From Reyranellaceae bacterium (GTDB lineage: Bacteria; Pseudomonadota; Alphaproteobacteria; Reyranellales; Reyranellaceae), in NCBI GenBank assembly GCA_022844045.1, contig JALHMM010000004.1, positions 62,001 to 126,000 on the forward strand: 64,000 nucleotides of DNA. The letters run 5' to 3'. The notes under the pieces are model-generated. The model was given only the letters and a program-made list of their open reading frames with translations, was not told where the DNA came from and ran no database searches. The position numbers were made by a program, and so were the translations under genes. Shown here piece by piece: positions 1 to 64,000 of the stretch. Position 1 is the first letter of the stretch, and every line of letters starts with the position of its first letter.

Positions 1-690
1 GTCGGCCGCCAGGATCACCCGGCCCGCATCGAGCACGCGTGTTGCGGTAGCGCTCGGATCGTTGGCAGCGCTCAAAACCAATGCTCTTGCATTGTCGAAC
101 ACCAGATCCGTCACGGGCCGCGTACGATCCAGACTGCGATGCACATCCGCTTTGACGCCTTGCTCCTTGGTGGCAAGGAGTACGCCACGGCCATCGGCGA
201 GATAGGCAAGACAATGCGTAGCGCCGCCACAGTCGAGGGCCCCCGTTATGCGCCCGGACAGACGGTCCCCGACGAGCCGTGCGGAAGTCTCCCCCGTCTG
301 CCCCGATCCTCCCGCGAATACGACACCGATGCGCACGTCGCCGGTGGCGATCTTGGGTAGCCACTCTGCCCGCTGTGTCTCGCTCCCACTCGCCATCAGC
401 GCCATCGGCGCCATCACAAGGCTGGCTGAGAAAGGCGCCGGAGCAGCGTGATACCCCATGCACTCGGCGACTACGGCTGCATCGAGCAACGACAGACCGG
501 CACCACCGAAACGTTCGGGTACCATTAGTCCCGCGATACCTTGCTCGACCAGACCTTTCCACAACTCGGCGTCGAAGCCATCGCCACGCTCGACGATCTT
601 GCGGAATTTGTCCATCGGCAGCTTCTCGCCGAGAAAGCCACGCATGGACTGTTCGAGCATCCTCTGCTCTTCATTGAGACCGAATTCCAT
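1..690 (-). CDS. Acyl-CoA dehydrogenase, partial (C-terminus beyond left edge)
   Basis: An open frame reads leftwards from ATG at 690 with no stop before base 1. The 230 visible residues start MEFGLNEEQRMLEQSMRGF and continue with the helical N-terminal domain of the acyl-CoA dehydrogenase fold (GLMVPERFGGAGLSLLDAA) and a middle domain. The usual middle-domain motif (TEPxxGSD type) is degenerate here (VVFAGGSGQTGET). The gene starts 3 bp after the stop of the next acyl-CoA dehydrogenase (694-1914), so the two are co-transcribed. Adjacent, dissimilar dehydrogenase pairs are typical of alpha2beta2 enzymes in steroid and bile-acid side-chain degradation, in which one subunit often has weak motifs. 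The family is certain, the pairing is inferred. Confidence 0.85.
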   Translation of the reverse strand, partial: MEFGLNEEQRMLEQSMRGFLGEKLPMDKFRKIVERGDGFDAELWKGLVEQGIAGLMVPERFGGAGLSLLDAAVVAECMGYHAAPAPFSASLVMAPMALMASGSETQRAEWLPKIATGDVRIGVVFAGGSGQTGETSARLVGDRLSGRITGALDCGGATHCLAYLADGRGVLLATKEQGVKADVHRSLDRTRPVTDLVFDNARALVLSAANDPSATATRVLDAGRVILAAD

Positions 691-693
691 GGC

Positions 694-1914
694 TCACCCC
701 CTCGCGCCCGGCTTGATGTTGGCTTTTGGTTCGCGAGGCAGGCCCAATCCCCGCTCACCAATAATGTTCTTCTGGATGTTGGAGGAGCCGCCGCCGATGA
801 TGAGCCCGACGTCGTACATGTTGTCGATCTGCCAAGTCGTGGCCTCGTCGTCCTCCATCGCCTCGCCCAAGGGCTCGTAGGGCAGACCGGCAGCCCCGAG
901 CACGTCGACGGCGAGCGAAGACAGCCGATGCAGGATCATCGTGCCATTGAGCTTGACGATCAGACGGCGAACGCCTGCCTCCTCACCCTTGCTCTGCTCG
1001 GTCAGCAACCGCAGACCATGGTACTTCGAAGCCAGGACCTCTCCTTGCAGCTTCAACAGTCGCTCGCGATATTCCGGGATTTCGATGAAGCGTACGCCGT
1101 CGAGCGTCGTCTTTTTCATCAGTTCTACGACCCTGGCCAAGCGGTGAGTGAGCTTGTTTGGATCGCCGAGCAACAAGCGCTCATACTTCAGGGTCACATT
1201 GGCGACATGCCAGCCATCTCCGCGTCGCATGACGATCTGGTCGACGGGCACACGCACGTCGGTGAAGAACGTTTCGTTGAACTCTGCCCGGCCAGTCATC
1301 GTCACCAGGGGGCGAACCTCGATACCGGGAGTTGTCATGGGGACAAGGAGATACGAAAGGCCATCGTGCTTGCCCTTCTCAGGCTCCGTGCGGCACAGCA
1401 GAAACATCATGTCGGAGAAGTGCGCCGAGCTCGTCCAGATCTTCTGGCCGTTGACAACGAAATGCCCGTCCTCGACGCGTGCATGTGTCTTTGCCGCCGC
1501 GAGATCGGATCCGGAGCCCGGCTCCGAGTAGCCTTGGCACCAGATGATCTCACCACGAATCGTCGGTCCGACCCATTTGGCGCACTGCTCTTCGGTGCCG
1601 ACTTCGAGCAACGTCGGCACCAGCATGGAAATGCCCTGATTCATGATACCGGGAGAAAGGCCGGCGCTTGAGAACTCGTCGGCGACTATCGCCAACTCCA
1701 TGACGTCGAGAGGCAGGCCGAAGCCGCCATATTCCTTGGGAATGTTGCGAGCGAAATAGCCGTGATCGAGAAGAAGCTTCTGCCAGTCGAGCGCCCGTTT
1801 GTCCGGCCGTTTGCGACCGCCCCCCGTTCGCGGTGACAGGTGAGCATGAGTCTTGGCGAAGCTGCGCACCTCCTGTTGGAGAGCTCGATACTTGGGGCTG
1901 TAACTGAGATCCAT
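694..1914 (-). CDS. Acyl-CoA dehydrogenase (FAD-dependent)
   Basis: A 406-residue full-length acyl-CoA dehydrogenase that would introduce an alpha,beta double bond into an acyl-CoA and pass electrons to ETF. The N-terminal helical domain contains IPKEYGGFGLPL. The FAD-binding middle domain carries WCQGYSEPGSGSDLAAAKT and NGQKIWTSSAHFSD, and the C-terminal domain has QIDNMYDVGLIIGGGSSNIQKNIIGERGLGLPRE. It precedes the partial dehydrogenase by 3 bp on the same strand and is divergent, across about 650 bp, from the thiolase-DUF35-hydratase operon. The substrate is not evident; the context suggests a cyclic or branched acyl-CoA. Confidence 0.92.
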   Translation of the reverse strand: MDLSYSPKYRALQQEVRSFAKTHAHLSPRTGGGRKRPDKRALDWQKLLLDHGYFARNIPKEYGGFGLPLDVMELAIVADEFSSAGLSPGIMNQGISMLVPTLLEVGTEEQCAKWVGPTIRGEIIWCQGYSEPGSGSDLAAAKTHARVEDGHFVVNGQKIWTSSAHFSDMMFLLCRTEPEKGKHDGLSYLLVPMTTPGIEVRPLVTMTGRAEFNETFFTDVRVPVDQIVMRRGDGWHVANVTLKYERLLLGDPNKLTHRLARVVELMKKTTLDGVRFIEIPEYRERLLKLQGEVLASKYHGLRLLTEQSKGEEAGVRRLIVKLNGTMILHRLSSLAVDVLGAAGLPYEPLGEAMEDDEATTWQIDNMYDVGLIIGGGSSNIQKNIIGERGLGLPREPKANIKPGARG

Positions 1915-2571
1915 TGGGTGTCCTCCTTGCGTGCTGCCCTGGCGGCGCTACTTGGCCGGCACGATGCGATAAACGACGAAACGACGATGCGGCGCGCGTG
2001 GACGAGGCCGGTCTCGATGCAGCAAATCCTGGCGTTGCTCCAGGAACAGGTCGCCATTGCGGAACGCAATGCGGGCATGGGCCTCGACGCCGGTCGCAGG
2101 CGGCGGCGCAACACCTGAGCCTGGATCGATGGCATCGACGGACGCCCCGCAGTAAAGCGAGGCAGGGTAAACGACGCCATGGCACCAGCCGTATCGAGGA
2201 GCGCGTCTGGCAGGCCACCGGTTGACTTCCTATTGCCGGAATTCTAACGTTCATTCGGAATATACTCCAGCTTCTCGCGGCGGGCATCAAGGATCACGCC
2301 TCGTGGACTTCAATGTGCTCATGTGTTGCACGATGGGAAGGCCGCACGAGCTTACGACGGGCATGTCTGTCGAACCGATACAATCTCGCGGCAAGTCGTG
2401 GCGGCGCACGAAGGTGCATCTGCGAAGAGTGCTTCCTGATGATGCCTCGAGGCTTGCATGCCTACGGCAAATCCTCGACTCGCTGGAGGCGTTTGCAACC
2501 AAGTTCGCCACGGCTCGCCTATAGGGCAGGCTGGCATTGTCCAGGCGGCCAGTTGGCTCAAGGAGGATACG
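1915..2571. other. Divergent intergenic region with no recognised gene
   Basis: This 657-bp gap separates the dehydrogenases (minus) from the thiolase operon (plus). No ORF in it resembles a known protein. A minus-strand open stretch without a good start ends at about 1948 (...FVVYRIVPAK) and could be a gene remnant. The stretch holds a TCTAACG-type dyad at 2242-2260 (listed separately). A good AAGGAGG ribosome site stands just before the ATG at 2572. Confidence 0.5.
2242..2260. promoter_or_regulatory. Candidate TetR operator upstream of the thiolase operon
   Basis: TTCTAACGTTCATTCGGAA shares TTCTAACGTYCATT with the site at 22205-22224, which lies before the ferredoxin-P450 operon, and TAACGTT with the site at the TetR start (21240-21256). 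Two of these sites lie in intergenic DNA and the third overlaps a start codon. The half-site is TCTAACG. Assignment to the TetR regulator at 21236 is inferred. Confidence 0.45.
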
Positions 2572-3732
2572 ATGTCATTCATGTCGTTGAAGGAGAGGGT
2601 CTCGATTACCGGGATCGGCGAGACCGCCTACAGTCGCGGCTCGGGCAAGAGCGTGCTTGCACTGCAGCTCGAGGCCTCGTTGAAAGCGATCGAGGATGCT
2701 GGCCTCTCTCCGAAGGACATCGATGGGATTGTTCCTTATTCCAATTCGACAGTCGTCGCCGAAGATTTCATTACCAACTTCGGCATCGAGGATCTGCGCT
2801 TTTCCGCAACGACGCCTCTCGGTGGCGCAAGCTGCGTCGCGGGCATTCAAGCGGCGCTGCTCGCAGTCAGCAGCGGACTGTGCAATCACGTTCTGCTGCC
2901 GATCGGTCGCAATGGTTCCTCGGCCGGACGCATCGGCATGCGGGTGCAGCAAATGCCGCAGTTCAAGCTCGTCGGCGAGCACGAGATGCCGGTTGGGGCG
3001 ATCGCACCGGCGCAGCTGTATGCCCCAATGGCGCGGCGGCACATGGAGCTTTACGGGACGACGAGCCGTCAACTCGGCGAGATCGCAGTGTCCACGCGCA
3101 CCAATGCGTGCCTCAACGGCAACGCGATGATGTCCAAGCCGATCACGATCGAGGACCACCAGGCGTCGCGTATGATCTCTGATCCGCTCCGGCTGCTCGA
3201 TTGCAGTCTCGAGAGCGACGGCGGGGCCGCCATCGTCGTCAGTGCGACTGAGCGAGCCAAGGATTTGCGCAACAGGCCGGTGCTCGTGATGGGCATCGCG
3301 GAAGGTCATCCGGATTCTCCAAGCGTTATCACACAGCGGCCCGACCTGACGCGGCTGGGAATTGCCAAGGCCGCGCCCAAGGCGTTCAAGATGGCCGGTG
3401 TCACGCCGAATGATATCCATGTGGCCGAGGTCTACGATTGCTTCACCTACATCGTGATGTGCCAGTTGGAGGATATGGGCTTCTGCAAGAAAGGCGAGGG
3501 CGGCCCGTTCGTCGAAAGCGGCGCGATTAGGCTCGGCGGCAAGCTTCCCATCAATACGCACGGCGGCCTGCTGTCACAGGCGCATATGGTCGGCATGAAC
3601 CACGTCGTCGAGCTGGTGCGGCAGCTGAGAGGAAACGGCGGCAAGGCGCAGGTCAAAGGCGCCGAGGTCGGTCTAGTGACCGGCTATGGGGATATGGGCG
3701 ATGGCTCGATTGCGATCTTGAGAAGGGGCTAG
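2572..3732 (+). CDS. Thiolase-fold protein (SCP-x/Ltp2-like), thiolase or aldolase
   Basis: A 386-residue thiolase-superfamily protein. The start MSFMSLKERVSITGIGET is set by AAGGAGG seven bases upstream. It has TPLGGASCVAGIQAALLAVSSGL where thiolases carry the nucleophilic Cys, VAEVYDCFTYIVMCQLEDMGF where thiolases have HDCF, and INTHGGLLSQAHMVGMNHVVELV near the C-terminus. Loss of the HDCF His and direct linkage to a DUF35 gene resemble Ltp2-type lipid-transfer proteins, which catalyse retro-aldol cleavage with a DUF35 partner. A beta-ketothiolase role remains possible. It is the first gene of a three-gene plus-strand operon. Confidence 0.85.
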   Translation: MSFMSLKERVSITGIGETAYSRGSGKSVLALQLEASLKAIEDAGLSPKDIDGIVPYSNSTVVAEDFITNFGIEDLRFSATTPLGGASCVAGIQAALLAVSSGLCNHVLLPIGRNGSSAGRIGMRVQQMPQFKLVGEHEMPVGAIAPAQLYAPMARRHMELYGTTSRQLGEIAVSTRTNACLNGNAMMSKPITIEDHQASRMISDPLRLLDCSLESDGGAAIVVSATERAKDLRNRPVLVMGIAEGHPDSPSVITQRPDLTRLGIAKAAPKAFKMAGVTPNDIHVAEVYDCFTYIVMCQLEDMGFCKKGEGGPFVESGAIRLGGKLPINTHGGLLSQAHMVGMNHVVELVRQLRGNGGKAQVKGAEVGLVTGYGDMGDGSIAILRRG

Positions 3733-3736
3733 CGAT

Positions 3737-4153
3737 ATGACGACGGACACTTATACCAAGCTCGAGCCCGAGCCGACGCACGAGTCGAAGCCTTATTGGG
3801 ATGGGCTTAATGAGGGACGGCTCTTGCTGCAGAAGTGCACGGGGTGCGGCAAGATCCGCCACTATCCCCGCCCGCTCTGTGACGCTTGTCACTCCTTCGA
3901 TGTCTCGTGGATCGAGGCGTCTGGCCGCGGCAAGGTGCACAGCTGGACCATCACCCATCACCCGTTCCATTTCGCCTACAAGGCCGAGTTGCCCTACACG
4001 CTGGTGACCGTCGACCTGGACGAGGGGGTGCGGATGCAGGCCCAGCTGCGCGCTCCCAAAGATACCGCGATCAGGATCGGCCTGCCGGTCCATGTCACGT
4101 TCGAGAGAGTGAAGGCCGACCTCACATTGCCGGCCTTTGCTTCCGAGGGGTAA
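3737..4153 (+). CDS. Zn-ribbon/OB-fold (DUF35) protein
   Basis: A 138-residue DUF35 protein. An N-terminal helix (ESKPYWDGLNEGRLLLQKCTG) is followed by a rubredoxin-like zinc ribbon, CTGCGK...RPLCDACHS (four Cys), then an OB-fold (GRGKVHSWTITHHPF...VTVDLDEGVRMQAQL). DUF35 proteins bind acyl-CoA and partner with thiolase-fold or hydratase subunits. It starts 4 bp after the thiolase-like gene and precedes the hydratase, the order expected of a ChsH2/Ltp2-like complex. The family is clear and the complex is inferred. Confidence 0.9.
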   Translation: MTTDTYTKLEPEPTHESKPYWDGLNEGRLLLQKCTGCGKIRHYPRPLCDACHSFDVSWIEASGRGKVHSWTITHHPFHFAYKAELPYTLVTVDLDEGVRMQAQLRAPKDTAIRIGLPVHVTFERVKADLTLPAFASEG

Positions 4154-4198
4154 ATCCACTGCCGCGCGACATTTTAACCTGACCCGGGGGCTCGTGTG

Positions 4199-5065
4199 AT
4201 GTCTGACGCTATCGATATCGAATCCTTGCGCAAGCACATCGGCACCAAGATCGTGGAGGAGGACGAGGCCACTCAGGCACCGCTCAGGGGCTTGGTGGCG
4301 GCCTTAGACAGGGAGGACCCGGTACCCAAGCGGGGTGAGCCGATCCCGCCCGGCTGGCATCTCGTCTATTTCCATTCCGCCGCCCGCAAGGCGATGCTGG
4401 GCGAGGATGGCCTGCCTACATCGGGTGGTGTCATACCGAAAGTGCCATTCCCTCGCCGCATGTACGCAGGCACCAGCCTGACCTTTCATGATGCGCTGCG
4501 TGTGGGCGACGCTCTCAAGCGCGAGACTGAATTGACCGATATCGCCTTGCGGTCCGGCAGCACTGGCGAGCTGATTTTCGCGACCCAGACGCGGCGCATT
4601 TTCTCGCCGCGTGGCCTCGCAATCGTCGAGGAAAGCTATACCGTGTTCCGGGACGCAGTGAAGGCAGGGGAAAAAAGCGGTATCCCAAAACGCGATACGC
4701 CGCCGGCAATCCTGCCGTGGATGCGCCAGATCGTGGCGGACCCGGTCTCGTTGTTTCGCTACTCCGCCGTCACCTTCAACCCGCATCGCATCCACTATGA
4801 CCGGACCTATGCGATGTCCGTCGAAGGCTACCCCGGTATCGTCGTGCATGGCCCTTACTCGCAGCAATGCCTGATCGATCTCCTTCGCGACAATAACCCC
4901 GGAAAAACGATCACGTCTTTCGTGCAGCGAGCTCGGGCACCGCTGTTCGACACGGCACCGTTCGGCGTCGTCGGACGTCCTGTCGACAACGGGGCCGGAG
5001 CGGAGCTGTGGGCCGTCACGCCGGCAGGGACCATTGCCATGGAAGTCACTGTGCGGCTCGCCTGA
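4199..5065 (+). CDS. Double hot-dog acyl-CoA hydratase (FAS1-like dehydratase/HTD2 type)
   Basis: A 288-residue protein with two hot-dog halves. The N-terminal half includes PFPRRMYAGTSLTFHDALRVGD. The C-terminal half has LFRYSAVTFNPHRIHYDRTYA, the R-hydratase-like motif with Asn-His active-site spacing, then GYPGIVVHGPYSQQCLIDLL. Such proteins hydrate 2-enoyl-CoA thioesters (mesaconyl-C4-CoA hydratase and HTD2 family). ATG at 4199 is preferred over the GTG three bases upstream. It is the last gene of the operon and presumably hydrates the product of the dehydrogenase pair. Confidence 0.85.
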   Translation: MSDAIDIESLRKHIGTKIVEEDEATQAPLRGLVAALDREDPVPKRGEPIPPGWHLVYFHSAARKAMLGEDGLPTSGGVIPKVPFPRRMYAGTSLTFHDALRVGDALKRETELTDIALRSGSTGELIFATQTRRIFSPRGLAIVEESYTVFRDAVKAGEKSGIPKRDTPPAILPWMRQIVADPVSLFRYSAVTFNPHRIHYDRTYAMSVEGYPGIVVHGPYSQQCLIDLLRDNNPGKTITSFVQRARAPLFDTAPFGVVGRPVDNGAGAELWAVTPAGTIAMEVTVRLA

Positions 5066-5200
5066 CAATCGTTGCAGTGGCTTTTGTGTTGGCCGCGTCT
5101 GATGTTGGCATGGCCATGGAGTAGTGCGTGGCTACCTAGCTAGCGGACTATTTGGACTTATTCTCGATCTCTTCGAATGTGAATAGCGCTGCGCGCTACG

Positions 5201-5332
5201 CTATCTCATCGACAGCAGATGGTCGGCGTCGATCCACTCGACCGTCCAGTTAAGTGCGCCTAGCACGAACATCCTCAGCGGCACGACGGAGATGCTCGAT
5301 CGAATCTCACCGGCCTTCTTGGCTCTGGCAAA
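5201..5332 (-). pseudogene. Remnant of a TetR regulator (C-terminal part only)
   Basis: About 43 codons read FARAKKAGEIRSSISVV and then a typical TetR ligand-domain C-terminus (MFVLGALNWTVEWIDADHLLSMR). The intact TetR at 21236 has the matching SGEIRR...RLMLLGAMNWAVNWYRPDRMPIS. No helix-turn-helix domain is found upstream on the minus strand (5333-5580), and the frame ends early, so both ends are lost. It indicates a deleted regulator between the hydratase and the monooxygenase. Confidence 0.6.
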
Positions 5333-5583
5333 ACGGGTCGCCCCACAGCTAGAAGGGATACAAGCTGGGGTGGTCGGCTTGGTTTTTTGGGAAGCGGCAG
5401 ACCATTTCACAAGGCGGGTCCTGACAGTGGTGGCTGCTGTCAAATCATGCAACAAAGCTCGCAGGCGAACGCAAGAATAGAGCGGGCGTTCCGCGCACAG
5501 AGGATTGCCGAGACGTTTCGGACTAGATGAGGCAGCATTGCTCCTGGCGACCTCACGGGTCCTGACAGACAAAGGAGGACAGC

Positions 5584-7227
5584 ATGGATACGGTGCAAGC
5601 GGTCCGGCACGAGACACGAACGGACACTCGCCCAGAGTTCGACGCGGTCGTCATCGGCGCTGGCGTCGCCGGCCTCTATCAACTTTACAGGTTGCGCGAA
5701 CTCGGCCTGCGGGTCCGGATCTTCGAATCGGGTAGCGCGGTCGGCGGCACTTGGTACTGGAACCGCTATCCGGGCGCGCGCTTCGACTCAGAAAGTTGGA
5801 CGTACGGCTACTCGTTCTCGAAGGAGCTTCTCGAGGAATGGGAGTGGGAAGAGCACTTTTCGGCCCAACCCCACACCGAGCGCTACCTCAACTACGTCGC
5901 CGACAAATTCGACCTGCGGCGTGACATCCAATTGAACAGCCGCGTCGTCGCCACACACTGGCGCGAGGAGACGAGCAGCTGGGAGCTTGCGCTGGAGAGC
6001 GGCGCGCGCCATTCGACGCGCTTTCTCGTCACCGCGATCGGCGTTCTCTCGGCGGCTGTGATGCCAACCATTCCCGGCATCGACAGCTTCACGGGCCAAT
6101 CGTGCCACACCCAGCGCTGGCCGAAGGACGGCATTGAGTTCGCCGGCAAGCGGGTCGGCATCATCGGTACCGGCGCAACCGCAGTGCAGACGATCCAGAC
6201 GATCGCCAAGACGGTCGGTCACCTGACCGTGTTTCAGCGCACCCCGAACTGGTGCTTTCCGCTGAACAACAGCAAGATCACCTCGGAGGAGATGCGCGAC
6301 ATCCGCGCCCGCTACCCCGAGATCCTGGCGCGCTGCCGCGAGACACCGAGTTGCTACGTCCACGGCCCGGATCCGCGCAAGACGCTAGAGGTGACCCCCG
6401 AGGACCGCGAAGCCTTTTGGGAAAAGCTATACCGCACGCCAGGTTTCGGCCAATGGCAGGCGAATTTCAGCGACATGCTGACCGACCGCGAGGCTAACGC
6501 GCTCGCCTCCGAGTTTGCCGCGCGCAAGATCCGCGAACGGGTTAACGATCCCGTCGTCGCCGAGAAGCTGATCCCTAAGAACCACGGCTTCGGCACGCGC
6601 CGTATCCCCCTCGAAAGCGGCTATTACGACGTTTACAACCAGCCGAACGTCGAGTTGGTCGACGTCAACGAGACGCCGATAGAGCGCATCACCCCGCACG
6701 GCATCCGGACGTCGGAGCGCGAGCGCGAGTTCGACATCATCATCTACGCGACTGGCTTTGATGCCATTACCGGTGCCTTCGACCGAATCGATATCAGCGG
6801 CGTCGACGGCGTGCGGCTCAAGGAGGCGTGGAAGGACGGCCCCCAGACCTATCTCGGCGTCTTCGTGGCAGGGTTTCCGAATTTCTTGATGGCGATGGGT
6901 CCGCACGCCGGGCTCAGCAATTATACGCGCACCGCGGAATACAGCGTCGAGTGGGTCACCGGCGTGATCCGGTTTGCGACCGAGCGAGGACTGAAGCGCA
7001 TCGAGGCCACGCCGTCCGCCGTCAACGAATGGACCAATCACGTCCTAGCCCTCGGCCAAGGTCAGCTGATGAATGAAGTCGGCTCCTGGATGACGGGCGT
7101 GAACCGCAACGTAGAAGGCAAACAGAAGCCTCGGATCATGCGCTACAGCGGTGGACACCCTGCATATCGCCAGTACTGTGACGCCGTCGCTGCGGAGGGC
7201 TACCGGAAGCTTGCCTATTGCCCCTAG
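5584..7227 (+). CDS. Class I Baeyer-Villiger monooxygenase (FAD/NADPH)
   Basis: A 547-residue flavoprotein monooxygenase. It has the FAD Rossmann motif VVIGAGVAGLYQLYRL near residue 20 and GGTWYWNRYPGARFD. The Baeyer-Villiger fingerprint FTGQSCHTQRWP is near residue 170, followed by an NADPH motif, VGIIGTGATAVQTIQ. The C-terminal IIYATGFDAITGAFDRIDI is also family-typical. It would insert oxygen next to a ring ketone (cyclohexanone or steroid ketone monooxygenase type). AAAGGAGG lies just upstream of the ATG. It stands alone, between a regulator remnant and an IS, so its regulation may have been rearranged. The substrate is unknown. Confidence 0.93.
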   Translation: MDTVQAVRHETRTDTRPEFDAVVIGAGVAGLYQLYRLRELGLRVRIFESGSAVGGTWYWNRYPGARFDSESWTYGYSFSKELLEEWEWEEHFSAQPHTERYLNYVADKFDLRRDIQLNSRVVATHWREETSSWELALESGARHSTRFLVTAIGVLSAAVMPTIPGIDSFTGQSCHTQRWPKDGIEFAGKRVGIIGTGATAVQTIQTIAKTVGHLTVFQRTPNWCFPLNNSKITSEEMRDIRARYPEILARCRETPSCYVHGPDPRKTLEVTPEDREAFWEKLYRTPGFGQWQANFSDMLTDREANALASEFAARKIRERVNDPVVAEKLIPKNHGFGTRRIPLESGYYDVYNQPNVELVDVNETPIERITPHGIRTSEREREFDIIIYATGFDAITGAFDRIDISGVDGVRLKEAWKDGPQTYLGVFVAGFPNFLMAMGPHAGLSNYTRTAEYSVEWVTGVIRFATERGLKRIEATPSAVNEWTNHVLALGQGQLMNEVGSWMTGVNRNVEGKQKPRIMRYSGGHPAYRQYCDAVAAEGYRKLAYCP

Positions 7228-7283
7228 TGCGTCTTTTAAAATCAATACCCGCTACAACCGCAATACGGCCCAGGATTGTCTCA

Positions 7284-8227
7284 GAGCCGATCCGGAAAGA
7301 TATTGAGTCGGATGAATCAGTTGTGATTCATTGTCGGGCACCTGAAGCGACGAAGGCAGGTGCGCGATGTGGAAGTCGGAACACCGTGTGGCGGCGGATC
7401 GTCGAGGATTGCGCTACGCCAGCGACCTGAGTGACGCGGAATGGGCAATGTTGGCGCCGATGATCCCGCCAGCCAAGCGCGGCGGGCGGCGGCGCGAAGT
7501 CGACGTCCGAGAGGTACTCAACGCGATCTTCTACGTGCTGTGGACCGGCTGCCAGTGGAAGGCGCTGCCCAAGGACCTGCCACCACGCAGCACGGTGTGG
7601 GACTACTTCGATCTGTGGAGCTGGGACGGCACGCTGGAGCGCGTGCACGAGGCGCTGTACGTCGAGAGCCGCGAGCATGCCGGTCGCGAGGCAAGCCCGA
7701 CGACGGCGATCATCGACAGCCAGACGGCGAAGGGCGCTTCAAAAGGGGGGCCTCGCTTGATCCGGCGGGCTACGACGCCGGCAAGAACACGAAGGGCCGC
7801 AAGCGCCACATCCTCGTCGACACGCTCGGCCTTCTGCTGAACGTCGTCGTCCATCCCGCTGACATCCAGGATCGCGACGGCGCCCACCCGCTCCTGCGCC
7901 AGGCGCGACGGCGCTTCCCTTCATCGAGCGCATCTACGCCGACGGTGGCTACCAAGGCCCGAAGATGGCCGCCGTGGTCGCCGCCACGGGGTGCTGGAAG
8001 CTCGAGATCGTCAAGCGCTCGGATGTCGCCGGCTTCGAAGTCCTGCCCAAACGCTGGATCGTCGAGCGCACCTTCGCCTGGATCAGCAACTGCAGGCGTC
8101 TCGCCAGGCACTTCGAACGTCACGCCGCCAAGGTCGTCGCCTTCATCCGCCTCGCCATGATCCGCATCTTGCTCAGGCGACTGACCACAACTCCTTCGTC
8201 CTGAATCCTAACTTCCCGGATCGGCTC
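7284..8227 (+). mobile_element. IS5-family insertion sequence with TCA target duplication
   Basis: Terminal inverted repeats start GAGCCGATCCGG at 7284 and end with its complement at 8227. The two ends match over roughly 12 of the first 13 bases (left continues AAAG, right GAAG). The element is flanked by direct TCA trinucleotides at 7281-7283 and 8228-8230, a TNA duplication as expected for IS427/IS1031-type IS5 members. It is 944 bp long and contains one transposase reading region in three frames. It inserted 56 bp after the monooxygenase stop codon. Confidence 0.85.
7367..8204 (+). pseudogene. IS5-family DDE transposase, two frame changes
   Basis: The reading starts at ATG 7367 ([28 protein letters not shown], the DUF4096 domain) and reaches [15 protein letters not shown] with the first catalytic Asp. 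It then changes frame near an A4G6 run at 7741-7750 to [24 protein letters not shown]. It changes frame again near 7915 to [20 protein letters not shown]...[23 protein letters not shown], and ends at 8204. The first shift could be programmed, because IS427-group members use such slippage. The second has no obvious slippery site and probably inactivates the gene. Confidence 0.8.
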
Positions 8228-8497
8228 TCAGCCCGAATCTCACTGCCAGGTCTCAGGTGCTCAGCATTTCAAGAAAGCGCTGCGATTCAACGGGCTTTCT
8301 GGCAATCCAACCAGCCGCAGGGGCGCAATTTTTCAGCGGGGCCGGCGGAGGGAAGGAAACTGAAAACCAACCTTCTCCATTAGAATCCATAAAAGACTGA
8401 GTCTACGTCATAATTTTCCGCCGTAGGGCCGTGCGCATCGTTCGTCGCGCGCTGTCGCGACCGGGGCCGGCGGTAATCGTCGGCCCCACGCGGCAGG

Positions 8498-9712
8498 CTA
8501 CTTTTTCACGAGCGGGCACTCGCCCTGGTCCATCGGCCGGAATGCCTGATCGCCCGGAATAGTGCGCACCAGCTTGTAGTAGTCCCACGGCCCCTTGGAC
8601 TCGGCGGGCGTCTTCACCTCGAAGAGGTAGACGTCATGGACCTTGCGGCCATCGGCGCGAATTACCGCCTTGCCGAAGATCGGATCGTCGGCCGGCGTCG
8701 ACTTCATGCGGGCCATCACCTTGTCGGCGTCGTCCGTGTTCAGCGCCTTGATCTGCTCGAGGTAGTGCTTGGCCGCGGTGTAGAAGCCGGCCTGGATGCT
8801 GGTCGGCATCTTGCCGCCGTGATGAGTCGCGAAGCGCTTGGCGAAGGCGCGGCTCTCGTCGGTGCGGTCCCAGTAGAACGCCTCGGTGAGCTGCAGGCCC
8901 TGGGCGAGGTTGAGCGTCAGGCTGTGCACGTCGCTGACGAAGACCAGCAGGCCGGCAAGCTTCTGGCCGCCCTTGACGATGCCGAACTCGGCGGCCGCCT
9001 TGATCGAGTTGATGGTGTCGCCGCCGGCGTTGGCCAGCCCGACGATCTTGGCCTTGGAGGCCTGGGCCTGCAGCATGAAGGACGAGAAGTCCGAGGTGTT
9101 CAGCGGGTGGCGCACGCCGCCCAGCACCTTGCCGCCGTTGGCCTTGACGATGGCGCTGACGTCGCGCTCCAGCGCGTGGCCGAAGGCGTAGTCGGCGGTG
9201 AGGAAGAACCAGCTGTCGCCGCCGGCCTTGACGACCGCCGAGCCGGTACCGTTGGCCAGCGCCACGGTGTCGTAGAGCCAATGCACGGTGTAGGCGTTGC
9301 ACAATTTGCCGGTGATGTCCGACGACGCCGGATCGACGGCGAAGAAGATCCGCTTCTTGTCGCCGGCGACGCGCATGGCGGCGATCGACGAGGACGACGC
9401 GCCGGCGCCGAAGATGACGTCGACGCCGTCGACGTCGTACCAGCGGCCGGAGATGTTGGCCGCGACGTCGGCCTTGTTCTGCACGTCGGCCTGGACGATT
9501 TCGATCTTCTTGCCGGCGACCATGCCGCCGAAATCCTCGATCGCCATGCGCACGGCGGCGACGGCGCCCGGACCGTTGATGTCGGAGTAGAGGCTCGACA
9601 TGTCGGTCAGCACGCCGAGCTTGATGACGTCGCCCGAGATCTGGGCGGTGGCGGGCGGCGGCGCCAGCGCCATCCCGAGAATCAGGGCCCCAACGGCGGT
9701 AATCTTACGCAT
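8498..9712 (-). CDS. livK: ABC transporter substrate-binding protein (Leu/Ile/Val-type)
   Basis: A 404-residue type-1 periplasmic binding protein. A signal peptide (MRKITAVGALILGMAL...ATAQ) is followed by DVIKLGVLTDMSSLYSDINGPGAVAAVRMAIEDFGG, DVIFGAGASSSSIAAMRVAG and WFFLTADYAFGHALERDV. It belongs to the ABC-type family that also binds aromatic and cyclic acids. It is the last gene of the long minus-strand operon, 86 bp after livM. The operon context argues that the ligand is the alicyclic or aromatic acid degraded by the upstream genes rather than an amino acid. Confidence 0.9.
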   Translation of the reverse strand: MRKITAVGALILGMALAPPPATAQISGDVIKLGVLTDMSSLYSDINGPGAVAAVRMAIEDFGGMVAGKKIEIVQADVQNKADVAANISGRWYDVDGVDVIFGAGASSSSIAAMRVAGDKKRIFFAVDPASSDITGKLCNAYTVHWLYDTVALANGTGSAVVKAGGDSWFFLTADYAFGHALERDVSAIVKANGGKVLGGVRHPLNTSDFSSFMLQAQASKAKIVGLANAGGDTINSIKAAAEFGIVKGGQKLAGLLVFVSDVHSLTLNLAQGLQLTEAFYWDRTDESRAFAKRFATHHGGKMPTSIQAGFYTAAKHYLEQIKALNTDDADKVMARMKSTPADDPIFGKAVIRADGRKVHDVYLFEVKTPAESKGPWDYYKLVRTIPGDQAFRPMDQGECPLVKK

Positions 9713-9798
9713 GCTTTCCTCCTTGATCGTGCGGGAGGCGGCCGATCGCCGTCCTCCTCGTTGCAGAACAGCCTAGGTCACGGGACGGCTGCGCGCCA

Positions 9799-10725
9799 TC
9801 ACTTGCCGCGCGCCCTCAGCAGCGCGCCGATCTCGCCGACGATTCCCCGGCGGAAGGCGACGACGATGACGACGAAGATGACGCCCTGGATCACCAGCAC
9901 CCATTCGCCGGTCGCGGCGAGATAGTTCTGCATGGTGATGATGATGAAGGCGCCGACCACCGGTCCGATCAGCGTGCCCAGCCCGCCGACCAGCGCCATC
10001 AGCACGACCTCGCCCGACATCGCCGCCGTGACGTCGGACAGGGTGGCGAACTGCAGCACCATCGCCTTGGTCGAACCGGCCAGCCCGGCGATAGACGCCG
10101 ACAGCACGAACGCCAGCCACTTGTAGAGCGCGGCGTTGTAGCCGAGCGACAGCGCCCGCTGCTCGTTCTCGCGGATGGCCTTGAGCACCTGGCCGAACGG
10201 CGAGTGGATGATGCGGTAGATCGCGGCGAAGCCGAACAGGAAGATCGCCAGCACGACGTAGTAGAGGACGCGGTCGTCGCGGATGTCGACCAGCCCGCCG
10301 AGCAGGGCGCGGCGCGGGATGCCCTGCAGCCCGTCTTCGCCGTGCGTGAACGGCGCCTGGATGCAGAAGAAGAAGATCATCTGGCTGAACGCCAGCGTGA
10401 TCATCGCGAAATAGATGCCCTGGCGGCGGATGGCCAGCGCGCCGGTGACCGCGCCCAGCGCCGCGGCGCCGAGCACGCCCGCGAGGAGGCCCAGCTCGGG
10501 CGGCCAGCCCCATTCCTTCACCACGTGGCCGTAGAAGTAGGCCGCCATGCCGAAGAACATCGCGTGGCCGAAGCTCAGCAGCCCGGCGTAGCCCAGCAGG
10601 AGATTGAAGGCGCAGGCGAAGAGCGCGAAGCACAGCGCCGTCATCAGGAAGACCGGATAGGCGAACCACGGCGCCGCCAGCGCCGCCGCCAGCAGGACGA
10701 TACCCAGCACTCGAGCGTTCATCAT
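9799..10725 (-). CDS. livM: Branched-chain-type ABC transporter permease LivM
   Basis: A 308-residue polytopic permease starting MMNARVLGIVLLAAAL. It has family features NLLLGYAGLLSFGHAMFFGMAAY and SPFGQVLKAIRENEQRALSLGYN, and a C-terminal GEVVLMALVGGLGTLIGPVVGAF. The start at 10725 overlaps the livH stop by 4 bp (ATGA). The longer frame that continues upstream lies over livH and is not used. It forms the transmembrane pore with LivH. Confidence 0.93.
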   Translation of the reverse strand: MMNARVLGIVLLAAALAAPWFAYPVFLMTALCFALFACAFNLLLGYAGLLSFGHAMFFGMAAYFYGHVVKEWGWPPELGLLAGVLGAAALGAVTGALAIRRQGIYFAMITLAFSQMIFFFCIQAPFTHGEDGLQGIPRRALLGGLVDIRDDRVLYYVVLAIFLFGFAAIYRIIHSPFGQVLKAIRENEQRALSLGYNAALYKWLAFVLSASIAGLAGSTKAMVLQFATLSDVTAAMSGEVVLMALVGGLGTLIGPVVGAFIIITMQNYLAATGEWVLVIQGVIFVVIVVAFRRGIVGEIGALLRARGK

Positions 10726-11603
10726 CGCGTCTGCCCGAACAGGCCGGCCGGCTTGATCAGCAGCACGACGGCCATGATGACGAAGATCACGGTGCTCGAC
10801 GCCTGCGGATAGAACACCTTGGTCAGGCCCTCGATCAGTCCGAGGCCGAAGCCGGTGACGATGGAGCCCATGATCGAGCCCATGCCGCCGATGACCACGA
10901 CGGCGAAGACGACCAGCACGAGGTTCTGCCCCATCAGCGGCGAGACCTGGTAGATCGGCGCCGCCATGACGCCGGCGAGCGCCGCCAGGCCGACGCCCAG
11001 CCCGTAGGTCAGCGTGATCAGGCGCGGCACGTTGATGCCGAAGGCGCGCACCAGCGTCGGGTTCTCCGTCGCCGCCCGCAGATAGCCGCCCAGCCGCGTG
11101 CGCTCGATCGCGTACCAGGTGCCGAGGCAGATGACGAGGGCGGCGACGACGACGAAGCCGCGATAGGTCGGCAGGACCATGAAGCCGAGATTGGTGCCGC
11201 CCGGGATGGGGTTGGGATAGGGCTGGCCCGACGAGCCCCATTTCCACTGGCAGACGCCCTCGATCACCAGGGCGAGGCCGAAGGTCATCAGGAAGCCGTA
11301 GAGGTGGTCGAGATGGTAGAGGCGCTTCAGCAGCAGGCGCTCGAGCACGACGCCGAACAGGCCGACGACGATCGGCGCGACGACCAGCGCGGCCCAGAAC
11401 GGGATGTCGAGCACCGTCAGCATCAGCCACGCCGCCAGCGCGCCCAGCATGTACTGCGCGCCGTGCGTGAAGTTGATGACGTTGAGCATGCCGAAGATCA
11501 CCGCCAGCCCGAGGCTGAGCATGGCGTAGAACGCGCCGTTGATGAGGCCGACCAGCAACTGGCCGAACAGCGCCTGCGGCGCGATGCCGAGCAGCTCAAA
11601 CAT
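10722..11603 (-). CDS. livH: Branched-chain-type ABC transporter permease LivH
   Basis: A 293-residue permease. It begins MFELLGIAPQALFGQLLVGL and contains INGAFYAMLSLGLAVIFGML followed by NVINFTHGAQYMLGALAA, the classical LivH N-terminus. Later motifs are FGINVPRLITLTYGLGVGLAALAG and GGMGSIMGSIVTGFGLGLIEG. It lies 39 bp after livF and overlaps livM by 4 bp. Confidence 0.94.
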   Translation of the reverse strand: MFELLGIAPQALFGQLLVGLINGAFYAMLSLGLAVIFGMLNVINFTHGAQYMLGALAAWLMLTVLDIPFWAALVVAPIVVGLFGVVLERLLLKRLYHLDHLYGFLMTFGLALVIEGVCQWKWGSSGQPYPNPIPGGTNLGFMVLPTYRGFVVVAALVICLGTWYAIERTRLGGYLRAATENPTLVRAFGINVPRLITLTYGLGVGLAALAGVMAAPIYQVSPLMGQNLVLVVFAVVVIGGMGSIMGSIVTGFGLGLIEGLTKVFYPQASSTVIFVIMAVVLLIKPAGLFGQTR

Positions 11604-11642
11604 CGGCCGCTTCCCGGTGCGCGAAGATGTGCGATGTCGCCA

Positions 11643-12345
<703 letters not shown>

Positions 12346-12353
<8 letters not shown>

Positions 12354-13101
12354 GGCCGGTGCCGACATAGGCTTCGACGACCTGCGGATTCTTCGACACG
12401 GTTTCGTAGGGTCCTTCGGCCAGCACCTCGCCGCGCGCCAGCACGGTGATCGTGTCGGACAGGTCGGCGACGACCGACATGTTGTGCTCGACCATCAGCA
12501 CCGTGCGGTTGCGCGCGACCTCGCGGATCAGCGCCGAGATCCGCTTGATGTCCTGCTGCCCGAGTCCGGCCATCGGCTCGTCGAGCAGCATCATCTCCGG
12601 TTCCAGCGCCAGGGTCGTGGCGATCTCGAGCGCGCGCTTGCGGCCGTATGGCAGCTCGACGGCGGGCAGGTTCGCGAACTCGGCCAGACCGACCGAGACG
12701 ATCAGCTCCATCGCCCGCGCGTTGAGGCTGTCGAGGCTCTTCTCGGAGCGCCAGAAATGGAACGAGTTGCCCAGCCGGCGCTGCAGCGCCACGCGGACGT
12801 TCTCGCGCACGGACAGATGGGGGAAGACGGCGGAGATCTGGAAGGACCGCACCAGCCCCAGGCGGGCGATGGTGGCCGGCGCGCTGCCGGTAATGTCACG
12901 GCCGTTGTAGCGGATGCGTCCGGCCGTCGGCACGAGGAAGTGGGTGAGAAGGTTGAAACAGGTGGTCTTGCCGGCGCCGTTGGGCCCGATCAGAGCGTGA
13001 ATCGTGTGCCGCCGTACGCTGAGATTGACGTTGTTGACGGCGAAGAACCCCTTGAATTCCTTCGTGAGTCCCTGCGCCTCGAGAATGACGTCGGCTACCA
13101 T
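12346..13101 (-). CDS. livG: Branched-chain-type ABC transporter ATPase LivG
   Basis: A 251-residue ATPase with Walker A IGPNGAGKTTCFNLLTHFLVP and Walker B MLLDEPMAGLGQ. The signature region is divergent (LPYGRKRALEIATTLAL), as is common in LivG. The C-terminal VLARGEVLAEGPYETVSKNPQVVEAYVG is the usual LivG ending. It follows the SDR gene by 10 bp, so the transporter genes belong to the same transcript as the catabolic genes. Confidence 0.93.
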
Positions 13102-13111
13102 GACTACTCAC

Positions 13112-13984
13112 CTAGCTGATCTTGAAGTAATCCGGTCTGCCAGCCGACCAGAAATCCCCCCACATCTGCTGCCCGCCGTCGATGGTGAGGACTTCACCGG
13201 TAATGAATTTGCCAGAGGGGCCGGCCAGGTAGACGCAGCCTTCGACGACATCCCAGACATCACCGGGACGCCGCATGGGATTGCTCTCGTAGAAGGTCTT
13301 CCGGCCCTCGTCGGTGTACTGAGCAAAACCGCTGCTCTCCACCGCGCCGACCCCGAGGCAGTTGACCCGGATGTCCATAGGCGCCCATTCGACGGCTACC
13401 GTCTTCGACAGATAGATAACCCCCGCACGTGCGGCGGTCGAATGAGCCATGTGCGGCAACCCGCGTCCGATGGTGGCCGTGACGTTTACTATGTTGCCCG
13501 CCTGGGCATGATCTCGCCAGCGTCGAGCGGCGGCCTGCATCATGTACCATGTGCCGTTCAGGTTCGTGTCGATGACGGCCTTCCAGCCTTTGACGCTGAA
13601 ATCGATGGCCGGTTGCGCGAACTGTCCTCCGGCGTTGTTGACGAGCACGTCGAGCCGGCCATGCCGCGACCATACGGCCTCCATGAGCGATTCGACCTCT
13701 TCCGGTTCGCGAATGCTCATTGCCATGGCGTCGACATCGGTACCCACGCCACGCAGCAACGCGACGGTGGCTTCGAGCTTCTCCGGTTTGCGCCCGCACA
13801 GGACAAGACGTGCGCCCAGCCTGGCGAAGAGAATGGCGATGGCCTTGCCGATGCCGCTGCCACCGCCCGAAACCACGATAACTTTGTCTTTGAATAGGTC
13901 GGGCCCGAACACGGTAGGATGCGCGACGAGCTCGGCATCGGTGAAGCCGAATCGGCGATCGCCAGCGGATACTGGATCGGTCAT
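13112..13984 (-). CDS. SDR oxidoreductase of dienoyl/enoyl-CoA reductase type, lacking the usual Tyr-x3-Lys
   Basis: A 290-residue short-chain dehydrogenase starting MTDPVSAGDRRFGF. The cofactor motif is VSGGGSGIGKAIA and the NNAGG motif is LVNNAGGQF. Where classical SDRs have YxxxK, this one reads AHSTAARAGVIYLSK, so Tyr is His and Lys is Arg. That arrangement is known in the peroxisomal trans-2-enoyl-CoA and 2,4-dienoyl-CoA reductase branch, consistent with reduction of an enoyl-CoA in this cluster. It lies 10 bp before livG and 25 bp after the luciferase-like gene. Confidence 0.85.
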   Translation of the reverse strand: MTDPVSAGDRRFGFTDAELVAHPTVFGPDLFKDKVIVVSGGGSGIGKAIAILFARLGARLVLCGRKPEKLEATVALLRGVGTDVDAMAMSIREPEEVESLMEAVWSRHGRLDVLVNNAGGQFAQPAIDFSVKGWKAVIDTNLNGTWYMMQAAARRWRDHAQAGNIVNVTATIGRGLPHMAHSTAARAGVIYLSKTVAVEWAPMDIRVNCLGVGAVESSGFAQYTDEGRKTFYESNPMRRPGDVWDVVEGCVYLAGPSGKFITGEVLTIDGGQQMWGDFWSAGRPDYFKIS

Positions 13985-14009
13985 GAGTGCCAACGTTTCG
14001 CCGGCATGA

Positions 14010-15149
14010 TCAAGTCGATTCCGCGAAGCGCGGCATGACCTTCGTCGCCATCAGCTCCAGCGATCGCAGTATCTGGCCGCGGTCGTGCAGACCTTGCGGT
14101 ATCAGCAGCACGATTTCATCCTGGCCAGGCACAGCCTTCTGAACCGCCTCCAGCCGACGTGAGATGGTGTCCGGCGAGCCGACGAGCAGCTCGGGCAGGC
14201 CCTGCCCGAACGGGGTGGCCCATTGGTCCCAGAACCATCGCATGTCCTTGAGCTGCGCGTGCGCCTCGGCATCGGTGGGCGCGCAAATGAAGATGCCGCC
14301 CCAGGCTGTCGCGTCGCCGGGCTTGACGGTTCGGCCGTGTTTAGTGGCCTCGTCATGATAGGCGCGATTGAGCTCGGTGTAGAAGTCGAGTTTGTCCGTC
14401 AAGACGATCGGCTTGCCACCATACTTTGCCCAGAACAGCGCCGTGCGCATTGAGGCTGCGAAGCCGCCATAGAGCGGCGGGTGCGGCGTCTGCAGCGGAC
14501 GCGGCGCGATGCCGACCTCGTTGATGCGCATGTCCGGGGCGACGCCCTGCCCATAAGTCGTGTAGACGCCGTGCCGATGCGGATTGACCATGCCGACGGG
14601 CGGGAAGTTCCAGTACTTGCCGCGATGGTTGAAGGTATCGTGAGTCAGTGCCTTGACCACGACGTCGACGAACTCGCTGAAATATTCCCGATTGGCTACA
14701 TCGGCCGGCGAATCCTTGTTCCACGGACCGACCGCGTGGAGATCGTCCCGCACCTTGAAATTTTCGACCCATCGAGCTTGATAGCCACGCACCAAGCCGA
14801 CGCCGAAGCGACCACCCAGCATGTGGTCCATTGTGGCAATGTCCTCGGCCACGCGCAGCGGATTGTGTGTGGTCGATACGAAGCCGCAGGTAATGACGCG
14901 CAGCCTCTTGGTGTGCTTGCCGAGCCACATTCCCATCAGCCGAGGGTCGTTCGAGATCTCAAAGCCCTCGATCTGCAGATGGTGTTCGGGATGGCCGAAG
15001 CCGAAATACCCGGCATCGTCGGCGAACCGCGCGTACTCTGCGATCTCGTCCAGCATGCGCTGGTAAAGCTCCGGTTTGCGGCCGGCCATCCCGCCTTCAA
15101 GTTCAGCCCGCCGGCCGACGGTGCAATAGATGAACAGGCTGAACTTCAT
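14010..15149 (-). CDS. LLM-class flavin-dependent oxidoreductase
   Basis: A 379-residue luciferase-like monooxygenase (bacterial luciferase TIM barrel). It has YARFADDAGYFGFGHPEHHLQ, THNPLRVAEDIATMDHMLGGRFGVGLVRGYQ and the C-terminal PELLVGSPDTISRRLEAVQ. Such enzymes use FMNH2 or F420. It is one of three oxygenase-like enzymes in the operon besides the CoA-ester enzymes. The substrate cannot be told from the sequence. Confidence 0.88.
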   Translation of the reverse strand: MKFSLFIYCTVGRRAELEGGMAGRKPELYQRMLDEIAEYARFADDAGYFGFGHPEHHLQIEGFEISNDPRLMGMWLGKHTKRLRVITCGFVSTTHNPLRVAEDIATMDHMLGGRFGVGLVRGYQARWVENFKVRDDLHAVGPWNKDSPADVANREYFSEFVDVVVKALTHDTFNHRGKYWNFPPVGMVNPHRHGVYTTYGQGVAPDMRINEVGIAPRPLQTPHPPLYGGFAASMRTALFWAKYGGKPIVLTDKLDFYTELNRAYHDEATKHGRTVKPGDATAWGGIFICAPTDAEAHAQLKDMRWFWDQWATPFGQGLPELLVGSPDTISRRLEAVQKAVPGQDEIVLLIPQGLHDRGQILRSLELMATKVMPRFAEST

Positions 15150-15221
15150 GTTGCCCCCTCACGGCTCGAAAGCGATTCGCCGGCAGTTGATGCGGCACTC
15201 AGGACGTGAAACTGCCGACAG

Positions 15222-16322
15222 CTAGACAGCAAGCTTGTAGAGCTCCGCCACGTTGTCGTGCAGAATTCGCTGACGCTGTCCTGCGTCAAGATGGGCTGTC
15301 TGTTCGGCGATTACGTCCTTACTCCACGGCCACGTCGAGTCGCTATGCGGGAAGTCGTTGGCCCACATCAGCTGATGCGGCGACATCATGTCGACAAGCT
15401 TGAACGCGACGTAATCGTCCTGAAACGTCAGGCTGATGTTGCTGCGGAAATACTCCGACGGCAGGCGCGGCAGCTCCTGCCCCTTCATCCAGTAGCGGTG
15501 GCGCTTGTAGGCGTGATCCATACGGTACATGAAGTGCGGGGCCCAGCCGGCATCTGCTTCGACACACACCACCTTGAGTTTGGGATGACGGGCAAAAACG
15601 CCGCTGAATATCAGCATGCCCATGATGTCCTGACAGCCGCGGATGATCGACAGGAACCCGTTGATCCGCGGTCCGCGGTGCTGATTTATGCTGTCGCTGC
15701 TCGACGTGAGGATGTGGAAGGATAGCGGCATGTCGAGAGCCACAGCGGCTTCCCACAGCGCATCGTAAGCGGGATTGTCGTAGTCGAGCTCACCGGGATT
15801 GCCCGGCATCATGACGCCCTTGAATCCCATGCCGTTGATTCGCTCAAGGTCGGCGATCCCTTCCTTGATGGTGCGGATTCCCGTTTGACCGATGCCGATC
15901 AGCCGGTTCGGGGCATGCGCCGCGTATTGCTGGAGCCAACGATTATAGGCATCGAAGCAGGCTTTCTTGTAGTCCTGGTCGGGATGGTTGCAGAGGACCA
16001 TGCCGACGGTTGGGTAAATGATCTCCGCGGCAACCCCATCTTTGTCCTGGTCGACAAGACGGGCGGCAGGATCCCACCCCCCGCGGTGCAGGTCCTCAAA
16101 ACGCGCACCGCCGACGCGGATGCTGCTGGGCTCGACGCCCGCCGCGGCGACCAGGCCCATCGGAACGGTCTGCTTCATACCGTCAACGACGTAGACGTCG
16201 CCATGCTTTGGGTCGCGCACGACATGGGGCGCGCGTTCGCGATAGGCGGGTTCGATGTGCTCGCGATAGCAATCCGGCGGTTCGGTGATATGCGAGTCCG
16301 CGGAAATCGGAAGCTGATGCAT
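15222..16322 (-). CDS. Amidohydrolase-family metal-dependent hydrolase/decarboxylase
   Basis: A 366-residue TIM-barrel protein of the amidohydrolase_2 (ACMSD-like) family. The N-terminal SADSHITEPPDCY differs from the usual DxHxH by one residue (DSHIT). Later motifs are LSFHILTSSS, VVCVEADAGWAPHFMYRMDHAYKRH and LMWANDFPHSDSTWP, with the metal-site Asp. The second ATG (16322) is preferred because GAGGAG is six bases upstream; an ATG at 16328 overlaps that site. It may hydrolyse or decarboxylate a ring-cleavage product. It follows the Rieske gene by 32 bp. Confidence 0.87.
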   Translation of the reverse strand: MHQLPISADSHITEPPDCYREHIEPAYRERAPHVVRDPKHGDVYVVDGMKQTVPMGLVAAAGVEPSSIRVGGARFEDLHRGGWDPAARLVDQDKDGVAAEIIYPTVGMVLCNHPDQDYKKACFDAYNRWLQQYAAHAPNRLIGIGQTGIRTIKEGIADLERINGMGFKGVMMPGNPGELDYDNPAYDALWEAAVALDMPLSFHILTSSSDSINQHRGPRINGFLSIIRGCQDIMGMLIFSGVFARHPKLKVVCVEADAGWAPHFMYRMDHAYKRHRYWMKGQELPRLPSEYFRSNISLTFQDDYVAFKLVDMMSPHQLMWANDFPHSDSTWPWSKDVIAEQTAHLDAGQRQRILHDNVAELYKLAV

Positions 16323-16354
16323 GGTCATCTCCTCACGTTGATCGATGATCGATC

Positions 16355-17551
16355 TCAAGCGGTGAAACCGGACCCGAGAGGGCCTTTTGCGGCTGGGAGC
16401 CCGAGCGCCTCGTGAACCGAGCGATGGAAATGGGCCAACGCGGGCTCGTTGCGACCGAACAGCAGATGGTCCTGCGCGCCGGAATGGAATCCCCGCTGCA
16501 TGTCCTCACCCAGCGGAAAATCCTCCTTCTCCACCGTGTCGAGCAGGAGTTTCATATTGCGATCCCAATGGCGCTTCGCCTTGTCGGTGAGCGCCGGCTC
16601 CGGGATATAGAGCGAGGCGTGCATGACGCTTTCGTCCGGGGACCTCCCCGGGAAGACGCGCCACGTCTCCATGTGATCTCCCTGCCAGACCAGCACGGTG
16701 TTGGGGAACAACTCGTAGACGATGGCGACGTGCTTCAGCACGTTCCACTCGCATTCCGGGGTATCGCGCAGCGCCTGGAAGCCAGGGCGCGGCACCGCCA
16801 TTCGAACGTGCCGTCCGTAAGGATCGAAGGAGGTTTGTGCGCCCAGAAGCAGGGGCGCGATCGTGTTCCGATGCAGAACCTTGATGTGATAGCCTTCCAG
16901 GAACGTGCCGATGACGAGCTTCCAGTTCATCGCGCGTCTTAGCGTGCGCGTCTCATAGTGGCTGTAGCGTTCGAACCCGTACGCCGCCATCTCGGGCGCG
17001 AGATCACCCAGCAACGCGTCGACGTCGAAGGGCTCGTCGCCTCCCGGCCGCACCCAGATAAAGCCGTTACGTTCGACCGCCGCCAGGCGTCGAAGGCCAC
17101 GCGCGGAGCGGTCGACCTCGCCAAACGCTTCGGCTTCCCGAACACCGAGCAGGCGCCCGTCGAGGCCATAGGCCCATCCATGATAAGGACATGTGAAGGA
17201 GGCGCCGGCTCGTGCGCAACCCTGGGCGAGATCGGCCGTTGCCAGCTTGGCGCCGCGATGGCGGCACACGTTGAGGAAGGCACTGACCGCGCCGTCCTTT
17301 CCGCGAACCACGAGAATCGGGCGGCCGGTGAAATCGTTGGTGAAAAAGTCGCCGGGCTTCGGCAGGTCGCCGGTCATGCCGAGGATGAGCGGGTGGTCGC
17401 GGAACAGCAAATCGTGTTCGCGTCCTGCCTGATCGGGACAAATGTAGTCTCGTACCGGGTTGGCAAAGGGCGCCGCGCTGCGTGCCTGCTCGCCCTTATC
17501 GATGTACGTGAACAGAGCGCGGCCCAGTCCAACCTGTGTTGCGTGTTCCAT
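16355..17551 (-). CDS. Rieske non-heme iron oxygenase, alpha subunit
   Basis: A 398-residue ring-hydroxylating oxygenase. The Rieske [2Fe-2S] ligands are C96-x-H98 (CRHRGAKL) and C121-x2-H124 (CPYHGW). The mononuclear iron His pair is in FLEGYHIKVLHRNT (about H222, H227). ATG at 17551 (MEHATQVGLG) is chosen over an upstream in-frame codon that would overlap the badK-like gene. No ferredoxin or reductase lies beside it in this operon; the ferredoxin at 22357 or an unlinked reductase may serve it. It would hydroxylate the ring or a side chain of the substrate. Confidence 0.9.
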   Translation of the reverse strand: MEHATQVGLGRALFTYIDKGEQARSAAPFANPVRDYICPDQAGREHDLLFRDHPLILGMTGDLPKPGDFFTNDFTGRPILVVRGKDGAVSAFLNVCRHRGAKLATADLAQGCARAGASFTCPYHGWAYGLDGRLLGVREAEAFGEVDRSARGLRRLAAVERNGFIWVRPGGDEPFDVDALLGDLAPEMAAYGFERYSHYETRTLRRAMNWKLVIGTFLEGYHIKVLHRNTIAPLLLGAQTSFDPYGRHVRMAVPRPGFQALRDTPECEWNVLKHVAIVYELFPNTVLVWQGDHMETWRVFPGRSPDESVMHASLYIPEPALTDKAKRHWDRNMKLLLDTVEKEDFPLGEDMQRGFHSGAQDHLLFGRNEPALAHFHRSVHEALGLPAAKGPLGSGFTA

Positions 17552-17591
17552 GACCGTTTCTCCCGAACCACCGACAGGCGGCGTGCCGCCG

Positions 17592-18380
17592 TTATTTGAA
17601 TTCCGGCTCGCGACGCGCGCCAAACGCCGCCAGCCCTTTCGAGACGTTCTCCGACCGGAGCGCGTCCACGACGCACGCGGATTCGCGCGCCAGACCCTCC
17701 ACCAGCGTTTCGTCGAGGCCCGCGCGCGCGAGCGACTTCATCGCCGCCATGGACTCGGGATTGCGTTTCGCCAGCGCCTGCGCGTACGCCATGGCCCGGT
17801 CGGCAAGCGCCGCGTCGTCGATGACAAGATTCACAAGGCCCCATTCGCGCGCCGCCGTCGCATCCAGCCACTCCGCGCTGTACATCAGATGAAGCGCTCG
17901 TCGCAGGCCGACCAAGCGGGGCAGGCGCTGCGTGCCGCCCCATCCGGGAATGAGTCCATATTGCGAATGCTGGTCGCCGAAACGTGCCGAACTGGCGGCG
18001 AACACGACATCGCATGCCATCGAAAGCTCGAGGCCGCCGGCCAAGCACAGCCCATGCACCGCGGCGACGACCGGAAGGCGCGAGCGCTCAAGGGCCGTCA
18101 GGGCGTCGTGTCCCGCGGACAGGAAGCTTTCGAGTGAAGCCCGGGAAGCGCGCGCGCGGAGAACTTCGTCGAGATCGGCGCCGGTGCAGAAATGCTTGCC
18201 ATTGGCCTTCAGCAGGATGACCCGGCATGCGGGGTTCGTTTCCAGAGACCGCACCCCGGCAGACAGGCCGTCCGCCAAACCTTGCGAAATGCAATTGAAC
18301 TTTTCCGGCCGATTCAGCGTGATCACGCCGATTGGGCCTTGCAGGTCTACGAGGACAGGCGGCGCGGCGGTCATCGGCAC
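17592..18380 (-). CDS. Enoyl-CoA hydratase, probable cyclohexene-1-carboxyl-CoA hydratase (BadK-like)
   Basis: A 262-residue crotonase-fold protein with GPIGVITLNRPEKFNCISQGL, KHFCTGADLDEV (oxyanion hole), HGLCLAGGLELSMACDVVFA and YGLIPGWGGTQRLPRL with the catalytic Glu region. Its place directly after an aliB-like gene and close to badI and badH matches the R. palustris route, in which BadK hydrates cyclohex-1-enecarboxyl-CoA. The crotonase family is certain; the exact substrate rests on context. Confidence 0.85.
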   Translation of the reverse strand: MPMTAAPPVLVDLQGPIGVITLNRPEKFNCISQGLADGLSAGVRSLETNPACRVILLKANGKHFCTGADLDEVLRARASRASLESFLSAGHDALTALERSRLPVVAAVHGLCLAGGLELSMACDVVFAASSARFGDQHSQYGLIPGWGGTQRLPRLVGLRRALHLMYSAEWLDATAAREWGLVNLVIDDAALADRAMAYAQALAKRNPESMAAMKSLARAGLDETLVEGLARESACVVDALRSENVSKGLAAFGARREPEFK

Positions 18381-18387
18381 TCTCCAG

Positions 18388-19542
18388 CTAGTAAGGCACC
18401 GCGACGCGCCCGATCTTCTCTCGCGCGATGATCATTTTCTGGATCTGTTCCGTGCCGTCGCCTATCTGCAGGCCCATCACGTCGCGCAGGCGCTGTTGGT
18501 GGGGCAAATCCATCGTGTAACCGGAATGACCGTGCGTCAGCAGGCACCGGTGAATGGTCTCGAAGGCCGTCTTCGGCGCCCACCATTTGCACATTGCCGC
18601 CTCGGACGTGTGGGGCATACCCTGGTCGCGCAGCCACAGCGTCCGATAGCAGAGGAGACGCGCGGCTGTGAGAAGCGTTTCCGCCTCGGCCAGTGGCTCT
18701 GTCACGCCCTGGTAGCGCGCCAGAGGATGTCCGAAGGCCTGGCGTTCGGTGACGTACCTCCAGGTTTCCTCGAGCGAGGCGCGGGCCGGCGCCAGCACCT
18801 GCAGCCCGATCAGCGCGCGGCTGTAGTCGAAGCCTTGCATGACCGTACGAAAGCCATCGCCTTCACCGCCGACGCGCCATTCGTCGGGCACCTTGACGTC
18901 CTGGAAGAAGACGGAGCCGCGACCCACCACCTTCGAGCCGACATCGTTGAAGCTGAACCGGCTGATGCCGGGCAGTTCGAGCGGTACGTGGAAAGCCGTC
19001 ACGCCGCGAGCGCCGGAATCGGCCTCGCCGGTGCGGGCGAAAACGACGATGGACTCCGCCTGTTCGATCATCGAAATTGAGGTCTTTTCGCCGTCGAGGA
19101 CATAGCCTTCATTGTCGCGGCGCGCCTTGAGCTGGAGGTTCGCGGCGTCGGAGCCGCCGCGCGGCTCGGTCAAACCCAGCGCCACCAGTGTCTCGCCGCG
19201 GCAAATCCTCGGCACGACATCGCGGGCGATGTCCGGCGGCCCGTGGCGCGCAAGGATCGAGCCCATCAATGATCCCAATAACTGAACGTACGCGACACCG
19301 AGATCGGCCGCGGCGACGCCTTCGATCACCAGTCCAGCGGTGACGCCGTCCGCGCCGAGCCCGCCGAACGTCTCGGGCAGATCGACACCGATCAGTCCGA
19401 GGCTACCCATCTCCCGCAGCAGCGATGGCGCGATCCGGCCCTGTTGCTCGCGCGCCAAATATCCCGGCGCCAGCCTCTCGGCACCGAAGCGCCTGGCGGT
19501 ATCGCCGATCTGCTCCTGCTCGGGGCTCAGGGAAAAATCCAA
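18388..19542 (-). CDS. Acyl-CoA dehydrogenase, probable cyclohexanecarboxyl-CoA dehydrogenase (AliB-like)
   Basis: A 384-residue acyl-CoA dehydrogenase. Motifs are LGLIGVDLPETFGGLGADGV, LGLTEPRGGSDAANLQLKA and TERQAFGHPLARYQGVTEPLAEAE. The C-terminal region includes LTHGHSGYTMDLPHQQRLRDVMGLQIGDGTEQIQKMIIAREKIG. The sequence after the flavin site and its position between badI and badK resemble AliB of Rhodopseudomonas palustris. It would oxidise the ring CoA ester to the 1-ene. It is 10 bp after badI and 7 bp before the badK-like gene. Confidence 0.87.
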   Translation of the reverse strand: MDFSLSPEQEQIGDTARRFGAERLAPGYLAREQQGRIAPSLLREMGSLGLIGVDLPETFGGLGADGVTAGLVIEGVAAADLGVAYVQLLGSLMGSILARHGPPDIARDVVPRICRGETLVALGLTEPRGGSDAANLQLKARRDNEGYVLDGEKTSISMIEQAESIVVFARTGEADSGARGVTAFHVPLELPGISRFSFNDVGSKVVGRGSVFFQDVKVPDEWRVGGEGDGFRTVMQGFDYSRALIGLQVLAPARASLEETWRYVTERQAFGHPLARYQGVTEPLAEAETLLTAARLLCYRTLWLRDQGMPHTSEAAMCKWWAPKTAFETIHRCLLTHGHSGYTMDLPHQQRLRDVMGLQIGDGTEQIQKMIIAREKIGRVAVPY

Positions 19543-19552
19543 CCGACGGCTC

Positions 19553-20344
19553 CTACTTCACGAAATCCCTGAAGCGTGGCGCGCGTTTTTCATTGAGCGC
19601 CTTGACACCTTCCTGGGATTCGGCGCTGGCGTAGTAGAGGCGCAGCGCCTGCATCCCCAGGGCGCCGATGCCGCGAATGTTTTCGCTGTCGGCGTTGAAG
19701 GACTTCTTGGCGATGGCGATGGCCGTCGGACTGCGCTGTACCAGTTCGGCGCACCAGGCCGCGACCTCGGCGTCAAGCTGGTCGTCGGGCACGACGGTGT
19801 TGACCAGCCCCATGTCCATCGCCTGGCGCGCCGTGTAGCGTCGGCACATGTACCAGATCTCGCGTGCCTTCTTCTCGCCAACCACGCGCGCGAGATAGGC
19901 GGTGCCGAACCCGGGATCGACGGAGCCCATTTTCGGCCCGACTTGACCGAAGATCGCGCCTTCGCCCGCGATGGTGAGGTCGCAGATCGTCGCCAGGACA
20001 TTGCCGCCGCCGATCGCGTAGCCACGCACCTTTGCGATCACCGGCTTGGGCACGTCGCGGATGACGCTGTGCAGTTCGTCGACCGGCATCCCGACGGTGC
20101 CGCGCGTCGAACCGTCGCCGTACTGGCCGCTGTGATCGGACTGGTCGCCGCCGGTGCAAAACGCCTTGTCGCCGGCTCCCGTCAGGACGATGGCGCCGAC
20201 ATCGCCGTCCCAGCCGGCCTTGAGAAAGGCGTCGAGGAGTTCCACCACGGTCCGCGGGCGGAACGCGTTGTGGACCTTGGGCCGGTTGATCGTGATCGTG
20301 CCGACATGGTCGGCCTGGGCGTAGAGGATGTCCTGATAGTCCAT
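19553..20344 (-). CDS. badI: 2-ketocyclohexanecarboxyl-CoA hydrolase
   Basis: A 263-residue crotonase-fold ring hydrolase. From memory of the family it matches BadI closely: DVGAIVLTGAGDKAFCTGG followed by DQSDHSG, then RGTVGMPVDELHSVIRDVPKP, RGYAIGGGNVLATICDLTI and VGPKMGSVDPGFGTAYLAR; VVGEKKAREIWYMC is also shared. BadI opens the 2-keto ring hydrolytically to pimelyl-CoA, a MenB-like reverse Dieckmann reaction. The start MDYQDILYAQ is 4 bp after the badH stop; an upstream in-frame start lies inside badH. This is the strongest single indicator of alicyclic-acid catabolism here. Confidence 0.9.
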   Translation of the reverse strand: MDYQDILYAQADHVGTITINRPKVHNAFRPRTVVELLDAFLKAGWDGDVGAIVLTGAGDKAFCTGGDQSDHSGQYGDGSTRGTVGMPVDELHSVIRDVPKPVIAKVRGYAIGGGNVLATICDLTIAGEGAIFGQVGPKMGSVDPGFGTAYLARVVGEKKAREIWYMCRRYTARQAMDMGLVNTVVPDDQLDAEVAAWCAELVQRSPTAIAIAKKSFNADSENIRGIGALGMQALRLYYASAESQEGVKALNEKRAPRFRDFVK

Positions 20345-20348
20345 CGGA

Positions 20349-21107
20349 TTACCCGTGCATCGTGAGGCCACCGGAGACGCTGATGGTCTGGCCGGTGATG
20401 AAGCTGGCGTCGTCACTGAGCAGGAAGCAGACGACGCCGGGATAGTCGTCCGGCTGCCCCAGGCGACGCAGCGGGATTGCCTTCTTCAGGGCCTCGGCAA
20501 GCCCCGCGGCGGATTCGCTGACAGTCGCGAACAGGGGCGTGTCGGTCGGCCCCGGGCAGATCGTGTTAAACACGATCCCCTGACGGGCCACTTCCCGCGC
20601 CAATGTCTTCCCGAACGCCGCGATTCCCCCCTTGCAGGCCGAGTAGACGGCTTCGCCGGAGGATCCGACCCGACCCGCGTCGGAGGCGATGCTGACGACG
20701 CGACCTCCGCCGTGCTTGATCATTTTCTTCAGCACGACGTGCGTGACGTTGAGCGGGCCCCAGAGATTGATGTCGATCACTTTTCGCCAGAGGTCCCGGT
20801 CGCTGTCGACAAAGCGGACCGCCTTGTCCCAACCCGCGTTGTTGACCAGACCGCCGATCGGTCCAGCGGACGCCTCGAATGCATCGACGGCGCTCGCCAC
20901 CGCGTCATAGTCGACGATGTCGACCTCATAACCGGACGCTCGACCGCCACTCTCGCGCAGCGCGCTGGCCGCGGCTTCGGCTGCCGGTCCGTTGATGTCG
21001 AAGATGCCGACCACGGCTCCTTCCATCGCGAGACGTCCGACGATCGCGCGGCCGATGCCGCTGGCGCCTCCGGTGACAATGATGGGCTTGCCCTTAAGTC
21101 CACGCAT
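20349..21107 (-). CDS. badH: 2-hydroxycyclohexanecarboxyl-CoA dehydrogenase (SDR)
   Basis: A 252-residue classical SDR. The N-terminal MRGLKGKPIIVTGGASGIG carries the NAD motif. LVNNAGWDKAVRFVDSD and INLWGPLNVTHVVLKKMI follow, and the catalytic YSACKGGIAAFGKT is present. The NNAGWDK stretch and the linked badI favour BadH, which oxidises the 2-hydroxy-CoA ester to the 2-keto form. The start is set at 21107; the longer frame runs into the promoter region. It is the first gene of the 13-gene operon and is divergent from the TetR gene. Confidence 0.88.
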   Translation of the reverse strand: MRGLKGKPIIVTGGASGIGRAIVGRLAMEGAVVGIFDINGPAAEAAASALRESGGRASGYEVDIVDYDAVASAVDAFEASAGPIGGLVNNAGWDKAVRFVDSDRDLWRKVIDINLWGPLNVTHVVLKKMIKHGGGRVVSIASDAGRVGSSGEAVYSACKGGIAAFGKTLAREVARQGIVFNTICPGPTDTPLFATVSESAAGLAEALKKAIPLRRLGQPDDYPGVVCFLLSDDASFITGQTISVSGGLTMHG

Positions 21108-21235
21108 CGCGACTATTAGTCCTCCTGCAAGGGCGGCTTTGCGGGTCAGGCGGGGAGGAAGCCGAGTCAGGCCCTCTGGCCCGCATGGACCTGCATACAG
21201 TTTGAGCCACCGCAATCTCTTAGAGTGAGTTTCAA

Positions 21236-21940
21236 ATGGCTATTAGAAACGTTAGGCAGCCTGTGTCGAAGAGTCAAGCGGGGTCTATCCGGACGCCTCG
21301 CAACGCGCACCCGAAATCTGCCGTCACGCGGCAGCGCGTACTCGACGCCGCCGCGCGCACGTTCAGCCTCAATGGCTACGCCGCGACGACGATCAATGAC
21401 ATTGCCACGTGCGCGGAAATGCAAGGCGGTAGCATTTACTACTATTTCGAATCGAAGGATCAGATCCTTCAGGAGGTCCTTGACGTGGGCATAACCCGCG
21501 TGTTCTCCGCGGTCAGAATGGCCGTCGCTGCTTTGCCGGCCGCGTCGGGCTTCACGCAGAAACTCCGAGTTGCAGTGACCGCTCACCTTACGATGCTCTT
21601 GCAACAAGGTGACTACACCTCGGCCAACATACGGGTGTTCGAACAGGCACCACCGACAGTCAAGGAGCAGAATCGGCGGCTTCGCGAGGCTTACGCCGAG
21701 TACTGGCGGGAGCTGCTTTCTTCCGGACAGCGATCCGGAGAGATTCGCCGAAGCGCCGACGTGACCGTTCTTCGCCTCATGCTTCTCGGCGCGATGAACT
21801 GGGCGGTCAACTGGTATCGGCCCGACCGTATGCCGATCTCCGATCTAGCCGACAAATTCTGTGACATTGCGATACACGGCGTGCAGCCGGGCGTCGGTGG
21901 CCCAGTCAGCACGCCATCGGGGCGATTCGCGCGATCGTGA
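21236..21940 (+). CDS. TetR-family transcriptional regulator
   Basis: A 234-residue TetR protein. The helix-turn-helix domain is RQRVLDAAARTFSLNGYAATTINDIATCAEMQ then GGSIYYYFESKDQILQEVL. The ligand domain ends SGEIRRSADVTVLRLMLLGAMNWAVNWYRPDRMPIS. The GSIYYYF recognition helix and the MNWAVNWY ending occur in regulators of acyl-CoA degradation (KstR2/FadR-like), whose effectors are CoA thioesters. It is divergent from badH, 128 bp apart, and a candidate operator overlaps its start. A downstream GTG at 21262 is an alternative start. Confidence 0.9.
   Translation: MAIRNVRQPVSKSQAGSIRTPRNAHPKSAVTRQRVLDAAARTFSLNGYAATTINDIATCAEMQGGSIYYYFESKDQILQEVLDVGITRVFSAVRMAVAALPAASGFTQKLRVAVTAHLTMLLQQGDYTSANIRVFEQAPPTVKEQNRRLREAYAEYWRELLSSGQRSGEIRRSADVTVLRLMLLGAMNWAVNWYRPDRMPISDLADKFCDIAIHGVQPGVGGPVSTPSGRFARS
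21240..21256. promoter_or_regulatory. Candidate TetR operator at the regulator start
   Basis: CTATTAGAAACGTTAGG on the plus strand reads CCTAACGTTTCTAATAG on the other. It shares CTAACGT with the sites at 2242 and 22205. It overlaps the first codons of the TetR gene, so autoregulation and control of the divergent badH operon are plausible. Confidence 0.35.
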
Positions 21941-22356
21941 TTCCGAGTCTCCGGAGAGGCGGTGGACCCAACACCGGAACTCCCCGGGGCGTTTAAATGG
22001 CAGCGGGATCCCTGCACAACAGCGATTGTGTCTTGCAAGAGGCCGACCAAAGCGCGTCGGGTTACTCCGTGCAATGTCTGAGTGGCGAACCTTGCGGCGA
22101 GACTAGGTGTGTTCAGGGCGTGAACCCGTACAAGCAGCCGCCGCAACAGGGATCGGACTCTTTTGAAGCGCTTCCAAGCGGGGATTGACGGCCTCAACAC
22201 AAACTTCTAACGTCCATTAGAGAATGATTGCTCCAGCGAAAATCGTCCCGTTTGGATGCCGATATGTTGGGCGGGTTGGTAGTATTTCATCGGCAGTAGC
22301 CTTCCGGTTCGTCGAGCGCTTGGCGGGTACGGCGAAGAGATGAGAGGAGTTCCCGG
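21941..22356. other. Intergenic region before the ferredoxin-P450 operon
   Basis: This 416-bp stretch has no frame that resembles a protein. The only structured signal I see is the TCTAACG dyad at 22205-22224, about 130 bp before the ferredoxin start. The sequence GAGAGGAG lies shortly upstream of the ferredoxin ATG. Confidence 0.5.
22205..22224. promoter_or_regulatory. Candidate TetR operator upstream of the ferredoxin-P450 operon
   Basis: TTCTAACGTCCATTAGAGAA contains TCTAACG-TC-CATTAGA, a 16-bp near-perfect dyad with one mismatch between half-sites. It is the best formed of the three similar sites in this island (2242, 21240, 22205) and lies directly downstream of the TetR gene. Confidence 0.55.
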
Positions 22357-22590
22357 ATGTCCGAGCACAAGATCCTCCAGATCATTGTCGACCCAACGCG
22401 CTGTCAGGGGCACAACCGTTGCAGGGCAATCGCGCCGCTTCTTTTCGATCTCGATGAATTCGGCCATGCCCACGCGATTGGCGATGGCACCGTTCCCGAC
22501 AGCCTTCGCGAGAAGGCCCGACTTGCAGCGGCCAATTGTCCAGAGTTCGCGATCAGCGCGACGCAGCGCAAGTCAGGGGACCGCCTATGA
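22357..22590 (+). CDS. [3Fe-4S] ferredoxin, P450 partner
   Basis: A 77-residue ferredoxin with DPTRCQGHNRCRAIAPLLFDLDEFGHA, and a C-terminal NCPEFAI that supplies the third cysteine. The CxxHxxC spacing, with a non-Cys residue in place of one ligand, is typical of single-cluster 3Fe-4S ferredoxins encoded next to bacterial P450s. Its stop overlaps the P450 ATG by 4 bp (ATGA), so the two are translationally coupled. No ferredoxin reductase is encoded nearby. Confidence 0.9.
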   Translation: MSEHKILQIIVDPTRCQGHNRCRAIAPLLFDLDEFGHAHAIGDGTVPDSLREKARLAAANCPEFAISATQRKSGDRL

Positions 22591-23816
22591 CCGATCGTCC
22601 TCCCGTCACCGATTGGGCGAATGATTTTGATCACCTGGATATCCGCTGGGTCAACGATCCCTATTCGATCTGGGACGATCTGCGCAGCACGTGCCCCATC
22701 GCTCACACGGATCGCTACAAGGGAGTATATCTTCCTACCCGATATGCGGACATTCGCGCCATCGCCTATGATTCCGAACACTTTTCTTCGCGTCGCGTGG
22801 TTGTGCGGGATACGCCGGCACGATCGGAATCGCCGTCTCCCGAGACGTCCACGCCTGTTGCAGCGGCAAATCTGGCGTCTCCTCCGATCACGTCTGATCC
22901 ACCACACCATCGCCCCGCCCGGATGGTACTGCTGCCGGCTTTTACGCCTGACGCGGTCGCCCGACTCGTGCCTGTTGCCCGAAAGATTTGTCGCGACTTG
23001 ATTGGCCGCTTCGCCTCTCAAGGTGGTTGCGACGCGGCGATCGACTATGCACAGCATGTGCCCGTTGCAGTCATTGCGAGCATGCTTGGGCTTCCGGCCG
23101 GTGATGGAGATCGCTTCCGGCGATGGGTGTATCTGCTGTTGCACGAAGGCGTCACAAACAACACGTCGTTTATGCAAGCGATTGGAGAGATGGACACTTA
23201 TTTCCGGGATCAGATTGCGAGTCGCCGCGAGGTGCCGGGCGAAGATCTGATTACCTTCTTGCTCGATGCCGAGATGGACGGCCAACCGCTGTCCGACGAG
23301 CACATCATCGGAACGCTCAGGCTGCTGTTGATCGCGGGAATCGACACCACGTGGAGTGCTATCGGCGCCAGCCTGTGGCATCTGGCAAAGCACCCGCAGG
23401 ACCGGCGCAGATTGGTGGCGGAGCCGGCGTTGATGCCGACGGCGGTGGAGGAGTTCCTCCGAGCCTACGCGCCTGTGACCATGGCACGCCAAGTCGTGAG
23501 GGAAACGACCGTGGGCGGCTGCCCGTTCAAAGAGCGCCAGATGGTCATGCTTCCGTTCCCCGCTGCGAACCGTGATCCCGAGGTATTTTCCGACGCCGAT
23601 CGTGTCCTGATCGATCGGGCCGAAAATCGCCACGCCACTTTCGGTTTGGGTATCCATCGGTGCATTGGTTCAAATCTGGCCCGGATGGAAATCACGGTCG
23701 CTATCGAAGAGTGGCTGGTACGAATTCCAGAGTTCAAGCTCACCAATCCCGATGACGTGACCTGGTCGCACGGCGCCGTTCGCGGTCCACGGCGGTTACC
23801 CGTGACCTTCGGCTAG
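22587..23816 (+). CDS. Cytochrome P450 monooxygenase
   Basis: A 409-residue soluble bacterial P450. The I-helix oxygen-binding motif is AGIDTTWSAIGASLWHLAKHP and the ExxR motif is in VEEFLRAYAPVTMARQV. The heme loop is FGLGIHRCIGSNLAR, with Cys at about 359. ATG at 22587 is chosen because it couples with the ferredoxin stop and gives the usual length. It probably hydroxylates a terpenoid, steroid or alicyclic substrate upstream of the CoA-ester steps. The candidate TetR operator lies before the operon. Confidence 0.94.
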   Translation: MTDRPPVTDWANDFDHLDIRWVNDPYSIWDDLRSTCPIAHTDRYKGVYLPTRYADIRAIAYDSEHFSSRRVVVRDTPARSESPSPETSTPVAAANLASPPITSDPPHHRPARMVLLPAFTPDAVARLVPVARKICRDLIGRFASQGGCDAAIDYAQHVPVAVIASMLGLPAGDGDRFRRWVYLLLHEGVTNNTSFMQAIGEMDTYFRDQIASRREVPGEDLITFLLDAEMDGQPLSDEHIIGTLRLLLIAGIDTTWSAIGASLWHLAKHPQDRRRLVAEPALMPTAVEEFLRAYAPVTMARQVVRETTVGGCPFKERQMVMLPFPAANRDPEVFSDADRVLIDRAENRHATFGLGIHRCIGSNLARMEITVAIEEWLVRIPEFKLTNPDDVTWSHGAVRGPRRLPVTFG

Positions 23817-23893
23817 CCGGCTGCTCGGGCGACGCGTCACAGCGCCTCGCTGATCTGAAGCAGCGCTGAGCCGTCAGGATGCAGGAGATAGAA

Positions 23894-24469
23894 ATGGCAG
23901 CGCGCATCGAGATGTTGTCGACCGAGCAAGCGGCGGTTGCAGCTCGTGACGCGGGCATTCGGGAGTCGATGGCAAGTCTCTCCGTTTATCGGACTTTGCT
24001 GCGTCATCCAGCCCTCGCGGCCGCCGTCAATCATTTGCTGACAACTTTGCTGTTTGCCGGCAACAAACTCGACGTTCGCTTACGCGAACTTCTGATCATG
24101 CGCATCGGCTGGGTCACGGGCTCCAAATACGAGTGGACGCAGCACTGGCGTTTTGCGGAGCGCGTGGGACTACCACCGGAAACCGTCCTCGCGGTGCGAG
24201 ATTGGCGGCTGTCGGCTCAACTCTCGGCAGCGGATCGTGCGGTTCTCGCCGCTGTCGATGACACACTGGAGAAGGGCAAGATATCGGATTCGGTATGGAA
24301 TGAGTGCGCGCAGCATGTGGGCAATGCTGAGCAGCTGCTTGAGATGGTGGTTGCGATCGGTAACTGGAACATGTTTTCCCAGCTGCTCCGTAGCCTCGAG
24401 ATCCCTCTCGAGGATGGTGTCGCGGGTTGGCCGCCGGATGGAAAGACGCCGACCGGTGGTGACGTTTGA
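23894..24469 (+). CDS. Carboxymuconolactone decarboxylase/AhpD-like protein
   Basis: A 191-residue all-helical CMD-family protein with LDVRLRELLIMRIGWVTGSKYEWTQH, then WRFAERVGLPPETV. The Cys pair (CxxC) of AhpD peroxidase-type members is absent, so thiol peroxidase activity is unlikely. ATG at 23894 has AGGAG seven bases upstream; the ATG at 23879 has none. It follows the P450 by 77 bp and probably shares its transcript. Its function is unknown; such proteins are frequent beside P450 and steroid-catabolic genes. Confidence 0.85.
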   Translation: MAARIEMLSTEQAAVAARDAGIRESMASLSVYRTLLRHPALAAAVNHLLTTLLFAGNKLDVRLRELLIMRIGWVTGSKYEWTQHWRFAERVGLPPETVLAVRDWRLSAQLSAADRAVLAAVDDTLEKGKISDSVWNECAQHVGNAEQLLEMVVAIGNWNMFSQLLRSLEIPLEDGVAGWPPDGKTPTGGDV

Positions 24470-24798
24470 TTTCCGGTTCCAACAGTAACGAGTCGGGCAT
24501 CCAGAACTGTCGACTTGGCCAATCGACAAATGGGCTCTAGCGATCTGATCGAGGCTTAACGTTGGTGACCTCGACGTTCAGGCTGAAAGCCCGACAGGAC
24601 GCCGCAAATCATACGCGCGTCGCTGAAAGCAAGAATTGAGACGTCTGTCGTCAGACGTGGGAAGCCCATCACTTTACCACTCCGCCGGGCACTGAAAAAT
24701 TGCGTGAATTGGCCCTCCGGCCGGTCAACCCAACGGCGTTGCAGGAATCAATCCTGTTGGCTTGCGGGCGCAAACCAATAAGCTTAGCTTACTTACTA

Positions 24799-25275
24799 AT
24801 GAAACGATTTTCGCAGCTTTCCGCCAATCCTGATGACCCCACACTGACCATGGGGATGCTGGTTTACGACGTGGCGCGGCTGATGCGGCGCCATTTCGCC
24901 GACCAGATGGCCTGGAGCGGCTTGGGGCAGCCGAGCTGGCGCCTGCTCGTGCATGTGGCACGCACGCCGGGACTGCGCGCCGCCGATCTGGCCGAGATCA
25001 TGGAAATGCGGCCGATCTCGGTCAGCCGCGCGCTGGACGGCCTTGTACGGTCGGAACTGATCGAGCGGCGCGCGGACTCACGAGACCGCCGCGCATGGCG
25101 CCTGTTCGTCACGCGCAAATCGCGGCCCCTGATCGCCCGCTTGGAAGATCTGGCGACTGAGACCCGCGAGCTGGCGATGGCCGGTCTCAGTCGTGAGGAT
25201 CGATCAACGCTACTGCGGGCACTAACGGTCGCGCGCGACAACATGTCGAAAGCCGGCCGCGACGGCGCCCGATGA
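24799..25275 (+). CDS. MarR-family transcriptional regulator
   Basis: A winged-helix MarR protein: MAWSGLGQPSWRLLVHVART, then GLRAADLAEIMEMRPISVSRALDGLVRSELIERR followed by ADSRDRRAWRLFVT (wing). The frame is open from 24700, but ATG 24799 (MKRFSQLSANPDD) is more family-like. A dyad, TTAGCTTACTTACTAA at 24784-24799, abuts this ATG and could be its own operator; ATG 24850 is then a possible start. It heads the efflux operon, as in emrRAB-like systems. Confidence 0.88.
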   Translation: MKRFSQLSANPDDPTLTMGMLVYDVARLMRRHFADQMAWSGLGQPSWRLLVHVARTPGLRAADLAEIMEMRPISVSRALDGLVRSELIERRADSRDRRAWRLFVTRKSRPLIARLEDLATETRELAMAGLSREDRSTLLRALTVARDNMSKAGRDGAR

Positions 25276-25294
25276 CAAGACGGTCGGGACCAGT

Positions 25295-26401
25295 ATGAGC
25301 GACGCACAGACCGAAGCGCCGCAGACCCGCCCAAAGCGATTTTCGCGACGGCGGCTTCGCGCTGCGCTGCTCGCGTTGGTGCCCTTGGCTGCCATCGCGG
25401 GCGGCGCCTATTGGTACATATACGGTGCGCGCTACGTTTCGACCGACAACGCTTACGTAAAGTCGGCGAAGGCGACTATCTCGGTAGAAGTGTCCGGACG
25501 CATTGCGGCCTTGCTGGTGGGCGAGAACGAAACGGTCCGCGCCGGTCAGCCGCTTCTGAAGATCGAGGACGAAGTGTACCAGATCGCCTTGTCGCGCGCC
25601 GAGGCCGAAAAGGCAACCGTGATCGCGCGGCTTGACGCGTTGCGCGCCCAGATCAGGCAGAAGCGCGAGGAATTGAAACTGGCCGGCATTTTGGTGAGTT
25701 ACGCTGAGCGCGAGTATGACCGCGGGGCGACGCTCGCCGAGCGGAACGTCGTGAGCGCCTCTAAGCTGGACGAGATCAGGAACCGCCTGGACACCGCCCG
25801 GCAGCAAATGGCGATCGTGCGACACGAGATCGAGCGTTTGATTGTGGATCTCGGCGGCGACGAATTGGCTCCGGCGGACCGGCATCCGGCCGTCAGGCAA
25901 GCACAGGCCATGATCGACGAAGCACGCGTCGCGCTGGAGCGCACGAAGGTTGTGTCGCCGGTCGACGGTATCGTGTCTCGCGTCGATACAATTCGCCCCG
26001 GAGACTACGTCCGCCCCGGCATGCCGCTATTCTCGGTGGTCGCGGAGAATCAACAGTGGATCGAAGCGAACCTTAAGGAAACGGACCTCACCAGGGTTGT
26101 GCCCGGACAACGTGTCGAGGTGACCATCGATACCTTCTCAGGCGTCAAGCTCCTGGCCGAAGTGCAGAGCGTCGGTGCCGCGACAGGCGCGGAGTTCGCA
26201 CTCATCCCACCGCAGAATGCGAGCGGCAACTGGGTCAAGATCGTCCAGCGGATTCCGGTTCGCATCCGCATTCTGGAAAAGCGCGGCGTCCCATTGCTGC
26301 GGGCAGGTATGAGCGCGCAAGTGACTATCGACACCGGCTTCAATCGGCCGTTGCCGGGCCCGATCGCATGGGCGATGGGACGTGCGGGCGGCGGCCAGTG
26401 A
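25295..26401 (+). CDS. HlyD/EmrA-family membrane fusion protein
   Basis: A 368-residue periplasmic adaptor. One N-terminal TM helix (LRAALLALVPLAAIAGGAYWY) precedes the barrel-sandwich half-motif YVSTDNAYVKSAKATISVEVSGRIAALLVGENE, a coiled-coil hairpin, then VVSPVDGIVSRVDTIRPGDYVRPGMPLFSVV. The DNAYVK motif is characteristic of EmrA. It links the MFS pump to an outer-membrane channel, which is not encoded here. It is 19 bp after marR. Confidence 0.92.
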   Translation: MSDAQTEAPQTRPKRFSRRRLRAALLALVPLAAIAGGAYWYIYGARYVSTDNAYVKSAKATISVEVSGRIAALLVGENETVRAGQPLLKIEDEVYQIALSRAEAEKATVIARLDALRAQIRQKREELKLAGILVSYAEREYDRGATLAERNVVSASKLDEIRNRLDTARQQMAIVRHEIERLIVDLGGDELAPADRHPAVRQAQAMIDEARVALERTKVVSPVDGIVSRVDTIRPGDYVRPGMPLFSVVAENQQWIEANLKETDLTRVVPGQRVEVTIDTFSGVKLLAEVQSVGAATGAEFALIPPQNASGNWVKIVQRIPVRIRILEKRGVPLLRAGMSAQVTIDTGFNRPLPGPIAWAMGRAGGGQ

Positions 26402-27900
26402 GCGAGGCGAACTCAGCGCCCCGTGCCAACCGGGTCGGTATCACGGCGTCGGTCATGCTCGCGACGACGATCTATGCCCTCGATAGTACGATTGCGAACG
26501 TCGCCCTCCCGCACATGCAAGGGAGCCTGAACGCCACGCGCGATCAGGTTTCGTGGGCGGTGACCTCGTTCGTGGCGGCGATGGCGATCATGACACTCCC
26601 GATCGGCTTCCTAGCGCAGAAGTTCGGGCGACGCCGCGTCTTTCTCAGCTGCATTTTAGGGTTTACCGCCAGCTCGATGGCCTGTGGCGCCGCAGGCTCG
26701 CTCCCCGAAATGGTCCTGTATCGGATTATGCAGGGTGCATGTGGCGCCGCGATGGTACCGCTCTCGCAGGCGATCCTTCTCGATACATATCCGCCCGAAC
26801 GTCATGCCTCGGCGATGTCCATATGGGGCGTTGGCGTGATGGTCGGCCCGGTCCTCGGCCCCATCATCGGCGGCTGGTTGACCGACGCGTATAGCTGGCG
26901 CTGGGTTTTCTACATCAACCTGCCGTTCGGCGCCTTGGCGTTTCTCGGCATCATGGTCTTTCTCGGTGAGTCTCCGAAAAGGGAAGCCAGTTTCGACTGG
27001 TTTGGATTCATCGCGTTCGCGATCGCAGTGGGGGCATTGCAGCTGATGCTCGATCGCGGCGAAACGAATGGGTGGTTCGAATCCGGAGAAACCATCATCG
27101 AAGCCGCAACCGCCGGCGCGGCATTCTATGTCTTCGTCGTTCATCTGGCGACGGCGGAAAACCCTCTGGTTTCCTTGTCTATATTCAGGGATCGCAATTT
27201 TACTCTTTGCACCACGCTCATGCTGGTGGTTGGGATGGTGTTTCTCGGCAGCATGGTGTTGCTACCGCTGTTCTTGCAACAACTACGCGGTCTGACGGTC
27301 CTCGATACGGGCATCCTTCTCGCACCACGTGGCATCGGCATGATGGTGTCCATGGTGATCGCTGGCCGGATGTCCGGACGCATCGACTCCCGAATCTTGA
27401 TGTCCTTCGGCATGGTCATGGCCATGTATTCGATGTGGGCGACATCGGGGTTCGACATGACTGTCGACGATTGGCGGGTGACATGGACCGGGCTCTTGCA
27501 AGGCGGTGGGCTGGGTTTTGTGTTTGCCAGCAGCAGCGCCCTGGCCTTTCTCACCCTTCCAAGTCAATTCCGCCTGCAGGCGACGGGCCTCTACAGCCTT
27601 TTCCGGAATTTCGGAGGGAGCGTCGGCATCGCGATTTCGGTCGGTATGCTCGAGCATTTCGCAGCGGTCAACCGCGGAGAGCTGGGCGAGCGTCTCACAG
27701 CTTTTTCGCCCTGGTTCCGTAATCCCGAGGTGATGCCGTGGCTGCCCGCTGGCGCCGCCGGCGCGGCGATGCTCGATCTCGAGCTCGGTCGACAGGCGTT
27801 GATGATCGCTTACCTCAACGACTTCCTGCTCATGGCGGCAATTGGCTTCGTCGGCTTGCCACTGATTGCTCTGCTTCGCACACCGAAATCCATCCGCTAA
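26398..27900 (+). CDS. DHA2 (EmrB/QacA) family MFS drug efflux pump
   Basis: A 500-residue, 14-TM major facilitator. It has LDSTIANVALPHMQGSL (motif D1), KFGRRRVFLSC (motif A region) and GVGVMVGPVLGPIIGGWLTDAYSWRWVFYINLPFGAL (motif C), the last diagnostic for DHA2. A GTG start at 26398 overlaps the hlyD stop (GTGA). With HlyD it forms an EmrAB-like pump for hydrophobic toxins, perhaps pathway intermediates. Confidence 0.93.
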   Translation: MSEANSAPRANRVGITASVMLATTIYALDSTIANVALPHMQGSLNATRDQVSWAVTSFVAAMAIMTLPIGFLAQKFGRRRVFLSCILGFTASSMACGAAGSLPEMVLYRIMQGACGAAMVPLSQAILLDTYPPERHASAMSIWGVGVMVGPVLGPIIGGWLTDAYSWRWVFYINLPFGALAFLGIMVFLGESPKREASFDWFGFIAFAIAVGALQLMLDRGETNGWFESGETIIEAATAGAAFYVFVVHLATAENPLVSLSIFRDRNFTLCTTLMLVVGMVFLGSMVLLPLFLQQLRGLTVLDTGILLAPRGIGMMVSMVIAGRMSGRIDSRILMSFGMVMAMYSMWATSGFDMTVDDWRVTWTGLLQGGGLGFVFASSSALAFLTLPSQFRLQATGLYSLFRNFGGSVGIAISVGMLEHFAAVNRGELGERLTAFSPWFRNPEVMPWLPAGAAGAAMLDLELGRQALMIAYLNDFLLMAAIGFVGLPLIALLRTPKSIR

Positions 27901-28227
27901 GCATAGATTTATCGATAGATTGGCAACGTATCCCTGAAGGCAGCACGATCTGAAGAACTGGAAGTACGCCAGCTTTTCATGCCGCAAAGGCCGAGCGATC
28001 GGGGCTAGATTCTGTCACCCTTTTCACCCGCCGCCCCTTGTCGATGTTTGATGGCGGGAGCAAGAGTCTCGTCGGCCTCGAGGCCGGCTATATCCGCCCC
28101 CAGGGCGACTCGATACTGAGGGTCGATACGTTGATATCGCCGCCGCGGCGAGACAGCACGAGGACGTCGCTTCACCTGTGGTTCGACGTAAGGGCACAGC
28201 CGGCACATCGGGCAGTCGGGGATTCAC
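27901..28227. other. Intergenic region, no gene recognised
   Basis: No ORF here resembles a protein and no clear hairpin was seen. The stretch separates the efflux operon from a truncated PTS gene, and base composition changes shortly after it. It probably contains or adjoins the junction between chromosome and mobile element. Confidence 0.4.
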
Positions 28228-28368
28228 ATGATCGGCATGGTGCTGGTGACGCACGGCGGGTTAGCGCGCGAATTCCTCGCAGTACTGGAGCATGTAGTTG
28301 GTCCGCAGAAGCAGGCGGCCTTTGTTCTCGCGCGTGTCGCGGCCGGGGAGCGCCCCCAAGCATCATAA
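28228..28368 (+). pseudogene. Truncated PTS EIIA (mannose-type) gene
   Basis: The first 29 codons, MIGMVLVTHGGLAREFLAVL then EHVVGPQKQ, match the N-terminus of the alphaproteobacterial EIIA-Man protein, with the phosphoryl-accepting His9 in VTHG. After GPQKQ the sequence turns into an unrelated 17-codon tail ending at TAA 28366-28368, where about 100 further residues are expected. The usual neighbours (hprK, rapZ, HPr) are missing. The gene was cut by an insertion or deletion at about 28315, marking a rearranged junction. Confidence 0.7.
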
Positions 28369-29021
28369 TCGTTTTACATTTAAGGATGCCTCATCAGCCG
28401 AGTTCGAGGGGGCGCTCGGCTGTGCGACAGCCATCCTTGACAAGGAAAAGGCCGGGACACATAGTTCCGTCGCTCACCTACGTTTTTCGCGATGGCCGTC
28501 AGCCAGTGCGGAAGCCAACGACCCCGAGGCGACAACCTCGGGTTTTTTTATGTTGGCGCTGCGGCGACTCTCGGTCCCAGCTCGGTGGTATCAAGATACA
28601 GCGATGGAAAAACGAAACAAAAGTCGAATCATACATCATTGATCTGATTCAACTCGCCGGCGAGCTTTTGGCTGATGATAATTGGCGTCGAAATTTAGAC
28701 CGTGTCACCGCCGTGGCCTCTGAGGACTGCTGCGACGGCAAGCTGACTCGCCTCATGTCACAGCGTGTTGCGGCATGTCTGCACGGGTTGAAGCGGCATC
28801 CTCCGGTCGTCAGTGCGAATGGCGATGCCAAGCTGATCGTGTGGCGGCTATCCGTCGAAGCCGGGCGCGGTTCCGCTTCCGGTTCATTGAGACCTCAGAT
28901 GGATGTGAGGGAACGCGGCGCTATGCCGGGTCCACTTCCCATTGTACCGCGTCGGTCGCTTCGCCTGGTCGAGCCGGGGGACAACCATTTCCTGCGCGCG
29001 CATGAATGGTCATGCAAGAGG
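28369..29021. other. Left part of the mobile element, no recognised gene
   Basis: About 650 bp with a plus-strand terminator at 28523-28549. A plus-strand open frame at about 28600-29160 (containing ESYIIDLIQLAGELLADDNW) reads partly protein-like but lacks a convincing start and known homology. The left end of the element should lie here or further left; I found no copy of the tRNA-Arg att sequence. Confidence 0.4.
28523..28549 (+). terminator. Rho-independent terminator
   Basis: Stem CCCGAGG, loop CGACAA, stem CCTCGGG, then seven T. No gene assigned upstream on the plus strand explains it, so it may end an unrecognised small transcript of 28.37-28.52 kb. Confidence 0.75.
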
Positions 29022-29044
29022 AAGCCCCGCAGAATGCAGGGCTT
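29022..29044 (-). terminator. Hairpin terminator after the 29168-29377 gene
   Basis: The minus strand reads AAGCCCTGCATTCTGCGGGG then CTTCC; the stem of 8-9 bp has a 3-nt loop and a pyrimidine-rich tail. It lies about 120 bp after the last minus-strand gene. Confidence 0.5.
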
Positions 29045-29167
29045 AGGAACGCTCCACTCGATCAAAGGATCATCCGAATTGCGCGCGTGGATGGGAGCTA
29101 GGATGCACGGCTCATGGCCGTGTCCTTTGAACGGGGTTGGGTTACTTCGCCTTCCCGTCTAGGCGCA

Positions 29168-29377
29168 TCACTGCGGAAGCTGATGAGGCTCATCCCGCTT
29201 TGCGATCTCACGGCCTAGTTGCCGCGCGATCATCAGGGTTACGGAGGCGACGGAGCTGTACGGCCCGTGCCAGTCGTCCTCCGCGTAGGTCTTCCGGTAG
29301 AACAGGCCGCGTGGCCTCACTTCGACCGAGAAGCCTGCGAGGGCGTAGACCCGCTTGGCGTTGCTGATCATGCGCAC
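29168..29377 (-). CDS. Small hypothetical protein of the mobile element
   Basis: A 69-residue protein (MRMISNAKRVYALAGFSVEV and so on, with WHGPYSSVASVTLMIARQLG). It starts by overlapping the end of the DUF932 gene by 10 bp, so the two are translationally coupled. There is no domain I can name and no cysteines. The family is unknown; such small partners often follow DUF932 genes in plasmids and phages. Confidence 0.55.
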   Translation of the reverse strand: MRMISNAKRVYALAGFSVEVRPRGLFYRKTYAEDDWHGPYSSVASVTLMIARQLGREIAKRDEPHQLPQ

Positions 29378-30075
29378 ACCGCGTCGATGATGGTGTGGAG
29401 ATCGGCCGTGGCCTTCGGGTTCTCCGCGACCTTGCCGGTCAAGGCAAACGTCGCGGCATTGAAGAGACGCCAGCCGGTCTTGCCGCCCCAGTCATGAGCG
29501 GGGCGCTGCCACTGCTCATGTACGTCGGCGATCCTCTGCACGCCAATTATCTCCTGCCTAAACATCTCCATGATGGCGTGATCGGCCCGCTCGTCGGCAA
29601 CATCGGTTGCCTGGTAGCGGTCGATCTTCACCTTCTGCGCTTCGCGATGCGTGGCGAGCGGTTCCACGATCTCGCCGATGAGACCGGGGAGGTCGCGCTT
29701 GAGGTTGAGCGTGTGCTTGCGCTTGATGACGTGATCGCCGGCGAAGGCGAGGTTGTCACAGACGAAGACACGCGAGCCGAAGCTGATGCCGACCGGGAAC
29801 TTCTTGTCGTGCGAGTTCCGCAAGCCGACCATATCGTCGTAGCCGGTGTACGGGCTCTTGAGGCAGAGGACGCCGAAGAAACGGGCGCCGTCCGGCGTGA
29901 TGCCGAAGTGCTGATCCGTCACCTGGTGCCCGTAGTACCCGAGGGCGTGGGCCACGAGATCGACCACGCGGAAGTGCGGGATCGGGACGTGGGTTGCGGT
30001 TGGTTCGGGTAGAGCGAGCTCGCGGAGAGCTCCGTATTCGACCGGGTTAGCCCCGGCATGCAGTATCAGTGACAA
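29368..30075 (-). CDS. DUF932 phage/plasmid-like protein
   Basis: About 235 residues. It shows the DUF932 core THVPIPHFRVVDLVAHALGYYGHQV, GARFFGVLCLKSPYTGYDDMVGLRNSHDKKFPVGISFGSR then VFVCDNLAFAGDHVIKRKHT, and the C-terminal WRLFNAATFALTGKVAENPKATADLHTIID. The TTG at 30075 (reading MSLILHAGANPV) has GAGGAGAGG upstream and gives the usual N-terminus; an ATG at 30102 is the alternative. DUF932 proteins occur on plasmids, phages and integrative elements, where their role is not established. Confidence 0.88.
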   Translation of the reverse strand: MSLILHAGANPVEYGALRELALPEPTATHVPIPHFRVVDLVAHALGYYGHQVTDQHFGITPDGARFFGVLCLKSPYTGYDDMVGLRNSHDKKFPVGISFGSRVFVCDNLAFAGDHVIKRKHTLNLKRDLPGLIGEIVEPLATHREAQKVKIDRYQATDVADERADHAIMEMFRQEIIGVQRIADVHEQWQRPAHDWGGKTGWRLFNAATFALTGKVAENPKATADLHTIIDAVCA

Positions 30076-30151
30076 GGAACCTCTCCTCTTCGCTAAGAAC
30101 ACTCGGCTGAGTGCTCTATGGCGAGGGGGAGTGGGTGCTGCTTACAGTGTA

Positions 30152-30568
30152 CTACACACCGTCAATGATCCGCTTCCGGCTGGTCTCATATTCGTCTGCG
30201 GTGATGAGGTCTTTTCCCCGGAGCACCTGGAGCTCTGTCAGTCGCTCCTCTGTACACTTCGCTTCCGGGCGGTGAAGGCGTGGAGGTTAACCTTTGGCAT
30301 AGTCCACTTGATCTCAGGTAGACCCATAGAGAGATATGCTAGTCCTGCGTGGAGCCAAGCGACGAGCACCTGTGCGACATACATGCCGTCACAATGCGCC
30401 TGGTATCCTCGGCATTCAAAAAACAGGGCGCGGACCGCTAATACCAACAACGATGCCAACAACGATGATGTGCCACCAGGCGCGATTAAAGAACGCGGCT
30501 AAGGCGTACATCAGTCCGAATGAGAGAAAGATACTCCCGACATCGAAGAAGAGCGCGATTTCAAGCAT
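30152..30568 (-). pseudogene. Small membrane protein with SHOCT-like tail, broken reading frame
   Basis: Minus-strand coding signal runs through this stretch in more than one frame. It begins MLEIALFFDVGSIFLSFGLMYALAAF (ATG 30568), a TM segment ending at 30416. A second frame from TTG 30462 continues with LASLLVLAVRALFFE and ends at 30238. The end, stop at 30152-30154, reads ERLTELQVLRGKDLITADEY then ETSRKRIIDGV, a SHOCT-type helix pair, but has no start codon of its own. A tandem ATCGTTGTTGG duplication sits at the first overlap. Either it is a frameshifted gene or two short ORFs beside a fragment; the first is more likely. Confidence 0.45.
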
Positions 30569-30594
30569 GGTGTCCCCCCGTTGGCGAGCATACC

Positions 30595-30622
30595 AAAAAA
30601 AAGCCCCGCCGAAGCGGGGCCT
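30595..30622 (-). terminator. Rho-independent terminator
   Basis: On the minus strand GCCCCGC-TTCG-GCGGGGC is followed by nine T. It lies between the 57-residue basic protein gene and the small membrane protein gene and ends the former. Confidence 0.85.
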
Positions 30623-30691
30623 TGAAAGTGGGGTAGCTTTACTGGCGCCACCAGAGTTTTGCATCCTTCCAGATGCCTTGCTGATCGGGCA

Positions 30692-30865
30692 TTAGGCCCG
30701 TGCCCTTCGCACGAGCTCCTTGGCGGTGCGTACCCAGATGCCCTTGCTCATCTTGTGGCCGGAGCTCTTGGGCTGCTTGTCGCGGCGCGGCGTCTTGATG
30801 TACGCTTTGTGGAAGCCGGCGGCGTCCGACTTGGACCAGGTGAAGAGCCAATTTTTTTTCGACAT
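30692..30865 (-). CDS. Small basic hypothetical protein
   Basis: A 57-residue protein (MSKKNWLFTWSKSDAAGFHK ... GHKMSKGIWVRTAKELVRRARA) rich in Lys and Arg. AGAAGGAGGACGAC stands immediately before the ATG, an unusually strong ribosome site. A terminator follows at 30595-30622, so it is a single-gene unit. It may bind nucleic acid, judging only from charge. No family was recognised. Confidence 0.65.
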   Translation of the reverse strand: MSKKNWLFTWSKSDAAGFHKAYIKTPRRDKQPKSSGHKMSKGIWVRTAKELVRRARA

Positions 30866-30989
30866 GTCGTCCTCCTTCTGTGATGGACGACACGCAAGCT
30901 AAGCGCATTTTGAACCGAGTCACGATGTCCATACGGCCCTGAGCGGCATGTGCGCTATGGAGCGTCTTGGTGCGTCATCACGAAATGTT

Positions 30990-31020
30990 AAAAAGAAACC
31001 CCCGCACGATGGCGGGGGTC
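30990..31020 (-). terminator. Rho-independent terminator
   Basis: On the minus strand GACCCCCGCCATCGTGCGGG continues GGTTTCTTTTTAAC; the stem is CCCCCGC/GCGGGGG with a T-rich tail. It ends the operon of small genes that reads 32077 to about 31123. Confidence 0.85.
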
Positions 31021-31122
31021 TCAATGTCTGCGTTAGGTGCTCATGCAAGCGCGGGTCACGATCCCAGAGAGCGTTACCGGTCGTGTCTCCGCGGTGCGAG
31101 CTCGCGCAGGCTCCGTCAGTCG

Positions 31123-31687
31123 CTACCAACTCGACGAATAGAAGATGCCGTTAACCAATCCCTCCTTGATGTCCGTCAACATTTGAGCGGCCCAAGCGCG
31201 CGTGCGTACCACCTCTTCGAGAATACCATTCGTCGTACTCTGGTAAGCCGAAAAAGCAGCCCTCTCTCGTCGGGAGCAATGCCTTTGCTACGGTCGCGTC
31301 TTCGATCACCTTGCCGGGTTCCCGCTGGTAAATCCGCTCTCGGTTTTCGTTGTACGTGTAGCCGTTCGCAACCATTCCATCGACGAGCTTTGATGCTGCA
31401 ATCACTTTCTCGCAGACCTCTAGTAGCTCACGAATTTTCTCTGGTTTAACGCGGCACTCACCACAATCATCAACGCCACTCTGCACATTGTCGACGAACC
31501 ATCCGTGGATCTGATTCGCTTTACGCCATTCCATCACTTCTTCATCGACGCTTGATATACGATCTGTCTGGAGACCTGCGACGGGCTTGCCGCCGCGAAA
31601 GACACGAACCGAGTAACGCTTCTCTGGAGATTCGTGGTCCCATTGCTTCACATAATGCCTCCTGTGCGCGTACATATCTAAGCCCAT
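31123..31687 (-). pseudogene. Phage-type MGLDMY-family protein with C-terminal frameshift
   Basis: The uninterrupted frame (31151-31687, 178 residues) begins MGLDMYAHRRHYVKQWD, the signature of a family common in phages, and has FRGGKPVAGLQTDRISS and EVMEWRKANQIHGWFVDNVQ. After YDEWYS it ends in an unlikely Arg/Gly-rich tail. In another frame the same DNA continues EEVVRTRAWAAQMLTDIKEG then LVNGIFYSSSW and stops at 31123-31125. An ending of the type FYYxSSW is what this family normally shows. A one-base slip near 31210 therefore breaks or mis-reads the C-terminus. Confidence 0.7.
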
Positions 31688-31872
31688 AGTCTTTCGATTA
31701 GTTCCTTGGTCGCTGCGTCTCCGTGGCAGCGCAAGTACGCTATTAAGTTTTCCGTTCTCTCAGCAAACGTGTTCGCATCGAGCGGACGGTCGTTCGTAGA
31801 GACGATCTCTACAGCTTCTTTGAGCAATTCGATTGCTCGCTCGTGAAAGTAGTCTTGTATGTGTCCTTTCAT
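31678..31872 (-). CDS. Small hypothetical protein
   Basis: A 64-residue helical protein (MKGHIQDYFHERAIELLKEA, then VEIVSTNDRPLDANTFAERTENLIAYLRCHGDAATKELIERLWA). Its last codons overlap the start of the MGLDMY gene by 10 bp, and it lies 10 bp after the 31883-32077 gene, so all three are one operon. No family was recognised. Confidence 0.6.
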   Translation of the reverse strand: MKGHIQDYFHERAIELLKEAVEIVSTNDRPLDANTFAERTENLIAYLRCHGDAATKELIERLWA

Positions 31873-31882
31873 CGTCCTTTTG

Positions 31883-32077
31883 TTAGAGTTTAATTTTGCT
31901 GAGGTCAGCCCGACCGTCTTTGATCATTTCCACTAAGAGTGCATCACCCTTCTCACTCACGAAATCGACAAACTCGATTTCGCCGAAGCCGCACACGCAA
32001 TCTCCCGGATGCACGTACCGGAATTGCTGTAAGCGGTAGTCGACGGTGTACCCCTTGTACGTTGGCAGTAGTCCCAT
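31883..32077 (-). CDS. Small hypothetical protein
   Basis: A 64-residue protein (MGLLPTYKGYTVDYRLQQFR and so on, with EIEFVDFVSEKGDALLVEMI), mixed alpha/beta by composition. An AAAGGACT sequence precedes the ATG. It is the first good gene of the minus-strand small-gene operon. The pattern YKGYTVDYRLQQFRYV resembles short phage proteins, but I cannot name a family. Confidence 0.6.
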   Translation of the reverse strand: MGLLPTYKGYTVDYRLQQFRYVHPGDCVCGFGEIEFVDFVSEKGDALLVEMIKDGRADLSKIKL

Positions 32078-32088
32078 AGTCCTTTCGG

Positions 32089-32214
32089 TTAGCTGTTAAA
32101 GTGCCGGGGCTTGATCCAGCACCGGAAGCCTGCCTCTTTTCCGGCATCTGAGTCACCGGGCGGCAAGGGCGTCTTGAGCGCTCCTGGGCGGTATGAGCGC
32201 TCCTGGTCACTCAC
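32089..32214 (-). CDS. Possible 41-residue peptide
   Basis: A GTG-started frame reads MSDQERSYRPGALKTPLPPG, then DSDAGKEAGFRCWIKPRHFNS. It has no clear ribosome site, follows the terminator at 32223-32247 and precedes the small-gene operon by 12 bp. Coding potential is only suggested by its ordinary amino-acid composition. Confidence 0.25.
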   Translation of the reverse strand: MSDQERSYRPGALKTPLPPGDSDAGKEAGFRCWIKPRHFNS

Positions 32215-32222
32215 CACTAAAT

Positions 32223-32247
32223 AAAAAAAACCCCCAATAGCGGGGGC
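32223..32247 (-). terminator. Rho-independent terminator after the primase-like gene
   Basis: On the minus strand AAGCCCCCGCTATTGGGGG is followed by a run of eight T. It lies about 60 bp after the stop codon at 32307. Confidence 0.85.
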
Positions 32248-32306
32248 TTATTCGATCGCAGGGGAGCTTCTTTACGTCTCCTTATCCTGCTCCTCGGGAG
32301 CTGTGG

Positions 32307-32963
32307 TCACGCTCTGCGCGGCAGTGCGACCACGTTTGTCGGTGCTGGTATCCAGCGCGGGGGGATTTTGAGGCTCTCGCCCTTGCGGAAACCGAGCCAT
32401 CCCGCGACCTGGCCGGTGGGCCAGCGCACGGGGATGTAGAGCCACTTCTGTTGAGGGTGAAAGCCGAACGCGAGCTCCTTCGCCATCGCTTCATCGAGGC
32501 CGAGCTCGCGGAGGTCTTCGTGATAGACGAGACGCGACGCGAACTTATCCGGATCAAAGGCGTACGTTGACGCCTGCGGTGCTTGACGAGGATTCGCCGG
32601 AACAGTATCCCTATCGGGAACGGTCTCCCTGTGGGATTTGGTATCCCTATCGGGAACCACTGTTCCGAATTGCTCCTTGATGAAGTGCGCAGCCTCTTGC
32701 TGGCTGAGCTCCATGCAGTGAGCAACGAGGCCGATGCGGTCTCCTCCTTCATTCGTCGCCCAACACTTGAAGACGCCCATCGTCTGACTGCGGTTCGCCA
32801 TTGCGCTTGGCGTGATCGAGAGCGTGCGATCGTCGCCATCATGCACCGGACACTTGCACCTCATGTTCGCGGTGCCTTTGACCGGCAGATTGAGCATGCG
32901 CACGAGATCGATGATCTCGGCGAGCGGATAGACCGTCTGGAAGTCGAGATACGGCAGCTTCAT
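32307..32963 (-). CDS. CHC2-type primase zinc-finger protein, no TOPRIM domain
   Basis: A 218-residue protein. The N-terminal part resembles the DnaG CHC2 zinc domain: MRCKCPVHDGDDRTLSI, then VFKCWATNEGGDRIGLVAHC with C38, H41 and C67 as likely ligands. The middle contains a short repeat (VPDRDT twice, with SHRET between). The C-terminal half (LGLDEAMAKELAFGFHPQQK) resembles the segment that precedes TOPRIM in plasmid primases, but the catalytic TOPRIM and helicase parts are absent. GGAGGAGG precedes the ATG. It may act in replication of the excised element or be a remnant of a larger primase. Confidence 0.75.
   Translation of the reverse strand: MKLPYLDFQTVYPLAEIIDLVRMLNLPVKGTANMRCKCPVHDGDDRTLSITPSAMANRSQTMGVFKCWATNEGGDRIGLVAHCMELSQQEAAHFIKEQFGTVVPDRDTKSHRETVPDRDTVPANPRQAPQASTYAFDPDKFASRLVYHEDLRELGLDEAMAKELAFGFHPQQKWLYIPVRWPTGQVAGWLGFRKGESLKIPPRWIPAPTNVVALPRRA
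32605..32658. repeat. Three 18-bp tandem repeats inside the primase-like gene
   Basis: Units GTATCCCTATCGGGAACG, GTCTCCCTGTGGGATTTG and GTATCCCTATCGGGAACC lie head to tail. Each contains a small palindrome of the type TCCC-N3-GGGA. Units 1 and 3 differ at only one base. They encode the hexapeptide repeats of the protein and look iteron-like. Confidence 0.7.
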
Positions 32964-33048
32964 CACCTCCTCCGTATGAACAGCCTGTCCTCATTTTAGC
33001 ATTTAACTAGATGGTATAGTGAGGATAGGCACAGAAGAGGAGGACCGC

Positions 33049-33231
33049 ATGTCTACTGGCCGTAAGCCCGATTTCCGGGCATTCGTCTCGCGCAAGAACG
33101 GCGACAAAACCTACTACAACGAGATCGGTGTGGCCTGGCACGTCGGCAGCGACGGCATCTCGATCAAGCTTCATGCTCTGCCGACTGATGGCGAGCTCGT
33201 GCTATTCCCGCCGAAAGCCGACGACAAGTAG
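33049..33231 (+). CDS. Small conserved plasmid/phage-type protein
   Basis: A 60-residue protein (MSTGRKPDFRAFVSRKNGDK, then TYYNEIGVAWHVGSDGISIKLHALPTDGELVLFPPKADDK). It belongs to a small family seen on plasmids and integrative elements, whose members share the pattern KPxF...W..IG.AW......I.L.ALP.DG.. as I recall it; the function is unknown. ATG 33049 has AGGAGGACCGC upstream; the ORF also extends to 33019. It is the only clear plus-strand gene of the element, and a -10-like TATAGT lies about 33 bp upstream. Confidence 0.65.
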   Translation: MSTGRKPDFRAFVSRKNGDKTYYNEIGVAWHVGSDGISIKLHALPTDGELVLFPPKADDK

Positions 33232-33241
33232 CGTTGAGCAC

Positions 33242-33268
33242 ACCGCGTCCCTCATGGGGCGCGGTTTT
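33242..33268 (+). terminator. Rho-independent terminator between convergent genes
   Basis: ACCGCGTCCC-TCAT-GGGGCG then CGGTTTT forms a stem of about 9 bp followed by four T. It lies right after the plus-strand 60-residue gene and touches the end of the convergent 33267-34226 gene, so it may work in both directions. Confidence 0.7.
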
Positions 33269-34226
33269 ACCTATTCAGAAATACCGGACCCTTCACGCTC
33301 TGCCACGGATCGGTAAAGAGATCGGTCATGAGTGGCGGCACTTTCCATGTTTTGCTGTCGAAGTACGGCTTTGCTCTTAAGAGATAACGATCGGGAAAGC
33401 GGGAGACGGCATTCACCATCTCAAGCATCGCCGGGATCTCACTCTCATAGAGCGTGACGAAAAGCACCATTGGCTTTCCCTTGATGCCGAAGTGCGCTTC
33501 ATAGAGAAGCTGATCGAACACGATGTCGTAGCGACGCACCTTCTCTTCGAGAGAGGAGTGCTTCTTCCCGTACGTCCAAGTGTCCTCGGTCGATCGATTC
33601 GCCTCGAAGAAATAGGTTTTGTAGATCCGTTCGGTCGTCTGCCAACGGTAGAGGTCATCCATTTCAAGCCGGCGCTTGTCGGGAAGCGTGAGCATGAGCG
33701 GAGACTTCGCCTTCGCCGTTTCAGGCGGACACTTGGGATGGTCGAGCAGCTGATCCTTTGTGATCCACGTCCAACCGTGCTTTCTAACGGCGATCTTGAG
33801 CGAGGCACCTACGGTCGAGCGCATGAGCCTATGGAGCTCGTGCTCGCCATCGGTGACGTATTGGCGATGTGCACGGCCTTCGCTCTTGAGAAGCCGATAG
33901 CCGGTGTCGGTGAGGCCGAAGATGTTTTCCGTCCGCCACTCATCGCGGGTCTTGATCAGGTCCGGCGCAAAGAGGACCGGCGCGCGCCTGCTGATCACAC
34001 CATTCTTGTCCGGTACGGGGTACGGCTCGTGCTTCATCCAGTTGCGGCGCTTGCGGTACTTCGTCGTCTCCTTGATGTCGAGCAAGGGCGCAAAAAAGCG
34101 GCCTGGCAGAAGGGGAAATTCCTGCGCCTCCGCGCACGTCTCGATGTCGCGGTCTTGCCGTTTGAGTACCTTACCGCTCGGTTGTGGAGGTCCCACGCGA
34201 GCACGGCGCTTGATTTTCTCCGCCAT
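33267..34226 (-). CDS. Possible Replic_Relax-type plasmid relaxation/replication protein
   Basis: A 319-residue protein. A basic N-terminus (MAEKIKRRARVG) leads to RQDRDIETCAEAQEFPLLPG and a winged-helix-like segment (NIFGLTDTGYRLLKSEGRAH). A nuclease-like segment follows: RRLEMDDLYRWQTTERIYKT, then YFFEANRSTEDTWTYGKKHSSLEEKVRRYD and KPMVLFVTLYESEIPAMLEM. The order (DNA-binding, then a Glu/Asp-bearing core with E..RSTE) fits the replication-relaxation family found next to TraG-like ATPases. The similarity is from memory and moderate. It probably starts DNA processing for transfer or replication. Confidence 0.5.
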   Translation of the reverse strand: MAEKIKRRARVGPPQPSGKVLKRQDRDIETCAEAQEFPLLPGRFFAPLLDIKETTKYRKRRNWMKHEPYPVPDKNGVISRRAPVLFAPDLIKTRDEWRTENIFGLTDTGYRLLKSEGRAHRQYVTDGEHELHRLMRSTVGASLKIAVRKHGWTWITKDQLLDHPKCPPETAKAKSPLMLTLPDKRRLEMDDLYRWQTTERIYKTYFFEANRSTEDTWTYGKKHSSLEEKVRRYDIVFDQLLYEAHFGIKGKPMVLFVTLYESEIPAMLEMVNAVSRFPDRYLLRAKPYFDSKTWKVPPLMTDLFTDPWQSVKGPVFLNR

Positions 34227-34316
34227 AGTTTCGGAGATAATCGCGTAAGGCGATCCTGTCTCCGTTAGCCATAGTGTACAGGAGCGCCATGATGCTCGTG
34301 ATGCACCATGGGGAAA

Positions 34317-35852
34317 CTACCACTCGGTACTTTCTTCTTCCTCGCGTCGCTTTTTCGTCGGTGACGCGGGTTTCGGCTTCGGTGCCGGGGTCCGTACGGC
34401 CTGCTGTTGGATGCGCGGTGGATAGCCGCCGCGTTCCTCGCGTGACACCTCGACGGGCGGAGGCGGGAGTGGGACCGGGACCGGAGACGGCCTGTGCTTG
34501 ACGCCGTAGCGGTTCCGCATGCCCTGGCGCATTCCCTCAAACTCCGGCGCTTGCATGCGGGGCATGTTTTCAATGATGTCCTTTTGTGCCGAAAAGATAC
34601 CCGATCCCAGTTGCTCAACCAAAGTCACGAACTTGCCCTGGCCGCCTGGGTCATGCAGAAACTCAGGGGTGCAGTTAAGGGTGTCCGAGAGCTGCTTAGC
34701 ATCACCTCTACTTGCACCTCCCACCATTTTAATTGCTGTGTTGGCATCGATCGAATCGTACAAACCGGGAGCGGCATTGAGTTGCTGTAAATACTGATGA
34801 GCGAGTATAAGGCCCACGTTCCGTTTGCGAGCCTGTGAGAGCAGCAGCGCTAGCTGAGCGCCTGTGTGCTTAAAATATTCGTGGCACTCATCAATGATGA
34901 AATAGCAGGGTGTGTTCCGGGGATCTTCTGGATCGCGCTTCATAATCGCCTGGTACATCAGGCCGATAAAGAGCGCGCCCATGGTGGCCGAATCGGTGTC
35001 CCCCAGAACTCCTTTGTCGGTATCTAACAAAATCATCTGTCCGGCTTGCATGCCTCCGTATAGGTCAAGGCTCAAGTCCGGCTGGCAAAACATCCCGCCG
35101 AAAATCGGATTGATGATGAGCTGTTGCAGGCGACGACGAACTTCCTCTCTTGTGCTCTGATACTGGTCGGTCCTTTTCCCGGTAATATAATCTCGCGTAA
35201 AGAAGCCCTGCGCTTTGGGGTCTAACAGTGCGACCCACTCCCGGTGCTCTTCAAATCCCTCCTCAGTGAGGAGCTCAAGATAGGTATCCATCGTCGCGCC
35301 TGGGATAACCGTCATAAGCATCAAGAGGCTATCGAAGAGGAGACCTTGCTTGCCGGTAAGCTCCGCATCTTTGAGAAGGGAGCTCATGATGAAGCGGTAG
35401 GTCTCTCGAAGGTTCACCGTAAGCTCATAGGCCGCTTGTTTGTTGCCCGGCATATCGATCTTGAAAAAATTGAGAGCGATCGGATGCTCAATCTCCCACG
35501 GAACGACATGCATGAGGCGACGAGGGTGATCGCTCCATAGGGCGAGTTTTGCCAAGCGAGGAATTATTTGTCTCTGGCTATCCAAGACGACAATCGAACA
35601 CTCACCGGCGAGGATGCGTGGGATGTCCTGGTATATCAGCGTTTGAAGTGATTGTGTCTTCCCGTGACCACTACCACCTAGCAGCCAATGATGCCGGACA
35701 CGAGTAGCCTCTGGTATAGCTACCGGCGGCTTGTGCTGCTGGAGTGCCTGGAGGAATTTGCTACCCGCAGGATTTTCGCGGTTAGGACTGAGGAGATCGA
35801 GTATCCTGAGATCTGATTCGGTCGTCACAATCTGCGGCTGGATATAGATCAT
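34317..35852 (-). CDS. TraG/HerA-type P-loop ATPase, soluble, proline-rich tail
   Basis: A 511-residue ATPase. Walker A is GGSGHGKT (59-66), Walker B is CYFIIDECHEYF (D321, E322), and sensor-type LAHQYLQQL follows at about 350. It lacks a TM segment, and the C-terminus is a Pro/Lys-rich tail (PVPVPLPPPPVE...KPKPASPTKKRREEEE). It starts by overlapping the stop of the one-TM gene by 4 bp (ATGA). It shares the ARKRNVGLILAHQYLQQL pattern with the ATPase at 36270, so the element carries two related motor proteins. One may be the coupling protein and the other a packaging or processing motor. Confidence 0.8.
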   Translation of the reverse strand: MIYIQPQIVTTESDLRILDLLSPNRENPAGSKFLQALQQHKPPVAIPEATRVRHHWLLGGSGHGKTQSLQTLIYQDIPRILAGECSIVVLDSQRQIIPRLAKLALWSDHPRRLMHVVPWEIEHPIALNFFKIDMPGNKQAAYELTVNLRETYRFIMSSLLKDAELTGKQGLLFDSLLMLMTVIPGATMDTYLELLTEEGFEEHREWVALLDPKAQGFFTRDYITGKRTDQYQSTREEVRRRLQQLIINPIFGGMFCQPDLSLDLYGGMQAGQMILLDTDKGVLGDTDSATMGALFIGLMYQAIMKRDPEDPRNTPCYFIIDECHEYFKHTGAQLALLLSQARKRNVGLILAHQYLQQLNAAPGLYDSIDANTAIKMVGGASRGDAKQLSDTLNCTPEFLHDPGGQGKFVTLVEQLGSGIFSAQKDIIENMPRMQAPEFEGMRQGMRNRYGVKHRPSPVPVPLPPPPVEVSREERGGYPPRIQQQAVRTPAPKPKPASPTKKRREEEESTEW

Positions 35853-36310
35853 TTACCCATCTCCCGAAGGATGATCTGCATCACCTCTTGCATGCGAGTG
35901 TGATACCGCTCCGCGTAACCCGGAACCGCGATGCTATCGAGGCGCGATGCGCGATCGCCTGGGTTCAAAAAGTCGAGATCCGTTATGCCGAACTCGTCGA
36001 CGGCAATCTTCAGGATCTTGAGTGCAAAGGCTCTGGCTTCCGGGGTGAAGTTATACCCCTGCATATATCGATCGAGGTGAGCGTCAGTGACTTTCAATCC
36101 GCCAAAGAGTGTGACAAACGCATCACGCTTCTTGTCGATTGCGGCCTGGCGGAAGTCGGCTTCAAGCGCAGCGCGCTTCGTCTTCTCGCGCTCTTTCTCA
36201 TTCAAATGAAAAATATAATTGCCGAACCACATGCCGGCGATCGCAAGGATGGCTAATACCCATACGATGTTAACTAAGACGCCTCTTGCGTCGGGTGACA
36301 TTCCGTCCAT
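35849..36310 (-). CDS. Single-pass membrane protein between the two ATPases
   Basis: A 153-residue protein. A short N-terminus (MDGMSPDARG) is followed by one TM helix (VLVNIVWVLAILAIAGMWFG), a charged linker (EKEREKTKRAALEADFRQA) and a soluble C-terminal domain (VTDAHLDRYMQGYNFTPEAR). ATG 36310 has CGGGGAG five bases upstream; GTG 36316 is an alternative. It overlaps the upstream ATPase gene by about 40 bp and the downstream one by 4 bp. It is likely a membrane anchor for the ATPases, by position only. Confidence 0.65.
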   Translation of the reverse strand: MDGMSPDARGVLVNIVWVLAILAIAGMWFGNYIFHLNEKEREKTKRAALEADFRQAAIDKKRDAFVTLFGGLKVTDAHLDRYMQGYNFTPEARAFALKILKIAVDEFGITDLDFLNPGDRASRLDSIAVPGYAERYHTRMQEVMQIILREMGK

Positions 36311-37571
36311 GCGCACTCCCCGCCTTCACTGTCTCATTTTTCCGGGGAGGGAGTCGAGGGCGGGCGTAAAAGTCCCGCGTGCGTCGCTTCACGGCGCGCA
36401 TCCTGGCGAGCCCTTTCACCGGAACTGCTGGCGGGTGCATGGCGACCAACTCCGGCGTGCTGGGCGCGTCTCCGCGGCTGGTGCGGACGTAGGCGTAATA
36501 GTTCGATAGGGTCAGGAGCTCCTGCTCATTCACCGCAAAGAACCGGGCGAAGAGCTCGCTGTCGTACGGGCCGATTCGATAGGCGATCGTCGTGCCGACG
36601 TTGCCCATGATCGCCTGGGGAATGAGCTCGGGTAACTGATCGAGATACTGGTGCGCCAAAACGAGGTTGAGCCGGTACTTTCGAGCCTCGGATAGCATCG
36701 TGGCAAAAGCTGACGTGGTGAAGTTTTGAAACTCATCCACGTACAGGCTGAAATCCTGCCGCTGCTCCTCGGGAATTGTCTCTCGGTCCTGTGCTGCCTG
36801 GGCAAAGCCCGCTACGAGCAATGAGCCGAGAATGTCTGAGGGTGCGTCTCCCATGACCTTGGAGAGATTGCAGATGAGGATCTTCCGGTTATTGATGATG
36901 TAGGAAATGTCGATCGTCGAGGGTTGAGCAATGATGTCTCGGAGGATCGGATTGTACTCAAACTCCGCGACCTTGCTCGCGATCGGCTGTAGCGCCTCTC
37001 CCATGCTTCGCTTCGGGATGAGTTTGTAAATGTCCTCGGTCCAATATTTGGTGATCTCTGCGTCAGGGCATTGTGCAAGAAGCGTTGCACGGTACTCCTC
37101 GTCTAAGAGGAGGCGTGATAGATCGCCAAGGGTCGATCCCGGCACCTCCAACTGGAGGTGTATCGCCATCTTCATGATGACATCCATACGCGGCCCCCAC
37201 ACGTCTGCATATATGCGCTTGAAGGCCATGGTGATGATGGTCGCTAGCGTATGTTTGAAGAGCCGCGGCACACCCTTGTAGGGATTGTAGGTAGCGACCT
37301 TCTCGGGATGGAGTGGGTCGAGATAGATCACGTCCTTCATCCGCTCGGGCGGAATAAGTGCGGCGATCTGATCCGCGGTCTGTCCGTTAGGATCGAGAAA
37401 CGCAAAACCGCGCCCCGACTTGAGGTCGGCGAGCATCATGTTGACAAGCAGTGTTGACTTACCCGAGCCGGTCTGGCCGGGAACGTGAATGTGCTGTCGT
37501 CTTATTTTCGGGTCGAGGAAGATAGCATAGCCGTCTTTCTTCCGGCGCCCGATAGGGTAGCTGTACGGCAT
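36270..37571 (-). CDS. TraG/VirD4-like type IV coupling ATPase
   Basis: About 433 residues from ATG 37571 (MPYSYPIGRRKKDGYAIFLD). Walker A is PGQTGSGKST (about 31-40), then LKSGRGFAFLDPNGQTADQI. IYLDPLHPEKVATYNPYKGV and RQDFSLYVDEFQNFTTSAFA (Walker B D279, E280) follow. The ending LARMRAVKRRTRDFYARPRL is basic. The pattern is that of the TraG/TraD family with a C-terminal DNA-binding domain, common on mobile elements and in Patescibacteria. The N-terminal TM helices of VirD4 are absent, and the separate one-TM protein may replace them. The frame stays open to 37763, so the start is uncertain. Confidence 0.82.
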   Translation of the reverse strand: MPYSYPIGRRKKDGYAIFLDPKIRRQHIHVPGQTGSGKSTLLVNMMLADLKSGRGFAFLDPNGQTADQIAALIPPERMKDVIYLDPLHPEKVATYNPYKGVPRLFKHTLATIITMAFKRIYADVWGPRMDVIMKMAIHLQLEVPGSTLGDLSRLLLDEEYRATLLAQCPDAEITKYWTEDIYKLIPKRSMGEALQPIASKVAEFEYNPILRDIIAQPSTIDISYIINNRKILICNLSKVMGDAPSDILGSLLVAGFAQAAQDRETIPEEQRQDFSLYVDEFQNFTTSAFATMLSEARKYRLNLVLAHQYLDQLPELIPQAIMGNVGTTIAYRIGPYDSELFARFFAVNEQELLTLSNYYAYVRTSRGDAPSTPELVAMHPPAVPVKGLARMRAVKRRTRDFYARPRLPPRKNETVKAGSAHGRNVTRRKRRLS

Positions 37572-37940
37572 ACGCCACGAACCGACCCAGCCAGCCAGTG
37601 CTTGCCCCGTGGAAGGTGACTGGCCGGTGCGATATGGGTTCGTAGCGTGTACGGTCCAACAAAGAACTCTGTGGGTATTGTCGCATGGGACTGTCCGCCC
37701 ATGTCGTCGTGGAGCGTGAGCGGACGACCAAAACCGTTTCCCGTCGCGATGTCCTTTAGGCAAGCAAGTGGCGTAGTTCGACTCTATGAACGAGAGTGAA
37801 TAGGGCGAAAAAGGGTTTTGGTCGTCCGCGATAGCGGCGATCGATCATGGGCGGCAATGGTGATATAGCGCCATTTTTTAAATGGTCGCCGTATTCCGAT
37901 AGGGCCTTACAGTAGGGTCTAGCGTTAGGCCCCGGATCGT
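37572..37940. other. Non-coding region with long inverted repeat, candidate origin or oriT
   Basis: No supported gene lies between the coupling ATPase and the next gene. The stretch holds a 16-bp perfect inverted repeat (37720-37735 and 37814-37829), a short dyad ACTCT-N7-AGAGT between its arms, and an AT-rich palindrome CCATTT-TTT-AAATGG at 37871-37885. This is the layout expected of an origin of transfer or replication. Confidence 0.45.
37720..37829. repeat. 16-bp inverted repeat, arms 78 bp apart
   Basis: GCGGACGACCAAAACC at 37720-37735 is exactly complementary to GGTTTTGGTCGTCCGC at 37814-37829. It lies immediately upstream of the coupling-ATPase gene. Confidence 0.85.
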
Positions 37941-38312
37941 CTAGGCACTGAGGGCGTATTTCCCGCCATCGGCGGTGATCTTCCCGGCCTTCTTGAGGGC
38001 GGCGAGGGTGTTACTAAGTGCCTGCTCTTTGGACTTTTCGCCCTTGATTGAGAGCGCGGTGATGAGGTCTGCGCGCGAGTGTGGAGCGGCCTTGAGTAGG
38101 TCGAGAATGAGGGTACGCTTGGACTGTCGGCGCTCCGTGCCGGCCTTCGCGGTCGGACCCTTCAGGGCCGCCGCGTATGCTTCGAGCGCGGTAAGGGAGC
38201 GCTGTAGGGATGCGCGCCTGGCCTGGAGCTCATTAAACTTTGTATCGAGCTCAGCCTTCTCAGCCAATAGGCGCTCGCGCTCTTGCTTGGTGAACTGTTC
38301 GGCGTGATCCAT
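37941..38312 (-). CDS. Coiled-coil plus winged-helix DNA-binding protein (hypothetical)
   Basis: A 123-residue protein starting MDHAEQFTKQERERLLAEKA. The first half is a coiled coil (LDTKFNELQARRASLQRSLTA). The second half, SKRTLILDLLKAAPHSRADL then ITALSIKGEKSKEQALSNTLAALKKAGKI, looks like a winged helix. CAGGGGGGACC precedes the ATG. It is placed next to the putative origin and probably regulates or organises it. The family is not known to me. Confidence 0.7.
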   Translation of the reverse strand: MDHAEQFTKQERERLLAEKAELDTKFNELQARRASLQRSLTALEAYAAALKGPTAKAGTERRQSKRTLILDLLKAAPHSRADLITALSIKGEKSKEQALSNTLAALKKAGKITADGGKYALSA

Positions 38313-38361
38313 AGGTCCCCCCTGTGATGTAATGGTTATATTCCGCTTTGCGGGAGGTAGC

Positions 38362-38391
38362 AAAAAGAAGGCGGCCGTTTGGCCGCCTTCT
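38362..38391 (-). terminator. Rho-independent terminator after the AlpA-like gene
   Basis: On the minus strand AGAAGGCGGCC-AAAC-GGC then CGCCTTCTTTTTGC forms an 11-bp stem and a T-rich tail, 28 bp after the stop at 38419. Confidence 0.85.
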
Positions 38392-38418
38392 AAGTGTGTC
38401 CCTTCCGGGGTCACACGA

Positions 38419-38613
38419 TCACTTCATCGATTGCGTATTCTTCCCGTACTCGTAAATCTCAGACGCTTTGTAGAAGACCCGCCGACCGCGGAAGAACGAC
38501 TTGGGAAAACCCAGATGTGCGTACTCCTTGTCGTTGGTCCATCTACCGAGTTGCGGCCTTGAAATAGAGAACAGGAAACAAACTTCAGAGATTGATAACC
38601 AGAGCCTATCCAT
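38419..38613 (-). CDS. AlpA-like helix-turn-helix (excisionase-type) protein
   Basis: A 64-residue MerR-like fold protein: MDRLWLSISEVCFLFSISRP, then QLGRWTNDKEYAHLGFPKSFFRGRRVFYKASEIYEYGK. The order (ISEVCFLFSISR, W, FPK, G.R.FY...EI) is the AlpA/excisionase signature. It is encoded beside the integrase, as expected for a recombination directionality factor. It forms its own unit with a terminator. Confidence 0.85.
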   Translation of the reverse strand: MDRLWLSISEVCFLFSISRPQLGRWTNDKEYAHLGFPKSFFRGRRVFYKASEIYEYGKNTQSMK

Positions 38614-38683
38614 CGTGATGCCTCAGAATTGAGGACATCGCGATGTCCTAGGTTGGACCTAGGCGGAGCGATTGTAGCAGCAA

Positions 38684-38706
38684 GGAAAAGGCCGCGCTAG
38701 GCGGCC
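38684..38706 (-). terminator. Terminator overlapping the integrase stop
   Basis: On the minus strand GGCCGC-CTAGC-GCGGCC then TTTTCC; the stem overlaps the last integrase codons. Confidence 0.7.
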
Positions 38707-39755
38707 ATGAGTTTTGCGATGTGGTCGGTGTAGACCTTGATGCACTCCCTGAGCTCTTCGAGATAATCGTGCTGGTCATAAACGAGCTCGATGGGCGACT
38801 GCACGCCTGAGACATGGTTGATGTAGCGCTCGCCTAGCTCTCTCGGGAGCCGGAGCCGTGCCCACTTCGTGCGGAAGGTCCTGCGAAGGTCGTGAAGCGT
38901 CCACGGGACCATTTTGTCCGCGCCGGCAATATGGTTGTGGATAGCGAGGTCGAGATCCTTCTTGCTCTTGCTCCATCCGCTCCACGCTCGATCCTGGCCT
39001 AGTAGCTCGATCGTGTGCCCGGTGACGGGGAAGGTGTGGTCTCGGTGGTTCTTGGTGTGCTGCCCATCGATGAAGGCGAGGTCGCCAGTCAGGACGATGT
39101 GTTGCACTTCATTCCGCCTGGCTCCCGTAAGGGCCAAAAGTTTGACTGTGGTGCCGTAGGCCGTGTCGGGCGCTGCACGCCACACCTGGATCAATTCCTC
39201 GTCCGTGAGCACCCTCTTCCGGGCCTTGGACTTCCGGACGGTGAGCGTCACGGCCGGGTTGATCTTGAGGTAGCCGCCGTTGACGCCGAACTTAAAGAGG
39301 ATCTTGGAGACGGCGATCGCGTGGAAGCGAACCGAAGGGGTGAAATCCTTGACCGCGTTCGCAATCGTCGTCGGCGTCGCATGTAGAAGGTTCTGCGGCA
39401 GTTTGACGCGTCGCAAGAGCCCTTCGTAGTCCTGGCAGGTCTTTGCTCGCAGGCGGGCTTTGCAGTCCGCCAGGAAGAGCGTTTTGAGCTCGTCATAGGG
39501 CACCGGGTCGACAATGCCCATTGTGCGCTCCGCTAGGAGCCTCTGTGCCACTTCCCGCGCCTTCGCGAGGGAAAGGATAGGCCACTGACCGAGTGTTTCC
39601 CTGCGGCGATCGGTGCCGTAGGTGACGACAAAGGTTTTGGTCCCGCCTTGCGAGACGCGGACGCCGAAGCCTTTGATGCTGTCGTCGAGATAGGTCTTCT
39701 GGCCCGAATCAGGCGGCTTCAAAGAACGGATAGAGAGGTCGGTTAGTCTCGCCAT
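38697..39755 (-). CDS. int: Tyrosine-type site-specific integrase
   Basis: A 352-residue phage-type integrase. An N-terminal DUF4102-like arm-binding domain (LTDLSIRSLKPPDSGQKTYL, GFGVRVSQGG) precedes a core-binding domain and the catalytic domain: TGARRNEVQHI (first Arg), TLHDLRRTFRTKWARL (His-x2-Arg), NHVSG (His) and ELVYDQHDY with the nucleophilic Tyr. ATG 39755 (MARLTDLS) is chosen over an in-frame ATG three codons upstream. It is encoded 127 bp from the tRNA-Arg fragment, so it is the enzyme of this attachment site. Confidence 0.93.
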   Translation of the reverse strand: MARLTDLSIRSLKPPDSGQKTYLDDSIKGFGVRVSQGGTKTFVVTYGTDRRRETLGQWPILSLAKAREVAQRLLAERTMGIVDPVPYDELKTLFLADCKARLRAKTCQDYEGLLRRVKLPQNLLHATPTTIANAVKDFTPSVRFHAIAVSKILFKFGVNGGYLKINPAVTLTVRKSKARKRVLTDEELIQVWRAAPDTAYGTTVKLLALTGARRNEVQHIVLTGDLAFIDGQHTKNHRDHTFPVTGHTIELLGQDRAWSGWSKSKKDLDLAIHNHIAGADKMVPWTLHDLRRTFRTKWARLRLPRELGERYINHVSGVQSPIELVYDQHDYLEELRECIKVYTDHIAKLMAA

Positions 39756-39838
39756 AGGCTCCAAACTCCTTGCGCTAGAGTGTGCGCGATGGACAGTCTG
39801 GAGCTACTTTATCACGTCATTTCAAAGACTTAACAGAT

Positions 39839-39869
39839 GCCCATGTTGACCATGACGCCCATGTTCACC
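39839..39869. repeat. Direct repeats, possible integrase arm or Xis sites
   Basis: GCCCATGTTGACC (39839-39851) and GCCCATGTTCACC (39857-39869) are 13-bp direct repeats with an 18-bp period and one mismatch. They lie between the integrase start and the tRNA-derived att core. Confidence 0.5.
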
Positions 39870-39881
39870 GCCTGTTCATAG

Positions 39882-39926
39882 CTACGGATCAGGAGGTTGG
39901 GAGTTCGAATCTTCCTGGGCGCGCCA
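39882..39926 (+). repeat. attR: 3' fragment of tRNA-Arg(ACG)
   Basis: These 45 bases fit positions 32 to 76 of a tRNA: anticodon loop CTACGGA with ACG, stem TCAGG, variable AGGTT, T-stem GGGAG with loop TTCGAAT and CTTCC, acceptor strand TGGGCGC, G73 and CCA. No matching 5' half precedes it. Such fragments are left when an element integrates into the 3' part of a tRNA gene. The fragment is oriented so that host DNA lies to the right and the full tRNA should lie at the left end. Confidence 0.85.
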
Positions 39927-39974
39927 TTTCAGTTCAAGTTTACCCAATCCAACGAACCACAGAAGACAAGGCTC

Positions 39975-40679
39975 TCACGCGTAGGCGACCCAGCCTCGCC
40001 ATGTGAAGGCCGCGAAGAACTGGCTAACGTCAGAGAACCCACTCGACCGCATGATCTCCTCGTCCCTCGCGGGATCAAAGCAGTGGAGGTCGGCGGCGAC
40101 CGCCGTACGGGCTCCGCGAGCGATCTGTGGATCTATGCCCGAGGCGATCGCGTAGCCAGCGTAGCGATCGAGCCAGGCACCCCGGCCCGCGCCCTGAGGA
40201 AAGCTCATATGCGCAGCGACGAACGGAGCGCCGGGCCGCAGCCGATCATGAATCCGCCGCACCGTTCGCTGGCGCTCGGGCTCGGGCAGGAAATGCAGGG
40301 TAAGCAGGCAGGTCGCGGCATCGAACGGGCCCGGCGGCGCGTCGTCGATATAGCCCTCGATCAACTCGACCCGGTCCATATCCGGCCCCACAGTGCGTTC
40401 AGCGAGGCGCAGCATCGCCGCGGCCGGATCGACACCGACGAAGGTCCACCGCGGCTGGGCGGCGGCCAGTAATCGCAGCTCGATCCCGCCGCCCGCGCCC
40501 AGCACGAGCACCCGGGCATTCGACGGCGCCCGCTCCGCCAACAGCAACCCCGTCATCCGATGCAGCGCGTCCAGACCCGGCACGAAGCGCAGCGGCCCTT
40601 CGGTATAGCGGGCGACCGCGTCGGGGTCGGAGAAGTTCTTGAGCAACGCGTTGTCGGCGTGCGTCCGTTCAGTCGTCAT
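39975..40679 (-). CDS. Class I SAM-dependent methyltransferase
   Basis: A 234-residue Rossmann methyltransferase. Motif I is ARVLVLGAGGGIELRLLA, motif II region FVGVDPAAAMLRLAE, and the following strand AATCLLTLHFLPEPERQRTV. It begins inside the end of the Rrf2 gene (11-bp overlap), so the two are coupled. The substrate is unknown. It is the first host gene right of the attR site, 48 bp away. Confidence 0.87.
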   Translation of the reverse strand: MTTERTHADNALLKNFSDPDAVARYTEGPLRFVPGLDALHRMTGLLLAERAPSNARVLVLGAGGGIELRLLAAAQPRWTFVGVDPAAAMLRLAERTVGPDMDRVELIEGYIDDAPPGPFDAATCLLTLHFLPEPERQRTVRRIHDRLRPGAPFVAAHMSFPQGAGRGAWLDRYAGYAIASGIDPQIARGARTAVAADLHCFDPARDEEIMRSSGFSDVSQFFAAFTWRGWVAYA

Positions 40680-41133
40680 GTGTCATGTCCCGCAGGCGGC
40701 CCGGCGACACGTGGCCGAGGCGCCGATGAAAGTCGGCGCTCAGCTGGGCGAGCGTGACCGTCGCGAAGGAGGCCAGAAGAATCGCCTCGGCGTCGCGCAG
40801 GGTGCTGTCGAGCAGGGCATTGACCGACTGTTCGACGACGCATCCCGGCGCCTCGCTCCGGTTTCCGAGCGCGAACAAGGAGGGCGAGCCGATGCCTTCG
40901 TAGATGTCGCGCAACGTAATGTCGGTGAGCTTGCGCGCCATCGTCCAGCCGCCGCCATGACCCTTCTCGGCGCGAACGAAGCCCCGCTCGCGCAAGCCGG
41001 CCATCACCCGGCGGATCACAACAGGGTTTGTCCGCATCATCCTCCCCAGAACTTCCGATGTGACCGGACCCTGATGCTCGGCCATGTGCAGCAGGACGTG
41101 CACCACTCCGGACAATCGACTGTCGCGACTCAT
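40669..41133 (-). CDS. Rrf2-family transcriptional regulator
   Basis: A 154-residue Rrf2 winged-helix protein starting MSRDSRLSGVVHVLLHMAEH. It has the SEVLGRMMRTNPVVIRRVMAGLRERGFVRAEKGHGGGW motif of the family. Only one Cys (GCVVEQSV) is present in the usual cluster region, so it is not a three-Cys Fe-S type and may respond to another signal. It is coupled to the methyltransferase downstream. Confidence 0.88.
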   Translation of the reverse strand: MSRDSRLSGVVHVLLHMAEHQGPVTSEVLGRMMRTNPVVIRRVMAGLRERGFVRAEKGHGGGWTMARKLTDITLRDIYEGIGSPSLFALGNRSEAPGCVVEQSVNALLDSTLRDAEAILLASFATVTLAQLSADFHRRLGHVSPGRLRDMTHDD

Positions 41134-41248
41134 GAAACTTCTAATGTTACATGATTGATCGTGAGTCAATCTGCGATAGGTCAGGCCCCTCGCCTCTCTG
41201 AGGGTCGGATCGCCGCACGCATCGGCGGCGATCCGCTTTCAGATAGGA

Positions 41249-41884
41249 TTACTTCGACTTCGAATACGACGTCGGCAGCAGCAGCACCGACTGCATTTCC
41301 GCCAGCATCGGCGCGCCCTTGCCAAGGAACTCCTGCCACTTGGGATCCTTGGTCGCGCCGGCGCGCGCCGCCGTGCGGGCGGCGAGGTCCTTGTAGACCC
41401 ACATATGCGAGACCGAGTTGGGCTGCGGGAACTCGCCAACCCACAGGCCGTGGATCGGTGAGTACTTCTCGCGCGCCGGCAGGTATTCCTTCATCAGGTT
41501 GGTCCACGGCCGCGCCTGGCCGAGATGCGTGCGGTAGGTGCGCAGCTCGTAGACGTTGCCCTCGGTGCTGGGCTGCTTGTAGTCGACCACCGCGTTCCAG
41601 ATCTGCAGGTCCTGGCGGATGATCAGATTGCGGATCGCCGGCACGTACTCGCCGGTCCACTTGGGGTTCTTCTGCAGCTCGCCGCGCAGACGATCGCGCT
41701 CGTCGAGGCTGGGATACGACCACAGATGCCAGATCTGGTTCACCTGGCCGAACTCGCTGGTCCAGTAGCCGTGGTTCATGCCGTAATTGTCGCCGCGTGC
41801 CGGCCGGCCGATGGTCTCGGCCGCCTTCAGGTAGGCCGGCATCTGCCCGGCATACATGGTGTAGGTGCGCATCTCGTAGATCAT
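41249..41884 (-). CDS. NIPSNAP-family protein with two domains
   Basis: A 211-residue protein built of two ferredoxin-like NIPSNAP repeats. The first is IYEMRTYTMYAGQMPAYLKA ... VNQIWHLWSYPSLDERDRLR, the second VYELRTYRTHLGQARPWTNL ... VSHMWVYKDLAARTAARAG. The function of these proteins is poorly defined; they often accompany catabolic genes. It lies 43 bp after the SDR gene on the same strand. Confidence 0.88.
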   Translation of the reverse strand: MIYEMRTYTMYAGQMPAYLKAAETIGRPARGDNYGMNHGYWTSEFGQVNQIWHLWSYPSLDERDRLRGELQKNPKWTGEYVPAIRNLIIRQDLQIWNAVVDYKQPSTEGNVYELRTYRTHLGQARPWTNLMKEYLPAREKYSPIHGLWVGEFPQPNSVSHMWVYKDLAARTAARAGATKDPKWQEFLGKGAPMLAEMQSVLLLPTSYSKSK

Positions 41885-41927
41885 GGGAGCCTCCCTCTCG
41901 TTCTTCGGCGTTATGGGCGTTGGTGCG

Positions 41928-42701
41928 CTAGAACAGCGTGTAGCCGCCGTCGATGACGAAGTCGCGACCGGTGGTGTAGCGCGCGGCGTCGCTGGCGAGA
42001 TAGACAGCGATCGGTCCGAAGTCCTGTTCCACGCCCCAGCGGCGCTGCGGGATGCGCGGCTTGACGTTGCCGGCGAACTTTTCGTTGCTGAAGGCGTTGG
42101 CGGTCATCGCCGTCTCGATCCAGCCCGGCAGGATCGAGTTGACGCTGATGTTGTAGCGCGCCAGCTCGACAGCGAGCGCGCGCACGAAGGCGCAGACGCC
42201 GCCCTTGCTGGCACCGTAGTGGCTGCTGCGCGCCGCGCCCTCGATCGCCGCCGTGCTCGCCATCGCCACCAGCGAGCCGCCCTTGCCGCGCTCGGCCATG
42301 TGCTTGGCCGCCGTGCGGAAGGTGAAGAACACGCCGTCGAGGTTGACGCGCATGACGCGGCGCCACTCCTCGGTGGTCATCTGCAGGATGGCGCCCTGGC
42401 CGCGACCCGACACGCCGGCATTGGCGACGCAATTGTCGACATGGCCCAGCGTCTTGATGGTCTCGGCGAAACCCTGCTCGACCGCCTTCTCGTCGCCGAC
42501 ATCGACGAGCTGCGAATGCACGCGCTTGCCGTGACGCTTGAGCTTCTCGACCGCCGCCGTGTTCTTGGCCGCGTTGGTACCCCAGATGCAGATATCGGCG
42601 CCGGCCTCGGCCATCGCGTCGGCCATGCCGAAGCCGATGCCGCCGTTGCCGCCGGTGACCAGCGCCACCTTCCCCGTCAGGTCGAATCCCTTGTAGGCCA
42701 T
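41928..42701 (-). CDS. SDR-family oxidoreductase
   Basis: A 257-residue classical SDR starting MAYKGFDLTGKVALVTGGNG. It has GGNGGIGFGMADAMAEAGAD, VANAGVSGRG (NAG motif), HYGASKGGVCAFVRAL (YxxxK) and ISVNSILPGWIETAMT. ATG 42701 is preferred; the frame extends nine codons upstream. The substrate is unknown. It is co-directional with the NIPSNAP gene and the pirin gene. Confidence 0.9.
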   Translation of the reverse strand: MAYKGFDLTGKVALVTGGNGGIGFGMADAMAEAGADICIWGTNAAKNTAAVEKLKRHGKRVHSQLVDVGDEKAVEQGFAETIKTLGHVDNCVANAGVSGRGQGAILQMTTEEWRRVMRVNLDGVFFTFRTAAKHMAERGKGGSLVAMASTAAIEGAARSSHYGASKGGVCAFVRALAVELARYNISVNSILPGWIETAMTANAFSNEKFAGNVKPRIPQRRWGVEQDFGPIAVYLASDAARYTTGRDFVIDGGYTLF

Positions 42702-42827
42702 CGCGCCCCTCCTTTGCGTTGGGCGCATCCTACGACCTCAAGCACGAGGCGCCAGCCCAGCGTTCCGCGCGCCGGAAACACAACGGGCCGCCAGAAGCGG
42801 CCCGTCGATCGCGTTATCGCCGATGCG

Positions 42828-43538
42828 CTACTGCAGCGGCGCGGTCTCGACCAGGACGATCTCGGCGTCGGCGGTCGCCTCGATGGTGATCGCCTCGACA
42901 TCGGCGATCGCCACACCGTCGCGCGCGTCGACCGCGACGCCGTTGACTGTCACCGCGCCCTTGGCCGGCACAAGATAGGCCGGCCTTCCGTCCAGCGTGT
43001 GGCTGACCTTGTCGCCGCTCTTGATCGTCGCGGCGTAGAGCGCGCCGTCGGCGTGCAGCGGGATCGCACCTTCGCTCTCGTGGCTGACGAAGCCCGAGGC
43101 CAGCGGCACCAGCCTGCCGTCGCGCGCGCCAGCCGGGAAGTCGCGCGTCTCCCAGCGCGGCTTCACGCCCTGCTTGTTGGGCAGCAGCCAGATCTGGAAG
43201 AGCTCGGTCTCCTCGGGCTCGCGGTTGTACTCGGCGTGCGTGATGCCGGTGCCGGCGCTCATCACCTGGATCTGCCCGGCCTCGGTGCGACCCTCGTTGC
43301 CTACGCTGTCCTTATGGGTGATCGCGCCCTTCATGACGTAGGTCACGATCTCCATGTCGCGATGCGGATGCGGGTCGAAGCCGGTCCCGGCGGCGATGCG
43401 GTCGTTGTTCCACACGCGCAGCGCACCCCAGTGCATGCGGTTGCGGTTCTGATAGTTGGCGAAGCTGAAGTGGAAATTGGCCTTCAGCCAGCCATGGTCC
43501 GACTTGCCGAGATTCTTGAACGGGCGGAGCTCGATCAT
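42828..43538 (-). CDS. Pirin family protein (bicupin)
   Basis: A 236-residue pirin of the YhhW type, starting MIELRPFKNLGKSDHGWLKA. The N-terminal cupin has the metal ligands in GFDPHPHRDMEIVTYVMKGA and AGTGITHAEYN. The C-terminal cupin lacks them, as usual. Homologues dioxygenate quercetin in vitro or act as redox sensors. The start follows a GAGGGGGAGGG stretch. Confidence 0.9.
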   Translation of the reverse strand: MIELRPFKNLGKSDHGWLKANFHFSFANYQNRNRMHWGALRVWNNDRIAAGTGFDPHPHRDMEIVTYVMKGAITHKDSVGNEGRTEAGQIQVMSAGTGITHAEYNREPEETELFQIWLLPNKQGVKPRWETRDFPAGARDGRLVPLASGFVSHESEGAIPLHADGALYAATIKSGDKVSHTLDGRPAYLVPAKGAVTVNGVAVDARDGVAIADVEAITIEATADAEIVLVETAPLQ

Positions 43539-43632
43539 CTGTCCCTCCCCCTCATGGGGTTGATGTGTTGATGGCCACACAAATGGCCCCGCCGCCGCGC
43601 CCGTCAAGTTTCCAACCCGTAACGCTCGGCCC

Positions 43633-44184
43633 TCACGCCGCGCGGGGCAGCGCTGCGCCATACGCTTCGGTTGGCAAACGCAGCGCCCGGCAGTAATAGG
43701 CGACCGTGCGATAGAAGCCGCAGAGCGCGATCACCTCGAGGATCTGCTCGCGGCTGAAGGCGGCGCTGAGCGCGGTCCACAGCGCGTCGGGGATATCGAT
43801 GGTGTCGTGCAGGGCGTCGACGGCGCGGATCAGCAGGCGCTCCTGCTCGCTCCACACCTGGGCGTCGGCGCTGTCGGTCGCCAGCGCCTGGACCTGCGCC
43901 TCGGTGAGCTCGACGCGCTTGGCGAAGAACGCGATATGCACGCCCCATTCGTAGGCGCAGCCGCAGCGCGCGCAGACGCGGTCGATGACGATCTCGCGCT
44001 GACGCAAGCTAAGCGGTCCCTTGTCGAGCAGCGAGCCGGCGCGGAACTTCTCCCAGACGCGCGGCACCGAGGCGAGGGTGCGGAACAGCACCAGCGGCTC
44101 GACGCCACTGGGCATGATGCGATCGAACGCGGCCTGAACGTCATCAGGATAGGGCGCGCTCAAGGGCGCGACGCGGGGGTTCAT
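43633..44184 (-). CDS. Carboxymuconolactone decarboxylase/AhpD-like protein with CxxC-like pair
   Basis: A 183-residue helical protein starting MNPRVAPLSAPYPDDVQAAF. The motif LRQREIVIDRVCARCGCAYEWGVHI contains closely spaced cysteines followed by YEWGVH, the AhpD active-site arrangement. ATG 44184 has GGAG at a good distance; earlier ATGs exist. It is divergent from the HxlR gene and shares a regulatory region with two identical-half-site dyads. Confidence 0.87.
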   Translation of the reverse strand: MNPRVAPLSAPYPDDVQAAFDRIMPSGVEPLVLFRTLASVPRVWEKFRAGSLLDKGPLSLRQREIVIDRVCARCGCAYEWGVHIAFFAKRVELTEAQVQALATDSADAQVWSEQERLLIRAVDALHDTIDIPDALWTALSAAFSREQILEVIALCGFYRTVAYYCRALRLPTEAYGAALPRAA

Positions 44185-44202
44185 GGCGGACTCCATCATC
44201 AT

Positions 44203-44219
44203 GCTACGGAAATCGTAGC
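44203..44219. promoter_or_regulatory. Candidate HxlR operator 1
   Basis: GCTACGGAAATCGTAGC is a GCTAC-N7-GTAGC dyad (the perfect stem is GCTACG/CGTAGC). It lies just upstream of the AhpD-like gene start. The same dyad occurs 48 bp further right. Confidence 0.7.
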
Positions 44220-44250
44220 AACGGGACAATAGCGCCGCACAGGCCGCCAT

Positions 44251-44267
44251 GCTACTGTTTCCGTAGC
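44251..44267. promoter_or_regulatory. Candidate HxlR operator 2
   Basis: GCTACTGTTTCCGTAGC, again GCTAC-N7-GTAGC, ends on the base before the hxlR ATG. Binding there would block expression of the regulator itself. Confidence 0.7.
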
Positions 44268-44606
44268 ATGGCGAGAATCCCAAGGCCCGGCCGGCCGGTA
44301 CGCGGTTCGACCACGGGACGGCCGATCATGGCCGTCTTCGACCTGCTGGGCCGGCGTTGGGCCCAACGTGTGATCTGGGAGCTGCGCGAAGGTCAGCCGA
44401 CCTTCCGCGCGCTGCGCGAACGCTGCGGCAATCCCAGTCCCTCGGTGCTGAACACGCGTCTTGCGGAACTACGTGAGGCGGGCGTCGTCGAGACCGTCGA
44501 GGGTGGCGGCTATCGCCTGACCGAGGACGGCCGCCGCCTGCTCGAGGCGCTGATGCCGTTGCACGCCTGGGCCGAGCGTTGGGCCAAGCGAATCGGCCAG
44601 GACTGA
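44268..44606 (+). CDS. HxlR-family transcriptional regulator
   Basis: A 112-residue winged helix. The N-terminal MARIPRPGRPVRGSTTGRPI is typical of this sub-branch. It is followed by LLGRRWAQRVIWELREGQPT, then PSVLNTRLAELREAGVVETVEGGGYRLTEDGRRLLEAL. It lacks the Cys seen in redox-sensing HxlR proteins. The start codon directly abuts a GCTAC-N7-GTAGC dyad, so the leader is very short or absent. It probably represses itself and the divergent AhpD-like gene. Confidence 0.9.
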   Translation: MARIPRPGRPVRGSTTGRPIMAVFDLLGRRWAQRVIWELREGQPTFRALRERCGNPSPSVLNTRLAELREAGVVETVEGGGYRLTEDGRRLLEALMPLHAWAERWAKRIGQD

Positions 44607-44622
44607 GCGTCAGCCGCCCTGG

Positions 44623-46740
44623 CTATTTGCCCTCGCGCCACCAGGCGAAGCCGATGGCGAAGAGGAAGAGCAGCGCGATGGCGATGCCTGGCAGCAGCGG
44701 GTAGCGATCGACGCCAGTCACCGTGTAGCCGCCGTTGCGGCGGATGCCGAGCCAGTCCGAGCCGGCCATCGAGCGGCCGGGCTGCACGGCGCGCACGTCG
44801 GGATCGGCGGTCTCGCCGAGCCAGATCATGGCGCCGCCGGAGGCCTCGACCAGGGGCTGGAGCTTCTCGGTGGTGGCGCGCACGTCGGCGAACTCCAGCG
44901 GATCGGGATTGCCGACCGCCGCCACGGCGCTCTTCTCGCCGTCGTCGAAGCGATAGACGCCGGGCTTGTCGACGCCGATGCCGGCGATGGCGCGGCCTGG
45001 TGCGACGGGATTGAGGGTGAGAGTCTGAGTCCGGCCGTCGGGACCTGTCATGGTCACCGGGCGGAAGCCCTCGGCCATCGTCTGGCGGCGCAGCTCGATG
45101 CGCGCGCCCTGCACGGTGGCGCGCAGCGCCTCCTCCTCGAGGTCGGGCTCCTTCATCAGCCAGTGGGCGATGCGGCGCACCAGCTCCGCCTGCGGGCCAC
45201 CGCCGTCGACGCCGCGGTTCCACAGCCAGAGATGATCCGAGAGGATCTGCGCCACGCGGCCCTCGCCGGCGCGATCGAGCACGATCAGCGGTCGGTCGTC
45301 GGCGCCCGCCATGAGGGTATGGCCGCGCTCCGCGCGCGTCGCGATCTGGCGGAACCAGCGGCCCCAGCTCGGCTCTTCGCGTGGCGCGTTGGCCACGCCC
45401 ATCGGCGCCGGCTTGCCCGCGCCGGTGAGATCGGCGGTCACCGGATGCCGATCGCCCAGCGTGGTCACGGTCGGCTTGAAGCCGCGCTCGATCACCTCGC
45501 CCAGCGGCGCCGCCGGCAGCACCGCGCCCAGCGGCGTGCGGTGCAGCGTACGCGGCGTGGCGTAGACCGGGCCGACCGCGACCAGCAGCGCGCCACCGTT
45601 CTGCACGTACTGGGTGATGTTGCGGAAGTACTCCCGCGTGATCAGGTTGCCGGTCTCGTAGCGGTCGAAGATGATCAGGTCGAACTCGCGCAGCTTGAGA
45701 TCGAACAGCTCCTTCATCGGGAACTGGATCAGCGACAGCTCGCGCGTCGGCGTGAAGTCGTCCTTCGATGGCGTGCGCAGGATGGTGAAGTGGATCACGT
45801 CGACGGCGGGATCGCCCTTCAGGAGATTGCGCCAGGCGCGCTCGCCCTGATAGGGCTCTCCGGACACCAGCAGGACCCGCAGGCGATCGCGCACGCCATT
45901 GACGACGAAGAGCGCGCGGTTGTTGTCCAGCGTCAGCTCGCGCGTGCCCGGCGGCACCTCGACCTGGATCACGTTGGCACCCGGATTGGTCACCGGGATC
46001 TCGACCTCGAAGGCGCGGCCCAGGGGCGCGTTGAGCCGCATCGGCGCGTCGTTGCCGACCTTCACGGTCAGCGGGATCGGCGCGCGCGCGTCAGGCGCGG
46101 TATCGACGACGCGCAGCTTCATGGTGACGTTGCGGCCGACCACGCCGAAGCGCGGCGCCTGCTCGACCACCAGCAGCCGGTCGGCCTCTTCCTTCCGGCC
46201 GGTCAACAGCACATGGACGGGCGCACCGGTGAGATCGGCGGCGAGTTGCTGCGGCACGTCGTGCACCTGGCCGTCGGTGATCAGCACCACCGCCGAGAGG
46301 CGCTCGCGCGGGATGTCGGCCAGCGCGTTGCGCAGCGTCCCGATCAGCCGCGTGCCGCCGATACCCTGGCTGCCGAGCTGCAGGGAGGATGGCGGCAGCA
46401 CCGCCTCGCGCACCTCGACGCCGCCCAGGCCGGCGATCTTGCGCACCATCGCGGCGCGCGCCGCGGCGGCCTGCTGGCGGCGCTCGCCGATGCCCTGGCT
46501 GTCGCTGTCGTCGGTGATCACCAGCGCGATGTCGTCGACCGGCTTGCGCTCCTCCTCGACCAGCGAGGGATTGGCGAGCGCGCCCAGGATGGTGAAGATC
46601 GCCGCCAGGCGCAGGATCAGGCCGCGGGCGCGCTTGGTCGCGCCCAGCACCGCCAGCCCGACCGCGACGACAGCGAAGACGAGCAGCACGCCCCATGGCA
46701 GCAGGGGATCGAAGGCGATGGCCGAGATCGTCGTGTTCAT
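44623..46740 (-). CDS. Membrane protein with vWA-like domain, last gene of the MoxR operon
   Basis: A 705-residue protein starting MNTTISAIAFDPLLPWGVLL. It has two N-terminal TM helices, then a vWA-like fold with a DxSxS-type MIDAS segment (ITDDSDSQG) and LSAVVLITDGQVHD. A Rossmann-like domain follows (RLRVLLVSGEPYQGERAWRN, GGALLVAVGPVYAT), with a C-terminal TM helix (GIAIALLFLFAIGFAWW). The longer frame upstream lies over the next gene and is not used. ATG overlaps the DUF4159 stop by 4 bp. The function is unknown; it is a conserved partner of the MoxR-DUF58-DUF4159 set. Confidence 0.85.
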   Translation of the reverse strand: MNTTISAIAFDPLLPWGVLLVFAVVAVGLAVLGATKRARGLILRLAAIFTILGALANPSLVEEERKPVDDIALVITDDSDSQGIGERRQQAAAARAAMVRKIAGLGGVEVREAVLPPSSLQLGSQGIGGTRLIGTLRNALADIPRERLSAVVLITDGQVHDVPQQLAADLTGAPVHVLLTGRKEEADRLLVVEQAPRFGVVGRNVTMKLRVVDTAPDARAPIPLTVKVGNDAPMRLNAPLGRAFEVEIPVTNPGANVIQVEVPPGTRELTLDNNRALFVVNGVRDRLRVLLVSGEPYQGERAWRNLLKGDPAVDVIHFTILRTPSKDDFTPTRELSLIQFPMKELFDLKLREFDLIIFDRYETGNLITREYFRNITQYVQNGGALLVAVGPVYATPRTLHRTPLGAVLPAAPLGEVIERGFKPTVTTLGDRHPVTADLTGAGKPAPMGVANAPREEPSWGRWFRQIATRAERGHTLMAGADDRPLIVLDRAGEGRVAQILSDHLWLWNRGVDGGGPQAELVRRIAHWLMKEPDLEEEALRATVQGARIELRRQTMAEGFRPVTMTGPDGRTQTLTLNPVAPGRAIAGIGVDKPGVYRFDDGEKSAVAAVGNPDPLEFADVRATTEKLQPLVEASGGAMIWLGETADPDVRAVQPGRSMAGSDWLGIRRNGGYTVTGVDRYPLLPGIAIALLFLFAIGFAWWREGK

Positions 46741-49580
46741 CGGCGTAACCGCTGCATGATGTCGTTCATATGGACGGTGTCGTCCTTGTAGTTGCCGGTC
46801 AGCGCGTACATCACCAGATTGACGCCGAAGCGGAAGGCGAGCTCGCGCTGCGCCTCGCCGCCAGGCGCCACCGGCAGGGTGCCGCGACCCGCGCGATCGA
46901 CCGCCCAGGCGCCGGCGAAATCGTTGGCGCCGATGATGATAGTCGCCACGCCGTCGTTGATGCGACCGCCGCCCGCCTCGATCCACAGCCGCCCGCCCGA
47001 CCAGCGACCCGGCGTATCGGACAACAGGTAGAACGCCTTGGTCAGCACGTGCTCGTTGGGCATCGCCACCAGCGGCGGCACGTCGATGCCGCGCAGCAGG
47101 CGCCTGAGATCGGGGTTCAGCCCACCGCGGCCCAGAGTGATGTGCTGGTCGCGCGTGTCGAAGAAGATGATGCCGCCGGTCTTCAGATGCCGGTCGATCG
47201 CCGCCATCGCCTTGGGCGAAGGCGTCGCCTGCTCCTGGGTCACCGGCCAGTAGAGCAGCGGGAAGAGCCGCAGCTCGTCCTTCTCGATGTCGACGGCGAT
47301 CGGCTCCCCGGGCTCGACGGAGGTGCGCGCGCGCAGGATCTCGCCCAGCCCCTCGAGGCCGGCGCGCGAGATGTTGTCGACCTCGGCGTTGCCGGTGACG
47401 ATGTAGGCTAGCCGCGTCTCGAGCGTGGCGCGCAGCAACGCCTCGTCGGCGGGGTTGGCCGGCGTGGATCGCGGCGGCGGTGGCGGCGACGGCGGACGCC
47501 CGCCGGGCGTCGACTGCGCCAGGATGCTTTCCTCGAGTTCCGACGCGGCCTGCGCGGCGCGCTCGGGCACCGCCATCAGGCCGATCGCCAGCGCGGCGAG
47601 CAGCACGGCCGCTGGTGTCGCGCGGCGCGACAGGCCACGGGCCGAGGGCAGCATGCCGCGCAGCCACAACGAGATCAGCAGGTCGAGAAGCAGCAGGCAA
47701 AGCGCCACGGTGAGGAACCACTTGGTGAGATCGGTTTCGCCGGCTTCGGTCAGCGTATCGGTCGTCGCGCCCGATGGCAGGCTGGCGAGCGGCGCCGGCG
47801 CCGGCACGCGGTTGCCGAGGTTGAAGGCGACCTGCGAGGCGTCGTCGCCGTAGAGGCCGGGCGGCGTCTGCGGACGCGGCACCATCGTGCTGGCGGCGTC
47901 GAGCGGCAGGGGCAAGGTGCCGAGCGGTGGGGGCACCAAGCGGGCGAAGCCGTCGAGCGTTTTCCACGGCTTGAGCGATGTCTGCCCGCCGGCGTCGCCG
48001 GCGACGCCGCGGCTCAGCGCCACCAGGCGCTGCAGCATGTCGACGAAGAGGCCGGAGATCGCGATGTTGCTCCAGCTGGTGTTGGCGGTGGTGTGGATCA
48101 GCACCAGCCAACCCTCGCCACGCTTCTCGGCGGTGACCAGCGGCGTGCCGTCGGCGAGACGCGCCCAGGTCTTGTCCGACACGTCCGGCCCGGGCTCGGC
48201 CAGCACCTGCTGCGCGATGCGCGCGTCCGGCGGCACGCGCAGGCCATAGAACGGGCTGCCTGGCGCGAACTCGGCGATCGCCGCCGGCTGGCCCCAGCTC
48301 ATCACGCCGCCCAGCGCGCGATCGCCCAGGCGCAATTTCACCGGCACCAGGTCGTCCTCGCTGGACGCCAGACGCGGGCCGGCGAAGCGCACCAGCACGC
48401 CGCCCTTCTTCATCCACTCGACGACACTCTCGCGCTCCGCTGGCCCCGGCGAGGCGCCGTCGGGCACCAGCAGGATCGCCGTCTGGCGATTGAGGATGGT
48501 GGCCGCGTCGCCGACGCTGAGCTGGGCGAAAGGCTCCAGCGCGCGCTCGAGGAAGAACACTTCCTGCAGCAGCGGCTGGCCGCTGGCGGTCTGCTTCTCA
48601 CCGAGGATGCCGACGGGGCGGCGGCGATAGCGCTCGTCGAGCAACGCCACGGCGCCGGCGCTGGCTTGGCCTTCGATGTCGAGGCGGATGATGCGATTGC
48701 GGATCTCGGTCGGCACGTTGAGCGTGCCTGTCGCCTCGGTCGCGGTCGGCGCGAAATCGATGAAGCCGCGCGCCAGCAACGCGCCGCGATCGTCGACACC
48801 TTGCACCGCGACGCGCCGCGGCCCGTCGCCCGACGGACGGCGCGCCGTCACCTTCAGCTCTCGGCCGGCCAGGGCGGGCGGCATCAGCACCATCGGCGCG
48901 CGTGGTCCCGCGGGACGCACGACCTCGAGCGTGCCCAATGCGACCAGCCGTTCGCCGTAGCGCGCGGTGTCGGGCGACTCCAGGCCGTCGCTCAGCCACA
49001 CGACATGCGCCGGCCGCGGGATGCTGAGGCGGCCGATCTCGTTGGCCGCAGCGGCGCGATCAGCCGGCCAGGGCTTGGGCTTGAGCGCGCGCAGCACGGC
49101 GCGCGCCTCGTCAGGCCGCAGCAAGCCGCGTTGCGGTTGCGCCTCGTCGAGCGCGGCCGGCGCCGTGGTGAGGATGACAACCGGGCGCTTGGCGCGCTCG
49201 GCGCGCTCCGTCAGGCGCTCGGCATGACGCTGCATGACCGACCAGTTGGGCGACGCCGACCAACCATCGTCGATCGCCAGCACCAGCGGGCCGCTGCCGG
49301 GCAGCTCGGCCTGCGGATTGAGCAGCGGCCGGGCTAGCGCCAGGATCAGCAGGGTCACCAGCAGCAGCCGCAGCAGCAGCAGCCACCAGGGCAGGCGCAC
49401 CGGCGTCTGCTCCTCGGGCTCCAACCCCAGCAACAGGCGGATCGCCGGGAAACGAATCAGCTTCGGCGCCGGCGGCATCAGCCGCAGCAGGAAGTAGATC
49501 ACCGGCAGCGACAGCAACAGCGCCAGCATCCACGGCGTCGCGAAGGCGAGTGAGCCCAAGGCCAGCATCAGGAACCCCAC
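46737..49580 (-). CDS. BatA-like/DUF4159 membrane protein
   Basis: A 947-residue protein. The N-terminal BatA-type module (LAFATPWMLALLLSLPVIYF, then KLIRFPAIRLLLGLEPEEQTPVRLPWWLLLLR) has two TM helices, followed by a vWA-like region (GPLVLAIDDGWSASPNWSVM). The middle has more TM helices around 640-700. The C-terminal DUF4159 domain includes GGIIFFDTRDQHITLGRGGL and LWIEAGGGRINDGVATIIIG. It overlaps the DUF58 gene by 13 bp. The set is associated with envelope stress or aerotolerance, but the role is not settled. Confidence 0.88.
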   Translation of the reverse strand: MGFLMLALGSLAFATPWMLALLLSLPVIYFLLRLMPPAPKLIRFPAIRLLLGLEPEEQTPVRLPWWLLLLRLLLVTLLILALARPLLNPQAELPGSGPLVLAIDDGWSASPNWSVMQRHAERLTERAERAKRPVVILTTAPAALDEAQPQRGLLRPDEARAVLRALKPKPWPADRAAAANEIGRLSIPRPAHVVWLSDGLESPDTARYGERLVALGTLEVVRPAGPRAPMVLMPPALAGRELKVTARRPSGDGPRRVAVQGVDDRGALLARGFIDFAPTATEATGTLNVPTEIRNRIIRLDIEGQASAGAVALLDERYRRRPVGILGEKQTASGQPLLQEVFFLERALEPFAQLSVGDAATILNRQTAILLVPDGASPGPAERESVVEWMKKGGVLVRFAGPRLASSEDDLVPVKLRLGDRALGGVMSWGQPAAIAEFAPGSPFYGLRVPPDARIAQQVLAEPGPDVSDKTWARLADGTPLVTAEKRGEGWLVLIHTTANTSWSNIAISGLFVDMLQRLVALSRGVAGDAGGQTSLKPWKTLDGFARLVPPPLGTLPLPLDAASTMVPRPQTPPGLYGDDASQVAFNLGNRVPAPAPLASLPSGATTDTLTEAGETDLTKWFLTVALCLLLLDLLISLWLRGMLPSARGLSRRATPAAVLLAALAIGLMAVPERAAQAASELEESILAQSTPGGRPPSPPPPPRSTPANPADEALLRATLETRLAYIVTGNAEVDNISRAGLEGLGEILRARTSVEPGEPIAVDIEKDELRLFPLLYWPVTQEQATPSPKAMAAIDRHLKTGGIIFFDTRDQHITLGRGGLNPDLRRLLRGIDVPPLVAMPNEHVLTKAFYLLSDTPGRWSGGRLWIEAGGGRINDGVATIIIGANDFAGAWAVDRAGRGTLPVAPGGEAQRELAFRFGVNLVMYALTGNYKDDTVHMNDIMQRLRR

Positions 49581-50473
49581 CGCATGGGCCGAGCGCCCAT
49601 GTCAGCCATGGCGATGTAGAGCGACAGCAGCGCGGTTTCCGGCGGCCGGTCGGTGCGATGCGCCCGCCAGGTCCAGCCGACCGACGAGGCGATCTGCGCC
49701 AGCCCGTCCTTCTGCGCGCGCAGGCGACCACTATAGGCGTCGCGCACGGCTTCGACGCGACGGATCAGGTGGTCGCCCTCCCTCTCGAGACCGGAGAAGC
49801 GGACATGGCCGTCATAGGGCAGGTCCTCCTCGGCCGGATCGAGTACCTGCAGAAGATGGCCGCGCACGCCCTGGCTGGCGTAGCCGCGCACGATCTCCTC
49901 GATCTTGGGCAGCGGATCGAGCAGGTCACCGATCATCACCAGGTGGCCATGCGAGGGCAGCGGCAGCAAGGGTGGCAGGCTGTCGTGCGGACGGACCATG
50001 GCGTCGGTGGCGATGCCCTCGGCCAAGCGGCGCGGCGCGGCATGGCCGGTCATCGGCCGGTCGCCGCCCAGGAGCGCCACGCGCTCGCCGGCATCGACCA
50101 GCAGGGTCGCCAGCGCCAGCAGGAGGATCTCGGCGCGCTCCCGCTTCACCGGCACGCCGCCACCCGAGGTGAAGGCCATCGACGGCGAGCCGTCGCGCCA
50201 AAGCCAGACGCTGGCGGCGGCCTCCCATTCAGTCTCGCGCACATAGACGGCGCGACCCTTGGCGCTCTGGCGCCAGTCGATCCGATTGATCGAGTCACCC
50301 GGGCGATACTGGCGGAACTGCCAGAAGGCGTCGCCCTGGCCGACGCGGCGGCGGCCGTGCACACCTTGCAGCACGGTCGAGGCGACGCGCTGCGCCGCCA
50401 CCAGAAGAGGCGGCAACGCACCGGCCAGGATGCTGGCCTGGCGCAGCGCGATCGGATCGTCGGGGCGGACCAT
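49568..50473 (-). CDS. DUF58 domain protein
   Basis: A 301-residue protein. The hallmark is GRRRVGQGDAFWQFRQYRPG then DSINRIDWRQSAKGRAVYVRETE, the DUF58 motif. A vWA-like region with a Asp-x-Ser (DGSPSM) follows. It lies 19 bp after the MoxR gene and overlaps the DUF4159 gene. DUF58 proteins are the usual client partner of MoxR ATPases. Confidence 0.92.
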   Translation of the reverse strand: MVRPDDPIALRQASILAGALPPLLVAAQRVASTVLQGVHGRRRVGQGDAFWQFRQYRPGDSINRIDWRQSAKGRAVYVRETEWEAAASVWLWRDGSPSMAFTSGGGVPVKRERAEILLLALATLLVDAGERVALLGGDRPMTGHAAPRRLAEGIATDAMVRPHDSLPPLLPLPSHGHLVMIGDLLDPLPKIEEIVRGYASQGVRGHLLQVLDPAEEDLPYDGHVRFSGLEREGDHLIRRVEAVRDAYSGRLRAQKDGLAQIASSVGWTWRAHRTDRPPETALLSLYIAMADMGARPMRWGS

Positions 50474-50492
50474 CGGAGGAGAGATGGGTTCC

Positions 50493-51524
<1,032 letters not shown>

Positions 51525-51635
51525 GGATGAACTCCCAGGGGTTGCGGGGGCAGCATTTCAGAGCGGCCGCCGCAGGGCAAATGACGATCGCGCGGACATG
51601 GTGACGCAAGCGTTGGAATATGGCGAGGCCAAGGC

Positions 51636-52262
51636 ATGACGCGCGAGGAGATAGTGCAGAAACTTTCGGCACGGCGCGATGCCATCGCATCCGGCGTGCT
51701 GGTACCGCCGCCCTATGTCGGCAGCGATTTCGCGCTCAACGACCTTGACCAGCCGCCCGTCGAGCTGCGCGCCGCCGCGGTTCTCGTGCCGCTGGTCGAC
51801 CGCGCCGGCGTGCTGAGCGTGCTGCTGACCCAACGCACCGAGGATATGCCCAGCCACGCCGGCCAGATCGCCTTCCCCGGCGGCCGCAAGCAGGTCGAGG
51901 ATCCCAGCCTCGTGATCACCGCGCTGCGCGAGACCGAGGAGGAAGTCGGCATCGACCGGAGCTTCGTCGAGGTGGTGGGGCCGATCGATACCTATGTGAC
52001 GCGCACCGGCTACGCCGTGACGCCGATCATCGGCTTCGTGCGCCCGGCCTTCACGCTGAAACCCGATCCACGGGAGGTCGCCGACATTTTCGAGGTGCCG
52101 CTGGACTTCTTCCTCGACCCCGCCAACCACCATGTCCATTCGCGCACCTGGCAGGGCCGCGAGCGCCGCTACTACGCCATGCCCTACGGCGAGCGCTATG
52201 TCTGGGGCGCGACGGCGGGGATGATCAAGAATCTTTATCACATTCTGGCCGAGGGAGGTTGA
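51636..52262 (+). CDS. CoA pyrophosphatase (NUDIX)
   Basis: A 208-residue NUDIX hydrolase. The CoA-specific lead motif SHAGQIAFPGGRKQVEDPSL precedes the NUDIX box (ALRETEEEVGI). It cleaves CoA and derivatives to 4'-phosphopantetheine and 3',5'-ADP. It is divergent from the MoxR operon and begins a plus-strand series with the small membrane protein and the CCA-adding enzyme. Confidence 0.92.
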   Translation: MTREEIVQKLSARRDAIASGVLVPPPYVGSDFALNDLDQPPVELRAAAVLVPLVDRAGVLSVLLTQRTEDMPSHAGQIAFPGGRKQVEDPSLVITALRETEEEVGIDRSFVEVVGPIDTYVTRTGYAVTPIIGFVRPAFTLKPDPREVADIFEVPLDFFLDPANHHVHSRTWQGRERRYYAMPYGERYVWGATAGMIKNLYHILAEGG

Positions 52263-52268
52263 TCGCGC

Positions 52269-52511
52269 ATGCGCATCGTGCTGGGTGTCATCGCTCTTTT
52301 GATCGCGCCGACCGTCGCGTTCTTCATCTGGGCGTGGCTGGTGCGCATCAAGCGCGAGCGCAAGCTGGCCGGCACCCTGCCCGAATGGCAGGCATTGCCC
52401 TGGACCAACCTGGCGATCGCCGGGTTGACGCTGGTGGTTGCCGCCTTGCTGTGGATCTTCTTCTTCGTCGATTCCACCGCGCCGGGCGGCCTGCTGGGGC
52501 CGACGCGCTAG
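52269..52511 (+). CDS. Small two-TM membrane protein (DUF6111-like)
   Basis: An 80-residue protein with two TM helices (IVLGVIALLIAPTVAFFIWA and IAGLTLVVAALLWIFFFV) and a short basic loop (RIKRERKLAGTLPEWQALPW). It starts 6 bp after the NUDIX gene. Its stop TAG overlaps the GTG start of the CCA enzyme by one base. Alphaproteobacteria have this three-gene arrangement commonly; the function is unknown. Confidence 0.8.
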   Translation: MRIVLGVIALLIAPTVAFFIWAWLVRIKRERKLAGTLPEWQALPWTNLAIAGLTLVVAALLWIFFFVDSTAPGGLLGPTR

Positions 52512-53731
52512 TGCCCGACGTCGACCGCATCGCGCCGCAGCCCTGGATGGCCGATGCGCCGACCACGCGTCTGCTGTCGGCGCTGTCGACCGCCGGCATC
52601 GGTGCGCGCTTCGTCGGCGGTTGCGTGCGCAACGCGCTGCTGGGCCTCGCGCCCGGCGACCTAGATATCGCCGTCGACAAGCCGCCCACCTATGTCACGC
52701 GTGCGCTCGAGGCGGCGGGCATCAAGGTCGCGCCAACCGGCATCGCGCACGGCACGGTCACGGCGATCGTCGACAAGCATCCTTACGAGATCACGACCCT
52801 GCGCCACGATGTCGAGACCGACGGGCGCCGCGCCGTGGTCGCCTTCACCGACGACTGGCGCGCAGACGCCGCGCGGCGTGACTTCACCATCAATGCGATG
52901 TCCTGCGACGCCTCGGGGACGTTGTGGGACTATTTCGGCGGCCGCGCCGATCTCGCCGACCGCCGTGTGCGCTTCGTCGGCGATCCCGACACCCGCATCA
53001 CCGAGGACGTGCTGAGGGTGATGCGCTTCTTCCGCTTCCACGCCTGGTATGGCGCACCGCCGCTCGACCCCGGGGGCCTCGCCGCCTGCCGCCGCCACGC
53101 CGGCAAGCTGCGCGGATTGTCGGCGGAGCGCGTGCGCGCCGAGCTGCTGAAGCTGCTCGCCGCGCCTGATCCAACCGACGTCGTCGAGGCGATGGCGCTG
53201 AATGGCGCCTTCGATCACTGGCTGCCCCAGTACCAGGGCACCGCCCGTCTGCGCGCGCTGATCGCCAGCGAGCGCGCGGTCGGCGAAGGCGATGGCCTGC
53301 GCCGCCTCGCCGCCCTGCTCGATCCTACGACCGACGCCGTTGCCCTCGCCAAGCGCCTGAAACTCTCGACGCAGCAAAGCGTGCGCCTCGAGGTGACGCT
53401 GGCGGCCGAGCCCGGCATCGACGCGACCGACGAGGCGATCGTGCGCCAGCAGATCTACCGGCTGGGCGGCGCGCTCTATGTCGACCGGCTGCTGCTCAAC
53501 CGCGGGGCGGCAAGCGACGACCAGCTGCGCGCCGCGCATCGCCTCGCGCGCGGCTGGCCTGTGCCGGAGCTGCCGATCGGCGGCACCGATGTGATTCGCG
53601 CCGGCGTCAAGAAAGGGCCCGATGTCGGCGCGCTGATCGACGCGGTCGAGAGCTGGTGGATCGCGCGTGACTTCGCGCCGGATCGCGAAGCCTGCCTCGC
53701 CGAGCTGGCGCGGCTGATCGCGGCACGATGA
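52511..53731 (+). CDS. CCA tRNA nucleotidyltransferase
   Basis: A 406-residue class II nucleotidyltransferase. It has FVGGCVRNALLGLAPGDLDIAVD (the GGxVRD segment appears as GGCVRN, the catalytic pair as DLDIA), RRDFTINAMSCDASGTLWDYFGG, then DVLRVMRFFRFHAWYG. It adds or repairs the 3' CCA of tRNAs. The GTG start overlapping the previous stop gives the expected N-terminus; the ORF runs further upstream out of context. Confidence 0.92.
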   Translation: MPDVDRIAPQPWMADAPTTRLLSALSTAGIGARFVGGCVRNALLGLAPGDLDIAVDKPPTYVTRALEAAGIKVAPTGIAHGTVTAIVDKHPYEITTLRHDVETDGRRAVVAFTDDWRADAARRDFTINAMSCDASGTLWDYFGGRADLADRRVRFVGDPDTRITEDVLRVMRFFRFHAWYGAPPLDPGGLAACRRHAGKLRGLSAERVRAELLKLLAAPDPTDVVEAMALNGAFDHWLPQYQGTARLRALIASERAVGEGDGLRRLAALLDPTTDAVALAKRLKLSTQQSVRLEVTLAAEPGIDATDEAIVRQQIYRLGGALYVDRLLLNRGAASDDQLRAAHRLARGWPVPELPIGGTDVIRAGVKKGPDVGALIDAVESWWIARDFAPDREACLAELARLIAAR

Positions 53732-54159
53732 TCCGGCCCGGCCTGATCTTGATGCTGTGGCTGGCACAGGCCGTGGCGCTGCTCGCCAACCATGCGCTCG
53801 GCGACACGCTGATCGCCGCCCTGGTGGGTCCGCGCATGGCGCTCACCTACAAGACGCTGATCCCATTACCCTACATCGCCCTGCTGACACTGATCCATGC
53901 GCGGCGCGCGCGCGGGCCGCGGGCGCTGGCCGCGGGCGTCGTCGCCGGCGCGCTGTGGGCGAGCTCGACCGTCCTGCTCGACGCAGCCTATGGCCGGCTC
54001 ACCTTCGAGGAGACCGTCGACAGCCTGATCGATCGTTACCGGCTGTTCGAAGGCCCGCTCTGGCTGATCCTGCCGCTGACGCAGCTGCTGCTGCCGCCGG
54101 CACTGGCGGCGCTGCTGGCGCGTCGGCCTACCAGTGGACCTCCGGCGGCAGCGACATGA
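53728..54159 (+). CDS. Hypothetical membrane protein, four TM helices
   Basis: A 143-residue integral membrane protein ([59 protein letters not shown]). It starts within the last codons of the CCA-enzyme gene (ATGA overlap) and overlaps the end of hemF on the other strand by about 30 bp. The family is unknown. Confidence 0.72.
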
Positions 54160-55048
54160 GGATCGCCTCGACATTGCCGCCGGTCATGAGGCCGAACTTG
54201 GTGCCGCGGTCGTAGAGCAGGTTGAACTCGACATAGCGACCGCGTCGGCGCAGCTGGTGCTCGCGCTCCGCCGGTGTCCACGGCTCGTTCATGTGCGCGC
54301 GCACGAGGCGGGGATAGATGTCGAGAAAGGCTTCGCCGACCGCGCGGGTGAAGGCGAAGTCGCGGTCGCGATCGGCGCTGTCGAGATAGTCGTAGAAGAT
54401 GCCGCCGACGCCGCGCGGTTCCTCGCGATGCGGAAGGTAGAAGTACTCGTCGCACCAGCGCTTGTAGCGTTCGTAATAGGCGGGATCGAAGCGATCGCAG
54501 ACGGCACGCAGCGCGCCGTGGAACGCCTGTGTGTCCTGCGCGTCGGGCGTCATCGGCGTCAGGTCGGCGCCGCCGCCGAACCAGGCGCGTGTGGTGACGA
54601 TGAAGCGCGTGTTCATGTGCACCGCCGGCACGCGCGGCGAGCGCATATGCGCCACCAGCGATATGCCGGATGCCCAGAAGCGCGGGTCCTTGCTGGCGCC
54701 GGGGATCTGCTGGCGGAAATCGGGCGAGAACTCGCCATGCACGGTCGAGACGTTGACACCGACCTTCTCGAAGACGCGCCCACGCATGACAGACATCTCA
54801 CCGCCGCCGCGTTCGGCCTCGCCCTCCTCCATCGCGCGCTGCCACGCTTTGCGCTCGAAGCGGCCCGGCGGCAGGTCGCGATGCGTGCCGGCGAGGTCGT
54901 CCTCGAGCTTCTCGAAGGCGGCGCAGATGCGGTCGCGCAGCCCCTCGAACCAGGCGCGCGCCGCGGCCTTGCGGTCTTCGATATCCTCACCGAGCGGCGA
55001 GGGCGTGGCCGAGGGCGCACGTTCGGGCTGAATGGTCGCGGTGCTCAT
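54128..55048 (-). CDS. hemF: Oxygen-dependent coproporphyrinogen III oxidase
   Basis: A 306-residue HemF. Motifs are [73 protein letters not shown] and [30 protein letters not shown]. It converts coproporphyrinogen III to protoporphyrinogen IX with O2. Its ATG overlaps the trmL stop by 4 bp. Neighbourhood with the bc1 operon fits heme demand. Confidence 0.95.
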
Positions 55049-55503
55049 GTCGTCCTGGGGAAACCGTCGGTCTGACGCAGGGCCTCGCCTAATACCACGG
55101 CCGCCGCGAGCGCGACATTGAGCGAGCGCAAGCCGGTGGCCATCGGCACGCGGATGCGGGCGTCGGCCGCGTCATGAACCTCCTGCGGAACGCCCGCGCC
55201 CTCCTGGCCGACCATCAGCGTGTCGTCGGGCCGGAAGGCGAACGCGGTGTGGGCGATCGAGGCGCCCGTCGTCAGCAGCACCAGCCGGCCTCGTCGTGCA
55301 TCGCGCATGAACGCCGCCCAAGAGCTGTGGCGGCGCAGATCGACGCGATCGAGGTAGTCCATGCCGGCGCGGCGAAAGCGCCGCTCATCGAAGGCGAAGC
55401 CGCAGGGCTCGACGACGTCGACCGCGACACCAAGGCAAGCCGCTAGCCGCAGCATGGTGCCGGCGTTCTGGGCGATATCGGGCTGGAACAGGGCGAGGCG
55501 CAT
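55045..55503 (-). CDS. trmL: tRNA (cytidine/uridine(34)-2'-O)-methyltransferase
   Basis: A 152-residue SPOUT methyltransferase. [20 protein letters not shown] then [27 protein letters not shown], with the C-terminal knot [44 protein letters not shown]. It modifies the wobble base of tRNA-Leu. It is the first gene of a two-gene unit with hemF, divergent from petA. Confidence 0.93.
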
Positions 55504-55738
55504 CGCAGGTCGAAAGGGAAGGGCTTGCGACGGTGCCGCAGCGACAACGCGCGCATTGGCCCGACAGTTCGCGACCTCCTATCCTCGCTCTGCCGGATGA
55601 TTTGTGCGTCATCCTGTCACAGAGAATGGAAGCCACGCACCGGAACGGGCATTAAAGCCTTGAACCGCTAGGGGCTTTCCGCTTCATTGTGCCGCGTTTT
55701 CCGGGCGATCCGATCGTCCGTCTTTGGGGGCGTTTTCG

Positions 55739-56302
55739 ATGGCGACATCCAACAAGACCGCGTCGCTCGGCGGGCATGGCGAAGCCGTGACGCGTCGCGA
55801 CTTTCTCTATGTCGCCACGGCCGCGACGGGCGCGGTCGGCGCGGTTGCCGCGACCTGGCCGCTGATCAACACCTTGAACCCCGCCGCCGACACCCTGGCG
55901 CTAGCCTCGGTTGAGATCTCGCTCAAAGGCATAGAGGTCGGCCAAAGCATTACCGTGAAGTGGCGCGGCAAGCCGGTCTTCGTCCGCCGCCGCACGCCCC
56001 AGGAGATCGCCAAGGCGCAGGCCGACGACAAGGCGGCGCTGCCGGATCCCGAGATCGACGCCAAGCGCGTCAAGAAGGACAAGGCGGAGTGGCTGGTGCT
56101 GATCGGCGTCTGCACGCATCTCGGTTGCGTTCCGGGCGGCCAGCAGGTCGGCTCCGACCGCGGCGAGTTCGGCGGCTGGTTCTGCCCGTGCCACGGCTCG
56201 CACTACGACACGTCGGGACGTATCCGGAAGGGACCCGCGCCCAAGAACCTCGAGGTGCCGGAGTACAGCTTCCTCGACGGCGACATCCTGAAGATCGGTT
56301 GA
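55739..56302 (+). CDS. petA: Ubiquinol-cytochrome c reductase Rieske iron-sulfur subunit
   Basis: A 187-residue protein with an N-terminal Tat-like motif and anchor ([20 protein letters not shown]). The Rieske [2Fe-2S] ligands lie in [13 protein letters not shown] and [28 protein letters not shown]. It carries electrons from ubiquinol to cytochrome c1. ATG 55739 is chosen; ATG 55724 lies upstream. First gene of the petABC operon. Confidence 0.96.
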
Positions 56303-56321
56303 GCGGGGAGGAAGAACAATC

Positions 56322-57557
56322 ATGGCCTCGACTCAGGGCGGCCCCCCGGCTTTCAACAACGCAGTCGTCCGCTGGATCGACAAGCGGCTGCCGATCTTCA
56401 CCTTCATGCACCACGAGTACGGCGTCTTCCCGACGCCGCGTAACTTCAATTACTGGTGGAGCTTCGGCGGCATCGCGATGGTCATGCTGATCATCATGAT
56501 CGTCACCGGCGTCGTGCTGGCGATGAACTATACGCCGCATGTCGACTTCGCCCACGACTCGGTGCAGCGCATTCATCGCGACGTGAACCACGGCTGGCTG
56601 GTGCAGTACCTGCACATGAACGGCGCGTCGTTCTTCTTCATCGCCGTCTTCATCCACATCTTCCGTGGCCTCTACTACGGTTCGTACAAGAACCCGCGCG
56701 AGCTGCTTTGGATCCTGGGCGTCACCATCCTGCTGCTGATGATGGCTACCGCGTTCATGGGCTACGTGCTGCCGTGGGGCCAGATGAGCTTCTGGGGCGC
56801 CACCGTCATCACCAACCTGTTCTCGGCCATCCCGGTGGTAGGCCCGGACCTCGTCACCTTCCTGTGGGGCGGCTTCTCGGTCGATAATCCGACGCTCAAC
56901 CGCTTCTTCTCGCTGCACTACCTACTGCCGTTCGTCATCGTCGGCGTGGTCGTGCTGCACGTCGCGGCGATGCACGTCGCCGGCTCCAACAACCCGATCG
57001 GCATCGACCCCAAGGGTCCGCAGGACACGCTGCCGTTCAGCCCCTACTACGTGACCAAGGACGGCTTCGCGCTGGTCGTTTTCCTGACCATCTTCGCGTG
57101 CTTCGTGTTCTTCGCGCCGGACTTCTTCGGCGAGCCGGACAACTACATCAAGGCCAACCCGCTGGTGACGCCGCCGCACATCGTGCCGGAATGGTACTTC
57201 CTGCCGTTCTACGCGATCCTGCGCGCGGTGCCCGACAAGCTGGGCGGCGTGGTGGCGATGTTCGGCGCCATCGCCGTGCTGTTCATCCTGCCCTGGCTCG
57301 ATACCGCCCGCGTGCGCTCGGCGCGCTTCCGGCCGATCTACAAGTGGTTCTTCTGGCTGCTGGTGATCGACTGCTTCATCCTCGGCTATTGCGGCGCCAA
57401 GCCGGCGGAGGGTTACTTCGTGCCGCTCTCCCAGGTGGCGACGGTGTACTACTTCTTTCACTTCCTGATCCTGCTGCCCGTGCTCGGCAAGCTGGAGAGG
57501 CCGTTGCCATTGCCCAACAGCATCGCCGAATCGGTGCTGAAGAAGAGCGCGAGCTAG
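56322..57557 (+). CDS. petB: Cytochrome b subunit of the bc1 complex
   Basis: A 411-residue membrane protein. It has the b-type heme His pairs in [21 protein letters not shown] and [21 protein letters not shown]. The Qo-site motif [13 protein letters not shown] is present, and [19 protein letters not shown] is the cd1-helix region. AGGAAGAA is upstream of the ATG. It forms quinol oxidation and reduction sites with the Rieske protein and cytochrome c1. Confidence 0.96.
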
Positions 57558-57568
57558 GGGTCCGACCG

Positions 57569-58378
57569 ATGCGTAAGCTTCTCGCCACGGTCGCCGTGGC
57601 CCTCGCCGCGCTCAGCGCCCCGGCCTTCGCCGAAAGCTCGAAGGTCAAGCTGCTCGACGTGAAGTTCAGCTTCGAAGGCCCGTTTGGCACCTACGACTAC
57701 AAGGCCGTGCAACGCGGCTACCAAGTCTACAAGGAAGTCTGCGCGGCGTGCCATGCTTTGTCGCTGGTCGCCTACCGTAACCTCAGGGACATCGGCCTAT
57801 CGGATGCGGCGGTCAGAGCGATCGCCGCCGAGGCGCAGATCCGCGACCTCAACGATGTCGGCGAGATGGTCGAGCGGCCCGGCCGGCCGGCCGACAGGTT
57901 CCGCGCGCCCTTCGCCAACGAGGCCGCGGCGCGCGCCGCCAACAACGGCGCTTATCCGCCCGACCTCAGCCTCATGGTCAAGGCGCGCCCCGACGGCGCG
58001 CGTTACCTCTACTCGCTGCTGCTCGGCTACGAGGAGTACGAGAAGCTGACCGATGCGCAGAAGAAGGAGATGGGGCTGCCGGCCGACTTCAAGATGCAGC
58101 CCAACATGCAGTTCAACAAGTATTTCCCGGGCCACCAGATCGCCATGGTGAAGCCGCTCAACGACGGCCAGATCACCTACAATGAGGAGGCCACCCAGGC
58201 GGGCATCAAGAACGACCTGCCGCAGGTCGCCAAGGACCTCGTGCACTTCCTCGCCTGGGCCTCGGAGCCCAAGATGGAGGAGCGCAAGAGGACCGGCGTG
58301 AAAGCGGTGATCTTCCTGCTGATTCTCTCCGGCCTGTTCTACGCCGTGAAGCGCAAGGTCTGGGCCGACGTGCACTGA
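57569..58378 (+). CDS. petC: Cytochrome c1 subunit of the bc1 complex
   Basis: A 269-residue protein. A signal peptide (MRKLLATVAVALAALSAPAFAES) is followed by heme c motif CAACHAL and the Met-ligand region. A C-terminal TM anchor (AVIFLLILSGLFYAVKRKVW) ends the protein. ATG 57569 lies 11 bp after petB; the frame continues upstream over petB but is not used. A strong terminator follows at 58408. Confidence 0.95.
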   Translation: MRKLLATVAVALAALSAPAFAESSKVKLLDVKFSFEGPFGTYDYKAVQRGYQVYKEVCAACHALSLVAYRNLRDIGLSDAAVRAIAAEAQIRDLNDVGEMVERPGRPADRFRAPFANEAAARAANNGAYPPDLSLMVKARPDGARYLYSLLLGYEEYEKLTDAQKKEMGLPADFKMQPNMQFNKYFPGHQIAMVKPLNDGQITYNEEATQAGIKNDLPQVAKDLVHFLAWASEPKMEERKRTGVKAVIFLLILSGLFYAVKRKVWADVH

Positions 58379-59084
58379 ACCCGGTGCCCGATCGCCGCCT
58401 ACAAGGAGGCCGCCCGAACGGGCGGCCTTTCTTCTTGGGGCCGCCGACGTACCACCGGCCTTTTCACGGTCTCGCGCAGAGCGCCTTCTCCCGCCGCGCG
58501 CCTCGAAGACGAGGTCGGCGCTTGCCGGATTGTTCTCCAAGTGGGGCTGCTGAAGAACAAGCTGCCTACCACTCGCTGTGGCCGACTTGCGCGTCGTGCG
58601 CGGAACGATTGGTTGCCAGGTGCGGGTTCACGCTTGATGGTGATCTGGTCGTCCGTCACCGCTATTCGCCCAAGATCGTCCAGATTCGACTCACGAAACG
58701 CCCGTCGGTTTGGCGATCGCGGATGCGGTCTCCTGAAGACCTGCCGTCTGTCGATCCTTGGGAATCGGGTTCCCCCCGTCACATCCGCCCTCCCGCCTGC
58801 AACGTATCTTGGACAGTCCCCAAGAGGCCGCGGTCGGCGGTTGGATGACAACGGCGGAGCAGAGCTCTTAGTCGTCGCCGCACGCGCCGGCGATGCGAGC
58901 GCGACGTTCCCGGCAGCCGATCCGCCTCGGCGGACAAACGAGACAAGAAGGCAACGAGCCCGATCGGTTGGCACGCGGAAGCCTGTGTCGACGCCGCGAC
59001 AGGCGAGGACCTCGAAGGGGCGTGGGACATGATTTCATTGGATCCACGGCATTGTGACGATCCCAGATTGAAGGAACCGCCGTG
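58379..59084. other. Intergenic region after petC, no recognised gene
   Basis: About 700 bp with the petC terminator at its left end. Open frames on both strands are of shadow type, and none resembles a protein I know. A plus-strand frame without a start, ending just before 59085, reads GWHAEACVDAATGEDLEGAW then DMISLDPRHC and might be a remnant. Confidence 0.4.
58408..58436 (+). terminator. Rho-independent terminator of petABC
   Basis: GGCCGCCC-GAAC-GGGCGGCC followed by TTTCTTCTT, 30 bp after the petC stop. Confidence 0.9.
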
Positions 59085-59294
59085 ATGGCCAAGGCAATCT
59101 CCTCGATCGCCCTGATCCTGGCCGCGCTTTGCATGCTTGGTGCGCTCGGTTCTGTTTTTGTCGGAATGATCCGTGCCGGACACGGCGGGGTCGAAGGCGT
59201 ACGGCGCGGCAACCAGATGATGTGGTGGCGCGTACGACTTCAGGTCATCGCCATCGGGCTGGCGGCGGTCTGGTATTTCCTGAAAGGCGCCTGA
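59085..59294 (+). CDS. HIG1-type twin-transmembrane protein
   Basis: A 69-residue protein with two TM helices (SSIALILAALCMLGALGSVF and LQVIAIGLAAVWYFLKGA) joined by GGVEGVRRGNQMMWWRVR. The RxxNxMMxxRVxxQ pattern of the hypoxia-induced HIG1 domain is clear; such proteins associate with respiratory complexes. ATG 59085 is preferred over the GTG before it; AAGGAACC is the likely ribosome site. Confidence 0.8.
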   Translation: MAKAISSIALILAALCMLGALGSVFVGMIRAGHGGVEGVRRGNQMMWWRVRLQVIAIGLAAVWYFLKGA

Positions 59295-59349
59295 TAGCCG
59301 GCGCATGGCACGAAGACCGACCCGAGCTCGTGAGTCCACTACCTGGTCT

Positions 59350-60894
59350 TCATTTGCCTCGGTCGTCGTTCCGTAGGGTTCTCTCGAGGAAGACTCTTGC
59401 CTCACCAAGATAGGAATTCTTGACGGTGGCGGACCACTTTGAGAGGGCGCGGTAGGGCATCGCCATCCGCGGATTTGATTTCAGGCGATCCTCGTTGCGA
59501 ATAAGGAAAGCCCAGTAGAGGTAGTTGAACGGGCACGCTCGCGGCCCCGTCTTGAGGGTCACGCTGTACGAACAGCCCGCACAAAAATCGGACATGCGGT
59601 TGATGTAGGCGCCAGAAGCCGCATAGGGCTTGGACGCCATGCGGCCTCCATCCGCGAAGACAGCCATGCCCAGCGTATTGGGCATCTCAACCCATTCGAC
59701 AGCGTCGGCATACACGGCGAGATACCAACGTTCGATCTCGCGTGGCGCTATGCCCGCAAGCAGTGCGAAGTTTCCTGTGATCATCAGCCGCTGGATATGG
59801 TGCGAGTAGGCATGGTTCCTGGTACTGGTGATCGCCTCGCGAAGGCACCGCATGTCGGTCTCTCCGGTCCAGTAGAAATCCGGTAGAGGCCTATGGGCGT
59901 CCAAGGCATTGGCATCGGCGTAACCCGGCATCAGCTCCCAGTAGACGCCGCGGACATACTCCCGCCAGCCCAAGATCTGTCGGATAAAGCCTTCAACAGC
60001 ATTGATGGGCGCACGACCCGTGCGCCAAGCCTTCTCGGCCGCGGCGCAGACTTCCCGCGGCGACAGCAGGCCAAGGTTGAGAGCCGGAGCCAACAGGGAA
60101 TGGTAAAGAAAAGGAGCGCCCGCCTTCATTGCGTCTTGGTAATCGCCAAACCAAGGCAAGGCTTTCGCTACGAAATCATCCAAGGCCTCCAGGGCCTGGG
60201 TGCGGGTTACGGGCCAGTCGAAAGACTCGACGCTGCCAAAATGCGCGCCAAAGCGATCAACCACGAGGGCCGCGACCTCACGGGTTGTCTGATCCGGAAC
60301 CCAGCGCCGCCGGGATGGCAGAAGCATTCCGTCGGGCAGTCTCTTGCGGTTCTCCGTGTCGAAGTTCCACGCGCCGCCTGCCGGCTGATTGCCGTCCATC
60401 AGGACGTCGTGCTCTCGACGCATCTCGCGGTAGAAATGCTCCATTCGCCAGCCGCGACGGCCATCGGCCCAGGCACGGAACCTCGCCCTGCTCGAGAAGA
60501 AGCGACCATCCCGACGCAGCTCGACTGGCAGGCCGAAGCGGCGTGACCAGTCATTGGCCATAGAGAGCACTCGCCATTCGCCGGGCTCGGTCAGAATCAG
60601 GCGTTGGGCCCGATGTCGGGTCAGTGCACGCTCAAGTTCCTGAGTGAGTGTGCCGGTGTTGGCGCGATCGTCGAGCCGGACATAGTCGACATGGATACCT
60701 GACCGACGAAGTTCCTCGGCGAAATGCCGCATGGCGCTCAGAAACAGAACGATCTTCTGCTGATGATGCGGAACGTAGCGGCACTCTTCTTCGACCTCGA
60801 GCATCAGCACCACGTCGTTCACCCGATCAATATCGGCGAGAGCCGTTAGATCGGTCGACAGCTGATCGCCAAGAACGAGGCGTAGAGTAGTCAC
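59350..60894 (-). CDS. phrB: Cryptochrome/photolyase-related protein (FeS-BCP type)
   Basis: A 514-residue protein of the bacterial (6-4) photolyase branch. It begins TTLRLVLGDQLSTDLTALAD, and contains WGREY-like ILGWREYVRGVYWELMPGYA, HHIQRLMITGNFALLAGIAP and MPNTLGMAVFADGGRMASKP. The C-terminus has the Fe-S cysteines in DFCAGCSYSVTLKTGPRACPFNYLYW. It repairs UV (6-4) photoproducts with FAD and a lumazine. The GTG start overlaps the stop of the DUF2256 gene (GTGA). Confidence 0.94.
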   Translation of the reverse strand: MTTLRLVLGDQLSTDLTALADIDRVNDVVLMLEVEEECRYVPHHQQKIVLFLSAMRHFAEELRRSGIHVDYVRLDDRANTGTLTQELERALTRHRAQRLILTEPGEWRVLSMANDWSRRFGLPVELRRDGRFFSSRARFRAWADGRRGWRMEHFYREMRREHDVLMDGNQPAGGAWNFDTENRKRLPDGMLLPSRRRWVPDQTTREVAALVVDRFGAHFGSVESFDWPVTRTQALEALDDFVAKALPWFGDYQDAMKAGAPFLYHSLLAPALNLGLLSPREVCAAAEKAWRTGRAPINAVEGFIRQILGWREYVRGVYWELMPGYADANALDAHRPLPDFYWTGETDMRCLREAITSTRNHAYSHHIQRLMITGNFALLAGIAPREIERWYLAVYADAVEWVEMPNTLGMAVFADGGRMASKPYAASGAYINRMSDFCAGCSYSVTLKTGPRACPFNYLYWAFLIRNEDRLKSNPRMAMPYRALSKWSATVKNSYLGEARVFLERTLRNDDRGK

Positions 60895-61067
60895 GGCCGC
60901 TTCGCCGGCAGGGTGGTTCTCTCGGAGCGAGATGCGCCGTTGCAGCGTCTCGAGCAGTACCTAACCTCGGCCCAGTTGCACGCCCATTTTCGCCGCCACG
61001 CAAAGGGGCGACCACAGACCGGGCAAAGCTTGGTTGGCAAATCGCTCTTGCGACGCATCTTGGCCAT
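60891..61067 (-). CDS. DUF2256 zinc-binding small protein
   Basis: A 58-residue protein (MAKMRRKSDLPTKLCPVCGR, then PFAWRRKWACNWAEVRYCSRRCNGASRSERTTLPAKRP). Cys pairs CPVC and CSRRC, with a WRRKW between them, define DUF2256. It is coupled to phrB by GTGA overlap and separated from the SDR gene by 3 bp. DUF2256 genes commonly accompany photolyase-like genes; their role is not established. Confidence 0.9.
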   Translation of the reverse strand: MAKMRRKSDLPTKLCPVCGRPFAWRRKWACNWAEVRYCSRRCNGASRSERTTLPAKRP

Positions 61068-61070
61068 GGC

Positions 61071-61748
61071 TCACCAAGGTACCGACGTACCGCGCCAATC
61101 GAAGAAACGGCCGCTATCTCCCACCTTGAGCGCCGCGATCACCTTCAGAAGATGCTCTGCCGCGTCGTTGGGGCTTAGGAGCGACTTCCCCTGGTCTGCG
61201 AACGGAGCGGAGAGTCGCGTGACCACGGTGCCCGGATGAAGAGCGACGCAAATCGCCTCCGGATGCTTGCGCGCCAGCTCGATCGCGGCCGTGCGTACCA
61301 ACTGGTTCAATGCAGCCTTGGACGCGCGGTATCCGTACCAGCCACCCAGCCTGTTGTCGCCGATACTGCCAACCCGGGCCGAAAGGCTGGCGAACACGGC
61401 GCGACCTTGCCGAGGCATCAATGGGAGCAAATGCTTCATCAACAACGCAGGACCGATGGCATTGACCGCGAACAATCGGGAGAGGAAAGCGGGGTCAAGG
61501 TCGCGTAGGCTCTTCTCAGGGCCTCTGCCTGCGTCATGGAGAATGCCGGCCGCATTTATGACAAGCCGTACATCGCCCTTTGGAAGGCGGCTTGCCACCC
61601 GAGCGATGCTTGCCTCGTCGCAGAGGTCGACTTCCGGCCGGCTGAGCCCGACAACATCGCCAAAGTCGCCCGCAACTCTCAGCGATTCGCACAATGCGCT
61701 TCCGATGCCTCCGCTCGCGCCGACGATGATCGCGACGTTGTGTGACAT
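61071..61748 (-). CDS. SDR-family oxidoreductase
   Basis: A 225-residue CsgA-like SDR starting MSHNVAIIVGASGGIGSALC. NAG motif VINAAGILHD, active site GWYGYRASKAALNQLVRT and LHPGTVVTRLSAPF. An in-frame extension upstream overlaps the neighbouring gene and is not used. It is part of the photolyase operon. The substrate is unknown. Confidence 0.9.
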   Translation of the reverse strand: MSHNVAIIVGASGGIGSALCESLRVAGDFGDVVGLSRPEVDLCDEASIARVASRLPKGDVRLVINAAGILHDAGRGPEKSLRDLDPAFLSRLFAVNAIGPALLMKHLLPLMPRQGRAVFASLSARVGSIGDNRLGGWYGYRASKAALNQLVRTAAIELARKHPEAICVALHPGTVVTRLSAPFADQGKSLLSPNDAAEHLLKVIAALKVGDSGRFFDWRGTSVPW

Positions 61749-62203
61749 CAGACAAGGGCTCCCAGCAGCAAGGCGCCGATAGCGCCCACCGACAGCGGCA
61801 ATCGCAGGGCGCCGTACCAAGCCGGTGCCATTGGAAGTCGGAGATCTGCCAGCAGGAGCGCTGAAAAGCCAAGGGCCAGTAGCCACAGTCCCGCCGAACC
61901 CTCCACCAACAGGGCGATCCAGCCAAGAAGGGATGGCAGAACGCTGATCAAGAGCGGCGAGAACAGGTCAGCGTGGCCCGCCTTGACGATTGCCAGGCCC
62001 CACCGGATGCCACCGAGGAACGACAGGATCACCGCGCCATATGCCAGCAACGCCTGCGGCGCCACACTGTGCAGCGGTAGGGCCGGGATGAGACCTGCGA
62101 CTGCCGTCGCCCCGAAGGGTATCAGCCCCAAGAAGCCAAGCCGTTGAGCCGCAACAGGTGTGTTTCGCAGCCCTTGCAGCATGTCATGGACCCGGGATCT
62201 CAT
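61748..62203 (-). CDS. DUF3429 membrane protein
   Basis: A 151-residue protein with four or five TM helices. It has the DUF3429 features FLGLIPFGATAVAGLIPALP, ALLAYGAVILSFLGGIRWGL and SVLPSLLGWIALLVEGSAGL. The start MRSRVHDMLQGLRNT overlaps the DUF393 gene by 4 bp, and its end overlaps the SDR start. Function unknown; it frequently co-occurs with DUF393 and photolyase genes. Confidence 0.87.
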   Translation of the reverse strand: MRSRVHDMLQGLRNTPVAAQRLGFLGLIPFGATAVAGLIPALPLHSVAPQALLAYGAVILSFLGGIRWGLAIVKAGHADLFSPLLISVLPSLLGWIALLVEGSAGLWLLALGFSALLLADLRLPMAPAWYGALRLPLSVGAIGALLLGALV

Positions 62204-62607
62204 GGGCCACGCGCGCGGAATGTCGCTTTGGTGTGTCGCGCGAGCACGAAGGCGCGGACAACGGCCGGACGCACCAAGAGGAAAAACCGGTACCAGACTT
62301 CGAACATACGACAGAGCCCAGGCAGGCTCGCGAGCCTTCCAGCGTGCCGCCAGCCCGGCAATTGCTTCCAAACCTCCGCAAAAGCGGCGGCCCCGGAGAG
62401 CAATTTCCCGCCATCCGCCACGACGTGAAAACGCGACAATGCCTTGGCGCGGTCGAGGCCGGGCGGAACCGGCGCGCCTGGCACGGAAACATCCACCAGG
62501 CGCAGCGCTCCGACACCGTCGTGCTTTCGGTACACGTTGATTTCAGCCCGACACAACGGGCAAGAGCCGTCGAAAAAAATCACGGTCTTTGGTTCGGACT
62601 CTCTCAC
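62200..62607 (-). CDS. DUF393 (DCC) thiol-oxidoreductase-like protein
   Basis: A 135-residue thioredoxin-like protein. The DCC motif appears as FFDGSCPLCRAEINVYRKHD, and KALSRFHVVADGGKLLSGAAAFAEVW is the conserved middle. A GRLASLPGLCRMFEVWYRFF segment completes the family. It belongs to the photolyase operon. Confidence 0.9.
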   Translation of the reverse strand: MRESEPKTVIFFDGSCPLCRAEINVYRKHDGVGALRLVDVSVPGAPVPPGLDRAKALSRFHVVADGGKLLSGAAAFAEVWKQLPGWRHAGRLASLPGLCRMFEVWYRFFLLVRPAVVRAFVLARHTKATFRARGP

Positions 62608-62627
62608 TTAGCCCACCACTCAAGACT

Positions 62628-63266
62628 TCAGAAGCGCACAACGACCGGCGACTGCCGGAACAGTTGCGTTTCTGTCACTTGCTTGACGAGGAAATCAGCC
62701 ACGTCAGAGCGCGAGATAAATCCGTTCCGCCATTTCGCGGGCTCAACCAGCACCTTGTAGCGGTAGGATGCCGGCCCGGGCACAAGAACGCCCGGCCGGA
62801 CAATCGTCCAGTCGAGCATACTATCCTTTATCAGCTGCTCCTGAACGTCCTTGTCGTCATAGGCGCGGCCGAGGAAAAGACGAAATGGAACGCGCTGGGC
62901 GCAGTTGATCGCGTTCCGGCTATCTCCGGCGCCAAACCCCGTCACCGAAATCAAACGCCGCACGGCCCGCCTTTCCATTGCCGGGACAAGGACGCGGGAG
63001 GCTTCAGAAAACAAGCTGACAGGTGACATGAGGTCACGCGCCGTCACGCCCAATGCCTGGATCACCACGTCGATGCCTTCGAGGGCGCCATCTATGTCAA
63101 CGGTGTCGAGCGCGTCGCCACGTCGTGTTTCCAGGCCGGGATGAGAAAAGCTCAGTCGGCCAGCCGAACGAGAAAGCGCTCGCACGCGATGACCGGCCGC
63201 CAGGGCCACCTTTACGGTTTCCAGTCCGATGCCCTTACTGGCTCCGATGACTAGTGCGTGCGCCAC
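62628..63266 (-). CDS. NAD(P)-binding atypical SDR
   Basis: A 212-residue Rossmann protein. N-terminal ALVIGASKGIGLETVKVALA binds NAD(P). VIQALGVTARDLMSPVSLFS, RRLISVTGFGAGDSRN and DWTIVRPGVLV are typical of the NmrA/SDR_a5-like group. GTG 63266 (reading MAHALVIGAS) has GGGAGGAGACG upstream; the ATG 42 bases further gives an unlikely leader. First gene of the photolyase operon. Confidence 0.87.
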   Translation of the reverse strand: MAHALVIGASKGIGLETVKVALAAGHRVRALSRSAGRLSFSHPGLETRRGDALDTVDIDGALEGIDVVIQALGVTARDLMSPVSLFSEASRVLVPAMERRAVRRLISVTGFGAGDSRNAINCAQRVPFRLFLGRAYDDKDVQEQLIKDSMLDWTIVRPGVLVPGPASYRYKVLVEPAKWRNGFISRSDVADFLVKQVTETQLFRQSPVVVRF

Positions 63267-63860
63267 TCTCGTCTCCTCCCGATCACGGTAAGACCCGAGG
63301 TCGGACAACCTGTTCTCCGTAAGCTCCTACGACCCAGATCAGCGTCTGGTTCACTGTCCCTCTCTCGTGGGCAATCGGGTAGGTCATGTGGGCAAGAGAG
63401 GCCGCTCACGGAGCACGGCCGACTTACGATCTGATCGTGCAACGCGAGAGCAGCAGATCGGCCGCATCCATGAGTCCGCGCTGCGGCTTCGTCGCAGGGT
63501 GACTCACCCCCGAGGGAGGTAGATGCCAACTGTCGAAAGGCTGAAGTGAATGTCGACGTTGTCGCGGTTGATCGCGCCGTTGCGGCCGATCTGATAGGCC
63601 ACAACGGCTGACGACATCACGGCATCACAAGGAAGCCAATTCACCGTCGCAATGCACGATTCCCACGCATAGGCCACTCGGCCAAAGTAGACGCCGCCAC
63701 CGGCCCGACAAGCGCGTAGACTTGATTGAACATCGAACGGCAAGCCAACAGGCGGCGCAAATCCCCACCGGCGGACGGCACGCCGACGGCCAGCCGAAAC
63801 GTCACCGACTGGGTGACGTCCGGCGTGTCGAGAGCTCGAAGATCCGGCGGTCCCGGAGGG
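63267..63860. other. Intergenic region, one doubtful small ORF
   Basis: About 590 bp upstream of the photolyase operon. A minus-strand frame at 63504-63743 (79 codons, ending NVDIHFSLSTVGIYLPRG) has ordinary composition but no known family and no good ribosome site. Nothing else is recognised. Confidence 0.35.
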
Positions 63861-64000
63861 CTACCCCAGATGCTTGGCGAAGAATTCCAGCGTGCGGCCG
63901 TAAGCGAGCTTCGAGGCGGTGGCGTCGTAGCTGGCGCGCTCGTCGCAGTGGAAGCCGTGATCGGCCGGGTAGTCGTAGACGATGACGTTGGGATGCGCCT
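63861..64000 (-). CDS. Dienelactone hydrolase family protein, partial (C-terminus)
   Basis: The visible C-terminal 46 codons read AHPNVIVYDYPADHGFHCDE, then RASYDATASKLAYGRTLEFFAKHLG and stop at 63861. YPADHGFHCDER is the catalytic-His region of dienelactone hydrolases. The rest lies beyond the right edge. Confidence 0.85.
   Translation of the reverse strand, partial: AHPNVIVYDYPADHGFHCDERASYDATASKLAYGRTLEFFAKHLG

Follow-up and report, generated by a model that had tools for sequence, protein, structure and literature searches.

A module of two TraG/HerA-type motors and a relaxase relative, in the gene order of a temperate phage early arm, at the integrase end of a tRNA-Arg genomic island

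Gene content of the segment

The window, a stretch of 64,000 nucleotides from a Reyranellaceae bacterium, contains every gene that an earlier note on this DNA had named, all on the minus strand: an integrase (int), an AlpA-like protein, a coiled-coil protein, a first ATPase (ATP1), a protein with one transmembrane (TM) helix, a second ATPase (ATP2), a relative of Replic_Relax nucleases (RR), a primase-type zinc finger, and a DUF932 protein. The two motors do flank a presumed anchor in overlapping frames, as described there, with overlap of both the ATP1/TM and the TM/ATP2 reading frames. By window coordinates, the features are as follows.

1..28227, no strand: rest of the 60.5-kb insert within the window, inside the attachment repeats (ORF list); presumably largely metabolic-looking cargo
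28228..29144, no strand: left end proposed earlier; no phage similarity and no attachment repeat found
29168..29377, minus: 69-aa protein after DUF932, end of the phage-like DNA; 82% identity to its homologue in the prophage of the same-genus genome G002
29368..30102, minus: DUF932 protein, just above the Pfam cut-off; 55-62% identity to five phage contigs and the G002 prophage
31151..31687, minus: 178-aa protein; 43% identity over 157 aa to its homologue in phage contig G420
32307..32966, minus: CHC2 zinc-finger, primase-type protein; Zn_ribbon_DnaG just below cut-off, phrog_47 E = 5e-12
33019..33231, plus: 70-aa gene that separates RR from the primase gene and runs opposite to both; 66% identity over 61 aa to an ORF at the equivalent position of phage contig G425
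33267..34226, minus: RR, divergent Replic_Relax (MOB_C-type) nuclease relative; relatives match PF13814 (alignments A3, A5)
34317..35852, minus: ATP2, coupling-protein-type ATPase; TrwB_AAD_bind above cut-off, alignment A2, TrwB-like model
35849..36316, minus: one-TM protein with a single predicted helix, which presumably holds ATP2 at the membrane
36270..37763, minus: ATP1, soluble TraG/HerA-superfamily ATPase; TraG-D_C and T4SS-DNA_transf just above cut-off; homology begins near 37580
37941..38414, minus: coiled-coil protein that may contain a winged helix, its real start being uncertain; in phage contigs G425, G424, G420, and G426, homologues sit between int and the motors
38419..38613, minus: AlpA/excisionase-like DNA-binding protein, HTH_17 below cut-off; homologue adjoins int in phage contig G426
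38697..39764, minus: tyrosine integrase, Arm-DNA-bind_3 above cut-off, phrog_1 E = 9e-28; shares 39% identity with its counterpart in phage contig G420
39882..39926, plus: right-hand attachment repeat, 45-bp tRNA-Arg(ACG) 3' end; 100% match to the tRNA

A 60.5-kb island, of which the segment forms one end

The 45-bp repeat at 39882-39926 agrees at 45/45 bases with the intact tRNA-Arg that ARAGORN places at contig C4:41380-41456, outside the window by 20.6 kb on its left side. Between the two copies lies an insert of 60.5 kb, the left end of which falls outside the window. The same tRNA-Arg site is empty, without the 60.5-kb insert, in the same-genus genomes G003 and G002, and at the right flank of the insert 1.3 kb has no counterpart in the empty site of G003. 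Flanked on either side by the tRNA repeat, and with the site unoccupied in relatives, the insert is a tRNA-inserted genomic island.

Inside the window we found no further duplication of the tRNA-Arg end; 39882-39926 and the tRNA about 60 kb away are the sole pair. The earlier note had described a compact integrative element of 11.7 kb ending at 28228, which we reject because the only tRNA-end duplicate found lies 60 kb off. Position 28228 is not an attachment site, and the segment is instead the integrase end of the island, with the gene order of a temperate tailed phage early arm.

The same gene order recurs in temperate tailed phages

Temperate tailed phages show the order int-(ATP1)-ATP2-RR-primase-DUF932 as well. 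Among the 80 matches listed of 225 to the DUF932 protein, 34 IMG/VR contigs form one clade at identities of at least 53% (loci L275-L306, L314, and L346); the other 46, at no more than 43% identity and without ATP2, RR, or primase, were set aside, and L355-L363, which came from a different query, were left out of the clade counts. Among the matches listed, ATP2-RR-primase-DUF932 lies on one strand in all 21 clade contigs with a visible ATP2, six of which had been read earlier and also trained the models; integrase is found in 16 of these 21, ATP1 in 9, and terminase or portal in 15. Over the whole clade, again among the matches listed, terminase or portal is present in 25/34 contigs and undetected in 9/34.

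Phage contig G424 combines a 127-bp terminal direct repeat with one integrase of the family, the ATP1-small protein-ATP2 triad, terminase, portal, major head, and minor tail genes. In G002, a single stretch carries an alpA-like gene, ATP2, RR, the primase-type gene, DUF932, the 69-aa gene, and terminase. A prophage lying beside an unrelated island was considered and is unlikely, given one family integrase in the terminally repeated G424 and the constant order in 21 contigs. The phage relatives are metagenomic or isolate predictions, and their growth has never been observed.

Compared by phmmer (E 1e-5) with nine contigs, one of which (G418) lacks a virion-gene cluster and is classed as an island, island ORFs match phage contigs only at 29368-39764; no ORF outside this interval matched any protein of the nine, virion genes included. 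The sole DNA match of the island to the G002 prophage ends at 29145. In both gene content and gene order, window positions 29145-39764 correspond to the integrase-proximal early arm of a temperate tailed phage lineage, and a phage-arm origin of the segment is very probable. Deposited phages gave one distant Microcystis phage with the ATP2 query from G422 and none with the RR query from G425. Among titles and abstract starts, with preprints and most subscription journals outside the scope, we found no literature description of a phage lineage with the order int-ATP1-ATP2-RR-primase-DUF932.

Two motors and a separate, presumed anchor

Both Walker motifs are kept in ATP1 (Walker A GQTGSGKST, Walker B LYVDEF) and in ATP2 (GGSGHGKTQ and FIIDE), so neither ATPase looks degenerate, a possibility that had been raised for both. 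ATP2 scores 26.7 bits against TrwB_AAD_bind (cut-off 20.5), and its predicted model is closest to TrwB (E = 1e-12). It is shorter than its relatives, with about 200 N-terminal residues absent. No TM helix is predicted in the chain of ATP1 or ATP2, and one is predicted in the overlapping gene upstream of ATP2; that one-TM protein has no homologue by phmmer among the ORFs fetched, and its layout is the same as that of L306 3908-4462. Because N-terminal TM helices are predicted in 13/21 phage ATP2 proteins, the one-TM protein and ATP2 are probably the equivalent of one anchored protein, and hence ATP1 would be a true second motor. Membrane anchoring of ATP2 fits transport better than replication.

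The triad of ATP1, a small protein, and ATP2, which the earlier note had singled out, is not unique, recurring in genome G040 and in phage contig G424. With carriers assigned by our own reading of the profile matches, the 384 genomes of the class include 9 and 8 carriers, and ATP1-type and ATP2-type genes occur together in 6 genomes, against 0.19 expected (p = 5e-10); alignment A1 was built partly from genomes in the searched set and may favour finding them again. The ATP2 scan (E 0.001) matched 20 genomes, of which 9 were counted, 3 being set aside as ATP1-type and 8 as weak; the second motor scan matched 11, with G354 set aside as a cross-match to ATP2. This co-occurrence supports the view of a dedicated, largely undescribed two-motor module for DNA processing without a channel.

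ATP1 of the window and its counterpart in phage contig G424 share 47% identity and are sisters in the tree (100/99). ATP2 of the window is closer in percent identity to island copies than to phage copies and takes no firm position in the tree. Phage and island copies of the motors interleave, and judged by these trees this is a conjugation-type module living in phages.

Two other functions were considered for ATP1. As a packaging ATPase it was rejected: its match to phrog_2666 is weak, and the scanned phages with ATP1 (G424, G425, and G426) have their own terminase. That ATP1, or both ATPases, belongs to a HerA-kind anti-phage defence system on the element is very improbable. The PADLOC model mad8 matches ATP1 (E = 1e-17) and ATP2 (2e-10), several HerA models match weakly, and in G005 a gap of 14 bp separates an ATP1-type gene from a type I restriction-modification operon. 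However, ATP1 sits directly within the int-ATP2-RR series in the window and in 9/21 clade phages, and the five window proteins tested gave no match to a nuclease or sensor that accompanies HerA in known systems.

The nuclease relative and the question of mobilization

The proposal of a Replic_Relax protein stands by kinship: the window RR itself has no match to PF13814 and is placed there because 10/12 members of alignment A3 match it. Of the putative active site of restriction-endonuclease type, D190 and E208 are kept; position 210, acidic in the other sequences (34/35), is N in the window, and it is Y in the Agrobacterium relative L148. This odd residue suggests decay of the window RR. No PDB entry matches the predicted fold significantly (best E = 0.019), XisH and MunI being among the best (E = 0.02 to 0.14). 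An iteron origin was rejected: 3.3 copies of an 18-bp repeat lie inside the primase gene, with no comparable array in ten relatives scanned.

An alternative account holds that the segment is an integrative mobilizable element that itself supplies both a coupling protein (TM plus ATP2) and a MOB_C-type relaxase (RR) and moves through a helper T4SS in the manner of CloDF13, and that phages use the module for their own ends. A coupling-type ATPase directly precedes a replication-relaxation protein in Sulfitobacter, Embleya, Bacillus subtilis, and Agrobacterium plasmids; ATP1, ATP2, and RR also occur in islands without phage genes; the ATP2 model is TrwB-like; and, in the passages available on them, MOB_C is accompanied by a coupling protein of the element itself in CloDF13 and in two streptococcal IMEs. 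In contrast, the DUF932, 69-aa, 70-aa, and 178-aa genes adjoin phage genes and were not seen in islands, ATP1 groups with phages in the tree, and the window RR carries the odd residue at position 210. We consider this account, which the earlier note had offered in the form of a mobilizable element using another channel, unlikely but a serious competitor.

The absence of VirB-like genes, claimed earlier, agrees with our inspection by eye of the island gene list, in which none was recognized. The host assembly (91.9% complete) has no match to VirB10 (PF03743) or VirB4 (PF03135), the two T4SS families searched, and a conjugative element with a hidden T4SS was rejected on this result. No match to VirB10 was found in 8/13 genomes searched; the 13 include G003, which is the empty-site genome only. 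In the remaining 5, the VirB10 match is either on a different contig or at a distance of about 50 kb or more from the genes. Two motors with an anchor, the lack of channel genes, and this VirB10 distribution could speak for a new transfer mode in which DNA is pumped between cells without a type IV channel. However, we found no pore-forming candidate, the Gram-positive plasmid relatives lie near channel genes (PrgI; TcpD/TcpE), and the phage context is a simpler account of the missing channel. Such a mode, which the earlier note had offered, is not supported and is highly improbable.

Proposed origin and mechanism

We favor, with a probability of roughly 0.6, the reading of the segment as the early arm of a lost prophage at one end of the 60.5-kb tRNA-Arg(ACG) insertion, together with the following mechanism for its module. 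A prophage would have integrated at tRNA-Arg and lost its late genes, the space now being taken by metabolic cargo; alternatively, an island may have captured a phage early arm. DNA processing by a nick and a motor is rather likely. RR, as a relative of MOB_C-type nucleases, would nick the excised element at a specific site, and ATP2, a coupling-type motor held at the membrane (here via the separate one-TM protein), would unwind or pump the nicked strand. The zinc-finger protein may help to re-prime that strand, and ATP1 would be an optional second, soluble motor.

The gene set of the phages lies between integrase and terminase, the usual site of replication genes, and therefore the most likely main job of the module in phages would be to start replication of the excised genome, an assignment that we make only tentatively. 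The search for other replication genes in G424 and G422 covered 48/88 remaining ORFs and, among the matches listed, 25 of 55 families. The pair of relaxase and coupling protein could also let DNA be mobilized via the channel of another element. A broader proposal, of a phage lineage with its own relaxosome and coupling motors that would both start replication from a nick and hand DNA over to a conjugation channel, with ATP1 as a second motor of a new kind and with phages and plasmid-like islands exchanging the module, seems to us improbable.

Comparison with known systems

Coupling proteins and MOB_C-type relaxases serve as conjugation markers. In many predicted temperate phages, this pair, frequently accompanied by a second motor, belongs to the constant gene set of the early region, which would mean either that conjugation machinery extends to phage replication or that the line between phages and mobilizable elements is blurred. 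These markers may therefore label prophage remnants as mobilizable islands.

Among the 80 loci kept in the named-genome scan, the closest relatives of ATP1 are TraG/DUF87-type ATPases of Patescibacteria (36-44% identity). As in the window, there is a membrane-protein partner, as a gene or a fusion; unlike the window, the locus is chromosomal and not a mobile element. Judged from the translations, its neighbors are presumably SecD-SecF-RpoD-like.

In tyroviruses, temperate Bacillus phages of 160-170 kb, the passages available describe a gp17-gp18-gp19 region that the authors term plasmid-like, in which, likened here by description, a type IV secretion-type protein adjoins a replication-relaxation protein, with a tyrosine recombinase nearby; in contrast to the window, neither a second motor nor a primase zinc finger nor DUF932 is named for that region in these passages (PMC9703825). 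Tyroviruses were not recovered by the ATP2 and RR queries of the phage collection. By the description in the passages available, TraJ-TraI of pIP501 splits motor and anchor into two genes, as do ATP2 and the one-TM protein, but belongs to a full conjugation system (PMC7431656). CloDF13, as those passages describe it, differs from the window in being a non-integrated plasmid with one motor, MobB, that has its own TM domain; like the window, its MobB-MobC joins a MOB_C relaxase to its own coupling protein with no channel of its own (PMC7431656, PMC12857230).

Gene content and insertion site

The ORFs described in the earlier note are all present on the minus strand, and Walker motifs are intact in both ATP1, the soluble TraG/HerA-superfamily ATPase, and ATP2, the coupling-protein-type ATPase; therefore, the objection that both ATPases might be degenerate does not hold. 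In Pfam profile searches, ATP1 matched TraG-D_C and T4SS-DNA_transf slightly above the cut-offs and DUF87 below it, ATP2 matched TrwB_AAD_bind above the cut-off, and the DUF932 protein lay slightly above its own. The primase-type gene fell slightly below the cut-off for Zn_ribbon_DnaG and matched phrog_47 in PHROGs (5e-12). RR, the divergent relative of Replic_Relax, had no Pfam match at E 0.01 and no NCBIfam match. One plus-strand gene also belongs to the module set:

33019-33231, plus strand, 70-aa gene with 66% identity over 61 aa to an ORF at the equivalent place of phage contig G425

Three sequence features were seen alongside these genes. A 20-nt inverted repeat, 95% complementary with arms 70 nt apart (37720-37739 and 37810-37829), lies between the coiled-coil gene and ATP1 and is a possible operator or oriT-like site. 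An 18-bp tandem repeat of 3.3 copies (32599-32657) within the primase-type gene was not seen in the ten relatives scanned. ATP2 relatives have in common a proline-rich, acidic C-terminal tail, often ending in Trp or Leu (alignment A2; window 34317-34340), possibly a docking tail.

No tRNA was found in the window by ARAGORN. The 45 bases at 39882-39926 are a tRNA 3' end, matching 45/45 bases at C4:41412-41456 on the same contig, where an intact tRNA-Arg(ACG) (C4:41380-41456) ends. Up to the tRNA end, the left flank of the tRNA aligns with G003, of the same genus, at 90% identity; after a further 136 bp in G003, the alignment resumes at 91% with DNA right of window 41251; the flanks in G002, also of this genus, are 86% and 89% identical, with a longer gap than in G003. 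The tRNA-end repeat and the rejoined flanks put the insert at 60.5 kb (window -20588 to 39926) and not at the 28228-39926 span proposed earlier. Between the attachment repeat and the G003-conserved flank, about 1.3 kb (39927-41250) has no G003 counterpart and holds what we take to be a methyltransferase-like and an Rrf2-like ORF; the remaining island genes are, judging from translations, presumably mostly metabolic. At another locus (L127, G005:C1:1420001-1440000), a stretch bounded by tRNA-Arg(ACG) and, about 17.7 kb away, an incomplete copy of the tRNA 3' end carries an ATP1-type gene, a type I restriction-modification operon, and an integrase very close to that of the window (E = 2e-133).

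The module in phages

Scans of IMG/VR returned contigs with the order int-(cc)-(ATP1)-ATP2-RR-primase-DUF932, where cc is the coiled-coil gene, and nine of them (G418-G426) were read at full length. By PHROGs matches, G422, G424, G425, and G426 encode terminase and portal, and G423 encodes terminase with a weak portal match; G419, G420, and G421 have virion-gene clusters in common with those contigs, and G418 does not. VirB10 had no match in any of the nine. G424 encodes terminase and portal together with major head and minor tail proteins, and with its 127-bp direct terminal repeat it probably represents a full circular genome. In G423, at least 60 bp recurs at both ends, and the repeat was set at about 125 bp.

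Among the best 80 of 225 loci in a DUF932 scan of IMG/VR, 34 form the close clade, with terminase or portal on 25. The ATP2-RR-primase-DUF932 order holds in all 21 clade loci with visible ATP2, 16 of which carry an integrase, 9 ATP1, and 15 terminase or portal; 15 of these loci are new, and six are contigs already read (G420-G425), which also trained the models. Separate phage-like contigs (L229-L235) encode a 400-aa ATPase resembling ATP1 (about 25-28% identity) in another constant neighborhood, with a terminase nearby in L234.

The G002 prophage, adjoining tRNA-Arg(CCT), has an alpA-like gene, ATP2, RR, a 69-aa plus-strand ORF, the primase-type gene, DUF932, the 69-aa gene, and terminase; no ATP1 match was found in the G002 genome. 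The sole DNA match of this prophage to the island is 71% over 706 bp, ending at 29145, just ahead of the expected terminase place. Compared with the phage contigs, the island has common proteins only between 29368 and 39764. The window feature is best explained as a remnant and is phage only in that sense.

In the phages, the module would serve replication, because it adjoins the primase-type gene and no other initiator or helicase was seen in G424 and G422 among the PHROG families listed (25/55) and the remaining ORFs searched (48/88).

Distribution and relationships of the motors

The tree separates ATP1 from ATP2 as two clades (100/100) and places the window ATP1 as the sister of the phage G424 copy (100/99). 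Phage and island copies of ATP2 interleave: island G041 groups with phage G425 (100/100), island G022 with G002, G419, and G422 (96/91), and island G394 with G421 and G423 (99/98), although the tool marks the placement of G394, a long row, as unsure. The window ATP2 is another long row whose position is not firm, and in percent identity it lies closer to copies from islands. Its model (pLDDT 74) resembles TrwB most (E = 1e-12), followed by HerA, DndH, and VirB4 (about 1e-8); by predicted fold it belongs to the coupling-protein family, without an anchor in its own chain. By a simple hydropathy scan on mechanically set ORF starts, 13 of 21 clade ATP2 proteins have N-terminal transmembrane helices; on starts set likewise, a TM-less ATP2 in L306 overlaps a one-TM gene by 4 bp, as in the window.

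Search results for 385 genomes of the class were read for carriers, giving 10 with ATP1-type, 9 with ATP2-type, and 7 with RR-type genes. With the window's genome left out, ATP1 occurs in 9/384 and ATP2 in 8/384, both together in 6 (expected 0.19, p = 5e-10). A single contig carries both genes in each of these six genomes and in G017, G022, and G036, at a spacing of about 0.5 to 43 kb. The ATPase-TM-ATPase triad singled out in the earlier note recurs as the order ATP1-small protein-ATP2 in G040. Of 13 genomes searched for VirB10, 8 gave no match; in the other five, the match was on a different contig or at least about 50 kb from the genes.

In plasmids of Sulfitobacter, Embleya, B. subtilis, and Agrobacterium, a replication-relaxation protein directly follows a coupling-type ATPase. 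On the 136-kb Sulfitobacter mediterraneus plasmid NZ_CP081110.1, which is typed non-mobilizable, both an ATP1-type gene and a pair of ATP2 and replication-relaxation genes are present (L142, L141), and the 35-kb Methylomagnum plasmid NZ_AP019788.1 (L143) has an unannotated ATP2-like stretch with a CHC2 zinc-finger gene a few genes on, on the opposite strand. In a named-genome scan, the best 80 ATP1 loci are mostly from Patescibacteria, at 36-44% identity, with a membrane-protein partner gene directly before or fused; in L022, L087, L017, and others, we take the adjoining genes at this conserved place to be SecD-, SecF-, and RpoD-like.

The module behind the window feature is widespread, poorly described, and found across the phage-plasmid boundary. 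Its remnant status makes the window feature less interesting; the spread and boundary position of the module make it more so.

Comparison with known systems

The RR model (pLDDT 83) had no PDB match at E 0.001; its best matches include XisH, MunI, and Card1 (0.02 to 0.25), alongside unrelated folds, and its membership of MOB_C is not established. D190 and E208, each present in 34 of 35 sequences, are both kept in the window. At position 210, 28 sequences have D, 6 have E, and the window alone has N, which may reflect a nuclease with weakened activity, a different site, or a draft-assembly error; a relative outside the 35, on an Agrobacterium plasmid (L148), has Y there.

By analogy, the module may work like a nick-and-motor DNA-processing set. 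Restriction endonucleases are kin of MOB_C relaxases (PMC12857230). Mobilization of CloDF13-type plasmids requires the TM domain of the coupling protein that these plasmids encode themselves; among coupling proteins, some have no TM domain and may act together with a membrane protein (PMC7431656). PF13814 relaxases occur with VirD4 in 2 of 144 streptococcal IMEs (PMC5357655). Among phages, Tyroviruses have the pair of a type IV secretion-type and a replication-relaxation protein (PMC9703825).
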